DNA of 64,000 nucleotides from an uncultured Acidobacteriia bacterium (GTDB taxonomy: Bacteria; Acidobacteriota; Terriglobia; Bryobacterales; Bryobacteraceae), in NCBI GenBank assembly GCA_903907865.1, contig CAIVPR010000003.1, positions 1 to 64,000 on the forward strand. The letters are read 5' to 3'. Of this stretch, positions 1-64,000 are shown piece after piece. Every line of letters starts with the position of its first letter. Position 1 is the stretch's first letter. The notes beneath the pieces are model-generated. The model saw only the letters and a list, made by a program, of their open reading frames with translations, was not told where the DNA came from and did no database searches. Made by a program: the position numbers and the translations under genes.

Positions 1-1149
1 AACCCCGCTGCTGGCAGTTGGCGCACCCCAAACATCCAGGTTGCCAGGTTCCGCACCAAAAGTCCAGGTCCGAAGCGAAGTTTTTTCAGACTTTTTTCGC
101 CCGGCACCTTCGCATGGCAATCCGCGGGGCTGAACTGTTACACAAACCGGGAGTTCGACGACCTCGTAGCACAGGCGGGACCAGTCCCAGAAGTAGCAGC
201 CATCGAAGAAGGCCTGAGAGCGCACGCGATCCTCGTAAGGCGTCCATTGCCCGATATTGCAAGGGCGTTTCTCCGGATGCTCTTGGAATCGAGAGACGCG
301 CTGCTTGCGTCGGCGGCAGACGCTGAGCTTGAGGAGATTTCAGCGAATTGTATCGAACGGGCGAATCAGCTGCTCCACCTCTTGGCATCCATTCTCGGTC
401 GCGGTTACGCTGAGTTTTGTGGAGACGCATCGCACGCAGCGACCATACTGCCCTTCCTAGTTGGTCAAGCATTCAAGTGGATCGGGTTTAACCACTCAGC
501 CAATGCATTAGCGCGGAACGCCGAAACTGAGCTTCTTGTCACATTGGCGGGTGGAAACTCTCGGGTGACCGGTCTTGAATGGCTAGCGGCTCTTAGACTG
601 GACGCGCCAACTCACCTTTTACCCGATGCGCTCGCACCGGCCTTCGAGCTTCATACCAAGCTGTTCGACATGGTAAAAGGACGTATTGTCACTGAGGGCT
701 GCCGACTTTTCCAATCCGAGAAACTGGACGGGCTAAGACCATCGGAGGCGGCACAGGCGTACTTTCTTTCCTTCAAGAGTCCGATCTGGTGCCCCGAGGG
801 TCTCGAGCACTTCCAAGTTACGCTCCAGACAGCACAGGAGAACGACCTTGTCCGCGAGAACGCACATGAACTGCTGCAGTGCGTATCTTGGAGTCATGCT
901 GGCCCGGGGTTCTCTGGGAACCTCGAAGAGTATCAGCGCATCATGATGCTGCCGAACTTGGCCGCAGCGCTATGGCGCGCGACGACGTCGCGGCAATTGC
1001 AATACCGGCTTCAGCATCAACTCGTTAAGTTGAGAGACACCATGATAATGAAAGGTGTCCCGCCCGACGAACTACCCGTTCCCGATTGGCTTCAAACTCG
1101 TGTCAGGGAGTTGAGTCCCAGTAACGGCGCCATGAATCCCCCCGACTGA
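1..1149 (+). CDS. Unknown protein, 5' end cut by the window edge
   Basis: The reading frame ending at 1149 is open without a stop back to base 1, so about 382 codons are visible and the true start lies outside the window. The longest in-window ORF from a recognised start codon begins with TTG at 247, but the translation upstream of it (for example NCYTNREFDDLVAQAG) reads like normal protein, so TTG 247 is probably internal. The sequence is soluble, mixed alpha-helical in character, with no membrane segment or motif I recognise. It sits at the edge of an island of toxin-antitoxin genes but nothing links it to them. Function unknown. Confidence 0.6.
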   Translation, partial: NPAAGSWRTPNIQVARFRTKSPGPKRSFFRLFSPGTFAWQSAGLNCYTNREFDDLVAQAGPVPEVAAIEEGLRAHAILVRRPLPDIARAFLRMLLESRDALLASAADAELEEISANCIERANQLLHLLASILGRGYAEFCGDASHAATILPFLVGQAFKWIGFNHSANALARNAETELLVTLAGGNSRVTGLEWLAALRLDAPTHLLPDALAPAFELHTKLFDMVKGRIVTEGCRLFQSEKLDGLRPSEAAQAYFLSFKSPIWCPEGLEHFQVTLQTAQENDLVRENAHELLQCVSWSHAGPGFSGNLEEYQRIMMLPNLAAALWRATTSRQLQYRLQHQLVKLRDTMIMKGVPPDELPVPDWLQTRVRELSPSNGAMNPPD

Positions 1150-1449
1150 GTCCCAAAGGCTCGCCGAGTACCTTCAACAGCGCGACGCCTTAGACTTCGG
1201 GTCATCAGCACGTTCGGGCGGAGTGCTGGATCTGGATCGACAGGGGTTCGGCCTTCAAGACCTTACGCCCGGCGAAGACCCGGCGATTGCCAATCTACCG
1301 CAAAGATGCCATAATCTGAGTGCAGGGACCTTTGGCGCCCCCCCTGCAAGCCCTTGCCGAAACGACTGTCGCCCGTTCGGCCCGCGAGATGCCATTCTCG
1401 CCAGACGGTCCACTTGGACCGATCCCATCGGAGGAAGGTCAGCACATCC
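1150..1449. other. Non-coding gap before the Panacea gene
   Basis: Three hundred bases between the unknown gene and the Panacea gene. Short frames here are low-complexity shadows without ribosome sites. The promoter for the downstream toxin-antitoxin pair must lie here, but no convincing -35/-10 pair was seen. A GGAGGAAGG purine run at 1430-1438 provides the ribosome site for the next gene. Confidence 0.5.
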
Positions 1450-1878
1450 ATGGCAAGCGCACACGACGTCGCGGCATACATTCTGGAACAACGGGGTCGG
1501 ATGACGACCATGAAGCTCCAAAAGCTTGTCTACTACTCACAGGCGTGGTCCTTGGTATGGGACGAGCAACCGCTGTTCTCCGAAGAGATCGAGGCTTGGG
1601 CGAACGGTCCGGTCTGCCCCGCCCTGTACGCCCTGCATCGGGGAGAGTTTGAGGTCTCGGCGTGGAAGACCGGTAACGCGGCGGCGCTTACACCGTCGGA
1701 AAACGAGACCGTCGACGCAGTCTTGGCCTTCTACGGCGACAAGCCCACGCAGTGGCTGAGCGATCTGACCCATTCGGAAGCCCCTTGGCATGATGCCCGT
1801 CGCGGCCTCGGCCCGGGAGTGCGAGGCAGCAGCGAAATCTCGCTGGCCGCGATGGCCGAATACTACGGATCGCTTTAA
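1450..1878 (+). CDS. Panacea-domain protein, probable antitoxin
   Basis: A 142-residue protein of the Panacea family (formerly DUF4065, SocA/GepA-like). The diagnostic stretches are present: MKLQKLVYYSQAW at residues 21-33 and EEIEAWANGPVCPALY at about 45-60. Panacea domains are known antitoxins that pair with many unrelated toxin folds, and the domain is also found in phage-linked proteins. ATG 1450 is chosen over the longer frame from 1354 because homology starts right there and the GGAGGAAGG run lies upstream. The next gene starts 11 bases after the stop, as expected for an antitoxin-first operon. The antitoxin role is inferred from family and context. Confidence 0.82.
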   Translation: MASAHDVAAYILEQRGRMTTMKLQKLVYYSQAWSLVWDEQPLFSEEIEAWANGPVCPALYALHRGEFEVSAWKTGNAAALTPSENETVDAVLAFYGDKPTQWLSDLTHSEAPWHDARRGLGPGVRGSSEISLAAMAEYYGSL

Positions 1879-1889
1879 GGCCGGAGCGT

Positions 1890-2339
1890 GTGTCAAAGAA
1901 CAAGACGGCGAAGGCGCGGCTTTCACCAATCCACCACCGGGACGAGCCCCGCATGGCGGGCAACGCGGACCGTTGCTATGACCGGAACCCGTCGTGGCGG
2001 ATCTTCCGGATGGAATGGTGCGATCCATATGGATGGCACAGGTTGGGCGAGACCGAGGTAGAGCGGATCAGGGGTCTCCTCGTTAATCTGGAGTCCAGAA
2101 CATGGAATGAAATATTGGTCGCGTCCAACAAGCAGAACCACGCGGTGGATATTGCCGACCTGAGCAAGGAGGCGCGGGACCGGCTGGTCGAGTTGAAGTT
2201 GGACGATGCGGACAAGCTGGTGTCGTTGCGGTTGACCGCGAGGGAGCGGGTCTGGGGACTGTTCCGGGAAGGTGTGATGGACCTGCTCTGGTACGACCCG
2301 ATGCACCAAGTATGCCCGTCGATGATGCGCAATACGTAG
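1890..2339 (+). CDS. Unknown protein, candidate toxin partner of Panacea
   Basis: A 149-residue protein starting at GTG 1890, 11 bases after the Panacea stop, with a GGAG at 1883-1886. The N-terminus is basic (SKNKTAKAR), the middle contains a short aromatic segment (WRIFRMEWCDPYGW), and the C-terminus ends in the striking motif LWYDPMHQVCPSMM with a conserved-looking Asp, His and Cys. I do not recognise an established toxin fold. Tight linkage to a Panacea gene is the only functional clue: such partners are usually toxins neutralised by the Panacea domain. The His/Cys-rich tail could be catalytic or metal-binding. The role is an inference. Confidence 0.6.
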   Translation: MSKNKTAKARLSPIHHRDEPRMAGNADRCYDRNPSWRIFRMEWCDPYGWHRLGETEVERIRGLLVNLESRTWNEILVASNKQNHAVDIADLSKEARDRLVELKLDDADKLVSLRLTARERVWGLFREGVMDLLWYDPMHQVCPSMMRNT

Positions 2340-2346
2340 TCGGGGG

Positions 2347-2658
2347 ATGAACATGAGGGATACACACACCGAGTCATTCGCATTCACCATCCGGCCTCTC
2401 AGCGCAGAGGACGGCGGTGGATTCATGATCGAATACCCGGACCTGCCCGGCAGCGTCTCCGATGGCGAAACCCCGGAGGAGGCCATCGCCCAGGGTCGGG
2501 ATGCGATTGCAGCCTACGTTTCGAGTTGCGAGAAGCACGGCGATCCGGTTCTCGCCGGTCGCCTCCGGCATGAGGCGATTGTGAGCTTGGCCCGTGAAGA
2601 CGTGGCGGCAGGAACCTACGACATCGTGATTCTACCCGAGGGCGCGCAGGACGAGTAG
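2347..2658 (+). CDS. HicB-family antitoxin, orphan
   Basis: A 103-residue HicB-like protein. The hallmark is the partial RNase H fold motif around residues 25-46, GFMIEYPDLPGSVSDGETPEEA, followed by the helix AIAQGRDAIAAYV. HicB normally neutralises the small RNA-cleaving toxin HicA and represses the operon. No HicA-like frame (about 60-80 residues with a GSHH-type motif) is visible on either side: the gene upstream is the Panacea partner, ending 7 bases before this ATG, and the 256 bases downstream are non-coding. It could be cotranscribed with the Panacea pair. Either a solitary antitoxin remnant or a recruited regulator. Confidence 0.8.
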   Translation: MNMRDTHTESFAFTIRPLSAEDGGGFMIEYPDLPGSVSDGETPEEAIAQGRDAIAAYVSSCEKHGDPVLAGRLRHEAIVSLAREDVAAGTYDIVILPEGAQDE

Positions 2659-2914
2659 GCTTGGGGTGTAAGCAACGTGGGGCGAGAAGAGTCTTGACGC
2701 GGCACGGAGATTGTTTGGGCCAACAATCCCGCGATCCCACCTTCCATACCGACAGCGGACCGGCGAAACGTCGCAGCCGCCCCGGGTGCCGCAAGTAGAC
2801 ATTGGCGGCAGTGGTTCCCCGAGTTTGCATTCTTGTCTGGTCTCCCGCGAGTACGAGTGGCCGATCCCATTGCACTGGAGGGCCTTGCATGGGGATAATC
2901 AGGAAGAGACATCC

Positions 2915-3220
2915 ATGACCATCGCGCCCGGAGTGGAGTTGCCCGAAGTTGAAATCGCGGAAATCTGCCGCCGCCATGAGGTGAAGGAATTGTCGCTGTT
3001 TGGCTCGGCGGTGCGCGGGGAGGTTCGGCCGGACAGCGACTACGACTTCCTGGTCGACTTCCTCCCGGAGGCAACACCTGACCTCCTGGAGGTTATCGCA
3101 ATGATGCGTGAACTGAGCACCTTGCTGGGGCGGCGCGTGGACCTGGCTATGAAGAGCGGATTGAAACCCCGCATCCGACCCAATGTACTCGCCGAGGCCC
3201 GTCCCGTGTATGCGGCGTGA
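2915..3220 (+). CDS. MNT-type nucleotidyltransferase (MntA-like antitoxin)
   Basis: A 101-residue minimal nucleotidyltransferase. The motif GSAVRGEVRPDSDYDFLVDF at residues 30-49 carries the GS signature and the two metal-binding aspartates (D42, D44); a third acidic residue lies in VDLAM (D76). In the HepT/MntA system this enzyme modifies and silences a HEPN RNase. ATG 2915 is chosen because the family N-terminus starts here and GGAAGAG precedes it; the longer frame from 2711 adds unrelated sequence. It overlaps by 11 bases the start of a HEPN gene that has suffered a deletion (3210-3400), so it is now an antitoxin without an intact toxin. Confidence 0.85.
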   Translation: MTIAPGVELPEVEIAEICRRHEVKELSLFGSAVRGEVRPDSDYDFLVDFLPEATPDLLEVIAMMRELSTLLGRRVDLAMKSGLKPRIRPNVLAEARPVYAA

Positions 3221-3400
3221 CGATCAACGTCTCGACGACATGTTGACAGCGTTGGACTGGATCGCGCACAAGGTCGAAAGCAAGACGATCGAAGACTTCA
3301 TCTGCGACGACACCTTGTGGTGGTCTGGCGGCTCGCGGTCAACCGGGTGCCGGAGTTGAGGGCACAGATTGCGGGGATTCAGAAAGCGATGCCGCAGTAG
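3210..3400 (+). pseudogene. HEPN (HepT-like) toxin remnant with internal deletion
   Basis: Starting at ATG 3210, inside the last codons of the MNT gene, about 36 codons read like the N-terminus of a HepT/DUF86 HEPN protein (RRDDQRLDDMLTALDWI, then KTIEDFICDDTL). Near 3315 the frame breaks and stops early. A second frame reads VWRLAVNRVPELRAQI and ends at TAG 3398-3400, which resembles the C-terminal end of the same family. The central part, where HEPN proteins carry the catalytic R-x4-6-H motif, is missing and the two pieces are in different frames. A deletion of roughly 150-200 bases is inferred. The toxin should be inactive. Confidence 0.7.
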
Positions 3401-3805
3401 GACTCCGGTGATCCGTTGATCGTCCACGCAGTGACAGTGGCCCGAATCCAATGGACCGGCTTGGAGCGCCGTCGGATGCCGACGCGGTTCGTCTTCTTTT
3501 TCGCAAACACCGCACCCGGTGGCCATTCCCGCGCATCCAAGTGGTTAGGAAAGAGAATGCGTCCGGTACTGGGCCGGGCCGTTGCGCCGACTCCGTTGAA
3601 ATCCCGCACAATTGTGTTACGATAAGACTCGTGGGGTTCCTTGCGCCTTTTTGGCCTACCGACCCCCTTCCCGCTCTTGCGGTCCCGAGGCGTTCGCCTT
3701 CCCAATTTGACCAGAAATATTTTGGCCCTGAAAGCGCCAAGAAAATACTTACATTTGTTTGCACCGGTGCGCCGACAGCGCCAGCCAATGGGGAGGTAAA
3801 CTGCC
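3401..3805. other. Leader region of rpoD
   Basis: Non-coding region between the HEPN remnant and rpoD. It becomes AT-richer towards rpoD (for example around 3712-3755) and holds a plausible sigma-70 promoter at 3596-3623 and a GGAGG ribosome site at 3790-3794. The leader between promoter and ATG would be nearly 180 bases long. No other gene is visible. Confidence 0.5.
3596..3623 (+). promoter_or_regulatory. Putative sigma-70 promoter for rpoD
   Basis: TTGAAA at 3596-3601 and TACGAT at 3618-3623 are separated by 16 bases and point towards rpoD. The match to the consensus is fair and the position is sensible, but it is a by-eye call. Confidence 0.4.
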
Positions 3806-5332
<1,527 letters not shown>

Positions 5333-5366
5333 ATTCGGACGGCGGTCCCGCTTTTGGATCTGTCCC

Positions 5367-6485
5367 ATGTCGAACGCACTGGACTACATCTCGATCAGCG
5401 GGTTCAGGAGCATCGCGGCGATTGATCGGCTTGAGCTCAAGCCGATCAATATCGTCATCGGCCCGAACGGTTCGGGGAAATCGAACTTCATCGGTGTCTT
5501 CTCGTTTCTCCACGCGATTCGGGATGGCCGCCTTGCGGAGTATGTACTTCAATCGGGCGGGGCCGAGCGGATCCTTCACTTTGGCTCAAAGACAACCAAG
5601 GGGATACAACTTCGGCTATCGTTTGAGGACGAAGTCAATCAGTACGAGATTGCACTTTCACCTAACGCCGATGACGCGTTATTTGTGTCGAGCGAGATTG
5701 CTTCCACTTGGTACAAGGTTTCCGGACACGCCAAACCATTCGATACTCCGCTGCAGCCACGACATCGCGGTCGCGAGGCGGGCATAAGCGACATTGATAT
5801 TGAAATAAATGCCCGTTGGGCTCGCCGTCGGGTGGGTAGCTGGCAGGTCTACCATGTCCACGACACAAGCGCGTCCTCCCCGATGCGGAAAACCGCGAGC
5901 CTCGACGACAATGCGTTTATCCGCCCGGATGGTGCCAATCTCGCCGCATTCCTCTATCTTCTACAACAGAGGCACGAGGAGTCCTACAGGCTCATCCGTA
6001 GTGCAATCCAACGGGTAGCGCCATTCTTCGATGACTTTCAATTGGCCCCGCGCCGCCTGCAGGAGGACTTCATCCGCCTCGAATGGCGCCACAAACACTC
6101 GGACCAACACTTCGACGCCTCATCCTTGTCGGACGGCACCCTTCGCTTTATCGTGCTCGCCACGCTGTTCCTTCAGCCAATCAGTCTCCGCCCCTCGGTA
6201 ATCATCGTGGACGAACCGGAACTCGGACTTCACCCCTACGCAATTGAAATGCTCGCGGCACTGGTGCGACAGGCTTCTAGGGAAACGCAGGTGATTGTTT
6301 CAACCCAGTCCTCGCTCCTTCTCGACCATTTCGACCCGCAGGACGTACTCGTCGCAAACCGTGTGGACGGTGCCACGCAGCTCACCAGGTTGGACGGGAA
6401 CGACTATGCCGAATGGCTGAAAGAATACAGTCTGGGGCAACTCTGGGAGAAGAATGAACTTGGGGGACGTCCCTCGCCGGACTGA
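5367..6485 (+). CDS. AAA family ATPase, OLD/AAA_21-like, of a defence-type pair
   Basis: A 372-residue SMC/ABC-like ATPase. Walker A is GPNGSGKS at residues 32-39; the signature-like region LSDGTLRF lies near 253-260; Walker B is IIVDEPELGLHP near 278-289; the switch segment is VIVSTQSSLLLDHF. Stand-alone ATPases of this type are usually paired with a TOPRIM-like nuclease (OLD, Gabija, PARIS and similar). Here the next gene, DUF4276, starts one base after the stop, so the two proteins probably work as one complex. ATG 5367 lies 34 bases after rpoD and fits the conserved N-terminal strand YISISGFRSI. A role in phage defence is inferred from the family and pairing. Confidence 0.85.
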   Translation: MSNALDYISISGFRSIAAIDRLELKPINIVIGPNGSGKSNFIGVFSFLHAIRDGRLAEYVLQSGGAERILHFGSKTTKGIQLRLSFEDEVNQYEIALSPNADDALFVSSEIASTWYKVSGHAKPFDTPLQPRHRGREAGISDIDIEINARWARRRVGSWQVYHVHDTSASSPMRKTASLDDNAFIRPDGANLAAFLYLLQQRHEESYRLIRSAIQRVAPFFDDFQLAPRRLQEDFIRLEWRHKHSDQHFDASSLSDGTLRFIVLATLFLQPISLRPSVIIVDEPELGLHPYAIEMLAALVRQASRETQVIVSTQSSLLLDHFDPQDVLVANRVDGATQLTRLDGNDYAEWLKEYSLGQLWEKNELGGRPSPD

Positions 6486-6486
6486 C

Positions 6487-7176
6487 ATGGCCCGTCTCCT
6501 CGTTCTCGTCGAAGGTCAAACGGAAGAGGGCTTCGTCAAAGAGGTGCTCAGAGACTACCTGCTGGCTAAGGGATTCCACCCAGTGAGCGCCCGCATCGTC
6601 GGCAACGCTCGACTTCGGCAGCGCAGAGGAGGAATTAGACCTTGGCAGTCCGTGCGGCGGGACATCGTCACCCACCTGAAACAGGATCCCGACTGCCTCG
6701 TGACAACCATGGTCGACTTTTACGCCTTGCCGCGGGGGGAAAATGGTGGCTGGCCTGGGAGGGACACCGCACGCGGCAGTGCCCAAGAAAAAGCCGCACA
6801 CGTGGAAGCTGCGGTTTTCGCCGACGTCGCCCTACAGATGGGCGGAACCTACCACGCGCACCGTTTTGTCCCCTTCATCGTGATGCACGAGTTTGAAGCC
6901 CTGCTGTTCAGCGATTGCGAGGCGTTCAGCGCCGGAATATACCAGCCCCAGCTTGCGGGGGATTTTCAAACCATCCGCAACGAGTTTAAGACTCCCGAGG
7001 ACATCAATGACTCGCCGCTGACGGCACCTTCGAAACGGATCGAGAAACTGGTTCCCGGTTATGAGAAGCCCTTCCTCGGCATACTCGGAATCTTGTCGAT
7101 CGGCCTCGATCAGATCCGCTCGGAGTGCCCTCGGTTTGACAGCTGGCTGAGGGCATTGGAAAAGGCCGCAGCTTGA
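6487..7176 (+). CDS. DUF4276 (TOPRIM-like) partner of the AAA ATPase
   Basis: A 229-residue DUF4276 protein. The N-terminal strand and acidic motif VLVEGQTEEGFVKEVL (residues 6-21), the central MVDFYALP (D77) and the conserved HEFEALLFSD (about 133-143) are all present. The family is considered TOPRIM-like, with the first Glu and the Asp as metal-binding candidates. ATG 6487 is chosen since the conserved strand begins there and it lies one base after the ATPase stop; a start at 6454 would overlap the ATPase and add unrelated residues. The pair resembles the split ATPase-nuclease logic of PARIS, where the second gene is a toxin held by the ATPase. Nuclease activity is inferred. Confidence 0.82.
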   Translation: MARLLVLVEGQTEEGFVKEVLRDYLLAKGFHPVSARIVGNARLRQRRGGIRPWQSVRRDIVTHLKQDPDCLVTTMVDFYALPRGENGGWPGRDTARGSAQEKAAHVEAAVFADVALQMGGTYHAHRFVPFIVMHEFEALLFSDCEAFSAGIYQPQLAGDFQTIRNEFKTPEDINDSPLTAPSKRIEKLVPGYEKPFLGILGILSIGLDQIRSECPRFDSWLRALEKAAA

Positions 7177-8492
7177 TGCTCCTCGCCGCCGCGTTCTTGA
7201 TTGCCGACCTTCGCGCAGCCTTGGACAGGGGCCGGGGCGATGTGGTTTTGCCTCCGGGGGAAACCCGGATCGACAGGCCTTTGGTCTTGCCCAAGGGTGC
7301 GCGTGGAGTGCGGCTGCGTGGCGCTCCGGGTGGAAGTCGCCTTGTTATGGAGGCTGGCTTTCAAGGGCGGGCGGCAATCATCGTCGACGGCGCTTCGGAC
7401 GTCACCCTTTCCGGATTCGATATCCGCGGCAACCGCACCGACTTGAAATCGCCTTGGTACCTCCCTTTGAAGGAGGCAGCTTTTGCCGATTTCTATCCCG
7501 ACAACGGCATCCTCATCCAACACACTCGCGGCGTCACGGTGCGCAATGTGGGTCTCACGGCGATCCGGACCTTTCCGGTACTGGTCGGGGCCTCGTCAGG
7601 GGTCGTGATCGACGGGGTACGGATCTCTGATTCGGGCACGCTCAACCAAGCCGGTCGGAACAACACCACGGGCGGGATTCTGTTGGAGGAGGGCGTCTCC
7701 AAGTTCGAAGTAGTCCGTTGCGTCATCGAACGGATTGCCGGAAACGCGATTTGGACTCACTCCTACGCGCGTTCGCCGCGCCAGTCGGACGGGTGGATCC
7801 ACGCAAATACGATCACCACGGTGGGGCGCGACGCCATCCAGGTGGGACACGCGACACGCGTGCGGGTCGAGGACAACAGGGGTGGGGAGCTGGGGTTTCC
7901 GGCGGGGATCGTGGATGTGGAGAGCCACGGGGTGGCGGTGGCGCTGGATACGGCTGGGAATGTGGACGGGTCGGTCTACGCCCGGAACCGGTTCACCGAC
8001 GTCAACGGCCAGTGCATCGACCTTGACGGCTTCCACGACGGGCGCGTGGTGGACAATTCCTGCGTCAATAAGAAGCCGCTTGAAGCGTACCCTGCATCGC
8101 ACTACGGGATCGTGTTCGGGAACAATGACCCGGGGATGGAATCGACCGGGGTTGTTGTGATGGGCAATACGCTTGAGGGCTTCGCGTATGGGGGGGTGTT
8201 CCTGGTCGGTCGCAATCATCGCATCGAAAACAACCATTTGTTGGACTTGAACCGGGCGCACTGCGGCTCGACGCCAACTCCGGCGCGCTGCAATTATGCC
8301 CTGGACCAGCCGGATTTGCTGCGCAGCGGCGTCTATGTGGCTGCCAACGGAGGGCGTCCGGCAGTCGCGACGGGCAATGTGGTGCGGGGGAACGTGATGT
8401 CCGGCTACGGCTTGGCGGAGCACTGCGTGGCTGCGGGACCGGGTGTCCGATTGGATGCGAACACAGTGGCGGGAAACCGGTGCGGGCCGTGA
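7176..8492 (+). CDS. Right-handed parallel beta-helix protein
   Basis: A protein of 438 residues with a short hydrophobic N-terminus (MLLAAAFLIADLRA) that may be a signal peptide, then repeated short beta-rungs typical of a parallel beta-helix: GVRLRGAPGG, VTLSGFDIRGN, VTVRNVGLTAI, VVIDGVRISDSG, VRVEDNRGGELG, GRVVDNSCVN, HRIENNHLLDLN. Such folds occur in polysaccharide lyases, hydrolases and adhesins; no catalytic residues can be assigned. Its ATG (7176) overlaps the DUF4276 stop in TGATG, so it may be translationally coupled to the defence-like pair, although it reads like a secreted carbohydrate-active protein. A TTG at 7173 is a less likely start. Confidence 0.75.
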   Translation: MLLAAAFLIADLRAALDRGRGDVVLPPGETRIDRPLVLPKGARGVRLRGAPGGSRLVMEAGFQGRAAIIVDGASDVTLSGFDIRGNRTDLKSPWYLPLKEAAFADFYPDNGILIQHTRGVTVRNVGLTAIRTFPVLVGASSGVVIDGVRISDSGTLNQAGRNNTTGGILLEEGVSKFEVVRCVIERIAGNAIWTHSYARSPRQSDGWIHANTITTVGRDAIQVGHATRVRVEDNRGGELGFPAGIVDVESHGVAVALDTAGNVDGSVYARNRFTDVNGQCIDLDGFHDGRVVDNSCVNKKPLEAYPASHYGIVFGNNDPGMESTGVVVMGNTLEGFAYGGVFLVGRNHRIENNHLLDLNRAHCGSTPTPARCNYALDQPDLLRSGVYVAANGGRPAVATGNVVRGNVMSGYGLAEHCVAAGPGVRLDANTVAGNRCGP

Positions 8493-9199
8493 CGGAGCTG
8501 CCGGTCGAGATCTTCGGCAACCCAACGTGGCACGCGATGCACTCGCGGCACCGGCATTTGGCGGTGTTCGAAGGCGGGGCATGCCGATACCTAGCGCAGG
8601 TCGCACCGTTTGGAGCTTTGGCCGAACGGGGTGCAGAGGGTTTTCGTGATCTGCGATGCCTGATGGAGCCGGGCGAATCGTTGTGGGTCTTCGCAGATGG
8701 TATTCCGGCAGTGGAAGGGTTGGTTGCCGACGGAACCTTGCCCACGCTCCAGATGGTGTTGCCCGTGGATGTCGCGATTCCTGATCCGGTCGAAGGCATC
8801 GAGCGGATGTCGGACGCCTCGGAGATGGTCGCGCTCACCGATGTTGCTTTTCCGGGCTTCTTCCGACCCCGAACGTGCGAGATGGGGGAGTACTTCGGCA
8901 TACGGTCGGATGGCGATCTGGTGGCGATGGGCGGCGAGCGGCTGATGCTCGACGGCTATTCCGAAATCAGCGGACTTTGCACGCACCCGGCGCATCGGGG
9001 CAAGGGCTACGCGGCCAAACTAATCTCGCACTTGGCGCGGAAGCATCGCGCGGAGGGTGTTGTTTCGTGGCTGCACGTGGCGGCTGCGAACGAGAACGCC
9101 ATCGAGTTGTACGGTCGGCTGGGTTTCCGGCTCGTGCGGCAGGTGACGTTGCAGCGGGTTACGGCTTTAGCCGTCGATACGCACCATCCTGCCAAGTGA
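8489..9199 (+). CDS. GNAT family N-acetyltransferase
   Basis: About 236 residues with a C-terminal GNAT (FR47-like) domain: the acetyl-CoA binding motif A reads LCTHPAHRGKGYAAKLISHL, followed by the beta-bulge strand and NENAIELYGRLGFRLVRQV. The N-terminal half is a diverged domain found in FR47-type enzymes. The substrate is unknown. GTG 8489 forms a GTGA overlap with the beta-helix stop, suggesting coupled translation; a GTG at 8480 is an alternative three codons upstream. The last 41 bases overlap the 3' end of the convergent glycosyltransferase gene. Confidence 0.85.
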   Translation: MTELPVEIFGNPTWHAMHSRHRHLAVFEGGACRYLAQVAPFGALAERGAEGFRDLRCLMEPGESLWVFADGIPAVEGLVADGTLPTLQMVLPVDVAIPDPVEGIERMSDASEMVALTDVAFPGFFRPRTCEMGEYFGIRSDGDLVAMGGERLMLDGYSEISGLCTHPAHRGKGYAAKLISHLARKHRAEGVVSWLHVAAANENAIELYGRLGFRLVRQVTLQRVTALAVDTHHPAK

Positions 9200-10541
9200 G
9201 GACCAAGTCATAGGTGATCCAGTCTTTGGGCGGGGCGGGCATCTTCTTGGGGCGGTCGACCCAGATCGACGGGTCGCCGTAGACCAAGGCGGCGACAAAG
9301 GTCGGGGTCCATTCGGTGTCGAGGAAGGGGTCCTCGACGATGAGAATGCGGGCACCGGACTTGACGGTCGGCTGGAGTTTCCTGAGAGAGTCGGCCAAGG
9401 CGCGAACTTGGCGCGGCGATTCGTAGAGCCAGTTCTTTGTCCGGTCGATGCGCTGGTCGTGGAGCGTAGCTTTGCCGTAGCGCCAGCCCACGATGACGAA
9501 CACCGCGCATGCGAATGGAAGCCGCCATGCCGGTCGAAATGCCACGATCCGATTCTGAAGCAGGTCGAGGAGCGTTGCTGCGTAAATCGCCAAGCCCGCC
9601 GTCGCCAGGTACAGGACGTACGCACCGCGCTGGTCGACGAAGATGACAGGCAACATCGAGACGACGACAATCGTCCAAGTCCAGACCATGAGTCTGGAAC
9701 GCAATGCTGCGGCGACCAGCAGAAGGGCTGCGAGAATCACCGGCACCATCGCGGGCGTGATCCCGTCGGTGCCCAGAATGAGATGGTTCCAGTAGCCGGC
9801 CCAGTTCGTTGTGAACCTCAACCAGGAATACTCCGGCTTGTACACGGCGGGCAGCGATTGCTTGCCCGCAATGAACGGGATGTTCATCAGAGCCAGGACG
9901 CCGACCAGCCACCACCGCCGCCACTCGATCCCGCGGAAGAGCAATTCCCAAGCCCCAAGGACGACGGGCAGCGCCACAGCCATTTCCTTCGAATCCAGCG
10001 CCAGAACGGCGCAGCAGAGTATCGCGACACTCCGGGCCACACCCGGCATCCGGCCGTCACGGCGGACTTGGATGTACAAGCAGACCGCCAGGTAGAAGAA
10101 CGAGAAGCAGAGGATGTCGTAGACGGTCGCGGTGCGGAACCAGATCTCCATCACGCGGCTGTGGAAGGCGAAGAATAGGGCCGCGAGCGCGACAGCCCGG
10201 CCGGTCGGCAAAAGCAACCGCGCCAGCCAACAAAACAAACCCAGATTCGCCGTGATGAGGAGCGTGCATGCGATCCGGAAGGGCAGCGGGTTGAATCCGA
10301 AGGCGGCGAAGATCCCGCGATAGAACAGCGCGCCGAGCGGTCGATAGAAATCACTCCAAAAGATGGGGATGGCTTGGAAGACCTCGAGCCACGGCCTGCG
10401 CCAGGCCTGGTAGAGGTTCATCATGTCGTCGTTGTCGAAGTACGTTTCGAGTCCGTGCCAAGTGAAGAACAACGAGTAGGCGAGAATGACGGCCGCAGTC
10501 AGCCAGGGCAGAGCGCGAGCAAGACGGGTGTCAGTCGGCAT
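9159..10541 (-). CDS. Membrane GT-C type glycosyltransferase
   Basis: A 460-residue polytopic membrane protein with about ten hydrophobic segments. After the first segment comes the periplasmic acidic motif YFDNDDMMNLY (DNDD at residues 36-39), characteristic of GT-C enzymes (ArnT/PMT/YfhO-like) that use polyprenyl-phosphate sugars. The C-terminal 100 residues form a soluble periplasmic tail. ATG 10541 is preferred to the upstream extension because MPTDTRLARALPW leads directly into the first membrane helix; this overlaps the upstream permease gene by 11 bases, so the two are probably cotranscribed. The acceptor is unknown; nearby GT2 and GT4 genes suggest envelope glycan work. Confidence 0.8.
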   Translation of the reverse strand: MPTDTRLARALPWLTAAVILAYSLFFTWHGLETYFDNDDMMNLYQAWRRPWLEVFQAIPIFWSDFYRPLGALFYRGIFAAFGFNPLPFRIACTLLITANLGLFCWLARLLLPTGRAVALAALFFAFHSRVMEIWFRTATVYDILCFSFFYLAVCLYIQVRRDGRMPGVARSVAILCCAVLALDSKEMAVALPVVLGAWELLFRGIEWRRWWLVGVLALMNIPFIAGKQSLPAVYKPEYSWLRFTTNWAGYWNHLILGTDGITPAMVPVILAALLLVAAALRSRLMVWTWTIVVVSMLPVIFVDQRGAYVLYLATAGLAIYAATLLDLLQNRIVAFRPAWRLPFACAVFVIVGWRYGKATLHDQRIDRTKNWLYESPRQVRALADSLRKLQPTVKSGARILIVEDPFLDTEWTPTFVAALVYGDPSIWVDRPKKMPAPPKDWITYDLVLTWQDGAYRRLKP

Positions 10542-11910
10542 CTTTTTCCAGCAGGCGGAAAACGCCGCCTCCTGCCACGATGGTGGCCAGAGCGGCAACG
10601 GAGGGAATCGGGGCCCAGATCACGCCGTAAACGATGGTCGCGGTGCCAACCAGGATGTAGGCGGCTGGAATCAGGGGAAACAGGAGGCCCACCGGGGCGA
10701 GCCGCTGCCAGTCCGGACGGCGGCGGAAGACGAAGATCGAGGCGACAGCGAGAACGGTGAAAAACGTCAAGCTGAAGCCTATATATATGATGAGCTGCGG
10801 GAACGGCGTGAGCGTCATGAGGATGGAGCAGACGCCCTGCATGAGGATGGCGTTCACGGGTGTACGCCAGCGCGGGTGCACTTTGGCGGCAGCGGGGAAG
10901 AACGCCCGGTTGTGCGCCATGGCGTAGTAGACGCGGGGTCCGATGGTTACCATCGCGTTCACCGTGGACATGAGGGAAACCGCCATCAGTGCCGCGAAGA
11001 CACCGCCGATCTCCGTGCCAAATAAGTTCGTCGCGGCCAAAGACCCCACCGCCACCACATTTTTCATCTGCTCTAGGGGCGTGGCGTAAATATAGAGCAG
11101 GTTGAGGCCGAGGTAGGCCAACATTACAATCGCGGTGCCGGCTGCGAGCGCGAGCGGAAGGTTGCGGTCCGGCTGGCGGACCTCCTCGCCAACGTACGTT
11201 GCGGCGTTCCAGCCACTGTAGCCGACCATCACCCAGAGGAGACTGATGACCAAGGCAACCGGCAACGGGTTGGTCGAGGTTCTGGCCACCGTGGTGCCGA
11301 AGTGCCCCCAATCGCCGTGTCCGAACGCAAAGCCGGAGAGGACAAGGCCGCCGATGACCAAGAGCTTGGTCCCGGTCAAGGTGTTCTGAACGCGGGCCAC
11401 CAGTTTCACACCGAGGCAGTTGAGGATGGTGAACAGGGCAATCAAGGCACTGGCGACAAGCTGCGCGCCTCCGAACTTGAGGGAAAAAGGGCCGCTGCCG
11501 ATATGCCAAGCCTCGTTCGCCTGCTTCAGAGCGGGGTTGAAGGTGCCGAGGTAGTCTGAAAACGCCAGTGCGGCGGCGGCGACGGGAGCCGAAAATCCGG
11601 CGAAGAACGATATCCAGCCGGACATGAAGCCCCAAGCGGGCCCGAAGGCGCGGGTCAGGTAGATGTACTCGCCGCCCGAACTAGGGAAATTGACGCCGAG
11701 TTCCGAATAGCAGAGGGCACCGCAGAGCGCGAAGAGCGCGCCGACGATCCAGACGGCCAGCACGATGCGGGCGTCTCCGAGGTCGCCCACCATAAAGCCG
11801 CTGGTGGTGAAGATCCCCGTACCGATCATGTTCGAGACCACGAGCGCCGTAGCGCTGTACGGTCCCAATTGCCGCAGCAGTTTCTGGTTTCGGTCGGACA
11901 CCAACGACAA
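10531..11910 (-). CDS. APC family amino acid permease
   Basis: A 459-residue transporter of the amino acid-polyamine-organocation superfamily with roughly twelve membrane segments. The N-terminal helix carries the unwound substrate-binding motif MIGTGIFTTSG (GTGIF at 30-34), and helix 3 the conserved SELGVNFPSSGGEYIYL segment. It would import an amino acid across the inner membrane; the substrate cannot be read from sequence. It is the first gene of a two-gene minus-strand unit, with the GT-C glycosyltransferase start inside its last codons. ATG 11910 is directly followed by a family-like N-terminus. Confidence 0.88.
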   Translation of the reverse strand: MSLVSDRNQKLLRQLGPYSATALVVSNMIGTGIFTTSGFMVGDLGDARIVLAVWIVGALFALCGALCYSELGVNFPSSGGEYIYLTRAFGPAWGFMSGWISFFAGFSAPVAAAALAFSDYLGTFNPALKQANEAWHIGSGPFSLKFGGAQLVASALIALFTILNCLGVKLVARVQNTLTGTKLLVIGGLVLSGFAFGHGDWGHFGTTVARTSTNPLPVALVISLLWVMVGYSGWNAATYVGEEVRQPDRNLPLALAAGTAIVMLAYLGLNLLYIYATPLEQMKNVVAVGSLAATNLFGTEIGGVFAALMAVSLMSTVNAMVTIGPRVYYAMAHNRAFFPAAAKVHPRWRTPVNAILMQGVCSILMTLTPFPQLIIYIGFSLTFFTVLAVASIFVFRRRPDWQRLAPVGLLFPLIPAAYILVGTATIVYGVIWAPIPSVAALATIVAGGGVFRLLEKDAD

Positions 11911-11953
11911 GTGTAACGGACTGTTTCTTCTTCAGACGTTCATGGAATAGCAG

Positions 11954-11983
11954 TTGACTAGAGGGTACTGGTACTACTAAGAT
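11954..11983 (+). promoter_or_regulatory. Putative sigma-70 promoter for the small exported protein
   Basis: TTGACT at 11954-11959 and TAAGAT at 11978-11983, spaced 18 bases, lie in the divergent region between the permease and the small protein gene at 12052. Both boxes are close to consensus. The transcript could also include the GT2 gene that follows. Confidence 0.5.
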
Positions 11984-12051
11984 AAATGCTGAGGCGGATG
12001 ATGATCCGAATCCTCGATAGCGATCACAGTCTTGTTGAGAGCGTTGTTCAA

Positions 12052-12261
12052 ATGAAAAAAGTCGTACTGCCCTTCATGCTGATGTTGGCCTCGTTAGCCG
12101 TCCAGCCCGTAATCGCAGCCGAACGTTTGGCGTCGCAACGACCGGAGTTGCAGGCGGGCATGGTGCCGGAGGACGGTGGCTACAAGATCCTCGCGGGCCT
12201 TGCGCTACTCGCGCTTGCCGTCGCCTTGCGACATATCCGACTGTCCTCCCGGCGGACGTAG
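12052..12261 (+). CDS. Tiny exported protein with exosortase-type C-terminal tail
   Basis: A 69-residue protein. ATG 12052 gives a textbook signal peptide (MKKVVLPFMLMLASLAVQPVIAA). The remaining part is only about 20 residues before MVPEDGG, a hydrophobic helix (ILAGLALLALAVAL) and a basic end (RHIRLSSRR). This three-part tail of VPE-type motif, membrane helix and arginine cluster matches the logic of PEP-CTERM/VPDSG-CTERM sorting signals processed by exosortases. Almost nothing would be left after both cleavages, so it may be a small surface peptide or a marker of exopolysaccharide assembly. The next gene, a GT2 glycosyltransferase, starts 18 bases on. A start at 11986 would bury the signal peptide. 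Confidence 0.6.
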   Translation: MKKVVLPFMLMLASLAVQPVIAAERLASQRPELQAGMVPEDGGYKILAGLALLALAVALRHIRLSSRRT

Positions 12262-12279
12262 TATGAAAGGAAGGAGAGC

Positions 12280-13077
12280 ATGCCTTCCACTCCGCTCGTC
12301 TCGGTAGTCATCACAACCAAGAACCGCATCGAATTGCTGCCCCGGTCGATTCGGAGCGTGCTCGAGCAGACGTGGACAAACGTCGAATTGATCGTGGTCG
12401 ACGACGGTTCCGATGTGCCCGTCGAACTTCCCACCACCGATCCCCGCGCCCGCATCATTCGGAACAACCAATCCCAGGGGCTGAGCGAGGCCCGGAACAT
12501 CGGTTTCCGGTCTGCCAAGGGCGAGTTCCTGTGCATGCTGGACGACGACGACTGGTATCTCCCGGAAAAGCTGGAGCGGCAGGTCGGCTATCTGCAGGCC
12601 CATCCGGACATTGGCATGGTGTTTTCGCGTGTTGTTGTGCGCGACGCCGAGGGAAAGGAACGCTGCTACCTCGCCGAAAACCATGTCCACTCGCCTGAGA
12701 TCAACCTGATGGCGTTCAATGTGATCCATCCGAGTTCCGTCCTGCTGCGGCGGGAGGTATTCGACCGGATCCAGTTCGAGCCACGGATCAAGAAGTACGA
12801 GGACACGCTGTTCTTCAACCGGATCTGTTTTACGGTGCCAACGGCCTACCAGCCGATCGACGTCGCGGTCTGGATGCAGGATGGACGCCCCGACCAGTTG
12901 ACGCGACGTTTTTTCGACCGCAATTTCGTAAACTTCAAGATCGTGTGCGAGGGCTTGGACGACATCCTCGACCGATATCCCGCAGCGCGAAAGTTGTACT
13001 ACAGGCGGCTCGCGTTCCAAGCGCTGCGGTGCCGCAGGCTGGGTGAGTTTTTGAGGGCGGTGCCGCGGGCGATCTAG
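12280..13077 (+). CDS. Family 2 glycosyltransferase
   Basis: A 265-residue GT-A fold enzyme of CAZy family GT2. The nucleotide-sugar binding N-terminus (VSVVITTKNR), the first acidic motif VVDDGS (residues 39-44) and the metal-binding MLDDDDW (87-92) are intact. It is soluble, with no membrane segment, so it probably works at the cytoplasmic face on a lipid- or polysaccharide-linked acceptor. AGGAAGGAGA precedes ATG 12280. It follows the small exosortase-tail protein closely and may be cotranscribed with it, which fits the known link of exosortase substrates with exopolysaccharide genes. Confidence 0.9.
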   Translation: MPSTPLVSVVITTKNRIELLPRSIRSVLEQTWTNVELIVVDDGSDVPVELPTTDPRARIIRNNQSQGLSEARNIGFRSAKGEFLCMLDDDDWYLPEKLERQVGYLQAHPDIGMVFSRVVVRDAEGKERCYLAENHVHSPEINLMAFNVIHPSSVLLRREVFDRIQFEPRIKKYEDTLFFNRICFTVPTAYQPIDVAVWMQDGRPDQLTRRFFDRNFVNFKIVCEGLDDILDRYPAARKLYYRRLAFQALRCRRLGEFLRAVPRAI

Positions 13078-13100
13078 GAGGACTTTCGGTGCCTAGAAAA

Positions 13101-13126
13101 AACGCTCCCCCGCGGTCGCAGCTCGG
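13101..13126 (+). repeat. Dispersed short repeat, copy 1
   Basis: The 26 bases starting AACGCTCCCCCGCGGTCGCA match a second copy at 15081-15106 in 22 of 26 positions. Both lie in intergenic DNA, one on each side of the MerR-CpaF gene pair, in the same orientation. A GCTCGG in this copy faces CCGAGC about 25 bases further on (near 13143-13148), so the element may fold as a hairpin. Confidence 0.55.
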
Positions 13127-13167
13127 CGGAATCGGCTTGTTTCCGAGCGCACTAGGGTCGGAAACAG

Positions 13168-13611
13168 CTAGCGCAGGATGGCCAGGATCGCCAGCACTTC
13201 TTTGCGGATGTCCGCCATCGGGTCGGGCGCGCCGAACAGGCTCCGCTGCTGCTGGACGACCTTGCCCTTCTTCTTCGGTTCCGCCTTTTTCTGGGCCTTC
13301 TCCGCCTGCCGCTCGGCCAAGACCTTGCGCGCGCCCTCTATGGTGAACTTCCGGTTGTAGAGCAGATCCTTGATCTGCAGCAGCAACTCGACGTCCTTGC
13401 GGCGGAACATCCGCTGGCCGGTGTCGGACTTCTTCGGCGACAGGCCCCTGAACTCGGTTTCCCAGTAGCGCAGGACGTAGGCTTCCACGCCAACCAGTTG
13501 GGACACTTCGCCGATGCGGAAAAACAGCTTGTCTGGAATGGCGGAGCCGCTCGAGGGCCCTTGTGCGGGCGGACCTTCCGTCGCTGCCGAATCTCGCTCC
13601 TTGATTGCCAT
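13168..13611 (-). CDS. MerR family transcriptional regulator
   Basis: A 147-residue regulator with the MerR winged-helix domain at about 30-100: the helix-turn-helix [22 protein letters not shown] (from residue 30) and the wing with [17 protein letters not shown]. After it comes a lysine- and glutamate-rich linker and a short C-terminal helix; no metal-binding cysteines are present, so it is the Acidobacteria/Myxococcus-type MerR of unknown ligand. It is divergently transcribed from cpaF with only 17 bases between the two starts, so its own operator should overlap the cpaF start region. Confidence 0.88.
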
Positions 13612-13628
13612 TGTGTCGGTGGGTCGCT

Positions 13629-15005
13629 ATGCGGCCTAATGGCTATAATGAACCACAGATCACCGTGGCGTCAAACTACAGGCCAATTCCTCCACAGAAA
13701 CCCGCTGCACCCGCCGCCGGGCGACCGACGGACCGCAACTTCGAATTGAAGTCGCTGATCCACAAGAAGCTCCTCGGGGTGCTGAACTTGGAACGCGTTT
13801 CATCGTTGCCGAAGGAACGCCTGCGGGCGGAAATCGGCCGGGTGGTGGAGCGGCTGCTGGAAGACGAGCGAGTTCCGATGACGGCTGCGGAGCAGAACCG
13901 GATCGTCGAGGAAGTTCTCGACGAAACGCTGGGCCTGGGTCCCTTGGAGCCGCTGCTGAAGGAGCCGTCGATTTCGGATATCCTGGTCAACCGTTTCGAC
14001 AAGGTCTACATCGAGCGGGGCGGCAAGCTGTCGGAAGTGCCGGTGCGCTTCCGCGACAACGCCCACCTTCTGCACATCATCGAGAAGATTGTCTCGCAGG
14101 TGGGACGCCGCATTGACGAGGCGCAGCCGATTGTCGACGCCCGCCTGCTGGATGGCTCGCGTGTCAATGCCATCATCCCGCCGCTGGCGCTGGACGGCCC
14201 CAGCCTGAGCATCCGGCGTTTCGGACGCCACGTCATCACGCAGGAGGAGATGATCCAGTACAAGACTGTGATGCCCTCGATGCTGAAATTCCTTGCGGCC
14301 GCGGTGCAGGCCAAGACGACGATTCTCATCTCCGGCGGTACCGGTTCCGGCAAGACGACCACGTTGAACGCGCTTTCGCGGTTCATCCCGGAGGAGGAGC
14401 GGATCGTCACCATCGAAGACACTGCGGAACTCCAACTCCAGCAGCGCCACGTGGTGAAGTTCGAAACGCGCCCGCCGAACCTGAACAAAGAAGGCGGCAT
14501 CAACCAACGGCAACTTCTGCGCACGGCGCTCCGGATGCGGCCCGACAGGATCATCGTCGGCGAGTGCCGCGGTGCCGAGGCGCTGGACATGCTGCAGGCG
14601 ATGAACACCGGTGTGGAGGGATCGATGAGCACGGTCCACGCGAATACGCCGAAGGACGCGTTTTCGCGCTTGGAAACGATGGTGATGATGGCTGACATCG
14701 AGATTCCGGCACGCGTGATTCTGCAGCAGTTGGCGTCGGCAATCAAGCTTGTGGTGCAGGTGGCGCGCCTTCAGGACGGGGCACGCCGGATCATGAATAT
14801 TTCCGAGGTGGTCGGGGCGCATGAGGACCAGGTGGAGATCCAGGACATCTTCGTGTTTGAGCGCACGGGCGTGAACGACCAGGGCAAGGTGCAGGGGCGG
14901 TTCAAGGGTACCGGGATCCGGCCCAAGTTACTCGAGCGGCTGCGGGTTAGCGGCATCAACCTGCCGGACTCGGTGTTCAATGAAGTCGTGAACGTGAATA
15001 TGTAG
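13629..15005 (+). CDS. cpaF: CpaF/TadA-type secretion ATPase
   Basis: A 458-residue type II/IV secretion ATPase of the CpaF (Tad) family, which powers assembly of Flp/Tad pili. Walker A is GGTGSGKTTT near residues 236-245, the Asp box near TIEDTAELQL, Walker B IIVGECRG near 309-316, and the His box STVHANTP. The N-terminal half holds the typical DILVNRFDKVYIERGGKL domain. ATG 13629 leaves room for the MerR start; the longer frame from 13605 would run into it. No other tad/cpa genes (cpaB, cpaC, cpaE, tadB, tadC, flp) are in the window, so it is either isolated or part of a scattered set. Confidence 0.93.
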   Translation: MRPNGYNEPQITVASNYRPIPPQKPAAPAAGRPTDRNFELKSLIHKKLLGVLNLERVSSLPKERLRAEIGRVVERLLEDERVPMTAAEQNRIVEEVLDETLGLGPLEPLLKEPSISDILVNRFDKVYIERGGKLSEVPVRFRDNAHLLHIIEKIVSQVGRRIDEAQPIVDARLLDGSRVNAIIPPLALDGPSLSIRRFGRHVITQEEMIQYKTVMPSMLKFLAAAVQAKTTILISGGTGSGKTTTLNALSRFIPEEERIVTIEDTAELQLQQRHVVKFETRPPNLNKEGGINQRQLLRTALRMRPDRIIVGECRGAEALDMLQAMNTGVEGSMSTVHANTPKDAFSRLETMVMMADIEIPARVILQQLASAIKLVVQVARLQDGARRIMNISEVVGAHEDQVEIQDIFVFERTGVNDQGKVQGRFKGTGIRPKLLERLRVSGINLPDSVFNEVVNVNM

Positions 15006-15080
15006 GGAGCGCGGGTTATGCCGCCGGAAGCGGCTCGCGCGCTCACCAGTTGGGTGAACAGCCTGCACATGGCTGGAACA

Positions 15081-15106
15081 AACACTCCCTTGCGGTCGCG
15101 GCTCGG
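15081..15106 (+). repeat. Dispersed short repeat, copy 2
   Basis: Second copy of the repeat at 13101-13126, differing at four positions (22/26 identity), in the convergent gap between cpaF and the response regulator gene. The same gap also has an inverted repeat GAGCGCG (15007-15013) / CGCGCTC (15038-15044) just after the cpaF stop that may help end transcription. Confidence 0.55.
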
Positions 15107-15191
15107 TAACAGGTTGATTCACCAGTGCCGCGACCGCCGAAAATGCGTCGGCGGGCACGGTCAGTTGCCGTTTCCAGCTTCAAGGGCGGCC

Positions 15192-15902
15192 CTACACGGC
15201 TGCGGCGGTTTCCGGGAGCGAGAAGCGGTAGCCGATACGCGGCTCGGTTTGGATAAAGGTCGGTTTGCTGGCCGACGGCTCGATTTTCTTCCGTAGTTGG
15301 TTGATGAAGACGCGCAGGTACTCGATCTGCTCGCCGTATTCGGGTCCCCAGATCGCCTGCAACAGCTTGCGGTGGGGGACCGGCTTGTTGGCGTGCGCAA
15401 TTAGGTAACGCAGGATGTCGAACTCGGTGGGCGTCAGCCGGACCAAGTTTCCCCCGGCAAGAACGCGGCGGGTCTCGAAGTCGATCTCCAAACCAGGAAC
15501 GACCACCCGCTTGGCCGCAGTGTCGGTGGCGAAGCCGGACCGGCGGAGGGCCGCGCGGATGCGGGCCATCAATTCGTCAAAGCTGAAAGGCTTGCTGACG
15601 TAGTCGTCGGCCCCGGCGTCGAGGGCCTGGACCTTGTCCTTGTCGGAGTCACGGACGGAAACGACGATGATCGGCATGTCCCAGGCGTTGCGAATGGCGC
15701 GGCAGGTCTCGAAGCCCCCCATGCCGGGCATGTTGAGGTCGAGGAGCACCAAGTCGACGGTCCGCTGGCGAAGCAGTTCGAGCGCGTCCTCGCCATTGGG
15801 GGCATCCACAACCTTGGCCCCCTGCGAATTCAGACTGGCCCGCAGTACGCGGCGGATCTGCGGCTCGTCGTCAATCACCATAATGGTGCGATTGTGAATC
15901 AT
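15192..15902 (-). CDS. KdpE-like response regulator
   Basis: A 236-residue OmpR/KdpE-type regulator. The receiver domain has the acidic pair D11-D12, the phospho-acceptor D55 in LVLLDLNMPG and K104 in YVSKPF. The C-terminal winged helix (about 130-228) ends with RVFINQLRKKIEPS and RIGYRFSLPE. It overlaps the sensor kinase gene by four bases (ATGA), so the kinase is translated first and the two form one unit. Despite similarity to KdpE, no kdpFABC potassium pump genes lie in the window, so the regulon is unknown. Confidence 0.92.
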   Translation of the reverse strand: MIHNRTIMVIDDEPQIRRVLRASLNSQGAKVVDAPNGEDALELLRQRTVDLVLLDLNMPGMGGFETCRAIRNAWDMPIIVVSVRDSDKDKVQALDAGADDYVSKPFSFDELMARIRAALRRSGFATDTAAKRVVVPGLEIDFETRRVLAGGNLVRLTPTEFDILRYLIAHANKPVPHRKLLQAIWGPEYGEQIEYLRVFINQLRKKIEPSASKPTFIQTEPRIGYRFSLPETAAAV

Positions 15903-17284
15903 CGTCTTACTCCCCCTGCAGGCTCGATCGGCAACGAAAAGCGAAAGGCCGGACCGCGTGGAAGCGTGTCGAGCCAGACCCTGCCTCCATGCACTTCGGC
16001 AATGGCGCGCGCGATGGCCAAGCCCATCCCGGTACCCTCAACCTGCATGCCGTTTCCGGTTCCCCTATAGAACTTGGTAAACAGTTTCTCGCGTTGGTCC
16101 GCAGGGATCTCGATACCGTCATTCTCAACGGTGAGGATAACATTGGACTGAACGAGATCGCCGGAGATGCGAATCTCCGAACCCGGCTTGGAGTACTTCC
16201 AAGCGTTGTCGACCACTTGCATGATCATCTGCCCGAGAAGGAACCGGTCGCCTCGGACCGATGGCAAGGATTCGGGCACGTCCAGTGTGACTTGACGGCC
16301 CGCGATATAGCGTTCCAACCGCGCGGTAACAGCTGTCGCGACCTCGCTCATGGAGCACGCTTCGAAGCGCGGACTGGCTTGGTGCGCCTCGATGCGGGCC
16401 AAGTCCAAGGATTCGCGAATGAGCTGGTCCAGCCTGTCGGCCTCCTCGTCTATCGCGGCCACCAATTCCTTGGCGTCGCGGTCAACGATTTTTGGAGAAT
16501 TGCGCAAGATGGAGGCCGCAGCCTTGATGGAGGTCAGAGGCGTCTTGAAATTGTGCGCCATGGCATTCAGAACGACATTGCGGAGTTCCTCCCCGCGCTG
16601 GGCGGCCTCAAGGCGTGCCCTCGCTTCCCCGCTACGGGCCCGCTCCAGAACCAAGCGGATCAGGTTTCCGATGGCGCTGGAAACCTCCGTGGAAAGGGGC
16701 GCTCCGTACAGTTCCAAGTTTCCTCTACCAATGCTCACCATGGCCTGGGGGACGCCGGCGCAGACTCCGGATGAAGTCGGCCGGGTGCCGTCGCGGAAGT
16801 CCAGCATGGCACCGGAGACTGCGAAGAGGTCCATGACCAACGGCACTGCGCGTGCAGCAGCTTCGGCGACGGTATCGGCCAGAAGGAGGGAGTTGCCCAG
16901 TTTCTGGAGCTGTTCCATCTCTTCGCGCCTTCGGATCGCCTCCGCTGCCCGGCGCTGTGCGCGAACCGACAACTGGCTGGCGGTAAGGGCGGTAATCACC
17001 ATCATGGAAAAGGTGACAGCCCCTTCCCACGTAGTTATCGCGAGACTGCCTACCTTGTCTACGTAATACCAACTGAAGGCCAAGCTGGCGGCAATCGAGG
17101 TGAGAATGGCGAGCGTCCACTCGCCACGGGTGGAAACGCCCAAGACTACCAGAAGGAGCAGCATGGAGGCGGTTGGACGATTCGCGCCGAGGACGAAGGA
17201 CAGGGCTGCGCCAGCCCACGCGAGCGCGGCCGCCAAGCAGATCTTGGCGGTAGCCAACAATGATTTGCGCCAAGTCGAACTCAT
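15899..17284 (-). CDS. KdpD-like sensor histidine kinase lacking the N-terminal KdpD domains
   Basis: A 461-residue membrane kinase. It starts with a set of membrane helices like the DUF4118 module of KdpD, then a coiled region (SVRAQRRAAEAIRRREEM), a GAF-like domain, a dimerisation domain and the ATPase. It lacks the large cytoplasmic KdpD sensor and USP domains. The H-box reads MAHNFKTPLTSIKA, with His244 followed by Asn instead of the usual Asp or Glu. The N-box (VVDNAWKYSKPG) and G-box (GTGMGLAIARA) look intact. ATG 17284 (MSSTWRKS) is the preferred start; ATGs at 17305, 17317 and 17341 are also in frame. Coupled to the KdpE-like gene. Confidence 0.88.
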   Translation of the reverse strand: MSSTWRKSLLATAKICLAAALAWAGAALSFVLGANRPTASMLLLLVVLGVSTRGEWTLAILTSIAASLAFSWYYVDKVGSLAITTWEGAVTFSMMVITALTASQLSVRAQRRAAEAIRRREEMEQLQKLGNSLLLADTVAEAAARAVPLVMDLFAVSGAMLDFRDGTRPTSSGVCAGVPQAMVSIGRGNLELYGAPLSTEVSSAIGNLIRLVLERARSGEARARLEAAQRGEELRNVVLNAMAHNFKTPLTSIKAAASILRNSPKIVDRDAKELVAAIDEEADRLDQLIRESLDLARIEAHQASPRFEACSMSEVATAVTARLERYIAGRQVTLDVPESLPSVRGDRFLLGQMIMQVVDNAWKYSKPGSEIRISGDLVQSNVILTVENDGIEIPADQREKLFTKFYRGTGNGMQVEGTGMGLAIARAIAEVHGGRVWLDTLPRGPAFRFSLPIEPAGGVRR

Positions 17285-17472
17285 CGCATGCCCGTCCTCA
17301 ATCATTCCACATTCCATGCCGCGCTTTTCAGGATCGCGCAAGCCACGCCTCCGGACGGGGCTGGACGGGCGCTTCCTTTGACCATTGGTGCCGCGGCGAA
17401 GGGCTGTTGCCGGTGCTTGTTAGCCACGCACGCCCCAACTCGTGTGATGAACGCAAAAGGTACAATCGTCTC

Positions 17473-18378
17473 ATGCTCATCCGCGACCTTCTGGCCGCTG
17501 GGACCCCGTCCATCTCGTTCGAATTCTTCCCGCCCAAGACCGAGGAGGCTGCGGCTCAGTTGGAGCGAACCATCGAGGAGTTGGCACCGCTCCGGCCCAC
17601 CTTTGTATCCGTTACCTACGGGGCGGGCGGCTCGACCCGCGAGAAGACAATCGACATCGTCAGTCGGATCAAGCGCGTCTCAGGAATCGAATCGATGGCG
17701 CATTTGACCTGCGTCGGTGCGACGCGGGAGGAGTTGGAGGCGATACTGCATCGCTTGGTTGATGCGGGCGTCGAGAACATTCTGGCGTTGCGAGGTGATC
17801 CGCCGAAGGGCCAGGCCACGTTCACGGCTGTCGAGGGCGGATTCCGCTATGCCGACGAATTGGTCGGGCTTATTCGACGTGTCCTGCCGACCGGGGTATC
17901 GGTGGGAGGCGCGGCCTACCCGGAAAAGCATGTGGAATGCTCTACGGCGGCAGCCGATATCGAGAACCTGAAGCGGAAGGTGGACGCGGGCGTCGATTTC
18001 CTGATCACGCAGTTGGTTCTGGACAACCGCCACTACTGGGACTTCCGCGACCGCGCCGAGGCGGCCGGAATCAAAGTGCCGATCATTCCGGGAATCATGC
18101 CGATCTCGAATCCTGCGTCGGCGCAGCGGTTCGGCGCGTCGCTACCTGCGAGCCTTGCCGCCGGCTTGGCGCGGCACGACGGGAATCCGCATGCCCAAAC
18201 CCGGCTGGGAATCGCCCACGCCACATCGCAGTGTATCGATCTGATGGTGGGCGGCGCTCCGGGACTGCATTTCTTTACGCTGAACCGGAGTTCGGCGACG
18301 AGGGATATTTTCGCGGCACTGAAGCTGATCGGGCTGATTGAGACCGGTGGGGTTGAATCGGGCAAGCCGACGGCATAG
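17473..18378 (+). CDS. metF: Methylenetetrahydrofolate reductase
   Basis: A 301-residue flavin-dependent TIM barrel that reduces 5,10-methylene-THF to 5-methyl-THF for methionine synthesis. The N-terminal signature SFEFFPPKT (residues 15-23, with the catalytic Glu17), VTYGAGGST, NILALRGDPP and DFLITQLVLD are all present. The length is normal. ATG 17473 starts the conserved N-terminus; the upstream extension to 17260 overlaps the divergent kinase gene. The following sugar isomerase-like gene begins 9 bases after the stop, so the two are probably one transcript. Confidence 0.96.
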   Translation: MLIRDLLAAGTPSISFEFFPPKTEEAAAQLERTIEELAPLRPTFVSVTYGAGGSTREKTIDIVSRIKRVSGIESMAHLTCVGATREELEAILHRLVDAGVENILALRGDPPKGQATFTAVEGGFRYADELVGLIRRVLPTGVSVGGAAYPEKHVECSTAAADIENLKRKVDAGVDFLITQLVLDNRHYWDFRDRAEAAGIKVPIIPGIMPISNPASAQRFGASLPASLAAGLARHDGNPHAQTRLGIAHATSQCIDLMVGGAPGLHFFTLNRSSATRDIFAALKLIGLIETGGVESGKPTA

Positions 18379-18387
18379 GCTGGAAGT

Positions 18388-19281
18388 ATGCCGCAAGCAC
18401 CGCAAGAACCGGTAGTCCCGCCCGCACCGGGGCCTCGTTTCGGGTTGTCGGCCGCGCCACGGTCGGTGCCGATGGTGTGCCTGCATTCGGCCAATATCGC
18501 GAAGGCTCCGTACTTCGATCTGGGGAACATCGCGGGGCAACTGGGGTACGAGGGCGTCGATCTGACCGTGTACATCGGGGGACACGTGGACCCGCGCGTC
18601 ACCAATGTGGACCTGATCCGGGCCTTTGAGAGTATCCGCGGGGCCGGGCTGGAGGTGCCGATGATCACCACGGCCATCAACACGCCGCTCGACCCGACCA
18701 TCTACCCGGTGCTGTATCTGACGGGGCACTCGCAGATCCCGCTGTTCCGGCTGGGCCTGTGGAAGTATGGCACGGAGCCGATTGAGCTGCGGCTGGCGGC
18801 GATCCGGCAGGATTTGGCGCGGATTTTGGCGACGGCGCAGGCGAGCGGGATCGCGGCGATGTTCCAGAACAGGGCGGGCGGGTACGTGGGCCAGGCGACA
18901 TGGGACGCCCAGACGGCTGTGGGCCTGTTCGATCCGCGCTGGCTGGGGTATTGCTTCGACCCGGCGGAGGCGATGATCGAGGGAGGCGCGGGCGGCTGGC
19001 ATACGGCGTTGCGGCTGGCGCTGCCGCGGTTGAAGTCGGTGTCGCTGCAGGATTTCCGCTGGGAGAAGGGCCCGGAAGGGTGGGCCGTGCGGAAGTGCCC
19101 GCTGGGCGAGGGCATGGTGGAGTGGCCGGTGTTTTTCGACATGCTGGCGGCGGCTAGGTTTAGCGGGCCGATGTCGGTGCGAATGGAGTACCCGGTGGAG
19201 GACGCGTTCGGGGCGATGACGAAGGATGCGGAGTTCGTGAAGGGGTGGATCCAGCGGGCTTGGGGGCGGAAGGCAGGGTAG
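18388..19281 (+). CDS. Xylose isomerase-like TIM barrel protein
   Basis: A 297-residue protein of the sugar phosphate isomerase/epimerase (AP endonuclease 2) superfamily. The barrel strands can be followed (VPMVCLHSANI, GYEGVDLTVYIGGHV, VPMITTAINT, GIAAMFQNRAGG, LGYCFDPAEAMIEGG, LKSVSLQDFRW, SVRMEYPVED). Several barrel-end acidic and His positions that bind metal are present (Q in SLQDF, E in RMEYP). The substrate is unknown. A proline-rich N-terminus precedes the barrel and there is no clear signal peptide. It directly follows metF. Confidence 0.82.
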   Translation: MPQAPQEPVVPPAPGPRFGLSAAPRSVPMVCLHSANIAKAPYFDLGNIAGQLGYEGVDLTVYIGGHVDPRVTNVDLIRAFESIRGAGLEVPMITTAINTPLDPTIYPVLYLTGHSQIPLFRLGLWKYGTEPIELRLAAIRQDLARILATAQASGIAAMFQNRAGGYVGQATWDAQTAVGLFDPRWLGYCFDPAEAMIEGGAGGWHTALRLALPRLKSVSLQDFRWEKGPEGWAVRKCPLGEGMVEWPVFFDMLAAARFSGPMSVRMEYPVEDAFGAMTKDAEFVKGWIQRAWGRKAG

Positions 19282-19460
19282 TACGAGCCTGCCTTGAGTC
19301 CGTGGTCGTTTGATGCCATGATGACTAAATGCGGACACCACTTGAGATTGATGGCGACGTGATGCTCGTCACGCAGGTTATCGTGCCGGTCGTGGATGTT
19401 CGCGATGGCATACCTGTGTGGATCCGGCATGCGCTTCGCCCAGTGTATCCCGCGCGGAGT

Positions 19461-20219
19461 CTACAATCCCGAGTACCAATCGTAGCCGCGTTCCTGCCAG
19501 TAGTCCTTCGTCGGTTGGGCCGTGTACTCGATCCGACCAATCCGCTTGATGTTCTTGATCCCGTATTTGACCGGGATCACGAGGCGCAATGGGGCACCGT
19601 GGTCCTCTTCGAGCGGGTTGCCGTTCATCTCCCACGCCAGGAGAGTCTGCGGGTGCATGGCGCTGGGCCCGTCGATACTCACGTAGTATTCGGAGTCCGG
19701 CGTGCGCATCCCGACGCAGGGGGCTTCCGCCGACCCCGGCGCGAACTTGGCCGTGAAATCGGAAAGCCTCGCCCCTGCGAACTGGCTCACGGTACTCCAG
19801 CCTTCCACGCACTTGAAGTCGATGGTCTCCTCATGGCGCGGCAGGCTCTTCACGTCGTCCATGGTCAACTGGAGCGCGGGCGCGGTGGCGCGGTACGGGA
19901 CCACTTCCAGCTTCCAGGCGGCCATGTCGAGGTCCGTGTCGATACCGACATCCCCGTTGACCTTCTGTTTGCCGATGGCCGAGGCGGGGTAGGTCTGGAC
20001 CAGATGGTCGTTGGAGTAGAGGGCCGTGCGGACGACGGACTCGTTGAAGCCGAGGATCTTGCGCAGTCCGGGCGGGATGTCGCCCTCGGGGGCACCGGAA
20101 AGCAGCGTCGCCAGTCCGGCGGTGCCAACCAGCGCCCCGCCTCCCATCACCATGAATGAACGGCGAGTGCGGCGCTCGATCTCCTGCTGCGGCGTGAGTT
20201 TGATGTTCTTAGGCTCCAT
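19461..20219 (-). CDS. Tat-exported molybdopterin-dependent oxidoreductase (MsrP/sulfite oxidase-like)
   Basis: A 252-residue protein with a twin-arginine signal (RRTRRSFMVMGGGALVG, residues 17-33) and a compact sulfite oxidase-type Mo-cofactor domain. The Mo ligand cysteine is C137 in DFKCVEGWS. Late conserved pieces are NGNPLEEDHGAPLRLVIP and KYGIKNIKRI. It is exported folded to the periplasm. It lies just downstream of a cytochrome b gene, overlapping it by 11 bases, the usual arrangement of periplasmic Mo enzyme plus membrane electron carrier. ATG 20219 is preferred to TTG 20225. The substrate (sulfoxide, sulfite or other) is unknown. Confidence 0.9.
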   Translation of the reverse strand: MEPKNIKLTPQQEIERRTRRSFMVMGGGALVGTAGLATLLSGAPEGDIPPGLRKILGFNESVVRTALYSNDHLVQTYPASAIGKQKVNGDVGIDTDLDMAAWKLEVVPYRATAPALQLTMDDVKSLPRHEETIDFKCVEGWSTVSQFAGARLSDFTAKFAPGSAEAPCVGMRTPDSEYYVSIDGPSAMHPQTLLAWEMNGNPLEEDHGAPLRLVIPVKYGIKNIKRIGRIEYTAQPTKDYWQERGYDWYSGL

Positions 20220-20904
20220 GTCCAACCTCCTTTGTAGCGGCGATGTCGTAGCCGCAAACCATCGACCGGAAATTCGCCCATCCCGCCTTGATCACCTGGC
20301 CGATGTGGATGCCGAAGAATCCGACGTAGCCCATGGTGAGCCAGAAGTGCTCCCAACGAGCCCATTCGTAGCCGCCCAGCAGGGCGAGGAGCGAATTGAG
20401 TTGCGCGGGCTTGTAGATGGCCAGTCCAGTGACCAGGCTGAGCGCTCCCATGAAGACAATCAGGGTGTAGGTAATGCGCTGCGCGGCGTTGTACCGTCCC
20501 TGTGGAGGGAGGGCGACCTTGAAGCCCATGTCGTGCATCGCGACCAGGGCCGCCTCGCGGAACGATTTCTTCTCCGGCACCAGTTCCCGCCACTCGCCGG
20601 AAATGGCGGTGTAGAGAACGTAGGCGACGCCGTTGAGCGCGAAGATCCATGCCAAGGCAAAGTGGATCGCCATGCCAAGGTTGAGCTTGTGGCCCACTTG
20701 GGTAACGTTGTAGAACCAATCGGGGAAAAAATGGAACAGGGTGATGGAGCCGAGTCCGACCCGGTAGGGATCGTAGGCCCAATAGATGAACATGCCACTT
20801 GCGATCATCAGGCTGAGGATCGGGAAGTTGATCCAATGGAACCATCTCGTGGCCAGCTTGTGCTTCTCTTCGAGACCTTGGGGTAGTTGTGCGGTTGCGT
20901 CCAC
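20209..20904 (-). CDS. Membrane cytochrome b (Ni/Fe-hydrogenase/cytochrome b561 type)
   Basis: A 231-residue membrane protein with four main helices. Histidines suited to bind two b-type haems are in TRWFHWINF (H23), NLGMAIHFALAW, WEHFWLTMGY and GIHIGQVIKAGW. It should shuttle electrons between the quinone pool and the periplasmic molybdoenzyme encoded immediately downstream. First gene of the two-gene unit. The ATG at 20904 fits: the short soluble N-terminus leads to helix 1. Confidence 0.88.
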   Translation of the reverse strand: MDATAQLPQGLEEKHKLATRWFHWINFPILSLMIASGMFIYWAYDPYRVGLGSITLFHFFPDWFYNVTQVGHKLNLGMAIHFALAWIFALNGVAYVLYTAISGEWRELVPEKKSFREAALVAMHDMGFKVALPPQGRYNAAQRITYTLIVFMGALSLVTGLAIYKPAQLNSLLALLGGYEWARWEHFWLTMGYVGFFGIHIGQVIKAGWANFRSMVCGYDIAATKEVGHGA

Positions 20905-20947
20905 GTTGGCATTATCCCGCGTTTCGTGCAGGTTATTCCCGGCGGCG

Positions 20948-20984
20948 CAAATAAAAAGGGCCCACGGAGGGTAGTCCGTGGGCC
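20948..20984 (-). terminator. Intrinsic terminator of the 21015 gene
   Basis: A perfect 10-bp stem (20959-20968 pairs with 20975-20984, six-base loop), followed on the minus strand by CTTTTTATTTG. It lies 30 bases beyond the stop of the minus-strand gene at 21015 and upstream of the cytochrome b gene, so it separates the two units. Confidence 0.85.
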
Positions 20985-21014
20985 GATCCTATGGTCTCGA
21001 TGGTAGCGGCAGGG

Positions 21015-21656
21015 TTACGCCGCTTTGCGCAAGGGCGGGCGCAGGGTTGCGCGCTTGGCCGCCCGCTCCGCCAGCTTGGCCGCGATCCTTGCCGGGTCCG
21101 GCATCTGGATCACGTTGCCGCCGGTACGCTCGGGGTCCGGGAGGTCGTCGACAAGCTTCCGCGCGGAACCGCCGAAGTACTCGTCGAGCGGGAACAGGGC
21201 GTACGGCTGCAGTTCCCGGAAAACCCGTCCGAGGCGTTCCTCAATCCGGTAGACCAGGTGGAAGAAGGTACCCCTGTCGACGTTGAGTTGCTGACAGCAG
21301 AGTTTCCAGTCCGCGCCCAACAAGAAGTGGTAGCGGAACAGCCGGTAGTCGGCCTCGTTCAGCGTACGCTTGGCCACCAGAACGAAGTCGGCCACGAACT
21401 CCTCGTTCTTCAGACCCCAAGCCCGCTTGTGCTCCCGCCCGTGGACGGATTCGAGCCGAGCCGTGGAGACTTGCGTGTCCAGGTGCGAACAGGACCGGAA
21501 CTTGCGATGGCAAGCCCGGAAAATCGCCCGCAGGACGCAATTGCATGGGACGGGCTGCGCCGTCCTGCTGGTACTCCGCAATCCGTAACCACGGCATTGC
21601 GAACACCCCTCTTTCGCCAATCCAAGAACCTCGGATCGATTCCATTCAAAACTCAC
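21015..21656 (-). CDS. Unknown cysteine-rich, helix-turn-helix-like protein
   Basis: A 213-residue protein. GTG 21656 is chosen because GGGAGGAG (complement of 21663-21670) sits six bases upstream; TTG 21734 would also be possible. The N-terminus has a Zn-finger-like cluster (EGCSQCRGYG, then PCNCVLRAIFRAC and CS), resembling the CxxCxG element of DnaJ-type fingers. The middle (NEADYRLFRYHFLLGADWKLCCQQLNV-type sequence) looks like a sigma region 4 or antiterminator helix-turn-helix. A basic alanine-rich tail ends it. I do not recognise the family; a nucleic-acid-binding regulator is likely. It is divergent from another HTH gene. Confidence 0.65.
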   Translation of the reverse strand: MSFEWNRSEVLGLAKEGCSQCRGYGLRSTSRTAQPVPCNCVLRAIFRACHRKFRSCSHLDTQVSTARLESVHGREHKRAWGLKNEEFVADFVLVAKRTLNEADYRLFRYHFLLGADWKLCCQQLNVDRGTFFHLVYRIEERLGRVFRELQPYALFPLDEYFGGSARKLVDDLPDPERTGGNVIQMPDPARIAAKLAERAAKRATLRPPLRKAA

Positions 21657-21662
21657 GAAATG

Positions 21663-21670
21663 CTCCTCCC
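21663..21670 (-). promoter_or_regulatory. Shine-Dalgarno sequence deciding a GTG start
   Basis: The minus-strand GGGAGGAG lies six bases before GTG 21656 and supports that start over the longer TTG frame at 21734. Confidence 0.6.
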
Positions 21671-21799
21671 GGTTAGACGCCTTGGCGTCGCCGATCTCTG
21701 TTATCACTTTGCCCGATACCCGGCGCCGGAGCAATTAGGTTACACTTCGGAATAACACTTACGGACGGGCAAGTCGTTGATAATAAAGACACAAGCACA

Positions 21800-21868
21800 G
21801 TACCGGTACATCCAGGACCGCGAATGGCGTGATAAAGTCGGTACACCTATAGCTGTGGGATATATCCC
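21800..21868. promoter_or_regulatory. Palindromic operator candidates between divergent regulator genes
   Basis: Two perfect palindromes lie in the divergent intergenic region: GTACCGGTAC at 21800-21809 and GGGATATATCCC at 21857-21868. The second ends five bases before the GTG of the HTH gene at 21874. A half-like GGTACACC lies between them (21840-21847). They are good candidates for binding sites of the HTH protein itself, or of its neighbour. Confidence 0.45.
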
Positions 21869-21873
21869 GCGCC

Positions 21874-22569
21874 GTGCAAATCCAGGAACTCATTTCGCGC
21901 TTGGTCGAGACCGCGAGGCTCCGCGTCCAGCAGGGCACGGTGACAGTGCGCCGCCTCGCCCGCCTATGCGGCGTTTCGCAACCGCACATGCACAATGTTC
22001 TAAAAGACAACCGGTCTCTCTCGCCGGAATCGGCAGACCGTTTGATGCAGGCATTGGGAGTTTCGGTTGCGGAATTGTTGTGGCGTTACCCGAATGAAGC
22101 CGAGAGCGAGGTTCGCGCAATTCCGGTCATTAGGCAGCGGATTGGACCGGGCAGCGACGCAAACCTGGCGTTGTTCCGCGGCTACGCGCCGTTTCCGGGC
22201 TCGCTGCTGGCCGGGTTGGTACGGCCGGTGGCCGCGCGGCTGGGTCCCGAACTGATCCTCCCGGCCCTGTTCCACGGCAACGACCTTCTGTTGCTCGACC
22301 AAAACGAGGAACTGCGCGCCCATCCAGCAGGAGGGCGCTGCTGGGTGGTGGCGGAGGAGGCCGGCCTCCGCATCCGATACGTGCGGCTCGGCGGTTCCCG
22401 CCTCTACCTCGCCAGCGAGGCGACGGTCCACGACCCCCGCGCCTGGGATTCGGTCCAGTTGCAGGGACGGAATATTCTTGATGTAGTGAGGGCCCGCATT
22501 GTTTGGATTGGCAGGGAAGTGGAAACGGAAGACGTCAGACCGGCTGGACCGGTTGGCGGCGGCAATTGA
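21874..22569 (+). CDS. HTH regulator with LexA/CI-like C-terminal domain
   Basis: A 231-residue protein starting at GTG 21874. Residues 20-60 form an XRE-type helix-turn-helix (VTVRRLARLCGVSQPHMHNVLKDNRSLSPESADRLM region). The C-terminal half (GNDLLLLDQNEELRAH, then CWVVAEEAGLRIRYVRLGG) resembles the S24/LexA-CI peptidase-like beta domain, but I cannot place a Ser-Lys dyad with confidence. It probably binds the palindrome that sits right before its own start and represses itself. The overlapping downstream gene may be cotranscribed. Confidence 0.75.
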   Translation: MQIQELISRLVETARLRVQQGTVTVRRLARLCGVSQPHMHNVLKDNRSLSPESADRLMQALGVSVAELLWRYPNEAESEVRAIPVIRQRIGPGSDANLALFRGYAPFPGSLLAGLVRPVAARLGPELILPALFHGNDLLLLDQNEELRAHPAGGRCWVVAEEAGLRIRYVRLGGSRLYLASEATVHDPRAWDSVQLQGRNILDVVRARIVWIGREVETEDVRPAGPVGGGN

Positions 22570-23044
22570 CGCCGTCAGCGACACGGACCGCATCGAACTG
22601 GAAGAGAGCCTGCGCGTGGACTCGTTGCGAGTGCGGGGCGCGGTGGAGTTGCATGCCACCTGCGCGCATTTCGTGGAGGAGTTGAACGGGCGGCTGGCGG
22701 AACCGGCGGTCAGCCTCGACCCGCCTGCCTACGCCGAGTCGAACTACTCGGACAAGGGACCCGTCCTGTTCCAACTCAACCTGCGCGGACGCTTGCTGCA
22801 AATCGAGTTCGAGGCGACCGAGGAGACGACGTCGACCGAGGATTTCGGAAAGCCATACGTGATGCGGGGGTCGATGCGCGCCTTCAACCAACGCATGCTG
22901 GACGGCAGCACGGTCCATGAACACGGCCTTTTCTATTGCCCCATGGGGAAGGACGCCCAGTGGCACTATTTCGATGCGCGGAGCTATAGGACGGGTCGGT
23001 TGAACGAGGATTTCCTCGCCAGGGAACTGGAAAAACTGCTGTAG
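22499..23044 (+). CDS. Unknown conserved-looking protein
   Basis: About 181 residues from TTG 22499; TTG 22553 would shorten the overlap with the upstream HTH gene from 71 to 17 bases, so the start is uncertain. The N-terminus is charged and helical (RIELEESLRVDSLRVRGAVELH); the C-terminal part is beta-rich, with MRGSMRAFNQRMLDG and CPMGKDAQWHYFDARSYRTGRL. No signal peptide or membrane segment is seen. I do not recognise the family. Its position suggests cotranscription with the HTH regulator. It is convergent with the GT4 gene 15 bases away. Confidence 0.65.
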   Translation: MFGLAGKWKRKTSDRLDRLAAAIDAVSDTDRIELEESLRVDSLRVRGAVELHATCAHFVEELNGRLAEPAVSLDPPAYAESNYSDKGPVLFQLNLRGRLLQIEFEATEETTSTEDFGKPYVMRGSMRAFNQRMLDGSTVHEHGLFYCPMGKDAQWHYFDARSYRTGRLNEDFLARELEKLL

Positions 23045-23059
23045 CACCGGCGTACGCGG

Positions 23060-24235
23060 TTAGCGGGACGCTTGCGCCACTTCCTCGTAGAGGTCGGCAA
23101 CCTCGCGGGCCGTCCGCGCCCAACTGAATTTGGCTGCCTGCTTGAGCCCTTTCTCGATCAGTTCCTGGCGCAATTCGGGTTTGGTCAGCACCTCTTCGAT
23201 GCCGCGCGCGATGTCGAAGACGTTCTCTGGATTGACCAGCATGGCCGCACCGCCCACCACTTCCGGCAACGAACTGACCGCCGACGCGACCACCGGCGTT
23301 CCAGACAGCATGGCCTCCAGCGGGGGCAGGCCGAAACCTTCGTACAGCGACGGGAACACGAACGCCACCGCCAACTCATGGAAGATCCGCAGGGTTTCGA
23401 AAGGGATGAACCCGAGGAAGCGCACCGAGTTCTCCACCCGGCTCTGCATTACGGCACGGCGCACGTTGGGGTGTTTCGATATCTCGTCGCCGATGATGAT
23501 CAGGCGCAAATCCTTGTAGACCGGGTGGTTTTCCAGTTGCCCCTTGACCACGGCGAAGGCCTCGATGAGGCGCGGAATATTCTTCTGCGGTCGGATAGAC
23601 CCGGCGTAGAGCAGGAACGGATCGCGGATCTGGTAGCGCTCCAAGATCCGATGGCGCTCGCGGTTGATGGCGTCGGGACCGGCGGCGCGGGCATCGGACG
23701 GAAGGCCGTGGTCGGCGAATTTCGGGTCCGGCGCGTTGTAGATCAGCCGGACGCGATTGGCGGACTCGGGCAGCAGATTCACGATGTCGCGCTGGGTGGC
23801 CCCGGAGACGGCAATAATCCGCTCGGCGCGCTCCAAGCCCTTCTTGAGGCGGAAGATGTGCGCTTGGTGCAAGAGACCGGACGCCTCGTCGTAGAGGAGG
23901 CTGCTGAGATCGTGGATGGTGACGACAAAGGGCCGCCGGATCAGCAACGGCACACGGTGAAAGGGGATGTGGGTGACATTGGGCCGGAGTCCGAACAGCA
24001 CGCGTGGGAGTTCGAGGTGGTCGAGCCTAGACGAGTCGCGTCGGTTGTGGACGATGGTGCGGAAGTTTTCGGGGAGCGCGGCGAACTGGGACTTGTCCTC
24101 GTCAATGCAGATGAGGTCGAAATGGTGGCCGGTGTCGAGGTCTCCGAGGGCCTTCAGCAGATTCCGGATGTAGGTGCCGACACCGAAGTCGCGGATGCGC
24201 CGGACGTCGATGGCGACCTTCACCGGGTTGGCCAT
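23060..24235 (-). CDS. Family 4 glycosyltransferase
   Basis: A 391-residue GT-B fold enzyme of CAZy family GT4. The N-terminal Rossmann part begins VKVAIDVRRIRDFGVGTYIRNLL. The donor-binding C-terminal part has LLYAGSIRPQKNIPRLIEAF and the E-x7-E region PSLYEGFGLPPLEAMLSGTPVV. Members make lipopolysaccharide or exopolysaccharide mannosyl or glucosyl links. ATG 24235 (MANPVKV) starts two bases after the glyA stop, so it is cotranscribed with glyA; the longer frame to 24256 would overlap glyA. Confidence 0.9.
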   Translation of the reverse strand: MANPVKVAIDVRRIRDFGVGTYIRNLLKALGDLDTGHHFDLICIDEDKSQFAALPENFRTIVHNRRDSSRLDHLELPRVLFGLRPNVTHIPFHRVPLLIRRPFVVTIHDLSSLLYDEASGLLHQAHIFRLKKGLERAERIIAVSGATQRDIVNLLPESANRVRLIYNAPDPKFADHGLPSDARAAGPDAINRERHRILERYQIRDPFLLYAGSIRPQKNIPRLIEAFAVVKGQLENHPVYKDLRLIIIGDEISKHPNVRRAVMQSRVENSVRFLGFIPFETLRIFHELAVAFVFPSLYEGFGLPPLEAMLSGTPVVASAVSSLPEVVGGAAMLVNPENVFDIARGIEEVLTKPELRQELIEKGLKQAAKFSWARTAREVADLYEEVAQASR

Positions 24236-24237
24236 GG

Positions 24238-25527
24238 TTAGACCGGTCGCTTCCAAGCGTACAGGGGGAAGCGCGAAGTGAGTGCCTCGACGCGGTCCCG
24301 GACGCCCGCAATGGTGGATTCCAGATCGGCCTGTCCGCCGACTGCGGACACAACGGCGGCAATGCAGGAGGCGACTTCGCGCATCTCGTCCTCGCCGAAA
24401 CCACGGGTGGTGGCTGCGGGGGAGCCCAAGCGGATGCCGCTGGGGTTCAGGGGCGGATTGACGTCGAACGGGATGCCGTTCTTGTTGACCGTGATGCGGG
24501 CGCGGTCGAGCGACTGCTCAGCTTCCTTGCCCCGGACGCCCTTCGAAAACACGTCAACCAGCATCAGGTGGGTGTCGGTGCCGCCCGAAACGACGCGGAA
24601 GCCAGCTTCCTGCATCCCGGCCGCGAGGGCCTTGGCGTTGGCGACGACTTGCTTCTGGTAGGTGATGAACTCCGGCTGCAGGGCTTCGAGGAAGCAGACG
24701 GCTTTGGCGGCGATGACGTGCACCAGCGGGCCGCCCTGGACGCCGGGGAAGACGTTCTGGTCGATGGCCTTGCCGTACTTTTCGCGGGCCAGGATCATGC
24801 CGGAGCGGGGTCCGCGCAGGGTCTTGTGGGTGGTGGTGGTGACAATGTCTGCGTATTCGCAGGGATTCGGGTGCACGCCGGCGGCGACGAGGCCGGAGAA
24901 GTGCGCCATGTCGACTAGCAGGATGGCACCGACGGAATCAGCGATGTCGCGGAAGCGCGCAAAATCCCACTGGCGGGGATAGGCGCTGCCGCCCGCGATG
25001 ATCATCTTGGGCTTGTGCTGGTCGGCCAGCTGGGCCAGGTGGTCGAAGTCGATGCGCTCGCCCCGGTCCCCGTCGGGCTGGGTGACTTGGTAGCCGACGA
25101 CGTTGTAAAGCTTGCCGGAGAAGTTCAGCTTGTGGCCGTGGGTGAGGTGGCCGCCGTGGGCGAGGTCGAGGCCCATGATGGTGTCGCCGGGCTTGACGAC
25201 GGCCCCGAACGCAGCCTGGTTGGCCTGCGACCCGGAGTGGGGCTGGACGTTGACGTACTCGGCACCGAAGAGCTTTTTGGCGCGGTCGCGGGCGATGTTT
25301 TCGACCTCGTCGGTGACTTCGCAGCCGCCGTAGTAGCGGCGTCCGGGGTAGCCCTCGGCGTATTTGTTGGTGAAGACGGACCCGGTGGCCTCAAGGACGG
25401 CCTCGGAGGTGAAGTTTTCGCTCGCGATCAGCTCGATCTGGCCGTTCTGGCGCTCGGCCTCGCGGAGGACGAGGTGGTGGATGTCGGGATCGACTTCGGC
25501 GAGGGAACGGGCCATCAAGTTGGTCAT
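24238..25527 (-). CDS. glyA: Serine hydroxymethyltransferase
   Basis: A 429-residue PLP enzyme that converts serine and THF to glycine and methylene-THF, so it feeds the MetF reaction encoded elsewhere in this window. The conserved [37 protein letters not shown] and the PLP lysine K235 in [12 protein letters not shown] are present. The length is standard. An ATG at 25515 (MARSLAEVD) is an alternative to 25527. The 5' leader contains a strong hairpin (25555-25587). The downstream GT4 gene follows with two bases between stop and start. Confidence 0.97.
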
Positions 25528-25554
25528 TGGCGGGAAAAGACCATTTTAACAGCC

Positions 25555-25587
25555 CGCGGTGAGGCACGCACAGGTTGCCTCACCGCG
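25555..25587. repeat. Perfect 12-bp inverted repeat between glyA and the haloperoxidase gene
   Basis: CGCGGTGAGGCA (25555-25566) and TGCCTCACCGCG (25576-25587) form a perfect 12-bp stem with a nine-base loop. It lies 28 bases upstream of the glyA start and 58 bases upstream of the divergent haloperoxidase gene. Neither side ends in a T-run, so it is not a normal terminator of either gene. It could be an operator, a leader hairpin of glyA or a mobile-type palindrome. Confidence 0.7.
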
Positions 25588-25645
25588 TGAAAAAATACCT
25601 GGTTTCCAGAGCCGCGATCCGCGATAATGGACAAGTACCGAGACT

Positions 25646-27274
25646 ATGCCCACCGATTCGCGCAGGAACTTCCTGATCACCGCTGGCACCCTAGCCGGCA
25701 CAGGCGTCGCAGTAGCCCCGGCCCAAGAGCCGCAACGGTCTGACAGGGCCGAAAAGGCCTTGAACCTGCGGCGCGCGGCAGCCTTGGCTGAAAGCCTCCG
25801 GGCCCCGGCTAGCACCGTCACCAACGGCGACGAGACGCGTTATCCCTCCCGCTTCGCCAACTTCACCAAAGGCTTCCTGCACTCGCAACTCGGGGAGGTC
25901 GACGCTGCTAGCTACAATGCAATGCTGCACGCGCTGACCACACAGCAACACTCGGATTTCGAAGCGATCCCCCTGGGCTACGGGCGCAAATTCGTGAACA
26001 TGGAGTCGGCGTTCACCTACGACCTTGAGGGCGGGGACCCACACACCTTTTCCATGCCGGTCCCGCCCTCGTTCCCGAGCGCCCAAGCAGCCGCCGAAAT
26101 GGTCGAGCTCTACTGGCAGGCAACACTCAGGGATACGCCTTTCTCGCAGCTGGCGTCCTCTCCAGTTGCCCAGGCTGCCGCCGCCGAGCTCAACGCCCTG
26201 TCTGGCTACCAAGGCCCGCGCGATGCCTCCAATCGAGTCACGACTGCGACCCTGTTCCGCGGCAACGCGCCCGGCTGCCTCGTTGGACCCTACGTATCCC
26301 AGTACCTCCTCCAGCCCGTCTATTTCGGCTCGACACCGCGCGAGCAGACCTACCGCACGGGAATGCCCGGCCTCGATTACATGACGGCCTATTCCGAGTG
26401 GCTGGAGATACAGTCCGGCCTCCCGCCCTACCGCACCGAGGTCTTCGATCCCACCTTCCGCTACATCCGCAACGGCCGCGACCTCGCGCAGTTCGTCCAC
26501 TACGACTACACCTATCAGGCATTTCTGCAAGCCGCCCTGATCATCCTGGGCCAGTACCCCGAGGCCGTCCTCAACTTCAACACCTACCAGCTCAACAAAA
26601 CCAATCCGTACAAGGGTTCGAGGATTCAGACTGGCTTCACTACCTTCGGCAGCGCGCACGTGCTGGATTGGGTCGCACGCGTGGCGAACCTAGCGCTCAA
26701 GCCCGCTTGCTACCAGAAATGGGCCGTCCACCGTCGGGTGAGACCCGAAGCTTTCGCGGGCTGCGTCTACAACACCCTAGCGGGAGCAGCAAAGTACCCC
26801 GTCCATCCAGATCTGCTGAATTCGAAAGGCCTGGCGGCGAACATCCAATCCAGCGGTAACGCGCTGCTGCCGCAGGCCTATGTGGAGGGCTGTCCACTCC
26901 ACCCGTCGTATCCCGCCGGACACGCGGTCATCGCCGGCGCGTGTACAACCGTATTGAAGGCCCTCTTCGCAGAAGCCGATTTGGTCAGCGGCGTTGTGGT
27001 GCCCAGCGACGACGGACTATCGCTGATCCCCGCTGCCAACGAGGCGCTTACCATCGGAGGAGAATTGAACAAGCTGGCCTTCAACATTCCCATGGGCCGC
27101 GACTGGGCTGGAATCCACTACCGGAGCGACGCCGCCGCCGGGCTCGACCTAGGCGAGGCTGTCGCCATCGCATTTATGAAAGACAACGTCGGAACGTTTA
27201 CCGAGAGCTTCACCGGCTTCCAGTTCACGGCCTTTGACGGAACCCCGGTCTCGATCCCGGCCCGCAATTCCTGA
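25646..27274 (+). CDS. Vanadium-dependent haloperoxidase-type phosphatase/peroxidase, Tat-exported
   Basis: A 542-residue protein of the PAP2/vanadium haloperoxidase superfamily. It starts with a Tat signal (SRRNFLITAGTLAGTG). The three active-site motifs are intact: KWAVHRRVRPE (K358 and the arginine that binds vanadate), PSYPAGHA (H426, acid-base) and GRDWAGIHYRSD (R485, vanadate-ligand H491). The long N-terminal part matches the bacterial haloperoxidase architecture and not simple PAP2 lipid phosphatases. It would oxidise halides with hydrogen peroxide outside the cytoplasm. It stands alone, between the glyA leader hairpin and a repeat-filled gap. Confidence 0.88.
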   Translation: MPTDSRRNFLITAGTLAGTGVAVAPAQEPQRSDRAEKALNLRRAAALAESLRAPASTVTNGDETRYPSRFANFTKGFLHSQLGEVDAASYNAMLHALTTQQHSDFEAIPLGYGRKFVNMESAFTYDLEGGDPHTFSMPVPPSFPSAQAAAEMVELYWQATLRDTPFSQLASSPVAQAAAAELNALSGYQGPRDASNRVTTATLFRGNAPGCLVGPYVSQYLLQPVYFGSTPREQTYRTGMPGLDYMTAYSEWLEIQSGLPPYRTEVFDPTFRYIRNGRDLAQFVHYDYTYQAFLQAALIILGQYPEAVLNFNTYQLNKTNPYKGSRIQTGFTTFGSAHVLDWVARVANLALKPACYQKWAVHRRVRPEAFAGCVYNTLAGAAKYPVHPDLLNSKGLAANIQSSGNALLPQAYVEGCPLHPSYPAGHAVIAGACTTVLKALFAEADLVSGVVVPSDDGLSLIPAANEALTIGGELNKLAFNIPMGRDWAGIHYRSDAAAGLDLGEAVAIAFMKDNVGTFTESFTGFQFTAFDGTPVSIPARNS

Positions 27275-27302
27275 GCCAAGTTTGGGTATGGCTCCGCTGC
27301 TG

Positions 27303-27323
27303 TGTGGGGCAGCCATTCTTGGC
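27303..27323 (+). repeat. Short direct repeat, copy A
   Basis: TGTGGGGCAGCCATTCTTGGC in the gap after the haloperoxidase gene; 19 of 21 positions match copy B at 27411-27431. The sequence after it diverges from the hairpin part of copies B and C. Confidence 0.6.
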
Positions 27324-27410
27324 CAATGCCGTTTACTTTTAGCTGCAAAGCGCGCCGTCCCCGCTTCGCCCATGTGGTCAACGGGCTTCCAGCAAGTGCT
27401 CGCGGGCGCG

Positions 27411-27455
27411 TGTGGGGCGGCCATTCCTGGCTGCGAGGTGGCTTTCAGCCTCCTC
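27411..27455 (+). repeat. Short direct repeat, copy B, with hairpin
   Basis: TGTGGGGCGGCCATTCCTGGC followed by CTGC-type linker and a small hairpin: GAGG (27435-27438) pairs with CCTC (27452-27455) and GGCT (27440-27443) with AGCC (27447-27450) around a TTC loop. Confidence 0.6.
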
Positions 27456-27528
27456 ATGCGCCGCAAGGCGCAGGTTCTGACCGCCCCGGTTGGATACGTC
27501 GGGCCCCGACGCGAAAAATAAGTGGCAT

Positions 27529-27565
27529 CGGCCATTCTTGGCTGCGGCCGACCTTTCAGGCGGCC
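27529..27565 (+). repeat. Short direct repeat, copy C, with hairpin
   Basis: GGCCATTCTTGGCTGC followed by a hairpin of the same layout as copy B but different stem bases: GGCC (27546-27549) pairs with GGCC (27562-27565), and CCT with AGG around the same TTC loop. Confidence 0.6.
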
Positions 27566-27571
27566 TTAACC

Positions 27572-27623
27572 GTGCTTCCCGCAGCGTCAACACCAAGTAG
27601 TCCTGTTCATCCGCGGGAAGCAC
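27572..27623. repeat. 11-bp inverted repeat in the convergent gap
   Basis: GTGCTTCCCGC (27572-27582) and GCGGGAAGCAC (27613-27623) are perfect inverted copies separated by 30 bases. They lie between the 3' ends of the haloperoxidase gene and the giant Ig-like gene, so they may form a shared terminator-like structure, though there is no T-run. Confidence 0.6.
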
Positions 27624-27671
27624 ACATTGCGGCATTGGCCTTAAGCACCCCTACCAGTACCGCAGCCCACT

Positions 27672-30600
27672 TTACGGCCCGGTAGTGAAGTAAGTGTTGC
27701 TGCCGCCATATACGTTGCCGGCCTCGTCGCTGACATTGAACACCCCCAGATAGTACTGGATATTCACAGCCAGAGCCGCCGTTGGCGTAAAGGTCACCGT
27801 GAGGTTGTCGGAAGACACGGTCAGCGTCCCCGGCACGCTGGTCCCCGTGCTGCTGTTGATCAGGTACACGTTGGACGAGTTCAGCGTCAGAGGATTGATG
27901 GGCGCGCTGAACAGCACCGTCGGCGCGACCGTCTTCGATACCGCCGTGGTCCCGTAAGCGGGCGTGATCGTCGCCGTAGGCCTCGCCAGAGCCACCTGCG
28001 TCCCCGTGGTGAACGTCTGGGTCGCGGTCGCCATCGCATTGCCCGCCAGATCGACCACCCCGGCAATCGTCAGCGTAAACGTCGTGCTCGGCGTCAGCAA
28101 CGCGGGAGGCGTCAGCGACAGTGTCTGGTTCCCGTTGCTGAAAGCCGTGGTGACCGGAATCAACGTCTTGCCCGCCGCCAGCGTAATGCCCGAGATCGTA
28201 TTCGGCTGGATCGGCTCGCTAAACAGGATCTGGACCGTCAGATCCGTCGGCACACCGGTAAAGGTGTTCGGCGGATTGGTCGAAATGACGGTTGGGGCGC
28301 TGGTCACGGCTGCCGACGCGGTGGTGAAGCTGGCACTGCTCCCTCCGAAGTAATTCCCGTTGATGTCCCGCACGTTTCCGTACTGGTTCCAATACATGTA
28401 GTAGCTGTGCGCGGCGGCCAGATTCGCGGTCGGCGCCACCGACAGCGTCTTGCCATCCGGCGACAACATCGGCGCGCTCGTCGTGGTGTACGAACCGTTG
28501 TTCACCGTGTTGTCGTAGAGGGTGATCGCGTTCGTGCCCAAGGTGGTCGGATCAAGCGGTATCGGGCTCGTCACGAACAATGCGCTGTTGATCGGAATGC
28601 CCTTGCTGCCGCTGACCGGGAGCGAACTGGAGGCGTAGGTGTAGCCAAACGTGGCTCCCGCCGCCGTCGTAAAGGTCGCCGTCGTGCCGCTAGCCGTCTG
28701 CAGGGCGTTGCCCGACGGATCCTGCACCGCCGAGGTCGCGGTCACAGTCACCGGCGTGTTGGCCGGGAACGTGCCGTAGGGAGTCACGATCACATCCTGC
28801 TGCGTATTCGTCCCGTAGAGGTTCGTGAAGCTGATCGCCGCCGGGGTAATCGCCTGCCCGCCCGCCGTCAATTGGATGCTGCCGCTGGCCCCCGTCGATA
28901 CCGTCAACGGGTTCAGCGGCTTGCTGAAGTGCAGATACACCTGCGCTGCTTCCGAGACGCCCACTGAAGTGTCCGGAGGCGTGATCGAACTCACCGCAGG
29001 CTGGACCGTGTCGGTCGCGGAGCCCACCGTGAAGCAGTAGGCCGCGGGATTCACCAAGGCCAGCCCGGTAGTGTCTTTCACGTTGGTGTTCACGGTGAAG
29101 CAATAGTTCGGCGGCGTGGTGCCCAAGTTGTTCTTCGGCGTCATCCGAATCACATTCGGGGCCCGCATCGACACCGTTACCGGAATCAGCTGCCCGTTCT
29201 GCTGGATGCACAAGCTAACGTTACTCGTAGTGGCACCGCACGGCGATACACTGCTGGCCGTGGCCGACGTCAGAGTCGTGGCGTCAATGGGCTTTGAGAA
29301 CTGGATCTCCACCACTGGATTCAGAGGCACACTCTGGGCCCCGTTCGACGGGATGTAGCCCGTGATAACCGGTGCCACTGTCGTCAAGTTTGCCACTGTC
29401 GTGAACTGTCCTGAGTAGGAGTAGGCTTGGTTGCCGAAGGTGTTCAGCGCCGTGGTCGGCAGGAAGACCTGGATCAAGGCACCGTTGGCGAACGGCGCGG
29501 TCGGGGTGAAGGTCAGGATGGTCCCGGTGGGATCCAACGCTGCCTTGCCCGCAACAAGCACGCCATTCTGCGAAACCTGCAGACCGGCCGTGGTTGTCGA
29601 CGGGTCCATCGCCTGGTTCATGAAGAGGGTTACCGGCGAAGTCAACGGCACGTTCGTCGCGCCGCTCGCGGGCCTCTGGCTGTTCACAGACGGTCGGCTG
29701 TTGCTACCCGGCGCGCCGGTCGTGAACTGCATTTGCAGGTTCGGGAAGGCGCTGCTGGAAGCCAGCGCATTGCCGGAGAGGTCCTGCACCCCGTTGGTCG
29801 CCGTCACGATGATGGTGCTGCTCGAGGTCAGACCAGAGGGCGACAGCGTTACAGAAGTACATGGGCTGGAGCAGTTGATCGAGGTGCTCAACCGGTTCGG
29901 ACCGTTAAAGACTGCGAACGTGTTCGAGTTGATTGTGTTCGGGTTCAGCGACTTCGAGAAGTTCAGCGTGATGATCGTGTTCAGTCCTTGGTTGGTGGAC
30001 TGGCTGGACGGCGTTACCGAGGTCACGGTCGGCGGCGTGGTGTCCACCGTGTTGGCCGTGGTGAAGCTGAAGCTGCCGCCTTGGGCGTTGTTGCCGACAT
30101 AATCTTGGACGTAGGCTTGGTAGTTCGGGTAGACGTAGACCACCGTGCCCGCCGGAACAGGAGCCGTAGGCGTGAACACAACAGTACTGGTTGTGGCTGT
30201 GTTCGTCACCGCGTAGGTACCGGGAATCTGCAGGTTGCTCTGTTGCCCGTAAATGTAGATATTGCTTGCGTTGACCGTGATCGGATTGATCGGCTTGCTG
30301 TAGTTGATGGTGATGCTAGCGTTGGTCGCGATCCCCTTCGCGCCGTTCGTGGGCACTGTGGTGGTAATGATCGGAGAAACGGTGTCGGTGACACCCGTCG
30401 CGTCGGTCGAGAACTGGCCCGTAAACGCCGTAAGCAGGTTCCCCGTGATGTCGGTGAAACCCGACACCTTCACGGTGTAGCTGGTCGATGCCGTCAGGTT
30501 GGCACTCGGCTTGAACGTGATCGTTTGCAGGTCCGACGCCAAGGTCGCGGTACCGTTCACGACGGTGCCACCCGTCGTCGTCTTCAATTGCACCGGAGTA

Positions 30601-33600
30601 GTCGAGTTGAATGACATCGCACTGATCTGTTTGTTCGCGTAGAACTGCAGCGTAGTGTTGATCGCGCTGGTCGTCCCGTTGGGCGGATTCATCTGGCTGA
30701 TCACCGGCGCGGTCGTGTCCGTCCCGGTTCCCGTAATGAAGCATGGGCTGCTGTAGACCGAATTGCCGACCAAGTCGTACGCGCCGCTCACTTGGAAGCA
30801 ATACGATGTCGATGGCTGGAGCGCGCTTGTCGGCTGGATGGTCACGCTCTTGCGGTCTGCAGACGACACGATGTTGATCCCGATGTACTGGCTGGTATTG
30901 CTGTTGTACATCGAGACAGTGGACTGGTTGAACGAAACGACGTCCATCCGCTTGCTGAATTGGAAGCTCGGCGTCGCGTTTGTGCCAGCCCCACGGTAAC
31001 CATTGGGTGGATTGTAGGCCGTCACCTGCGGGTAGCTCAAATCCGCGCCCGGAGCCGTGGTGAACGAACTCATCACCGCAGCGCTCAAGCCATTCCCGGC
31101 GGCGTCCTTCACCCCGCTGACCGTCAGCGTGTAGGGCGTGCTTCCCTGCAAGAGCGCGGGAGGCGTCAGTGTCAGCAGCGCGTTGCCTTGACTCAGGGTG
31201 TTCACCACCCCTTGCAGCGCGGTCCCGCCCTGGCTCAGAGTCACCCCGGAAACTGTCCCGGCCTGTACCGGCTCGTTGAACAGCACCTGGATCAGCCCGT
31301 TGATCGGCACCCCGGTCTGCCCGCTCTCGGGATTCGTGTATGTAACCTGCGGCGTCAGGGCCGAAGGAGTGATCGACGTGTAGAAGTTGAACGAGCTGCC
31401 CTGCAGTCCGTTCCCCACAAGGTCCGTCACATAGTAGTTCCAACCCACTTGGAACTGCCGCCCGACGCCCAGGCTTGTCGTGTTGCCGCTGCTGTCCGTC
31501 GGCGTAAAGGTAGCCGTCAACGCGTTTGGAGACAGGGACCAAGTTCCGGTCAGGTACACGCCCAGCGTGTAGTCGTAAACCGAAATGTTGTTGTAGTTCA
31601 CCAGCGTCAGTGGATCCACCGGTTTGCTGAAGTTCAGCGTGACCACCGACGTGTTCGTCACCGTCTGCTGGCTGAACGGGTTCGTACTGATCACCTTGGG
31701 AGCCACCGAATCCGGGCCCACCTGGGTCGTGAAGCTGGAAGTGAACGGCACCACATTGTTCCCGGCCAGATCCTGCACATTCGAAACCGCCACATTGATC
31801 ACGGCGTTGTCCGGCAGGATGTTGATCGGAGTCATAAGCACTTCCGTCGCGCTGATGTTGCCTGTGCCGAGGTTCACGAAGCTGATGCTCATCGGAGCAA
31901 TCGGCGTGGCCGTCCCGTTCACCAGCGTCGTGATTTGGACGGTGCTCGTCGACACTGTCAGCACATTGATCGGCTTGTTGAACCGCACGTGCACCGGGGC
32001 ATTTGTCCCGACGCCCGTGCTCGCGTTGGGCGGCGTAATCGAACTCACCTGCGGCTGCGCCGTGTCCTTGCCCGTACCGGTATAGAAGTAGTTCGAGAGC
32101 CCGTTCACCAAGGCGTTGCCGTTCGTGTCCTTCACGTTCGTGGAGACCGTGTAGCAGTATCCCGGACTGTTGAAATTCGCAAACAGCGAACTGCTCGGCG
32201 TAATCCGCACAGTATTCGGCGTCCGCAGGCTCACGGTGCTGTTCACCAACTGACCGTTGTTGCCGCAGAACGCTAGCACGAAGTTCGTGCTGTTGACCGT
32301 AGTTGGATCGATCGGCTTGCTGAAAGCGATGTCGATCGGCGCGTTGGTCGGCACGCCAGCGTAACCGTAATACCCGTTCCCCGCCCCGTTGAACGGCACG
32401 GTCGAGGTGATCGTCGGAGCCACCTTGGTCGTATCCGGCGCGACTGTGAACGCGTACTGGAAGTTGTACAGCTGGTTGCCAAAAGTATCCTTGGCGTTCT
32501 GCGAGAAGAACACCTGCACGTACGCCCCCGCCGTGAACGGATTGGTGGGCGTGAACTGGACCACCTGGTTGTTGCCGCTCATCGTCACCGCGCCGGGCAC
32601 GATGGCACCGTTCTGCGACACGTTGAAGGCCCCGGCGACCGTAGTCGGGTCCAGCGGTTCATTGATGAAGAGGATCACCGGGCTGTTCGTCGGAACCTGC
32701 GACGCATTGCTGCCCGGCCGCTGTCCGGTCACGCTGGGCCGCGTTCCCGAGGTCACCTGCACCGTGGTGAAGGTGCTGCTGAAGTCCGCCAGCGGATTGC
32801 CAGCGAGGTCCTGGACCCCGCTGGTTGCGACCACCGTGATCGTCACATTGTTCGGCAGACCCGTGGACATCGTCACCATCTGGTAATCGGACGACAGGCT
32901 GACGCTGGGATTCAACCGGGTGGTGCCGTTGAAGAGGTTGAAGGTGGAGGTGCCGACCGTGTTCGGGTTCAGGGGTTTGGAGAAGGTCAGCGTGACCGTC
33001 GTATTCAGGCCGAGGCTTTTGGAGCCGTTGGTCGGCGTGACCGAGGTGATGGTCGGCGGCGTGGTGTCGGCCGTCCCTGCGGTGTAGAAGCAGACCTGGG
33101 CGTTGTTGAACGTATTGCCGGAGAGGTCGAGAACCGACGCGTTGTAGCCGGAGTAGACGCAGATTTGCGACGAGGACGGCAGGTTGGCGGACGGCGTGAA
33201 AGTGACAATGCCGCCGGGTCCGTTGTTGCCGGAGTTGTCGATGGTGTAGGTACCTGCCAGATGGAGGCTGTTGTTGTTGGTGTAGACGTACAAGCTGCTC
33301 GAATTCACCGACAGCGGGTCGACGAACTTGCTGTAGGTGACCACGATGGGAGCGTTGACGGCAACCGGCGTCTTCGTCGCGGGGGAGGTGGGGCTGGTAC
33401 TGCCCTGGGTGTTGAGCGGGCTGAAACTCAGGATGATGCCGTTCGAGGTGTCGGCGGAAGTGCCGGTCGAAAACTTCGAGGTGAACGGGGTTACGACGTT
33501 GCCGACGTAATCGACAGCGTTCTGGACGCTGATGGTGTAGTTGGTGCTGGCTGCAAGGTTGGCGTTGGTCAGGTAGTTCAGCGTGAGGCCGTCGGTACTG

Positions 33601-36600
33601 AGGGAGGCGGCTCCGGGGACCGCTACACCGCCTGTGGTCAAGGTGATGGCGGGAGTCGGGGTCGAGGTCGACGTGGTGAGGCTGATCGAGTACGTGCCAA
33701 GGTTGTCGTAGTTGTAGCTGTCGTTGAACGCTACATAGAGATCCGCACCACCTGCGGGAACTGTCACCGTCTTGCCGAAACCGATTACAAACCAGTCGAG
33801 ATTCGTCGGTTGGGACTTAAACGTCCCGACAAGAGCCCCAAGCCGGATCGCCGCGGGATCAGTGGTGTCGGTGGTCTGTTTTCCTGCAAATCCAAAGTTC
33901 TGCCCGTTTACATCAACATTGCTACCACCTCCAGTGAAGTGATTGATCCCGTCGCCGCCATATGTTGTCGGATAAACGGCGCCTTGCAACGTGAAGTTGT
34001 AATTCGACGAGGGTGTCCCGGCCAAAGAGCCGTCTGGATTAACGGGGATTTGGCAATTACACACCGCTGCGCCGTGGGCAGCTGCTTTGATCGTGAGCGA
34101 AGTGCCACCAGAGAAAAAGCCGAGGTCGTTCGCGGGCGTGCCGCCCCTCTGTCCAGGGCCAACTGTAGTGGGCATCACTACCCCGCCCGCTTCGTTCAAA
34201 AACGCGAACTGGCTCAGAGGCTTGCTCAACTGCACCGACACCAGCGAGTTCAACGGCACGCCCGTCGCCCCGCTCGGAGGCGTCACCTGCGTCACCGTCG
34301 GAGCGGTCGTGTCGTTTGCCGTTCCGGTCGTAAAGCAGGAACTGAACCCGTACAGATTGTTGCCGTACAGGTCCACAATGGTGCTTGACGTGTACGACGA
34401 ATTCAGATACCAGCAATAGCGCTCATTGGCGGCGTACGGACTCGTCGGCACGAACGACGCCGTTCGCCGATCCGCCGACACCGTCACTGCTCCCAACACC
34501 GCCAGCCCCGAATTGTTGTCCACGACCACGAAACTGGTGTTCGACACCGTCATCTGGTTGATCCGCGTGCTAAAGCGCGCCTGCAGCGTCACATTCCGCC
34601 CGATCCCCGTGATGCTGTTCGGCGGGTTGTACGACGTCACCGTCGGTTGCGACGTCTGCGCCGCCGTATCCACCGTGAACGTGAACGCCACCGTGTTCGA
34701 AATCACGTTCCCCGCGTTGTCCGTCACCCCCGGCGTCGTCGACACCGTCACCGTCCCCAGCGCATACGGGTTCGTCGGCGTGAAAATCAGTTGAGTGTCG
34801 TTGTTCTGGAAGCTGAACGCCCCCGGCACCGACACCCCGTTCTGCGTCACCTGCACTCCGTTGATCGCCGTCACCTCGTTGATCGACGTGCTGAACTGGA
34901 TCATCACCTGCGCGTTCACGCTGATCCCCGCGTCGCCGTTTTGCGGACTGTAGCTGGTGATCGAAGGCGCGGTCGTGCTGGTCGCGAACCCCGTCGTGAA
35001 GTAGTAACTGGGGGCGTTCGTCATCTTATTCCCCACCAGATCTTGGATCGTCCCGTTCTGGTTGAGGAACACGTCGATCTGCCGACCGACCGGCAACGCG
35101 CTCGTCGGCGTGAACGTCGCAATCCTGCCCGACGAATCCAACGTCACGCTGCCCGGCAGGTAGCAGCCGGTCGTCGTGTCGTACATCATCAACGTGATGA
35201 ACTTGTATGTGCCATTCGCAGTTGTCGGGAAATTGCACGCGTTGGTGGTATTGATCCCGGTCACCAGCGTAGTGCCATCGATCGCCTTGCTGAACTGGAT
35301 CGTGAACGCCGCGTTGATCGGGACACCCGTCTCGGCGCTGAACGGACTGGTCCGCGAAACCGTCGGCGGCGTCAGGTCGGCAATCGCGTTCGTCGTAAAC
35401 GTGCCGGTAAAGGCCGCAGCCATCGGCACGCCGGTCGTCGTACGGTACGCCGTCGCCTTTACTGTGTAGGTGGTGGAAACCAGCAGGTTCTGCGCAGGCT
35501 GGAATGTGAGCTGCGTGCCGTCCGACGAGAAGGTCGCCGTCCCGTTCACCGTCGCCCCGGCACCGGTCACCGTGACCGTGCCGTTCGTGTCCTTGGCCAG
35601 AATCGCCTGCAGCGCCGCGATCTGCGTCGGATTCAGCATCGCGTGGCTGAACACCAGCGTGAGGGCGCTGTTGATGTAGGTGCCGCTGTTGGTGCCCGTG
35701 CCGGTGACCGTGGTCACCTTCGACACCGTGGGGACCGCGCGGTCCTTGTTGGTCGGGTCGGTTCCGCCGAGGTACTCCTGCAGGTTGGTGAGCCCGTCCG
35801 CAGCTGCGGAAGCGACGCCGGCGTCGTTCACCAGCGGATTGGTGCCGAAGTGGACCTCCCAACCGTCGGGCATGCCGTCGCCGTCCGTGTCCGCGTTGAG
35901 CGGGTTGGTGCCGAGCGCGATTTCCTGCGCGTTGGTGAGCCCGTCGCCGTCGGAATCCTGGTTGGGGAGCAGGATCGCGAGGCTGTTGGTGGCGTTGCCG
36001 AAAATGCCGGAATTGCCGATGCTGTTGGTGGCTACGAACACCGCGCTGGCCGCGCTGCTGGCCGTGCTGATGGTTAGGGTGGCGGAGGTCGCGGTGATGG
36101 CCGAGTTGGTGATGGTGAGGGCGGCTGGGACGGTGGCGGGCTGCGCCGTGAACGTAGCCCCGGTGAGGTTGACGCCCGACAGGACGACGGTGAGCCCGGT
36201 CTGCCCGGCGAGCACGTAGGGGGTGCTGATGGAGGTGATGGTGGGCGCGGCGAGCGGCGTGAAGTTGGTGGTGGAAGTGACGCTGACGCCCCCAACGGTG
36301 ACCGTGATCGGCCCGACCGTGGCCGTCGCGGGGACGGTGGCGGTGATGGTGTTGGCCGTCGCGGCGGTGACCGTCGCCGCGACCCCGTTGAATTTGACGG
36401 TGTTGCTGGACGCGGTGGTGCTGAAGCCCGACCCGACGAGGGTGACCGACGCACCAGGGGATGCGGAGGTGGGATTGAAACTTAGGAGCGAGAGGGAGCC
36501 GTTCGCCGCACCGCGGTTGATGGCGACGATATTACCGGCGGGGTCGTAGACGTATTGGACGATTACACCGGTGGAGTCGATGGCAGCGGTGAGCTGGCCG

Positions 36601-36704
36601 GCGTTGTCGTAGATGTATTGGTAGGTGATGGGAGATTGGGCGAGCAAACTCGCCCCCGCCACAAAACCTAGAAGGAACGCCGCCACACTGATTTTGCCGT
36701 TCAT
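27672..36704 (-). CDS. Giant secreted protein of 22 Ig-like domains with an inserted LecA-like domain
   Basis: About 3010 residues; ATG 36704 gives a signal peptide (MNGKISVAAFLLGFVAGASLLAQ). In order: two RHS-type YD units (YIYDNAGQL, YVYDPAGNI), an IPT/TIG domain, a second Ig-like domain, two calcium-binding thrombospondin type 3-like repeats (DSDGDGLTNAQE, DTDGDGMPDGWE), then 22 SbsA/Big_5-type Ig-like domains of about 110 residues each, with the pattern PT.T...P..G...N....F...(I/L). Domains 5-13 (30720-34313) and 14-22 (27672-30719) are a duplicated block. A LecA-like lectin domain interrupts domain 5 at about 33655-34205. No membrane anchor or sorting tail is seen at the C-terminus. It should be a secreted or surface adhesin. 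It is the last gene of the surface operon. Confidence 0.85.
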   Translation of the reverse strand: MNGKISVAAFLLGFVAGASLLAQSPITYQYIYDNAGQLTAAIDSTGVIVQYVYDPAGNIVAINRGAANGSLSLLSFNPTSASPGASVTLVGSGFSTTASSNTVKFNGVAATVTAATANTITATVPATATVGPITVTVGGVSVTSTTNFTPLAAPTITSISTPYVLAGQTGLTVVLSGVNLTGATFTAQPATVPAALTITNSAITATSATLTISTASSAASAVFVATNSIGNSGIFGNATNSLAILLPNQDSDGDGLTNAQEIALGTNPLNADTDGDGMPDGWEVHFGTNPLVNDAGVASAAADGLTNLQEYLGGTDPTNKDRAVPTVSKVTTVTGTGTNSGTYINSALTLVFSHAMLNPTQIAALQAILAKDTNGTVTVTGAGATVNGTATFSSDGTQLTFQPAQNLLVSTTYTVKATAYRTTTGVPMAAAFTGTFTTNAIADLTPPTVSRTSPFSAETGVPINAAFTIQFSKAIDGTTLVTGINTTNACNFPTTANGTYKFITLMMYDTTTGCYLPGSVTLDSSGRIATFTPTSALPVGRQIDVFLNQNGTIQDLVGNKMTNAPSYYFTTGFATSTTAPSITSYSPQNGDAGISVNAQVMIQFSTSINEVTAINGVQVTQNGVSVPGAFSFQNNDTQLIFTPTNPYALGTVTVSTTPGVTDNAGNVISNTVAFTFTVDTAAQTSQPTVTSYNPPNSITGIGRNVTLQARFSTRINQMTVSNTSFVVVDNNSGLAVLGAVTVSADRRTASFVPTSPYAANERYCWYLNSSYTSSTIVDLYGNNLYGFSSCFTTGTANDTTAPTVTQVTPPSGATGVPLNSLVSVQLSKPLSQFAFLNEAGGVVMPTTVGPGQRGGTPANDLGFFSGGTSLTIKAAAHGAAVCNCQIPVNPDGSLAGTPSSNYNFTLQGAVYPTTYGGDGINHFTGGGSNVDVNGQNFGFAGKQTTDTTDPAAIRLGALVGTFKSQPTNLDWFVIGFGKTVTVPAGGADLYVAFNDSYNYDNLGTYSISLTTSTSTPTPAITLTTGGVAVPGAASLSTDGLTLNYLTNANLAASTNYTISVQNAVDYVGNVVTPFTSKFSTGTSADTSNGIILSFSPLNTQGSTSPTSPATKTPVAVNAPIVVTYSKFVDPLSVNSSSLYVYTNNNSLHLAGTYTIDNSGNNGPGGIVTFTPSANLPSSSQICVYSGYNASVLDLSGNTFNNAQVCFYTAGTADTTPPTITSVTPTNGSKSLGLNTTVTLTFSKPLNPNTVGTSTFNLFNGTTRLNPSVSLSSDYQMVTMSTGLPNNVTITVVATSGVQDLAGNPLADFSSTFTTVQVTSGTRPSVTGQRPGSNASQVPTNSPVILFINEPLDPTTVAGAFNVSQNGAIVPGAVTMSGNNQVVQFTPTNPFTAGAYVQVFFSQNAKDTFGNQLYNFQYAFTVAPDTTKVAPTITSTVPFNGAGNGYYGYAGVPTNAPIDIAFSKPIDPTTVNSTNFVLAFCGNNGQLVNSTVSLRTPNTVRITPSSSLFANFNSPGYCYTVSTNVKDTNGNALVNGLSNYFYTGTGKDTAQPQVSSITPPNASTGVGTNAPVHVRFNKPINVLTVSTSTVQITTLVNGTATPIAPMSISFVNLGTGNISATEVLMTPINILPDNAVINVAVSNVQDLAGNNVVPFTSSFTTQVGPDSVAPKVISTNPFSQQTVTNTSVVTLNFSKPVDPLTLVNYNNISVYDYTLGVYLTGTWSLSPNALTATFTPTDSSGNTTSLGVGRQFQVGWNYYVTDLVGNGLQGSSFNFYTSITPSALTPQVTYTNPESGQTGVPINGLIQVLFNEPVQAGTVSGVTLSQGGTALQGVVNTLSQGNALLTLTPPALLQGSTPYTLTVSGVKDAAGNGLSAAVMSSFTTAPGADLSYPQVTAYNPPNGYRGAGTNATPSFQFSKRMDVVSFNQSTVSMYNSNTSQYIGINIVSSADRKSVTIQPTSALQPSTSYCFQVSGAYDLVGNSVYSSPCFITGTGTDTTAPVISQMNPPNGTTSAINTTLQFYANKQISAMSFNSTTPVQLKTTTGGTVVNGTATLASDLQTITFKPSANLTASTSYTVKVSGFTDITGNLLTAFTGQFSTDATGVTDTVSPIITTTVPTNGAKGIATNASITINYSKPINPITVNASNIYIYGQQSNLQIPGTYAVTNTATTSTVVFTPTAPVPAGTVVYVYPNYQAYVQDYVGNNAQGGSFSFTTANTVDTTPPTVTSVTPSSQSTNQGLNTIITLNFSKSLNPNTINSNTFAVFNGPNRLSTSINCSSPCTSVTLSPSGLTSSSTIIVTATNGVQDLSGNALASSSAFPNLQMQFTTGAPGSNSRPSVNSQRPASGATNVPLTSPVTLFMNQAMDPSTTTAGLQVSQNGVLVAGKAALDPTGTILTFTPTAPFANGALIQVFLPTTALNTFGNQAYSYSGQFTTVANLTTVAPVITGYIPSNGAQSVPLNPVVEIQFSKPIDATTLTSATASSVSPCGATTSNVSLCIQQNGQLIPVTVSMRAPNVIRMTPKNNLGTTPPNYCFTVNTNVKDTTGLALVNPAAYCFTVGSATDTVQPAVSSITPPDTSVGVSEAAQVYLHFSKPLNPLTVSTGASGSIQLTAGGQAITPAAISFTNLYGTNTQQDVIVTPYGTFPANTPVTVTATSAVQDPSGNALQTASGTTATFTTAAGATFGYTYASSSLPVSGSKGIPINSALFVTSPIPLDPTTLGTNAITLYDNTVNNGSYTTTSAPMLSPDGKTLSVAPTANLAAAHSYYMYWNQYGNVRDINGNYFGGSSASFTTASAAVTSAPTVISTNPPNTFTGVPTDLTVQILFSEPIQPNTISGITLAAGKTLIPVTTAFSNGNQTLSLTPPALLTPSTTFTLTIAGVVDLAGNAMATATQTFTTGTQVALARPTATITPAYGTTAVSKTVAPTVLFSAPINPLTLNSSNVYLINSSTGTSVPGTLTVSSDNLTVTFTPTAALAVNIQYYLGVFNVSDEAGNVYGGSNTYFTTGP
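33655..34205 (-). other. LecA (PA-IL)-like domain inserted in Ig-like domain 5
   Basis: About 180 residues break an otherwise regular Ig-like domain. The end reads AIRLGALVGTF, then TVPAGGADLYVAFNDSYNYD and NLGTYSISL, which parallels the calcium- and galactose-binding end of the LecA/PA-IL lectin family (ND....NNSGSY.V). The insert has less strongly GC-biased codons than its surroundings and contains two Cys in VCNCQIP. It accounts for the length difference between the two nine-domain blocks. Confidence 0.6.
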
Positions 36705-36810
36705 ATTGTCACTGACCTCTGGCACCGAACTTTCGAATCAACACTGTCACTGCTCTCCCGCGGGTATCGACACGCTAGATTGGAGCCGGGACGGCCTTGG
36801 ATAGGCATAC

Positions 36811-37245
36811 CTACGGACGGTTCTGCGGTGTCTTAGTAATGTTGTGCCACCCACCTGCACCCGGGTCGGCACTGGACCACACATTGAATCCGGCGAATTG
36901 ATAGACCGTCACGTTTACATCGTTCGGCGATCCCTGAATCGTCACCGGAGCGCCCGTCTTGTTGGCGAGATACTGCGCTAAGTTGGCATCGAAGCTCTTA
37001 TCATCCCCTCCTTTTGTGCCTTCGCATATGATCGCCCGAATCGGCACTTCTGGATCCCAACCGTGCTTGATGATCTGCTCTCCAACATCCTTGACCGAGA
37101 CTGGCTTGCCGTCATCGCTGCTCTTCGTATAGATGTGGTTAGGGTCGGCAGGATTACCATGACCAGCGATGGTAAAGTACCACCAGCTGTTATACGCTTG
37201 CGCTTCAGTGTAGGAGCCATCGGTCTTATCTACAATATTCACATC
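36811..37245 (-). other. C-terminal toxin-like domain of the RHS protein
   Basis: The 145 residues after the conserved RHS core boundary (DPTGL) form a distinct domain. The motifs YFTIAGHGNP and RAIICEGTKGG, followed by FDANLAQYLANKTGAPVTIQG, follow the strand-His-strand-Cys layout of caspase-like folds and of known RHS C-terminal domains with a ...CNTG...AQ.LA...GAPV pattern. Proteolytic activity is an inference. Confidence 0.55.
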
Positions 37246-40200
37246 AACCAGCCCAGTTGGGTCAATGCGGTTGATGGGGCTATTCCCTACATACGAATAA
37301 CCGTTTGCGCCGCCGCCTAGAATTCCTAGCGGGTCCTCACTCAAGAAGCGCCCAGTAGTACTGTCGTAGTAGCGAGCGCGATCATAGTACAGTCCTCCAG
37401 AAACTGACGACATACCTGCGAACTGGGAAATAGTGACCGATCCAGCAACCGTCTGAGCTCCGAAAGGTTCGTAGAACCCGTGCTGAGCAACATTTCCTGT
37501 AGCGTCGGCATACACTGTAGAGCTTCCGACTTGGTCGTGCAGGGGAAACACCGTTGAGGCACCCTGAACCATAGCGATTACAGAGTTCGCGTGGCGACCA
37601 TCGAGGACAGACGTGACAATTGAGTCGCCTTGCTGAATGGACACAACGTTCGAGACGTCATCAACCACGTACCGCTCGGTGATGTCCTGGCCCGCTGACT
37701 TCGTCCGCTTCTGTATCATTTGGCCAGCCGGATCGTAGACCATCGACGTCACCGCGCCGGCTGGCGACTGAATGCTCTGGAGACGGCCCCGAGCGTCCCA
37801 AGCGTAGCTAGTGGTTCCAACCGATGAAGTTTCAGTCAGCCGATTGCCATCCGCATCAGTCGTGTAGTTAGCGCTGCCAAAGGAAGTCACTTCATTCGCG
37901 GCATCAAATACCCCCACGGCCGCCGATGTTGATAGAGGCAGCCCCAAGTCAGCAGACGCAGCCGAGATCTCGTCGTCGGCGTCGTACGAGAAGGTTCGCG
38001 AGAGCAGTACGCTGGTTCCGAATGTCTCAGAAATGCTGGCAAGCCTACCCACCGAATCAAAGGCATAGGACCCGGCGACACCGTTGGACCTAGCAGCGGC
38101 AATAACCAAGTTTCTAGCGTCGTACGTGTACCCGACGGATGCAGATCCCAGCGTTGCGCTTACCAAATTGCCATTGGCGTCGTAAGCGTACTTTGCGGCT
38201 GCCTGGCCATTTACTTGCCGAGAAACCACCCTGCCCAGAGCGTCACGCGTGTAGCTAAGGGAACCCGTCGGGCCCACCATCCGCACAAGACGGCCAGTCA
38301 GATCGTAGGTCATACTAAAGGTGCCAGACTGCGAATCAACTATGCTGACAATCCGACCGTACGAATCATAGCTGCGCTGGACAGTCGCGTCCGAATACGT
38401 CTCGGACACGAGTCTATTTAGCGAGTTGTATGAGTAGGCAACATGCAGGCCGCGCCGATTAGTAAGGCCGACAAGATTGTTGTTTAGGTCATACTGATAG
38501 GACAAGATTCTGCCCAACTGATCAACCCTAGAGGCGACGCGGCCCGCCGCGTCATACTTGATAGTCGTTTTTCCGCCGTTGGGATCAGTCACGAACGAAA
38601 TAAGCCCGGCACCATCATAGGCCAGCAGCGTCGAATGACCACTTGGATCAGTTATAGCGGTCGTCTCGTCTCCTGCGTTGAAACCCAGTGCCGAGGTGCG
38701 CCCCAAAGCGCTCATCCGAGCCACAAGGCGGGACACGGCATCATAGCTGAACTGCGTTTTCTGACCCAGTGGATTAGTACTAGCGACGAGGTTGCCGACC
38801 GAGTCATAGGCAAAGTTCGTCCGATTGCCAGCCGGATCCTTCACGCTCGTTATTAGCCCCGTTCCGTCGCGAGTGAAGGCAACAACGCCGCCTAGGGCGT
38901 CGGTAATTTTAACCAAGTTGCCGCGTGTATCATATTGGCACGTCGCGACGTTCCCCATGGGATCGGCCACGGAGGCAATATGGTCAAAGGCCGGCTCGTA
39001 TGTGAAAGTCCATGTATTACCGAGGGAATCCGTCTTGGTAAGCATGTTCCCCCTTGCGTCGTAAGTAAAACTCACGTCGCCAGACTTTGTGTCACCGCAA
39101 ACTGGACATGTGCCAGAGCCGGCCATAGACAGTATGCGGTTTGACCCAGACTGACGAGCGATTTTTCGGGTTTGGCCTGCTGCATCCGTGACACCAATGA
39201 CGAACCCCTGGGTACTGAACCTGTAGATCGTGACATTTCCAAGGGAGTCGGTGACCGTCGTCTGTGTGATCGGACTCGTTGGCACCAAGGGGTTCACCAG
39301 TGTATAGCCGTAACTCATGGTCCCGCCACTTGGAAGTGTCTGACTAGCCACGCGCCCGTTGGCGTCGTAGGTATTGGTGCCCGTTGCGCCGTGTGGGTCC
39401 GTTATCTTTGTCAGTCGCCCTTGAGAGTCATACTGATACGTCGTTACGCCCCCCAAGACGTTGGTGAATGTCGCCAGATATCCAGCTGAATTGTATGTAT
39501 AGCTCGCCGCCCTTCCAATCGGATCCGTGACTTTCGTCACGTTATAACCGCTGTACTCGAGCAGGAGCTTCCGGCCGACAGGATCGTCGATCTCGGCGAT
39601 AAGCTGCGGCTGTCCTGACTGACGGACAATTGTCGTTATATTTCCGTTTGGGTCACCTATTGCCACGAGGACGGAGCCGGTCGGAGGTATCCCAGGAACA
39701 AATTGGTAGTAGGTGCCACCCTTCATCGTCAGGGTGGTAGTTCCATTGCTTGAAGGGACCATGACCCACCCCGCCACCATTGGGACCGTGGTGTTGGTCA
39801 GGGTTCCGTCGGCCTGTAGCGTGAAGGGTATTCGCGTCCCGCTCGGCAGAATCAAATTGATGACCGCAGCGCTTTGGGGAGAAAGCGTGTCCAGCCTGTA
39901 TTCAAAGTTGTGGTAGGAGCCCCATCCGAACGGGCCAGGAATCGGCCCCTGAGCCGCGAGCGTCCGATAGGTTCGAGTCAGCGAAAGCGAGCCCCGATCA
40001 CCTGCGAAGGATATATCCGTCGACGTAATGACATCGACCCCCGAGGCCAGATCAACAGGCTCACCTGCCGACGGATTATCCAATCCCGGCGTCGGATCCG
40101 CCTGATTCGGCGGCCCCGCCAAAGGCCCATGCCAATCAAAATGCGTAATCCCATACCGCTGCTGCTTCGTCCCCGTCGAAGGATCCACATCCGGAGTAAT

Positions 40201-43200
40201 CGTAGTCCCGTCCGTCGAGATCGTACCCGTCCCGTACGGCACCATACGGCCCTTGGTCGGGTCCAGCGTCATCAGCGGCACGTTCGTCCCCGGCGCGGTG
40301 TTCAGCGTATTCGGATACCACACCGCCACCGGCGCGCTCGCGTTCGATTCCGCGGGTTGGAAAGCGACAATAAAGGCCCCGACTCCCGCCGTGGTCGTCG
40401 GCATCACGTCCGGCAACCGGTCCACAGGCACTTCGATCGCCGCCAGCGGAAACGGGTCCGGCTTGGTCCCGTCCTGTTTCGTGAACGTGGTCCCGGCGTA
40501 CACCGTGATCTTCAGGCCGGGGATGGTCTTGAAGGTGTACGACTGGTCCACCGTGTCGTTCTGGATGACGCTGAACGTTTCCGCTGTGTTGATAATCGGC
40601 AGGTGGACCAGCACGGGCGACACCACCACCGACCCGCTCACGAGCGTGAACACCAACTGCAGACCCGCATAGGTGCCCACCGGCGAGGTCACGGAATTGC
40701 CGTCGAACGCCACCAATTGAGGCCCGACGCAGTTGGCGGCCAGAGTCGTCAGGGCGAAGTTGCCCGCCGCGTCCGAGGTCGTCTTGCCCGTGCAGCCGGT
40801 CGCGTTGCCGCTGCCGTCCTGCCCCACCATGCTGACGGCGACGCCGACGAGCGGGGTTTCAGCAGGGTCGGCCACCACAGTACGTCCGAGGAAGGAGGTG
40901 GTGGGGGCCGTGACCGCCAATGACGCGGTGGTCGTTTGCGAAACCGGCAGGCCGTCCACGGTGGCGGCGGCGGAAACGGTGAGGGTGGAGGTCGCGACGG
41001 CTTGGGTTGTGGGCGCGGTCAGGGTCAGGATTGAGGTCTGCCCGGCAGAGATGCTGGCTGGTTTGAAGGCTGCGGTGACGCCCGAGGGGAGTCCTGAAAT
41101 GGCCAGCGGGGCCAACTGGCTGAAGCCGTTGGTGCTGGCCATCTGGACCGAGTAGGAGACCGTCTGGCCCTTGATGACCGTGGCGCTGGCGGGCGTCGTG
41201 CTCAAGGTGAACGTGCTGGAGGGCGTGATGGTGAGGGTGCCGGAGGAGGTCGCGGTCTGGCCCACCAGGGCGGCGGTGACGGTGCCGGTCGCGGTTCCGG
41301 CCGGGATCACGAACATCAGGCTGGTGGCGGTGGCGCTGGCGAGCGGCGCCGTGAGCGTCCCCCCGGCCTGCGCCGCGAGCGACATGGTTGCTGCGGTGGT
41401 GCCCGCAACCAAATTGGTGCCGGTCACGGTCACGGTGCTGCCGATGGTGGCCGACGCGGGGGTGAAGCTGGTGATGGTGGGGGCGGGCGGCGCGGCCATG
41501 GTCAGCGCAACGGTGCCCGAGGTGAGGCCCGAAGTGCCGTTCTGCACCGCCACGGCGAAGGAACCGGAACTGCCCAAGGTGGTGGAGCCGGAAATCTGGG
41601 TCGCGGTGGCACCGGAGAGGCTGCCGTTGAGGATCGTGCAGGGCGCGCAGCCGGGGCCGTTGATCAGGACCTGCGAGGTGGTGGGGACGAAGTTCGTACC
41701 GGTGATGATGAAACTGAACGAATTCGCGGCGACCGGGGTGGTCGGGGTGGTGGAAAGGCTGGTGATGGTCGGGGGGGTGCCGCCCACGGCGAGCGGGAGC
41801 GTGCCGGAGGAAGCACCGGTCGCGGTGTTGACCACGGCGACGGTGAAGCTGCCGTTGCCCAGGGTGGCGGGGCCGGTGAGCGAGGTGGCGGACTTGGCGG
41901 TCAAGGCGGAGTTGGCGACCGTGCAGGGCGTGCAACTGGGGCCGGTGATCGCGAGGGTCGCGGTGGCGGGGTCGAAATTTGTGCCAACGATGGTGAGGCT
42001 GAACGCTTGGCCCCCCACCGGAGGCGCGGGCGTGGTGGAAAGGCTGGTCAGCGTGGGCACCACTCCGACGGTCAAAGCCAAGGAGGTGCCGGAGGTCGCG
42101 CCGGTCGCCGTGTTCTGAACCGCCACCGTGAAGGATCCTGCGCCGAGAGTCGCGGGGCCGGTGATGGACGTTGCCGACTTCGCCGTCAAAGCCGAGTTGG
42201 CGACCGTGCAAGGCGTGCAACTCGGGCCGGTGATGACGATGGTCGCCGTCGCAGTGTCAAAACCCGTGCCGACGATGGTCAGACTGAACGCCTGGGATGC
42301 GAGCGGTGTCGCGGGAGTGGTCGAAAGGCTCGTCAGGGCGGGCGGCGTGGCAACGGTCAGAGGCAGGGTGCCGGAAGTCGCACTGGTGGCCGTGTTCTGA
42401 ACGGCAATCGTGAAGGAACCCGCGCCCAACGTTGCCGGACCAGTGATGGACGTCGCCGACTTCGCCGTCAAGGCCGAATTCGCCACCGTGCAAGGCGTGC
42501 AACTCGGGCCATTGATCACAATGGTTGCCGTTGCCGGATCGAAATTCGTGCCCACGATGGTGACGCTGAATGCCTGGCCGCCAATCGCAGTAGCGGGCGT
42601 GGTCGAAAGGCTCGTCAAAGCGGGGGCCGTCCCGACCGTCAACGCCAGCGTGCCGGAGGAGGCACCGGTCGCGGTATTCTGGACCGCGACAGTGTAGGAA
42701 CCGCTACCCAGGGTCGCCGGACCGGTAACCGAAGTCGCCGACTTCGCGGTCAAGGCTGAATTCGCCACGGTGCAGGGCGTGCAGCTCGGGCCGTTGATGA
42801 CAATAGTCGCCGTCGCCGGGTCAAAGCTTGTACCAACGATGGTCAGGCTGAACGCCTGGGAGGCGATGGGAGTGGCAGGCGTAGTCGAAAGGCTGGTCAG
42901 CGCGGGGGGCGTCACGACCGTCAGGGCCAAGGTGCCGGAGGTCGCACCGCTCGCGGTGTTCTGCACTGCCACGGTGAACGACCCGCCACCCAGCGTGGCC
43001 GGACCCGTGATCGAAGTCGCCGATTTCGCCGTCAGGGCCGAATTCGCCACAGTGCAGGGCGAGCAACTCGGGCCGGTGATAACGATGGTCGCGGTCGCAG
43101 GGTCGAAGTTCGTGCCGACAATGGTCAGACTGAACGCTTGGGTCGCGATTGGTGTCGCGGGCGTGGTCGAAAGGCTCGTGACGGCGGGGCCGCTGCCGAC

Positions 43201-45018
43201 GGTCAGCGGCAAAGTCCCGGAAGTCGCAGTCGTCGCGGTGTTCTGAACTGCTATCGAGTAAGCCCCGTTCGCGAGTGTGGTCGAGCCCGTCACCGAGGTG
43301 GCGCTCTTGGCGGTCAGAGCCGAATTCGCAATCGTGCAGGGAGTACAGCTGGGACCGTTGATGATGATTTGGGCTGTGGCCGGATCAAAACCCGTGCCCA
43401 CTACAGTAATGCTGAAGGCTTGGGAGGCGATGGGCGTAGAGGGGGTGGTGCTCAGGCTGGTCAGAACCGGAGGCGTGACCACTGACAGAGGCAGGGTCCC
43501 CGAAGTCGCACCAGTCGCCGTGTTCTGCACCGCTATGGTGAAGGACCCGCCGCCCAACGTGGCTGGGCCGGTGATCGAGGTGGCCGACTTCGCCGTCAAA
43601 GCCGAATTGGCCACAGTGCAGGGCGAGCAGCCGGGTCCGTTGATGACGATGGTCGCGGTTGCCGCGTCAAAACCGGTGCCGACAATCGTCAGACTGAGGG
43701 CCTGTCCGCCGATGGCCGTCGAGGGCGTCGTCGAAAGGCTGGTCAAAGCCGGAGGGGTGGCGACGGTCAAGGCCAATGTCGCCGAGGTCGCGCCTGTCGC
43801 CGTATTCTGCACAGCGACGGTGAACGACCCGCCGCCCAACGTCGCAGGGCCGGTGATCGACGTCGCCGACTTCGCCGTCAGTGCCGAATTCGCCACCGTG
43901 CAGGGCGAACAGCTTGGCCCGTTGATCAAGATGGTGGCCGAAGCCGGATCGAAACTGGTCCCGACGATGGCAAGGCTGAACGCCTGGCCACCAATCGCCG
44001 TCGAAGGTGTGGTCGACAGGCTGGTCAGTGTCGGCAGTGCGGCAACCGTCAGCGCGAGGGTGCCGGAAACGGGACCAGACGCGCCGTTCTGGACGGCCAC
44101 GGTGTAGGATCCGGCGGTGGCCAGGGTGGCCGGTCCGGTGACCGAGGTCGCGCTTTTGGCCGTCAGAGCCGAATTGGCCACGGTGCAGGGGGAGCAACCC
44201 GTGCCGGTGATCACAAGGATGGCGCTGGCGGGATCGAAATTCGCGCCCGCGACGGTCAGCGAGAACGCCTGGGTCGCAACCGGAGTGCTCGGCGTCGTGG
44301 AGAGACTGGTGACCGAAGGTCCGCTGCCGACAGTCAGCGCCAAGGTTCCCGAAATCGCCGTCGTCGCCGTATTCCGCACCGCAACCGTATAGGCTCCGTT
44401 GACCAGAGTCGCCGAACCGGCAACCGACGTGGCGCTCTTAGTGGTCAGCGCACCGTTGGCCAACACGCATGGAGTGCAGTTCGGCCCGTTGATCACGATC
44501 TGGGCGGACGCCGGGTCAAAGTTCGCACCTACCACGTTCAGGGAGAATGCCTGTCCTGCAATCGGTGAAGCAGGGGTCGTGGAAAGCGAGGTCACCGAGG
44601 GCGCAATCAGCGCGGCCACGGACACAACTGGAGATTGGACGCGGCGGACCTGCGAAGGAAACGCGCCGTCGCACTGCAACTGGAACGATCCGATGGAGGT
44701 CTCGGTGGAACTGAACTGCAGCGTAAAAATGCCGTCACCGGCGGCCGCGTCGCCGTTCAGGCCGTCATCATGCATCACGCCCAGCACCGCCACATCGGCG
44801 CCCGCCGAAGTAAGCCGCACAAGGTTGATGCCAGCTGCGAGCGGAGTCGGATCGCCCGAGGCCGTATTCAACTTGCAGCTAGCCGTGAATTGGGTCTTGA
44901 CGTTGACCGCCGCATAAACCGGGGAGACGGTCGGGGTGGAAAGGGTGGGCGTTGCCCCGACCATGAGCGGGGCAACTAGTATGCCGACCCAGGCCGCGGT
45001 AAAGTTCACGATTTTCAT
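36811..45018 (-). CDS. RHS-repeat protein with Ig-like stalk and caspase-like C-terminal domain
   Basis: A 2735-residue exported protein. It has a signal peptide (MKIVNFTAAWVGILVAPLMVGA), an N-terminal beta domain, eleven tandem repeats of about 93 residues (about 41500-44605, each with a CxPC pair), an IPT-like domain, an Ig-like domain, a carboxypeptidase-regulatory-like domain, and a DUF6531-like entry domain (DLASGVDVITSTDISFAGDRG) to a long YD-repeat shell. The RHS core ends in YDSTTGRFLSEDPLG and NPINRIDPTGL-type sequence near 37246. The last 145 residues are a variable domain with AGHG (H2620) and IICEGTKGG (C2665), a His-Cys pair like clan CD peptidases. No immunity gene follows; the giant Ig-like gene comes next. 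It overlaps the upstream gene by four bases. Confidence 0.88.
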   Translation of the reverse strand: MKIVNFTAAWVGILVAPLMVGATPTLSTPTVSPVYAAVNVKTQFTASCKLNTASGDPTPLAAGINLVRLTSAGADVAVLGVMHDDGLNGDAAAGDGIFTLQFSSTETSIGSFQLQCDGAFPSQVRRVQSPVVSVAALIAPSVTSLSTTPASPIAGQAFSLNVVGANFDPASAQIVINGPNCTPCVLANGALTTKSATSVAGSATLVNGAYTVAVRNTATTAISGTLALTVGSGPSVTSLSTTPSTPVATQAFSLTVAGANFDPASAILVITGTGCSPCTVANSALTAKSATSVTGPATLATAGSYTVAVQNGASGPVSGTLALTVAALPTLTSLSTTPSTAIGGQAFSLAIVGTSFDPASATILINGPSCSPCTVANSALTAKSATSITGPATLGGGSFTVAVQNTATGATSATLALTVATPPALTSLSTTPSTAIGGQALSLTIVGTGFDAATATIVINGPGCSPCTVANSALTAKSATSITGPATLGGGSFTIAVQNTATGATSGTLPLSVVTPPVLTSLSTTPSTPIASQAFSITVVGTGFDPATAQIIINGPSCTPCTIANSALTAKSATSVTGSTTLANGAYSIAVQNTATTATSGTLPLTVGSGPAVTSLSTTPATPIATQAFSLTIVGTNFDPATATIVITGPSCSPCTVANSALTAKSATSITGPATLGGGSFTVAVQNTASGATSGTLALTVVTPPALTSLSTTPATPIASQAFSLTIVGTSFDPATATIVINGPSCTPCTVANSALTAKSATSVTGPATLGSGSYTVAVQNTATGASSGTLALTVGTAPALTSLSTTPATAIGGQAFSVTIVGTNFDPATATIVINGPSCTPCTVANSALTAKSATSITGPATLGAGSFTIAVQNTATSATSGTLPLTVATPPALTSLSTTPATPLASQAFSLTIVGTGFDTATATIVITGPSCTPCTVANSALTAKSATSITGPATLGAGSFTVAVQNTATGATSGTSLALTVGVVPTLTSLSTTPAPPVGGQAFSLTIVGTNFDPATATLAITGPSCTPCTVANSALTAKSATSLTGPATLGNGSFTVAVVNTATGASSGTLPLAVGGTPPTITSLSTTPTTPVAANSFSFIITGTNFVPTTSQVLINGPGCAPCTILNGSLSGATATQISGSTTLGSSGSFAVAVQNGTSGLTSGTVALTMAAPPAPTITSFTPASATIGSTVTVTGTNLVAGTTAATMSLAAQAGGTLTAPLASATATSLMFVIPAGTATGTVTAALVGQTATSSGTLTITPSSTFTLSTTPASATVIKGQTVSYSVQMASTNGFSQLAPLAISGLPSGVTAAFKPASISAGQTSILTLTAPTTQAVATSTLTVSAAATVDGLPVSQTTTASLAVTAPTTSFLGRTVVADPAETPLVGVAVSMVGQDGSGNATGCTGKTTSDAAGNFALTTLAANCVGPQLVAFDGNSVTSPVGTYAGLQLVFTLVSGSVVVSPVLVHLPIINTAETFSVIQNDTVDQSYTFKTIPGLKITVYAGTTFTKQDGTKPDPFPLAAIEVPVDRLPDVMPTTTAGVGAFIVAFQPAESNASAPVAVWYPNTLNTAPGTNVPLMTLDPTKGRMVPYGTGTISTDGTTITPDVDPSTGTKQQRYGITHFDWHGPLAGPPNQADPTPGLDNPSAGEPVDLASGVDVITSTDISFAGDRGSLSLTRTYRTLAAQGPIPGPFGWGSYHNFEYRLDTLSPQSAAVINLILPSGTRIPFTLQADGTLTNTTVPMVAGWVMVPSSNGTTTLTMKGGTYYQFVPGIPPTGSVLVAIGDPNGNITTIVRQSGQPQLIAEIDDPVGRKLLLEYSGYNVTKVTDPIGRAASYTYNSAGYLATFTNVLGGVTTYQYDSQGRLTKITDPHGATGTNTYDANGRVASQTLPSGGTMSYGYTLVNPLVPTSPITQTTVTDSLGNVTIYRFSTQGFVIGVTDAAGQTRKIARQSGSNRILSMAGSGTCPVCGDTKSGDVSFTYDARGNMLTKTDSLGNTWTFTYEPAFDHIASVADPMGNVATCQYDTRGNLVKITDALGGVVAFTRDGTGLITSVKDPAGNRTNFAYDSVGNLVASTNPLGQKTQFSYDAVSRLVARMSALGRTSALGFNAGDETTAITDPSGHSTLLAYDGAGLISFVTDPNGGKTTIKYDAAGRVASRVDQLGRILSYQYDLNNNLVGLTNRRGLHVAYSYNSLNRLVSETYSDATVQRSYDSYGRIVSIVDSQSGTFSMTYDLTGRLVRMVGPTGSLSYTRDALGRVVSRQVNGQAAAKYAYDANGNLVSATLGSASVGYTYDARNLVIAAARSNGVAGSYAFDSVGRLASISETFGTSVLLSRTFSYDADDEISAASADLGLPLSTSAAVGVFDAANEVTSFGSANYTTDADGNRLTETSSVGTTSYAWDARGRLQSIQSPAGAVTSMVYDPAGQMIQKRTKSAGQDITERYVVDDVSNVVSIQQGDSIVTSVLDGRHANSVIAMVQGASTVFPLHDQVGSSTVYADATGNVAQHGFYEPFGAQTVAGSVTISQFAGMSSVSGGLYYDRARYYDSTTGRFLSEDPLGILGGGANGYSYVGNSPINRIDPTGLVDVNIVDKTDGSYTEAQAYNSWWYFTIAGHGNPADPNHIYTKSSDDGKPVSVKDVGEQIIKHGWDPEVPIRAIICEGTKGGDDKSFDANLAQYLANKTGAPVTIQGSPNDVNVTVYQFAGFNVWSSADPGAGGWHNITKTPQNRP
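41500..44605 (-). repeat. Eleven in-frame tandem repeats of about 282 bp
   Basis: Inside the RHS gene, each unit encodes about 93 residues starting (P)xLTSLSTTPxTP and carrying GPxCxPCTVANSALTAKSATS and AVQNTATGA.SGTLALTV. Units 3 to 10 are nearly identical in protein and strongly similar in DNA; the outer units 1, 2 and 11 are more diverged. The pattern suggests growth by recombination from the middle. Confidence 0.9.
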
Positions 45019-46865
45019 TGGGCGCTCCCTACGTAGATGGTGGCGGGGGCGCTGGCCACCCCGCCAATGCTGATCACCACCGGATACTTGCCGGGGCTCA
45101 ACCCGGACGGAATCTGCAAGTTCACTTGGCCCAGTCCAACCAAGCCTGGCGTCAAGCCCGCGAACTGGACCGTAACAGACTGCCCGCCAATGGTCGCCGT
45201 GACATTCGGAATCAGGGCCAGAGTGCCCGAAGGAGGAGCCGCGCCGGTTGGAACCAGCGGGTTCGTGGGTCCAAATCCGGTCAGGAACATCTCGATATAG
45301 CTGCCGGGAACGGCACCATGATTGGGACCGTTGTAGGAACCGTCCTGGACGTTCAGGGAGGCGGCTTGCGTGTCACCCGGCACTTGGAAGACTCCCGGTG
45401 CCGCAGCTCCCAGCGTGATGCTGAAAGGCGGCAGGGCGGTTGTTCCGACCGTTACCACGACCTGATAGGTTCCGGGACCCAGTTCGGTGGGGATTTGGAA
45501 GTTGATCTGGCCCTTTCCCGAGTAGTACAGAGCGGCTGGCAATCCGCCTACCGTCACTGAGGTCCCACCCAAGGTAAACGGCAGCGGAATCGTGGTCGCC
45601 AGCGCGTCGCCGGAGCCCAGGTTCTGCCCGAAGATCGCGCCTATAGTCCCGGAGGTCATCGAGGAAGTGAAGGCACCCGCTCCCACAATTCCGTTGACGG
45701 TGCTTCCCACTTGAAGCGTGACCGGAACCTGGAATCCATCGTTGGTCGCCGATATCGGATTGTTGAATGTAATCGAGCCCGTATAGTTACCCGGCTTGAG
45801 ATTCGCGCCGCTCACTCGCACCGAATAGTTGGTGCCGGTAGTGCCCGATTGCGGCGAGGCAAAGATCCATGGGTCGGATGCTGTGGCGGTGTAAGCGATC
45901 TGGCTCGGCGACGCGCTTATTGTGAACGTCTGGGAGGGCGGGTTCGGACCCGGAACCAACTGGTTGAAGGTAAGGCTCGACGGCGTGGCCGAGAACTTGG
46001 AAAGCTTCGAGGGATGGAGCAGCAGGGTAACGGGCACCACGAACGGGCTGTTGGAAGCCTGCGCCGATGTGAATATCAACGATCCGTCATACTCTGCGGC
46101 CGCGGTCAAGGCCGATCCGTCCACCGCAATAGTCACAGTCGATCCGGTGACAGCATTTTGTTGCACGATGGTGATCCAAGGGTCGCTGGCCACCACGGTA
46201 AACGACGCCTTGCCCGACGCTGCGTTGATCGTGAACTGCTGGGTCGGAGGGGCCGCGCCCCCAACCGTCTGGTTGAATATCAGGCTGGCCGGGGAAGCAC
46301 TCAGAGTCGTTAGGTCCTGGTGTGTGGGGATTGTGCCGCCACCGCCTCCAGTTGGCGTAATCGTCGTCACCACGTCGTCCATGGCAAACGAGCCACCCGA
46401 TGACGCCCCCGTGATGACCACCTTCGCGATCAACGATGTCGAGGAAACCGCGATCTGCTCGTTGGGAGACCCGGTCCCAACCGCGTTGTTGGCCGCCGAG
46501 GATGTCTTGGAAGCGAGTTGTTTTCCGGTTGAGTCAAACGCGGCGACGGTCACGGCTGCCGAGTAGGTGAAGTAGGCCGAGAAGCTGTTGACCCCGGGAC
46601 TGAAGAGGATGGTGACCGGGCCGGACGAATCCGTGGCCACGTTGGAACCGGAGTGCGGAGGGAAACCCAGCTCGTTGAGCGAGAACCCGGCCGTGAGGGC
46701 CGTCGCGTTGGAGAATGTCAACCCGGAGAACTGGCCGGCAACGGAGTCGCCATCGTTCAAGGAATCAAAATTCACCGAAGTTTGGGCCGCAGCCGGCATG
46801 GCAGAGCCGATGCCAAGCAGCGCCCAGCAAACTACACTTGTAGTCAACGATCGCATCAACCGCAC
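45015..46865 (-). CDS. Secreted TIGR03437-domain protein with BACON-like domains
   Basis: About 616 residues. GTG 46865 has AGGAGG (complement of 46871-46876) five bases upstream; ATG 46856 (MRSLTTSVV) is the alternative. The signal peptide ends near AMPAAAQ. An N-terminal beta-sandwich (SVNFDSLNDGDSV) is followed by two repeated domains with SLIFNQTVGGAAPP and SLTFNQLVPGPNPP, each ending DPWI, like BACON-type domains. The C-terminal 220 residues are the Solibacter-type TIGR03437 domain (YYSGKGQINFQIP, TGFGPTNPL, GLGQVNLQIPSGL). Such proteins are secreted; the function is unknown. First gene of the surface-protein operon; its stop overlaps the RHS start (ATGA). Confidence 0.85.
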   Translation of the reverse strand: MRLMRSLTTSVVCWALLGIGSAMPAAAQTSVNFDSLNDGDSVAGQFSGLTFSNATALTAGFSLNELGFPPHSGSNVATDSSGPVTILFSPGVNSFSAYFTYSAAVTVAAFDSTGKQLASKTSSAANNAVGTGSPNEQIAVSSTSLIAKVVITGASSGGSFAMDDVVTTITPTGGGGGTIPTHQDLTTLSASPASLIFNQTVGGAAPPTQQFTINAASGKASFTVVASDPWITIVQQNAVTGSTVTIAVDGSALTAAAEYDGSLIFTSAQASNSPFVVPVTLLLHPSKLSKFSATPSSLTFNQLVPGPNPPSQTFTISASPSQIAYTATASDPWIFASPQSGTTGTNYSVRVSGANLKPGNYTGSITFNNPISATNDGFQVPVTLQVGSTVNGIVGAGAFTSSMTSGTIGAIFGQNLGSGDALATTIPLPFTLGGTSVTVGGLPAALYYSGKGQINFQIPTELGPGTYQVVVTVGTTALPPFSITLGAAAPGVFQVPGDTQAASLNVQDGSYNGPNHGAVPGSYIEMFLTGFGPTNPLVPTGAAPPSGTLALIPNVTATIGGQSVTVQFAGLTPGLVGLGQVNLQIPSGLSPGKYPVVISIGGVASAPATIYVGSAQ

Positions 46866-46921
46866 GCAATCCTCCTGTATTGGAAACGTTACCACGCGCT
46901 CCAACAGAAATGCAACAACAA

Positions 46922-46927
46922 ATAATA
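46922..46927 (-). promoter_or_regulatory. Putative -10 element of the surface-protein operon
   Basis: On the minus strand TATTAT lies about 57 bases upstream of GTG 46865 in an AT-rich stretch. The -35 region at the right distance is poor, so this is tentative. Confidence 0.3.
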
Positions 46928-47349
46928 GGTTTTTTGATGCGCCCAAGACATGCGGGGAACATCCCATTACACTTCTGTTTCAGTAGTGGAACCTAACCGC
47001 ATGTTCCCAACCGGTCACAACTTATATTTCAAGTGGAATCAGCAACATCCGAGATTCCTCGCACGTTTTCCGGCCGGGGCATGACACAATGTTCCCGGAC
47101 ACACCCACATCCACGCAAGCGCCGACTCGTGGCGCGCAATCCTGCGTGCCGCGTCGAGAATCCTCTCGACGCATGCCCGGCGGGTCGGTGGGCACAGCCA
47201 CCCAAATGGGTCTGTTCGGCTCTGTTTTGGGCCTGTTTCAAGGTCAAACCAGCCTCCGCCGACACACACGAAAGACAGCTTTTGCAAATGGAATCAATAC
47301 TTTACATGGGTATTCCGCCCCCGAGCCCGCCGCGCGCCATAATGGGCAG
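46928..47349. other. Divergent intergenic region with a hairpin
   Basis: This gap separates the surface-protein operon from the plus-strand genes. A perfect 8-bp stem GCGTCGAG (47151-47158) / CTCGACGC (47165-47172) with a six-base loop is present. The AT-richer end (47281-47310) may hold a promoter for the next gene. Frames in the gap look non-coding. Confidence 0.45.
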
Positions 47350-47652
47350 ATGGCCCATGCCCTGTTCGAAGTGACCTGCCCCTGCTGCCAGGGAGTTCTC
47401 AAGATCGACCCCGACCTGAAGGCCGTCATCTCCCACGTGGAGCCGGTGAAAGCCAGGCCCATCGAGGACCTGGCGGCGGCGGTCCAGAAGTTGAAGGGCG
47501 AGTCGGGCCGTCGGGAAGAGGCGTTCCAGAAGTCGTTCGCGGCGGAAAAGAACCAGAGCCAGGTGCTCAACCGGAAGTTCGATGAACTGTTCAAGCAGGC
47601 CAAGGCCGACCCGCAGTTCGGCAAGAAGCCGCGCGATTTCGACCTCGACTGA
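47350..47652 (+). CDS. Small CxCC-motif protein of unknown function
   Basis: A 100-residue protein from ATG 47350 (MAHALFEVTCPCCQGVLKID). The CPCC pair with the following hydrophobic strand is like half of a zinc ribbon. The rest is a long charged helix, probably coiled coil (IEDLAAAVQKLKGESGRREEAFQKSF), ending DFDLD. The longer frame from 47089 adds low-quality sequence without a ribosome site. It lies 20 bases upstream of the Uma2 gene. I do not recognise a named family; the acidic end and short size suggest a cytoplasmic accessory protein. Confidence 0.7.
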   Translation: MAHALFEVTCPCCQGVLKIDPDLKAVISHVEPVKARPIEDLAAAVQKLKGESGRREEAFQKSFAAEKNQSQVLNRKFDELFKQAKADPQFGKKPRDFDLD

Positions 47653-47672
47653 AATCGGGTATCCTAGGGGTT

Positions 47673-48218
47673 ATGGCCACCGCGACGATGATGACGGTCG
47701 AAGAGTTCGCGCAGATGCGGACTGGTGAACTCGAGGACTATGAGTTGGTCGAAGGAGAACTGATTCCGTTGTCGAGTGGAAAACCGTTGCACGGCATAGT
47801 CCGGGATCGCCTAGGGCGAGTCCTGGGCAACTATTTTGAACGGAAACCGATCGGCGGGGCGGTCGCCGAAGTGGATTGCCGCGTCGCTGAATACACTGTG
47901 CGTAGACCGGACCTGTCGGTCTTCCTGGGGCCTCGTGCCTTGGAACTCGACCTCGACACGATCCCCGTACCCTACACGCCCGACATTGCGGTCGAGGTGC
48001 TCTCGCCCTCCGAAAGCGCTGTGGACGTCCACAGGAAGACGCTCGACTATCTGGCCGGGGGCGTCCAGGAAGTTTGGATCCTGGATACGGCGAACTGCGA
48101 AATATTCATCCAGACCGAAACCACGATCCAACTCCTGCGCGGAGATCGGACCCTCACCTCCCCGCTGCTTCCGGGATTCTCCGCCGTGGTTTCCCAGCTC
48201 CTCGCCGCCAAGCTCTAA
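47673..48218 (+). CDS. Uma2 family endonuclease-like protein
   Basis: A 181-residue Uma2 (DUF820) protein of the restriction endonuclease-like fold. The typical segments are TVEEFAQMRTGELEDYELVEGEL, RRPDLSVF (with the first active-site Asp), AVEVLSPSESAVDVHRKTLDYL (Glu and Lys) and VQEVWILD. The PD-(D/E)XK residues look intact. Uma2 proteins are abundant in soil bacteria and cyanobacteria and may be linked to mobile elements; the substrate is unknown. Confidence 0.9.
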   Translation: MATATMMTVEEFAQMRTGELEDYELVEGELIPLSSGKPLHGIVRDRLGRVLGNYFERKPIGGAVAEVDCRVAEYTVRRPDLSVFLGPRALELDLDTIPVPYTPDIAVEVLSPSESAVDVHRKTLDYLAGGVQEVWILDTANCEIFIQTETTIQLLRGDRTLTSPLLPGFSAVVSQLLAAKL

Positions 48219-48294
48219 CAGTCCGAATTCAACCTTGCTGCCAGACTAGAGGGGTAGCCCTCAGGTCCCCCATACCCGTTTCCCCGAGACAACG

Positions 48295-50730
48295 ATGCCC
48301 GAAAAGACATACGACCACCAGCAGATCGAACTGAAATGGCACGAGCGTTGGAGCCAGGATCCAACGCTATACCAGGCCGAGGAGAACTCCGCGCGCCCCA
48401 AGTACTACGTGCTCGAAATGCTCCCGTATCCCAGCGGCGCGTTGCACATCGGACACATCCGCAACTACTCGATTGGCGACGCCCTCGCCCGCTACATGTG
48501 GATGCGCGGCTACAACGTCCTGCACCCCATGGGCTGGGACGCCTTCGGCCTGCCCGCCGAGAACGCCGCCATCGCCAACCAGCGGCCCCCGCGCGAGTGG
48601 ACCCTCTCCAATGTCGAGAAGATGAAGCGCACCCACAGCCGCTTCGCCTTCTCCTACGACTGGGACCGCGAAGTCACTACATGCGAGCCCGACTACTACC
48701 GCTGGAACCAGTGGTTCTTCCTCCGCATGCTCGAAAAAGGCCTCGCCTACCAGAAGCAGGCGCTGGTCAACTGGTGTAACCAGTGCGCCACCGTGCTGGC
48801 CAACGAGCAGGTTGTCGACGGCTGCTGCTGGCGCCACGATTCCACGCCCGTCGAGCAGCGCGCCCTCGAACAATGGTTCCTGCGCACCACCGCCTACGCC
48901 GCCGACCTGCTGGAAGACATCAAGCAGCTCGAAGGCAACTGGCCGGACCGCGTCCTGACCATGCAGAAGAACTGGATCGGTCGCAGCGAGGGTGCCGAGG
49001 TGGACTTCACCATCCAAGGCTATGGGCCGGTGCGCGTCTTCACCACGCGCGTCGACACCATCTTCGGTGCCACCTGCATGATCCTGGCGCCGGAGCACGC
49101 CATTGTCGCAACGCTGTCCGAAGATCTGAAGGCGCAGGCCAAGCGAATGGTGGACGCACGGGCCAACCAGGGTCCCGGCGATGTGTTGAAGGATGGCTTC
49201 GACACCGGCCTGCGCGCGGTCAACCCCTTCAGCGGCGAGACCATCCCGATCTGGGTCGGCAACTTCGTCCTGATGGGCTACGGCACGGGCGCGATCATGG
49301 CCGTCCCGGCGCACGACGAACGCGATTTCGAATTCTGCCGGAAGTACGGAATCGATGTCGTGCCTGTCATCAAGCCGGTGGACGGCGACCTGCCGGACGG
49401 CGCGACCATGACCGTCGCCAACGGCGATTACGGCATCGTGGCCAACTCCGGCCAATGGTCGGGCATGACGAGCGAGGACGCCCGCCGCGAAATGGCCGCC
49501 CACGCCGAGCGCGAAGGCTTCGGCAAATCCGCCATCACGTGGCGGCTGAAGGACTGGGGCGTTTCCCGCCAGCGGTACTGGGGCACCCCGATTCCCGTCA
49601 TCCACTGCCCGAAATGCGGTGTGGTGGGCGTGCCGGACGACCAGCTCCCCGTGCTGCTGCCCCGCCAGGTACAGATCACGGGCAAGGGCCGCTCGCCGCT
49701 GGCCGACGTGCCGGAGTTCGTGGACGTGCCCTGCCCCAAGTGCGGCGAGCCCTCCAAGCGCGAGACCGACACGATGGACACATTCGTCGACTCCAGCTGG
49801 TACTTTTACCGCTACTGCGACGCCAAGAACTCGAATGCGCCGTTCGATCCCGCCAAGATCGCCTACTGGTTCCCCATCGACCAGTACATCGGGGGCGTCG
49901 AACACGCCATCCTGCACCTGATCTACTCGCGCTTCTGGACCAAGATGATGCGCGACATCGGGCTGATCACCAACGCAGAGCCGGTGAAGAAGCTCTTCAC
50001 TCAGGGCATGGTGATCGCCAACGGCGCGAAGATGTCGAAGTCGAAGGGCAATGTGGTGAACGCCGATCTGGTCGCGGACGAATTCGGGGCCGACACCGCG
50101 CGCCTGTTCGCCCTCTTCGCCGCGCCTCCGGAGCGCGACATGGACTGGACGGAAGCCGGTGCCGAGGGCATCTACCGGTTCCTCGGCCGTGTCTACCGTT
50201 TCGCCACGCGCAACATCGGCACCGCGGGAGGCGATGGCTCTTCCGACGCCAAGATCCTGCGCAAGCTCCACCAGGTCCTGATGAAGGTCACGCAGGATTT
50301 CGACTCGCGGTGGCATTTCAATACGTCCATCGCGGCCATGATGGAGTTGCTGAACGAGCTGCACGCGGAGGAATCGAAGATTTCGGCTGCGGCGATGGCG
50401 CAGTCGATCGAGATCGTGACGTTCTTGCTGGCCCCCTTCGCACCGTATTTGGCGCAGGAATTGTGGGAGGAACAGGGCAAGTCCGGGCCGGTGTTCCGGC
50501 AACAATGGCCGGCGTTCGACGCGGAGTTGGCGCGGGAGACGGACGTCGAGATCCCGGTCCAAATCAACGGCAAACTGCGGGCGCGCGTGACGGTTCCTGC
50601 GGGGCTCGACAAGGACGCGCTGGAAGCGGCGGTGCGGGCGGATGAGAAGGTGGCGGCTCAGATTGAGGGCAAGACGGTGGTCAAGGTGATCGCGGTGGTG
50701 GACAAGTTGGTGAACATTGTCGTGAAGTAG
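48295..50730 (+). CDS. leuS: Leucyl-tRNA synthetase
   Basis: An 811-residue class Ia synthetase that charges tRNA-Leu. The HIGH motif is at 51-54 ([12 protein letters not shown]), the editing domain insert (CP1) has the conserved TTRVDT-like [13 protein letters not shown] and [17 protein letters not shown], a zinc-binding pair of CPKCG motifs follows, and KMSKSKGN is at about 579-586. The C-terminal anticodon and tRNA domains are complete. The length is normal for the bacterial enzyme. Confidence 0.98.
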
Positions 50731-50742
50731 GACGGGAACGCG

Positions 50743-51264
50743 ATGCCCGAGACCGATCCTCAGCCCCACCGGCAGCAGTTGCTGTACTGGCGTCACATGG
50801 CAGACCTGAAGATCGACGCCTGCTACGTGCGTCGATACCGCGACCATGTCGGTAAACGGGTGGCGTGGCTGTCCGCCTTGAGAGCCGTCGCATCCAGCGG
50901 CAGCATTGCGGCTTGGGTGATTTGGCGAGACCATGCCTTCTGGTGGGGCATGATCATTGCGCTGTCCCAATTGGCCGATGCGCTGAAAGACGTGTTCCCT
51001 TGGGCGAAGCGGCATGCTGCGACAAGCGAACACGCCGCAACGCTTGCCAGCATGTTTATCGACGCCCAGTGGGAATGGGAGAACATCACGTCGGGAAAAT
51101 TCGACGACAACGAAATCATTGACAGGACACACTGGTTGCGTAGCCGCCATCACGAGACGGAAGCGAGGAACTTCCCAAACGGCCTTCCTTTTATCGACGG
51201 ACTGTTCGCCCAAGCCGAGGCGGATGCAGTCAAATATCTGCAGGCCACATACGAGGTAGAATAG
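50743..51264 (+). CDS. Two-TM SLATT-like protein
   Basis: A 173-residue protein with a soluble N-terminal helix (WRHMADLKIDACYVRRYRDHVGK-type), two close hydrophobic segments at about 44-61 and 65-82 (ALRAVASSGSIAAWVIW and FWWGMIIALSQLADAL), and a charged helical C-terminal part with ENITSGKFDDNEI. This layout of helix, two membrane segments and cytosolic helices is that of the SLATT effector families, which are associated with nucleotide-signalled defence systems. I see no CD-NTase or SLOG gene nearby. It starts 13 bases after leuS and is followed by a 51-residue gene with a strong ribosome site. The SLATT assignment is by layout. Confidence 0.6.
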   Translation: MPETDPQPHRQQLLYWRHMADLKIDACYVRRYRDHVGKRVAWLSALRAVASSGSIAAWVIWRDHAFWWGMIIALSQLADALKDVFPWAKRHAATSEHAATLASMFIDAQWEWENITSGKFDDNEIIDRTHWLRSRHHETEARNFPNGLPFIDGLFAQAEADAVKYLQATYEVE

Positions 51265-51282
51265 GGATTTGGAGGACGAGAC

Positions 51283-51438
51283 ATGAAGAAACTACCTAAG
51301 TTGCAACTGTCCCACGCTTGGGATAGTTCCATCAGACCCGCTACACGTGTTGAGATTCCCACTCCCAAAGGGTTAGCACTTCCACGACCGTCCCGCGCAC
51401 TGCAAATCGCACCTTCGGCGGAACAACCCGCCAAGTAG
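51283..51438 (+). CDS. 51-residue protein paired with the SLATT-like gene
   Basis: A short frame starting MKKLPKLQLSHAWDSS and ending EQPAK, 18 bases after the SLATT-like stop. A GGAGG at 51271-51275 lies 7 bases upstream of ATG 51283, the best ribosome site in this area. The protein is basic at the start, rich in Pro and Arg, with no membrane segment. It could be a regulator or antitoxin-like partner of the SLATT-like protein, or a leader. It is too short to recognise a family. Confidence 0.5.
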   Translation: MKKLPKLQLSHAWDSSIRPATRVEIPTPKGLALPRPSRALQIAPSAEQPAK

Positions 51439-51472
51439 CCCCCCTGCGGTGCACCATCGCCGCCCCAACTCC

Positions 51473-52474
51473 ATGAAAGCCCTCCTCCTCTCCGGTCCCC
51501 GCGACCTCAAACTAATCGACATGCCGTCGGCGCCGCTGACCCCCGGCCAAGTTCGTCTTCGCATCCGCAAAGTCGGCATCTGCGGCTCGGACTACTCCAG
51601 CATCGCCGGAAAGTTGCCCTTCACGCGGTTCCCCATCGTCCCCGGCCATGAGGCCACGGGGGAAGTGGTCGAAACTTGCGGCGTTTCAGGCTGGAACACC
51701 GGCGACCGCGCCACCATCCACCCTATCCTCTGCGACCGCAACGACCCCATGTTCGCCCTCGGCCGCGTCCACCATTCGGATTCGACCGAAGTCCTCGGCG
51801 TCGTCTCTCGCAATGGTGCCTATGCCGAGGAGGTCGTGGTCGAGGACTACATGCTCCGCCCCGTCCCCGCCACCATGTCGGATGACGCGGCGGCCATGAT
51901 CGAGCCCGTCGATGTAGCCGTCCGTGCTCTCCGCCGCGGCGAACTCCAAAAGGGTGAACGCGTTCTGGTCCTGGGAGCTGGGAACATCGGCCTCCTTATC
52001 GTCCAAGCCGCCCGCGCAATGGGCGCAGGGTACGTCGCCGTGACCGATCTGGTCCAGGACAAACTGGACCTCGCCTCCACCCTTGGGGTCGACGAAACAA
52101 TCAACGTTTCCGACGGCCTCCCCGCCGAAAAGATCGAAAAGCGCTTCGACCTCGTAATCGACGGCGTCGGCACCGAATCCAGCGTCCGCGACGCCCTGCT
52201 GGCCTGCCGTCGCGGCGGCCGCATCGTCGTTTACGGCGTGCCGGCGGGCGACATCACGTTCGCGTTGCGCGGCGCGTTCGCCAAGGACGTCTCGCTGATG
52301 ACCAGCCGCCTCTACGACGCGTCGTTCGAAGAAGCCTTGGCGCTGGTCGAATCCGGTGCCGTCAAGACCACCGAAATCATCACTCACCGCGTCGACCTAG
52401 CGGACGCCCCCGCCTTGATCCAGCGCATTCTGGACGGCCAGGAGCGGCCGATCAAGGTCATGATCACGGTCTAA
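51473..52474 (+). CDS. Zinc-type medium-chain alcohol/polyol dehydrogenase
   Basis: A 333-residue MDR enzyme. The catalytic zinc residues are present: C37 in VGICGSDYSS, H59-E60 in VPGHEATGEVV, and the Glu in MIEPVDVAV. The NAD(P)-binding fold has VLVLGAGNIGLLIVQAARAMG. The loop that usually carries four structural-zinc cysteines reads IHPILCDRND and lacks them. It resembles sorbitol/threonine dehydrogenase-type enzymes acting on sugars. ATG 51473 starts the family N-terminus (MKALLLSG). The SDR gene follows 14 bases later, so the two may act in one sugar-oxidation pathway. Confidence 0.88.
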   Translation: MKALLLSGPRDLKLIDMPSAPLTPGQVRLRIRKVGICGSDYSSIAGKLPFTRFPIVPGHEATGEVVETCGVSGWNTGDRATIHPILCDRNDPMFALGRVHHSDSTEVLGVVSRNGAYAEEVVVEDYMLRPVPATMSDDAAAMIEPVDVAVRALRRGELQKGERVLVLGAGNIGLLIVQAARAMGAGYVAVTDLVQDKLDLASTLGVDETINVSDGLPAEKIEKRFDLVIDGVGTESSVRDALLACRRGGRIVVYGVPAGDITFALRGAFAKDVSLMTSRLYDASFEEALALVESGAVKTTEIITHRVDLADAPALIQRILDGQERPIKVMITV

Positions 52475-52488
52475 AAGGAGCTTCCCAC

Positions 52489-53250
52489 ATGCACAATTTG
52501 TTCTCAGTGGAGGGCAAGATCGTCCACGTCAGCGGCGGTTCGCGCGGCATCGGCCTCGCCATCGCGGAGGGTTTCGCGCGCGCCGGAGCCAAAGTAGTTG
52601 TCAGTTCTCGCGATGAGACATCGCTCCAAGCCACCGGCCTCGCCTACGAGGTCTGCGACGTCACCGATGCAGCCCAAGTGGAGCGCTGCGCCGCCAACAT
52701 CGTGGAGCGCTTCGGACACATTGACGCGTTGTTCAACGTTGCTGGCATCAACTTCCGCCACGCGGCGGAAACGTTTCCGGCAGACAAGCTGCAAGCCATT
52801 CTGGACGTCAACGTCAAGGGGAACTACCTGATGGCCCGCTCTTGCGGGTTCCACATGGTGGAGCGCAAACGGGGCAAGATCATTAATATCGCCAGCCTTC
52901 ACACGCTGCAGAGCTTGGCCGGGGTGAGCGCCTACGGGATGAGCAAAGGAGCAATCGGCTCCATGACCCGAGCCTTGGCCGTTGAATGGGCCGCACACAA
53001 CGTCCAGGTCAACGCCATCGCTCCGGGATTCATCGTGACCGACCTGAACCGGAAGCTGTGGGACGATCCCACCATGCGCGGCTGGGTGGAGGATCGTACC
53101 CCGGCGCACCGCTTAGGGCAGCCTTCGGACCTCGTCGGTCTGTCGATCTTCCTCGCGAGCGGCGCGTCCGACTTCATCACCGGACAGGTCATCGCGGCGG
53201 ACGGCGGCTTTACTGCCGGTTCCACGTGGCCGCTAGTCGTACCGCGTTAG
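52489..53250 (+). CDS. Short-chain dehydrogenase/reductase (gluconate 5-dehydrogenase-like)
   Basis: A 253-residue classical SDR. The cofactor motif is GGSRGIG at 16-22, the NAG-equivalent is FNVAGINF, and the catalytic Tyr and Lys are Y149 and K153 in YGMSK, with a Ser in NIASLHT. The ending TGQVIAADGGFTAG is typical of gluconate/2-deoxygluconate dehydrogenases. AAGGAG lies upstream of ATG 52489. It is cotranscribed with the medium-chain dehydrogenase, which suggests two steps on a sugar acid or polyol. Confidence 0.9.
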   Translation: MHNLFSVEGKIVHVSGGSRGIGLAIAEGFARAGAKVVVSSRDETSLQATGLAYEVCDVTDAAQVERCAANIVERFGHIDALFNVAGINFRHAAETFPADKLQAILDVNVKGNYLMARSCGFHMVERKRGKIINIASLHTLQSLAGVSAYGMSKGAIGSMTRALAVEWAAHNVQVNAIAPGFIVTDLNRKLWDDPTMRGWVEDRTPAHRLGQPSDLVGLSIFLASGASDFITGQVIAADGGFTAGSTWPLVVPR

Positions 53251-53434
53251 GCAGGCCCCTCAGCAGGGCTGCCGCCCCCAAGGCACGCCGGTCGCGAACA
53301 AAATTCACTTTCCCCAGCACAAAAGCCTAAAGCCCGCTCCCCAATCTGCCGATAAGCACAGTAGCGCCTGGAATCTTGAGCGCCCCGCGACATCGACGTT
53401 GCGGAGAACACCTTGACAATTAAGGATGGTCCCA

Positions 53435-56400
53435 ATGGACTTAAAGGCTCTAAGAGGGTGCGGCGGAACTGTGTTCGCCGCAACACTCTCCGCAATGTTT
53501 TTTGCGGGCAACCTGTTCGCGGTTAGTCTTGCCACAACAAGCACCCCGGCGGTAACATGCAGTACGGCAACCGGACCCGGCGCAGCCGCGACGATTGTGA
53601 TCAAGCCTCTGGTAGCGTTAACCGGCGTCAACACCTTGGCGGTAAACTTCACCGCCCCGGGATCAGGCTTGGTGGTTACGCCGCCCTCAAGCACAACGCT
53701 AACCCTCGCCAACCAGGCTGCGGGGCTAAGCTACACTGTTTCGATCGTCAATGGCTGCGTTGGAGCCAGTACAGGCAGCACCAACATCCAGTTCAAGGTT
53801 GGCAGTACCAACGACATCACTGTCGCAGTCGCCGCCACCGTGACGGCGACGACATCCGGTCTTGCCGCGTCCGGTGTCACGATCACATGCACCAAGGTCG
53901 GTTCAACCTACACACCTGGCCCTGCGCAGACCGTTTCGGTGACATCTGCCGCGACTGGCGGCACCGCATTTACCGTCGACACGTCGGTGGCACCTCCGCC
54001 ATCGTGGCTGACCGTTACCCCCACAACCGGCGGCACGGCCAGTGCCACGCCCGTGACGTTCACCGTCGCGGCAGCAAGCGGGTGCGGGGCGTTCGCCGTA
54101 TCCACATCCAATGTGGCGACGTTGCACTTGATCAACGCGCCTGCACCGGATAAATTGGTAACGGTCACCCTTCAGATCGTTCCCCCGTCGCCGATTACGG
54201 CCACCCCGTCGCCCGCAACCCTTTCCTACATCAAGGGATCAGGCACAGCTGGCTACGTCGACGTCCACGTGACCTCCAGCGTTACTCCCGCGCCGTTCTT
54301 CGCTGTCAACACAGCCTCGCTACCGATCTGGCTCACGGTGGATTCCACCACGGGAACGGTGCCCAAGAACCTTCGACTCAGCACCACCAGCGTTGCCGAT
54401 ACCCTGGCGCCGGGCACCTACAGCGCTACGGTCTATTTGAAGGTGTCGGGATATGCCGACCTGCCCGTCCCCGTCAGCCTGTTGATCAACAACAAGCCCC
54501 CCCGCCTGTCCGTCGCCGAAGGCACGACACGGAACCTGTCCTGGACAATTGGCACGCCCCTGCCCACGCCGTTCATTACGGCGGTATCGAGTGACGCGCC
54601 GATCTCCTACACAACATCGACGGGCGGCACGCTCGCGCCGATCATTTCATCCGCACAACAGTCCGGGCTCGCGTACAGCTTCGGGACCCAGATCAACGTC
54701 ACATTCAATCCCCTGATCTTCGCCGCTGCGCAGCCGGGCAGCATCCTTACGGGAACGGTGACACTCACGTGGGGTAGTCCCGCATCGACGGTCGTAGTCA
54801 CGTTCGCCGTGAGTATCCTTTCTCCAGGCGCAACGGTTTCGGGCCTCAGTCCGGCGAGTTTGCCCACGGCAAATCCCGGTCAGACCTTCACCGTCGTGCT
54901 GACTGGCAGTGGCTTCGTGCCGAGCACCGACCCCACACAGAAAACCAAGGTGGGAGTTGTTGTCGGAGGCGCGTTGGTTTCTGACACCAACATGGCGGCT
55001 AATATCGTCAACGCTTCGAATATCATCCTTACGGTCACCGTCCCCGCAGTCGCGGACGCCAACCTTCCGTTCTCAGTCTCCGGGCCGGGCGGATCCGTGG
55101 TGATCGGCATCTGCAATCCCGGCGGAGGCACGTGCACCATTCCAACCGGTTCGGCTACATTGACCATCGGCTCGGGTCCCATCGTGCAAGCAGTCACGAG
55201 CGCGTCAGCTTTTGTCCAGGTCGCGCCACCGGCGCTACAGTCGGTCGCCCCGTACGACATGGCGAGCATCTTCGGCGCAAATTTCTGCACATCGGGAGGA
55301 ACCGGTTGCAGCAGCAGCCAGATACTCTCTGGTGTTGAGGATCCGTCGACCCTGCGCTATTCAACATCCGTCTCGCCGGACGCAGCCTCAGCCACCCAAC
55401 GTTCACTTTCGGTTGCGTTCCAAGTCCACAACGCCTCCACGGTAATAGGCCTCGCGCCGATACTGTTTGCGACCAACGGCCAGATCAACTTGATGGTGCC
55501 ATCCGCAGTGTCGGCATACATCGGCAGCCAGGTGGACATCGTTGTGAATTTCGGTTACGGCTCTGGAGCCACCATGAAAAGCAGCGCACCCTTCGCCGTC
55601 AATGTTGCGGCGACCAATCCGGGGATCTTCACCGTCGGGTCGGATGGCCAGGGCGACGGTGCCGCTCTCAGCTCCACCTATACCTTGATCAACGCCGGCA
55701 ATCCTGCAGGCGTACGGTCCACGGCGACGGATTCCGACACCATATCGGTCTACCTGACAGGTCTGGGGGCACCCGACAGCACGGCAGACAATGCCAACAG
55801 CGGTGCCGGAGCTTGGTCGGCAGACTGTGTTACCGTCGCCAGCTACGCCGTCTCGCTGAACGCTCTGGCGGGCAGTTCATTGGCAAACGTCGACGGAACC
55901 GTGCTGCAGAGCCTTCTGCTCAACTCGGGCAGGCTCCCTCCCTGCGTACAGTCCTCGTCCACGAACGTCCCGTCGGTCACCGTCGGTGGTGTGGCCGCAA
56001 CAGTGCTCTACGCGGGATTCGTCCCCGATACGGTAGCCGGACTGTACCAGGTAACGTGACGTTGCCGGGTAGCGCTGCCGGTCCATTCACGACGGCCGCG
56101 GGGACTTCGGTGTCCACCATAACGGCACCGGTTCAGTTGCCAATTGTCGTAACCGCCAATTCCGTGGCCAGTCAAACTGGCGTGAACCTATGGGTTGCGC
56201 CCCGGCTTAAGGTGGTTGGCCCGAGCGGTGCAGGTCTGACCGGGACTGTCGGAATACCTTGGAGCAGCAGCAACAACACGGTGCTTGCAACAGAGGGCAA
56301 CGGTACGTACCGCTATTCCCTGTCATCGGGATTGCTGCCTTCGGGGTTGACCCTCAATGCCGTGACTGGCGCAATCAGCGGAACCCCTGCCGCCAATTCT

Positions 56401-57066
56401 GCCGGCTCGTACAGCGTAACCGTAACCGCTACCGACACCGCCAATATACCGGTAAAGGGCACCGTGTCCTTTACATTGACGGTCGCGGGCGGTCTGGTCG
56501 TATCCTCCACCGGCTCGGCACCGTACAACGGAACGTTCGGCACGGCGGCCGCCACCCTGACGACGGTATCGGCGGCGGGCGGCGCCTACCCCTATTCGTT
56601 CGCCATCACCTCGCCCAGCACGCTACCCACCGGCATGACCATCGGTGCGACGAGCGGAGTGATCGGCATCACGGCCCTCACGCCCGCCGGAACCTACCAC
56701 GTAACTGTGACATCGACGGATTCGACGGCAGTGACACCCCTGACCGGGTCAATCACCTTCGACATCGTCGTGGCACTCCACATGGCTCGCACCACCCCGG
56801 CCACCGGAACCAGCGGCACCGCCAGCACAATCAGCACCGTGTCGGCGACCGGCAATACCGGTACCATCGTGTACTCGCTCGATACCCCAACGTTGGCATT
56901 GGGGTGGGTGACGATAAACTCCGGCACGGGCGCTGTTGGAATCACAACAGGTGCTCCTGCCAGTGCCTCCGTGACCGCAACCGTCACAGCAACGGACGGA
57001 ACAGCGGCACCCGGCGCGGCAAGTGCGGGCACGGGCACCATCACCGTGGCTGTCGCAACCAACTAG
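53435..57066 (+). pseudogene. Secreted TIGR03437/Ig-like protein broken by a one-base frameshift
   Basis: The first frame (53435-56059; ATG 53426 is an alternative) codes for a signal peptide (TVFAATLSAMFFAGNLFA), BACON-like repeats (SWLTVTPTTGG, IWLTVDSTTGT), an IPT-like domain and a TIGR03437 domain up to AGLYQVT and TGA 56057. The family normally continues YQVNV. In the -1 frame NVTLPGSAAGPF follows at once and continues to 57066 with more TIGR03437 sequence and He_PIG-type Ig domains (LLPSGLTLNAVTGAISGTPAA, TLPTGMTIGATSGVIGI). A missing base near 56052-56053 rejoins the frames, so this is one gene of about 1210 codons. It is a mutation, a sequencing error or, less likely, programmed slippage. 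Confidence 0.8.
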
Positions 57067-57083
57067 CCTCCTAAACGAAAGGG

Positions 57084-57109
57084 GGAACCGCCCCGTAGCC
57101 GACGGTTCC
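57084..57109 (+). promoter_or_regulatory. Hairpin in the glmS leader
   Basis: GGAACCG (57084-57090) and CGGTTCC (57103-57109) form a 7-bp stem with a 12-base loop, 14 bases before the glmS start. There is no T-run, so it is not a clear terminator of the upstream gene. It is far too short to be a glmS ribozyme. Confidence 0.45.
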
Positions 57110-57123
57110 GTACAATAAGAATT

Positions 57124-58977
57124 ATGTGTGGAATCGTCGGTTATGTGGGCACGCAGCGGGCAGTGCCCATCATCCTCGAAGGCCTGAAGCGGCTCGAGTA
57201 TCGTGGCTATGATTCGGCGGGCATCGCGGTGTACCGCGATGACGAAACACTGGGAATCCGGCGGGCGCAAGGCAAGCTGCGGAACTTGGAAGACACGCTC
57301 CAGATGGACCCTGTCGATGGCTGCTTCGGCATCGGCCATACCCGCTGGGCGACCCACGGTCGTCCTACGGAAGAAAACGCCCACCCGCACCGCGACTGCA
57401 GCGGCGACATCGTGGTGGCTCACAACGGGATCGTCGAAAACTACCTGCCACTGAAGGAGCAGCTCCAGAACGAGGGGCACGTCTTCAAGACCGAAACCGA
57501 CACCGAGGTCATCGCCCACCTCATTGAGAAGTACTTCGAGGGGAACCTCGAACAAGCCGTCCGACGCGCTGTGAAGGAGATCCGCGGCGTGTTCGCGCTT
57601 GCCGTCCTGTGCCGCCGCGACCCGTTCAAGATCGTCGCGGCCCGCGAAGGCCCCCCGGTCGTGATCGGACTCGGTCGAAACGAGTACTTCATGGCCTCCG
57701 ACGTCCCCGCCATCCTGAGCCACACCCGGGACATGTTTTTCCTGGCGGATGGCGACATGGCGATCCTCAGCCGCGATGGCGTCCAGCTCACCGATTTCAA
57801 CGGTGCCCACGTAAACCGGCAAGTACAGCACGTCCTCTGGGACCCCATCATGGCGGAAAAGGGCGGCTATAAGCACTTCATGCTCAAGGAGATCTTCGAG
57901 CAACCGCGTGCCGTCCGCGACACCACCCTCGGCCGGGTCGGACAGGAAACAGGTAAGATCTTCCTCGACGAAATGGACATCACGCCGGAGGAATTCCGAT
58001 CCTTCCGCGAGGTAAAGATCATCGCCTGCGGCACCAGTTGGCACTCGGCTCTGGCGGGCAAGTTCATGATCGAGAAGCTGGCCCGGATCCCGGTTGAGGT
58101 CGATTACGGCAGCGAATTCCGCTACCGCGACCCGATCCTGTCGAAGGACGTCCTCACCGTGGTCATTTCGCAGTCCGGCGAGACTGCGGACACGCTGGCG
58201 GCCCAACGCGAGGCCAAACTCAAGGGTTCCAAGACGCTGGCGATCTGCAACGTGGTCGGCTCCATGATCACGCGCGAGGCGGCGGGCAGCATCTACACGC
58301 ATGCCGGACCGGAAATCGGTGTCGCGTCGACCAAGGCATTTACTTGCCAGTTGACGGCGTTGGCGATTCTCGCGGCCTACCTCGGCCAGATGCGGGGCCA
58401 AATGAGCGAGGAGGCGTCGCGGGCATTCGTCCATGAACTGATCCTCATCCCCGGCAAGATCGAGACCATCTTGGGCAACGACTCCCACTTCGAGGAACTG
58501 GCCCGCAAGCTGTTCCGCGCCACGGATTTCCTCTATCTCGGTCGAGGCATCCACTTCCCGATCGCGCTTGAAGGGGCGTTGAAGCTGAAAGAAATCTCCT
58601 ACATCCATGCCGAGGGCTATCCTGCCGGCGAGATGAAGCACGGACCCAACGCGCTGATCGACGAGAGCCTGCCCGTAGTCGTGATCGCGACTCAGGACCG
58701 GTCGAATCCCGAAAGCGCCTTGCTGTATGAGAAGACCCTCTCCAACATCCAAGAAGTGAAGGCGCGCGAAGGGCGTGTGATCGCAATTGTGACCGAGGGT
58801 GACCGCGAAGTTCGCAAAGTGGCAGACGACGTGATCGAGATCCCGGCAGCCCCGGATCTTTTGTCTTCCATCCTCGAGATCGTGCCGCTGCAGTTGCTTG
58901 CGTACCACATCGCGGTGCGCCGTGGCTGCGACGTCGACCAGCCGAGGAACTTGGCGAAGTCCGTCACGGTCGAATAG
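57124..58977 (+). CDS. glmS: Glutamine-fructose-6-phosphate aminotransferase
   Basis: A 617-residue enzyme making glucosamine-6-phosphate, the first step to peptidoglycan and envelope amino sugars. The N-terminal glutaminase has the nucleophile Cys right after the initiator Met (MCGIVGYVG), then [20 protein letters not shown] and AHNGIVENY. Two SIS domains follow ([50 protein letters not shown]) and the C-terminal tail ends NLAKSVTVE. The length is standard. The yjbQ gene starts 10 bases after the stop. Confidence 0.98.
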
Positions 58978-58987
58978 GGTTGCGCTG

Positions 58988-59407
58988 GTGAGGCAATCGC
59001 AGGGCGATATTTCCGTCGCCACCCGCGGCAAGGGCCTTTACGACGTTACGAGGGAGATCCGGAATTGGGTCTCCCGGCAACGTATTGGAACCGGTCTGCT
59101 GACGGTATTTATCCAGCACACCTCCGCCTCGTTGACCATCCAGGAAAATGCCGACCCCGACGTCCTGCGGGACATGTCGGAATTCTTCGAGCGCTTGGTA
59201 CCCGAAAGCACACCGTGGTTCCGTCACACCCTCGAAGGACCGGACGACATGCCGTCGCATATCCGTTCCAGCCTGACGGCCACATCGATCTCGATCCCTG
59301 TGCGCGGCGGCGCACCAGCCCTCGGGACTTGGCAGGCAATCTATGTGTTCGAGCACAGAAGGGAGCCGCAACGGCGCACCGTAGTACTGCATTTGATCGG
59401 CGAGTGA
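58988..59407 (+). CDS. yjbQ: YjbQ/UPF0047 family protein
   Basis: A 139-residue protein of the YjbQ family, a small trimeric beta/alpha fold. The signature TVFIQHTSASLTIQENADP and the later GTWQAIYVFEHR and RRTVVLHLIGE are present. Some members show weak thiamine phosphate synthase activity; the real role is unclear. GTG 58988 gives the usual family N-terminus (S-QGDISV), 10 bases after glmS, with which it is probably cotranscribed. Confidence 0.93.
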   Translation: MRQSQGDISVATRGKGLYDVTREIRNWVSRQRIGTGLLTVFIQHTSASLTIQENADPDVLRDMSEFFERLVPESTPWFRHTLEGPDDMPSHIRSSLTATSISIPVRGGAPALGTWQAIYVFEHRREPQRRTVVLHLIGE

Positions 59408-59448
59408 GCGATTTTCTGCCACAGATCCGTTTTACTGGGCAGACAACA

Positions 59449-59931
59449 ATGAAACTCACCGACCTGTTCCAACTCAGATTCGTACCCCGTCCTCCAGCCG
59501 CCGCCCTCCTCGCCGTCATCGCGCTGACGGCCTCCGCCGCAGAACGCACCGCAAACCTTCCTGGTGCCGGTGAACAAGCCCTGCGCGAGGCGTCCAGCAC
59601 GCTGCGGGTCGTTGCGGGGGTTCCGAAGGTGACACCGGATTCGGCGACAGCTTCCCTCCACCTCGAAGGTACCGAAGACCAGTTGGCGGTCGCCGACTGG
59701 ATGCTGGCGCAGATCGACGCGGGCCAAACGAAGGACTACAGCGACACGGTCCGCGTTTTCCGCGTGCCGCAAAACACCACCGGGCAGTCGGTCCAGCAGC
59801 TTATGGCGAACCTGCGGAGCGAATTCGGCATCCGGACCATGTTCCACTACTCGGACAAACACCTGCTGTTCTGCCGTGGGACGGCGGAGCAACTGGACAA
59901 GACCGCGGGCAAACTATTCGCAAAAGAGTAG
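59449..59931 (+). CDS. Small secreted protein with secretin N-domain-like repeats
   Basis: A 160-residue protein from ATG 59449. The N-terminus is a basic stretch followed by a hydrophobic signal (AAALLAVIALTASAAE). The mature part has two short alpha/beta units (STLRVVAGVPKVTPDSATASLHLEGTEDQLAVADWML-type and DTVRVFRVPQNTTGQSVQQL) that resemble the N0/N1-like domains of secretins or STN domains. No outer-membrane pore domain follows, so it cannot be a secretin itself. A strong terminator lies 18 bases after the stop. Function unknown. Confidence 0.7.
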   Translation: MKLTDLFQLRFVPRPPAAALLAVIALTASAAERTANLPGAGEQALREASSTLRVVAGVPKVTPDSATASLHLEGTEDQLAVADWMLAQIDAGQTKDYSDTVRVFRVPQNTTGQSVQQLMANLRSEFGIRTMFHYSDKHLLFCRGTAEQLDKTAGKLFAKE

Positions 59932-59949
59932 CCTTCCGACATGGTTGCA

Positions 59950-59979
59950 GGCCCGTCCCCGAAAGGGACGGGCCTTGTT
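59950..59979 (+). terminator. Intrinsic terminator after the small secreted protein
   Basis: GGCCCGTCCC (59950-59959), loop CGAAA, GGGACGGGCC (59965-59974), then TTGTT. A perfect 10-bp GC-rich stem in the convergent gap; the T-rich tail is on the plus strand, ending the glmS-yjbQ unit. Confidence 0.8.
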
Positions 59980-59984
59980 CAGCC

Positions 59985-61082
59985 CTACGCCCGGCCCTTG
60001 ATCCCCACGCCCATTTCGTTCTGGGCAAACAGGATGCTCCGGGCCAAATCCACCCGTTGCTGCTCTTTCAGAGCCTCGATATACTCCGCCGGTTTCTTGC
60101 CTGGCGAATCCTCGATCACCATTGACCCCATGAACGGATGTCCTTTCTTCGCCAGCGCCGCAAACCGCGCGAACTCGCTGGCGGGCATCTTCGGGAACCA
60201 CTTCCACCAGTCCTTCTCGTAGTACGGCAGGATCTGCGGCGGCCGTCCGGTGATGATCTCCAGTTGTAGCAGCGAATTCGGGCAGACCTTTCGGTAAGTC
60301 TCCATGAAGGCCTTCCAATCGATGATGCCATCGCCCATCGCCACCCACTGCGCCGCCGCCCCGCGCGGATGCTCGAACACCACGGAATCGCGCACGTGGG
60401 TCGTCACGGCGTAGGGTCCGAGGATCTCCAGTGTCACCTGCGGGTCCTCCATCACCCACATCGGGTTGCCTGTGTCGAGGCACGACGCCACGAAATCCTT
60501 GCCCGATTCCTCGATGATCGTCCGCACCTCCCGTGCCTGCATGTCGCCCGCGTGGTTCTCCAGCGCGATTTTGACGTTCAGATCCTGCGCTTGTGTCCGG
60601 ACGCCCTTAAAGACCTTGATCGTGGCATCCATGAACTGCTCGATGGGGCGGTCCGACCGGCGGTCGTCCATCGACCCCATGAAACACCGCATTGCGCGAG
60701 CCCCGACCGCCTTTGCAATCTTGAGCCCGTCCACCGTATACTGCTCCGCCGTCTTCGCCCCCGGCTTCCAGCTCTTCGAAATGGGACAGATGCAGCCGAT
60801 GCCCGAATCGATTTCGAGGCCGAGCTGGTCGGCATGGGCCTTGACCGCCGCGAGGTGGGCGGGATCGAGCGAGCTGTAATCCGCCGAGTCCGAGATCTGG
60901 ACGGTGTCGGCCTTCAAGCTGGCGGCATAGTCCAGCAATTGGATGTCCTTCCACTTGAAGGCGCGGACGGAATACGTGTCGAAGCCAAGCTTGATGCCCG
61001 TCGGTCTGGCCGCTTGGCCGAAAGCCGTTTGCGCGAGCCCGAGCCCGCTGAATGCCGTAGAGAGAAATGTACGCCGGTCCAT
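59985..61082 (-). CDS. Tat-exported xylose isomerase-like TIM barrel protein
   Basis: A 365-residue protein with a twin-arginine signal (MDRRTFLSTAFSGLGLAQTAFG) and a sugar phosphate isomerase/epimerase barrel: KLGFDTYSVRAF, DTVQISDSADY, ALENHAGDMQ with the metal-site Glu, SCLDTGNPMW, HVRDSVVFEHP and LLQLEIITGRPP. Exported barrels of this type are frequent in Acidobacteria and Planctomycetes; substrates are mostly unknown. ATG 61082 starts the Tat signal; the longer frame to 61406 overlaps the next gene. It is transcribed in the same direction as the methyltransferase 38 bases upstream. Confidence 0.88.
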   Translation of the reverse strand: MDRRTFLSTAFSGLGLAQTAFGQAARPTGIKLGFDTYSVRAFKWKDIQLLDYAASLKADTVQISDSADYSSLDPAHLAAVKAHADQLGLEIDSGIGCICPISKSWKPGAKTAEQYTVDGLKIAKAVGARAMRCFMGSMDDRRSDRPIEQFMDATIKVFKGVRTQAQDLNVKIALENHAGDMQAREVRTIIEESGKDFVASCLDTGNPMWVMEDPQVTLEILGPYAVTTHVRDSVVFEHPRGAAAQWVAMGDGIIDWKAFMETYRKVCPNSLLQLEIITGRPPQILPYYEKDWWKWFPKMPASEFARFAALAKKGHPFMGSMVIEDSPGKKPAEYIEALKEQQRVDLARSILFAQNEMGVGIKGRA

Positions 61083-61120
61083 TAGCCCGTTTTTACCACG
61101 CGCGAATCGTTGGCCGCGAG

Positions 61121-61900
61121 TCAGTCGGCCTTGCGGACGGTGAGGTGCCAATGGATCGCGCCAAGGGAATCGAGCGGTTTCAACAGCCGGTCCGCCGCGC
61201 CCACCGCCGACGTCAGGACGTTCGGAAAAAACGTGCGCAGATTGACCCCGCCGGACATCAGGTAGCTGAACCACGGCAGGTATCGGCGCTGCTCCAGCCT
61301 CAACTTCGGAAACTTGCGCTCGAACACGTCGCGGTCGCGGTCGAAAACGATCCACGTGAGGGCCTGGTTGGAGTCGAGCATGGTGTGGCCCTCGGGAAAA
61401 CTCCACGTGGCGGCTCGGTCGTCGTAGGGCTCGGGGTGGATCTTGCCGAAAAAGAAGCGCGCGAGGGGGGTGTGGGTCTCGTCCACCATGGAAACGACGC
61501 CGCCCGGCACCAACACGCGGTTCGCCTCGGCGAGGAACAGCTCCACGTCGGGAATGTGGTGGAAAACGTGGGTCAGGAGCAGGGCGCGGACGGAAGCGTC
61601 TGGAAACGGGAGGCTGCGCCCATCAATGACCATGTCGGCGATTCCCGGTGCCACGTCGGACGTGATGATTCCCGGCCTCAACTCCTTCAGATAGCTGGAC
61701 CCGCTGCCCAACTCCACCACCGGATGGTTGTGGAACGGGGGGGGCACGGAGTCGGCGTCGGCCAACAGCAGCCGGTACCAGAGGTCGTAGCAGCGGCGGA
61801 CCAGCGGCTTGTCGCCCATCATGGCTTTTTGCGCGGCGAACCATTCGGGGGAACCGACTTCGACGCCCTTCAAACGCGGATGGACAAGCGGAAACGACAT
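61121..61900 (-). CDS. SAM-dependent methyltransferase, class I
   Basis: A 259-residue protein with the Rossmann methyltransferase core. Motif I is VVELGSGSSYL (61-71), followed by GIITSDVAPGIADMVIDGRSLPFPDASV and ALLLTHVFHHIPDVELFLAEANRVLVPGG, typical of the Methyltransf_11 family. The C-terminal part is specific and may bind the acceptor. It lies six bases from the epimerase gene upstream and belongs to the same minus-strand run, so a role in glycan or lipid tailoring is likely but not shown. Confidence 0.9.
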   Translation of the reverse strand: MSFPLVHPRLKGVEVGSPEWFAAQKAMMGDKPLVRRCYDLWYRLLLADADSVPPPFHNHPVVELGSGSSYLKELRPGIITSDVAPGIADMVIDGRSLPFPDASVRALLLTHVFHHIPDVELFLAEANRVLVPGGVVSMVDETHTPLARFFFGKIHPEPYDDRAATWSFPEGHTMLDSNQALTWIVFDRDRDVFERKFPKLRLEQRRYLPWFSYLMSGGVNLRTFFPNVLTSAVGAADRLLKPLDSLGAIHWHLTVRKAD

Positions 61901-61906
61901 CAGGCC

Positions 61907-62680
61907 CTATTCTCCCAAACGTCGACCCAAGGCGGCGGCAATCGCAGCCTCGAAGTGCGTTTCGCACGCGACCAAGTCCGATAGATTCCACCGGTGGGCC
62001 GCAGTCCGGTTCAGCACCATCGTTCGCAGGCTCTCCGACGAAAAAGGGAGCGGGAGCCCCAGCCGTTCGGCCAGGCTCACGCCGAATTGGGCCACGCCGA
62101 ATGGAATCCCGATGACCGGCGTCCGCCTTCCGTACAGCCGGAGCACGCACTCGACGATTTCCCGCATCGTCGGGGATACCGAGTTGAAAAGATTGAACTC
62201 GCCCGACCGCTCCGATTCCACCAACGCCACCACGCCCAAGCAGAAATCGGCGAGCGCCAAAACCGCGACCGAATCCCGGCCCCCGTCGATCAGCGGAATG
62301 ATCCGGGCCCGCTGGATCGCCTCAATGTGGCGTAGGAAAAGGCCGCCCGGTCCGATCACCAAGCCCGGTCGGACCACCGTCTCCCCCGCCCCGAGGTAGA
62401 ACCGCTCGATCCGATATTTGGACACGCCGTACTCCGACACCGCGTCGGCACGCGCCGAATGCGAACTGATGTAGATCCGGCGGAGCCCGGATACCGACTC
62501 GAAACGCTGCCGCGCCTGGTCGATGTTCGATTGCAGCGTTCCTGGACGCATGTCGTGAGTGAGGTCAACCGCAATTTCGGCCTCCTCCAGCGGCACCACG
62601 CGGTGGCCACGCGATTCCAAGGCGGCAGCAAGATACCCTCGCAGAAACCCGCGCGACCCGGTGAGATACACCCGCCTCAT
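61907..62680 (-). CDS. NAD-dependent epimerase/dehydratase family protein
   Basis: A 257-residue extended-SDR protein. The N-terminal glycine motif is YLTGSRGFLRGYLA, where the second Gly pattern is slightly unusual (TGxxGFLG-like). SSHSARADAVSEYGVSKYRIERF holds the catalytic Ser/Tyr/Lys region, and VVRPGLVIGPGG follows. ATG 62680 overlaps the stop of the GMC oxidoreductase gene in ATGA, so the two are translated together. The substrate is probably a nucleotide sugar or a modified sugar. Confidence 0.85.
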   Translation of the reverse strand: MRRVYLTGSRGFLRGYLAAALESRGHRVVPLEEAEIAVDLTHDMRPGTLQSNIDQARQRFESVSGLRRIYISSHSARADAVSEYGVSKYRIERFYLGAGETVVRPGLVIGPGGLFLRHIEAIQRARIIPLIDGGRDSVAVLALADFCLGVVALVESERSGEFNLFNSVSPTMREIVECVLRLYGRRTPVIGIPFGVAQFGVSLAERLGLPLPFSSESLRTMVLNRTAAHRWNLSDLVACETHFEAAIAAALGRRLGE

Positions 62681-64000
62681 AGCACCCGCTCGCGGATCTT
62701 CGTCGCGATGCGCATGGCGTTCGCCATGATCGTGAAGGTCAAGTTCTTCGAGGGCAGGCGCGGGAAACATGCCCCGTCGGCGACGTAGACGGAGCGGGTC
62801 CCGAACAGCCGTCCATCGGGGTCCAGTTCGTAGGGGCTCGGCCGATCCTTCATCGGCAACGTCCCGGCGTAGTGGATGCCCGCGCCCATGGGCGGATACG
62901 GGCAAAGCTTGATGGAAGCGAGGAATCCGATCCGCCAGAAGGCTGGGATCAGGGCGCGGATCGACGCCTCGCGCGACGGACAACCCGCCTCCGGGTAGCG
63001 GCACTGGAGTTGCAAGGTGCCGTCGCTCCCGAGGCTCAGGTGGTTTTCCGGGTGCGGCGCGGAGGGATAGAACATCATGAGGAGCCCGCTGGCCGCAGCC
63101 AGAAGGCCCAGAACCTCGACGTTGCTGCGGATCGCGAGCGGCAGTTCGAAAACCACGTCGCTGCGCAGCGGACCGGCTGCACCGTAGATCGACCCCTGCA
63201 GCACTGTTCCATCAAACTCCTGGATCAGATTCAACTGGCCCAGGGAGCTGTCAAGCCTGTCCAAAGGCTTGCCAGCCAACTGCGGACGAAACAGAGGCAG
63301 GCAGGCCATCGGATTGTCCAGCAGCGGCAGTCGGGTCTTGTAGTCTTCGTTCGATTCCAACACCAGTTTCGCCGAGTTCAGCGCTCCGGCTGCCAGGATC
63401 AGCGTCCTCCCGGCAAACGCTTCAGTCGTCCCGCTGGAGAGATCCCGCGCCTCGACTTCAACCCCAAAACCCTCGACTTCCCGGTACCGTACGGCCAAGT
63501 GGTTCGACAGATACTCGACCCGGCCCGCATCCACCAACTCCCGCAGCGTGTAGGCCGGGTTGAACACCGCCGGATCGTGCGCCCGAAAGAATTCCATGTT
63601 GCCGTATTGATACGCTTCCCTGCCCCGGTGCGGACGCGTCAGGACGGCGTTCCGGGCCCGTCCAATGCTGACTCCGATCCGGTGGAATCGGTCGCGATGC
63701 CGTTGGTAGCCGTCCAGCAGGCCGGAGGCAAATCGGGACAGCTCGATGGGCGGCAACAGGTCGGCGGCGCTGCCGAACCACGGGGCTGTGTCGTCCAAGG
63801 CACCGCTGATGCCAATGTGCCGGGTAAGGTCGTCGTAAAACGGGTCGAGATCGGCGACGGTGATAGGAAAATCGGCCAGATCCTGCGCGGTGAAGCGGTA
63901 GACGCCCGCCCCCCAGGCATTCGCGAGTCCGCCGGTGGCGAAGCTCATGGTCGGCTCGAAGCCCTGGGTACGAGTCGGCGAAAGGGAATCCGCCCCGTCG
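62677..64000 (-). CDS. GMC-type FAD oxidoreductase, N-terminus outside the window
   Basis: The frame is open from base 64000 down to the TGA at 62677-62679, so the protein is cut at its N-terminus; the FAD-binding GxGxxG lies outside. The visible part has FATGGLANAWGAGVYRF, typical of GMC/choline dehydrogenase-like enzymes, LILAAGALNSAKLVLE (second FAD site), and the C-terminal AGTLPMKD with VYVADGACFPRLPSKNLTFTIMANAMRIA. The ATG at 63948 is internal. It is coupled to the epimerase by an ATGA overlap and so is the first visible gene of that run. It probably oxidises a sugar, sterol or cyclitol alcohol. Confidence 0.88.
   Translation of the reverse strand, partial: DGADSLSPTRTQGFEPTMSFATGGLANAWGAGVYRFTAQDLADFPITVADLDPFYDDLTRHIGISGALDDTAPWFGSAADLLPPIELSRFASGLLDGYQRHRDRFHRIGVSIGRARNAVLTRPHRGREAYQYGNMEFFRAHDPAVFNPAYTLRELVDAGRVEYLSNHLAVRYREVEGFGVEVEARDLSSGTTEAFAGRTLILAAGALNSAKLVLESNEDYKTRLPLLDNPMACLPLFRPQLAGKPLDRLDSSLGQLNLIQEFDGTVLQGSIYGAAGPLRSDVVFELPLAIRSNVEVLGLLAAASGLLMMFYPSAPHPENHLSLGSDGTLQLQCRYPEAGCPSREASIRALIPAFWRIGFLASIKLCPYPPMGAGIHYAGTLPMKDRPSPYELDPDGRLFGTRSVYVADGACFPRLPSKNLTFTIMANAMRIATKIRERVL

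Follow-up and report, generated by a model that had tools for sequence, protein, structure and literature searches.

Super-repeats of immunoglobulin-like (Ig-like) domains are best known from the giant proteins of muscle. The closest described arrangements to the one reported here are the A-band super-repeats of titin, made of Ig and FnIII domains, and the seven-module super-repeats of nebulin, as presented in the available text of PMC1553488. In that text, a survey of domain repeats in 24 proteomes reports similarity peaks at multi-domain lags and duplication that often takes place in mid-array. The array described below likewise peaks at a multi-domain lag. It differs from titin and nebulin in drawing on a single domain family, the bacterial Big_5, in having a period of nine that runs through two full periods and a third, and in that domain-by-domain exchange is visible in relatives of the protein; a ruler role would be putative at most. 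The available part of the survey has no occurrence of the term gene conversion, whereas here layouts are compared across relatives and copied tracts can be seen. Among bacteria, the available portions of two papers describe the giant Ig-like adhesins BAP and BLP of Acinetobacter as cell-surface arrays of domains of about 100 aa (PMC4647330) and the repeats of the giant adhesin MpAFP as identical copies (PMC4083281). Unlike the latter, the places in the present array have an identity of their own, and they recur with a period of nine domains. No nine-domain super-repeat in bacterial Ig-like proteins appears in the titles and abstract openings of the literature matches listed, and a search for Acidobacteria or Solibacter together with Ig-like domains matched no paper.

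The window, that is, the whole stretch of DNA analysed (64,000 nt), belongs to a genome assembly of 7.5 Mb in 186 contigs, and the records of its nearest named relatives, nearly all metagenome assemblies, are labelled Acidobacteriaceae, Acidobacteriia and Acidobacteria. The gene of interest, P0001, has an in-frame ATG 7 codons after its GTG start, followed by a stretch that by eye resembles a signal peptide. Pfam detects in it a single RHS repeat, a TIG domain, a pair of TSP3 stretches and, in tandem, 22 stretches of Big_5 (PF13205; 748 bits, the cut-off being 23.6), and 22 Ig-like domains were delimited. P0001 is thus a Big_5 array and, with its one RHS repeat in Pfam, not a protein of many such repeats; no RTX family was found in it (Pfam, E 0.001), a further difference from MpAFP, and the Ig array extends to the stop codon. 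The coordinates of these features, and of the parts into which the array is divided below, are collected in Table 1.

Table 1. Features of the Ig-like array gene and its upstream neighbours in the window.
Feature	Coordinates	Strand	Basis or remark
Ig-like array protein P0001, 3017 aa	27672..36725	minus	open frame with GTG start
Single RHS/YD repeat, N-terminal (aa 39-70)	36516..36611	minus	Pfam RHS_repeat, 22.7 bits (cut-off 22)
IPT/TIG domain (aa 81-156)	36258..36485	minus	Pfam TIG, E 1.4e-7
Better of two TSP3-type stretches (aa 257-278)	35892..35957	minus	Pfam TSP3_bac, E 1e-15
Domain 1, extra domain of 5/14 type	35388..35741	minus	scores and tree; arrays of the giant relatives begin at domain 2
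Triad A, domains 2-4, position-specific flank	34326..35387	minus	domain boundaries, trees
Core A, domains 5-10, putatively homogenised with core B	31722..34325	minus	boundaries, trees, AU tests
Insert of 186 aa within domain 5	33654-34211	minus	extent from domain comparison; no profile or convincing PDB match
Domain 9, partner of 18, predicted Ig fold	32079..32438	minus	within/between identity, model
Triad B, domains 11-13	30732..31721	minus	boundaries, trees
Core B, domains 14-19	28662..30731	minus	boundaries, trees, AU tests
Domain 18, partner of 9	29025..29393	minus	scores, within/between identity
Triad C, domains 20-22, closing the array at its C terminus	27681..28661	minus	boundaries, trees
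RHS protein P0002, 2735 aa, choice-of-anchor Z repeats	36811..45018	minus	directly upstream of P0001
Protein of 650 aa with Solibacter C-terminal domain	45015..46967	minus	upstream of P0002

P0002 carries 12 RHS stretches and an RHS-associated core domain, its gene shares a 4-base overlap with that of the Solibacter-type protein, and P0002 and P0001 possibly form one operon. The lone RHS repeat at the beginning of P0001 looks like a piece of an RHS gene joined onto the gene of an Ig protein. As a hint to function the neighbourhood gave little, no neighbour family being common to more than 3 of 17 loci. P0001 is probably a secreted rod of Ig-like domains, and the signal-peptide-like start, the TSP3 stretches, the Ig rod and the heads of its relatives, which vary (L065 has one of ASPM-SPD2-Hydin type, L102 and L103 have FG-GAP), would fit a secreted surface fibre or adhesin. 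The window genome seemingly encodes another array protein of the long kind, interrupted in the assembly: one contig (L036, G000:C91:1-6561) stops within the third Ig domain, and the frame on another (L037, G000:C162:78-845) comprises the last two domains, starting 78 bases from the contig end; the two would be parts of one gene. A counterpart 74% identical to P0001 (L030:1951-4485, on G012:C69) breaks off shortly before domain 15 is complete and borders on an unrelated gene, its other flank holding a gene conserved with window positions 25646-27274; this truncation is either a deletion or an assembly chimera.

Within P0001, similarity is dominated by a period of nine domains. The mean pairwise domain score at lag 9 is 171.2 (13 pairs), every other lag giving 71-109, and when the order of the domains was shuffled 20,000 times neither the lag-9 mean nor the mean at any lag from 1 to 12 came as high (0/20000 each). 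The first-pass annotation, made from the window sequence alone, had described the 22 domains as something other than a simple array, which the Pfam stretches and the dominance of lag 9 bear out, and the motifs that it quoted are present in 7/16, 8/17 and 10/19. Its one-to-one correspondence between domains 5-13 and 14-22 holds for seven of the nine pairs, which are reciprocal best matches once the insert is removed from domain 5 (5-14, 6-15, 7-16, 8-17, 9-18, 10-19 and 12-21), but breaks down at 11-20 (score 97) and 13-22 (score 102), which are near background and not reciprocal best, the best partner of domain 11 being 15 and that of domain 13 being 4. Likewise, the claim that domains 1-4 repeat the last four domains of each block applies to domains 2, 3 and 4, which match 11, 12 and 13 (142, 119 and 167) and more weakly 20, 21 and 22 (100, 119 and 138), the best partners within P0001 being 6 for domain 2 and 8 for domain 3. 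It does not apply to domain 1, which scores 54 with both 10 and 19, pairs with 14 (score 150; tree 97/91) and finds its nearest matches in relatives among domains of the domain-5 type. The domain tree that had been proposed as a check pairs places nine apart in its starred pairs 7-16, 8-17, 9-18, 10-19 and 12-21, but stars 1-14 as well and puts 20 with 22 (91/82). The first block measures 3594 nt (30732-34325), as had been stated, and the second 3051 nt (27681-30731) instead of 3048; the difference in length is indeed due to an insert in domain 5, but the identity of that insert as a lectin was not confirmed. As in super-repeat proteins, then, a fixed multi-domain lag is the most alike, and the many full copies of such proteins are missing, P0001 holding two periods and one third.

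Our observations are not limited to the window protein. Matches to the second block were found in 10 of the 19 genomes of the genus and in 22 of the 237 genomes of the family. They include six proteins of 4.7-4.9 thousand aa from five genomes, in which a C-terminal array of 20 or 21 domains follows a long head (TIG-like by eye in G011, for whose head Pfam gave no match at E 0.001), and several of the family genomes encode proteins of about 2000 aa with 15-19 domains, some of these domains being inferred from gap lengths. Lag scores were computed for arrays of 8 or more domains. Lag 9 is the best in 16 of 17 such arrays (the window protein, the six giants and nine of the ~2000-aa proteins), the exception being the homogeneous L061, and in all four further relatives (L064, L065, L067 and L072; five more rows of this set are contigs already counted). 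It is also the best in four of five arrays from other families, the fifth, L107, reading 10 on account of one extra module resembling domain 14. Altogether, with the homogeneous L061 left out and L107 scored as a miss, lag 9 is the best, weakly in several cases, in 24 of 25 distinct proteins including the window protein (23 of 24 relatives). The five ordinary arrays long enough for lag 9 (L061, L081, L087, L090 and L092) all peak at other lags; five other foreign arrays, of 8-9 domains, are too short to reveal lag 9, which leaves four of the nine foreign arrays, together with L061, as controls. In per-protein shuffles over all lags, most ~2000-aa proteins as well as L102, L103 and L108 are individually non-significant, but the eleven distant proteins taken jointly in a common register (nine of about 2000 aa, L102 and L103) have a lag-9 value that was reached in 1 of 20,000 shuffles over lags 1-12.

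Array size is nearly constant in what we call the 21-domain type: 21 domains in G011, G012b, G009b, G017, G014, L064, L065, L072 and L106; 20 in G009a, whose array stops at a contig end, and in L067, whose frame starts beside an N; and 22 in L107 and the window protein. No array of 12 or 30 domains was found among the proteins of this type; a possible short member of it is L108, which has 13 domains. Some genomes of the same family also carry homogeneous Big_5 arrays unlike the nine-domain kind (L061, L039, L040 and L041, of which L061 alone is long enough for lag 9), and in two genomes, G044 (L055) and G207 (L060), two paralogous ~2000-aa array proteins lie side by side and fall into separate subfamilies in the deep tree.

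As would be expected of a super-repeat, places in the array are recognisable across relatives. In 12 proteins of the 21-domain type, spanning at least two families, 224 of 250 domains have a best match in other clades that shares their class modulo nine, and 146 of 250 have one at the exact place. Against other clades of this type, the window protein scores 20 of 21 for class and 12 of 21 for exact place, and L106, from another family, 20 of 21 and 14 of 21; a separate mapping of L106 to places was discounted, its own domains being in the reference, and the other comparisons were used. For the ~2000-aa group the figures are 142/198 and 94/198, and window domains compared with that group give 9/18 and 5/18. 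When domains 1-3 were set against 10-12 in a tree, the proteins of the 21-domain type gave a clade of all 12 A rows (100/99) and a separate one of all 12 B rows (90/82); the window row includes the protein's own domain 1, which falls outside the domain-1 class. These separate clades, together with the place matches, argue from sequence that the nine-domain duplication predates the split of the 21-domain-type proteins. It may also predate the split from the ~2000-aa proteins, but here the picture blurs: the starred branches of this tree force one label change and the best tree has three, a single A clade in the nine-class deep tree is rejected (AU p 1.6e-5), and in the deep tree the window protein joins the giants (100/100), the ~2000-aa proteins lying outside in an A group and a B group of their own. 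The link between the 21-domain type and the ~2000-aa proteins is weak. In all of these comparisons G207b lacks domains 1-4 and L067 domains 1-2, L107 and L108 were kept out of the trees, and domain 22 of G009a, a 27-aa stub at a contig end, was retained in the block and triad/core trees and dropped by length filters from the label-change counts, the pair identities and the place matches.

Flanks and middle of the array tell conflicting histories. All 11 A triads (2-4) fall in one clade (100/99), and so do 10 of 11 C triads (20-22; 97/97); B triads form no single clade, the B and C triads of the window protein being unplaced. For the cores (5-10 and 14-19) the grouping follows lineage instead: window 100/99, L072 99/98, L064/65/67 100/100 and, with core A and core B clades that mirror each other, the six G proteins 97/97. 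Approximately unbiased (AU) tests reject placing every core A row in a single clade (p 4.5e-80) and the grouping of the window core A with the core A rows of the six G proteins (p 1.8e-5); they also reject joining A and B triads, in the window protein (p 0.02), L072 (0.007) and L064/65/67 (6e-5). Changes of A/B label in single-domain trees, which are short (about 110 columns) and weak and give noisy counts, number 1, 2 and 2 for domains 1-3, then 6, 8, 9, 6, 6, 9 and 5 for domains 4-10, and 3, 3 and 2 for domains 11-13 in 20 proteins (27 rows at domain 1, 36-40 at domains 2-10 and 30-31 at domains 11-13). Restricted to the 11 proteins of the 21-domain type, they are 1 and 1 for domains 2-3, 4, 5, 6, 4, 4, 8 and 4 for domains 4-10, and 3, 2 and 2 for domains 11-13. 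A single unsplit history for all A blocks is rejected by the AU test. An independent duplication in the window lineage, which the first block tree and the deep tree had suggested, was dropped as the A triads group by place.

Copied tracts can be observed directly in the DNA of two relatives. In L065, domains 6/15 and 9/18 are 92 and 93% identical, the intervening pairs 7/16 and 8/17 being 66 and 60%. In 60-base windows, domains 6 and 9 run at 80-98%, 7-8 at 52-77%, and 5 and 10 mostly at 60-90%. Fourfold sites agree, with 88-90% identity in 6/15 and 9/18 and 34-66% in the other core pairs. L067 has a tract of the same kind, 9/18 being 88% identical and the other core pairs 55-69%, and in both proteins tract edges lie near domain borders. 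For comparison, the same place in L064, L065 and L067 has a DNA identity of 58-77%. Tracts of single domains argue for gene conversion and against block duplication. No recent copied tract was found in the window protein, whose nine-apart pairs share 54% of fourfold sites (173/318, domain 5 excluded), so its homogenisation would rest on trees of diverged domains and on the AU result for its triads. The partner distance of window domains 16-19 and 21 is about equal to that in the 74% identical G012 counterpart which, with the lack of a recent tract, suggests that the homogenisation is old.

Taken together, the most probable account in our judgement is an ancient nine-domain duplication, after which the middle of the array was recurrently homogenised in domain-sized steps, most likely by gene conversion. 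The old layout would have been 3+6+3+6+3 domains with a period of nine, the window protein having one extra domain in front; the duplication would precede the separation of the window protein from its giant relatives, after which each triad diverged on its own and the two cores (5-10 and 14-19) were repeatedly made alike, lineage by lineage, through exchange of single domains between copies. Gene conversion is the likeliest route of this exchange, and unequal crossing over via a 30-domain intermediate is a possible one. Later homogenisation better explains the likeness of 5-10 to 14-19 because flanks and middle conflict and single-domain tracts occur in two relatives; the likeness within the window protein would have arisen in the same way.

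The growth originally proposed, a single copying of 5-13 to 14-22 in the window protein itself that its present likeness simply reflects, agrees with the seven reciprocal best pairs and with the pairing of the concatenated window blocks at 100/100. It is nonetheless improbable, as relatives, including L106 from another family, already have the 21-domain layout, their A triads share a clade with those of the window protein, and joining the window A and B triads is rejected. A recent block copy would also not predict the dissimilarity of 11-20 and 13-22, a point that unequal rates could blur. What survives of the proposal is that a nine-domain duplication best fits the layout, at a date before the recent growth of P0001. 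Fresh duplication repeated in several lineages, with shrinkage to about 12 domains and re-expansion to 21 by nine-shifted unequal crossing over, would yield the pairing of A and B cores within lineages, and a shift of nine domains is favoured when alike cores recombine. We consider it unlikely, since array sizes in the 21-domain type are 20-22 and never 12 or 30 (L108 perhaps excepted) and block-sized exchange misfits tracts that include domains 6 and 9 of L065 and skip 7 and 8.

Selection might also act alone, maintaining the likeness of domains nine apart with no exchange of DNA, and the period could then mirror a repeated binding partner, as the available text of PMC10665226 proposes for titin. 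This is very unlikely as a general account: protein selection would not raise fourfold identity in the tracts of L065 so far above that of the other core pairs, and it is contradicted in that protein, being possible for the window protein. Arrays are hard to assemble, as the seemingly broken second array gene of the window genome illustrates, yet an artefact of domain cutting, assembly collapse or chance is extremely improbable: the period recurs in separate assemblies, including two proteins (weak taken singly) of the 9.5 Mb, two-contig genome G201, and the five ordinary arrays, cut identically, peak at other lags. Ancient duplication with later domain-sized homogenisation thus remains our preferred reading.

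The insert in domain 5 has no Pfam or NCBIfam match, no convincing sequence match in the PDB and no support from plasmid records; a single-sequence structure model of domain 5 reached a pLDDT of 30.5. A lectin of the PA-IL (LecA) type is a candidate identity that these searches did not support. No second copy of the insert exists in the window genome, and the other 236 genomes of the family gave one weak match (E 1.7e-4). Two of the arrays from other families carry mutually similar inserts of about 168-170 aa directly behind domain 5 (L106:7595-8104 and L107:7885-8388), which belong to no Pfam or NCBIfam family and are unlike the window insert, itself located inside the domain. With one insert within it and an unrelated one directly behind it, domain 5 is a place where modules get added, and P0001 may work as a surface fibre able to carry added modules there.

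The pair 9/18 stands out. Averaged over 11 proteins, its identity within a protein is the highest of 12 pairs (57%), and between proteins domains 9 and 18 have the lowest identities of the 12 (31 and 32%). In L065 and L067, 9/18 amino-acid identity is 92-93% within each protein and 55-58% between the two at the same place. It is not raised everywhere, being 31% in L072, 33% in G014 and 39% in G017. The model of domain 9 (pLDDT 91, 20 sequences) is an Ig fold, with TssM as the top Foldseek match (E 3.8e-5) and CopC and SbsC at 4.5e-5 to 5e-5 and about 20% identity; the likeness to CopC and to the S-layer protein SbsC is one of predicted fold only. We read these patterns as a sign that 9 and 18 may serve one fast-changing contact. 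We speculate, tentatively, that they are twin binding sites required to match, which would change fastest between proteins and copy each other within one. If so, the protein would be a rod with two like sites nine domains apart, as for a bivalent or self-recognising contact, and concerted evolution would act, within a bacterial fibre, on a single chosen pair of places.

A caution follows: what a single protein's self-similarity plot or domain tree dates can be homogenisation, not duplication. Ranging from faint periods to copied domains that are almost identical, the relatives of P0001 offer a natural series for distinguishing duplication from gene conversion. In this bacterial family, whose period of nine domains is conserved, the flanks would keep their place and the middle would be exchanged domain by domain.
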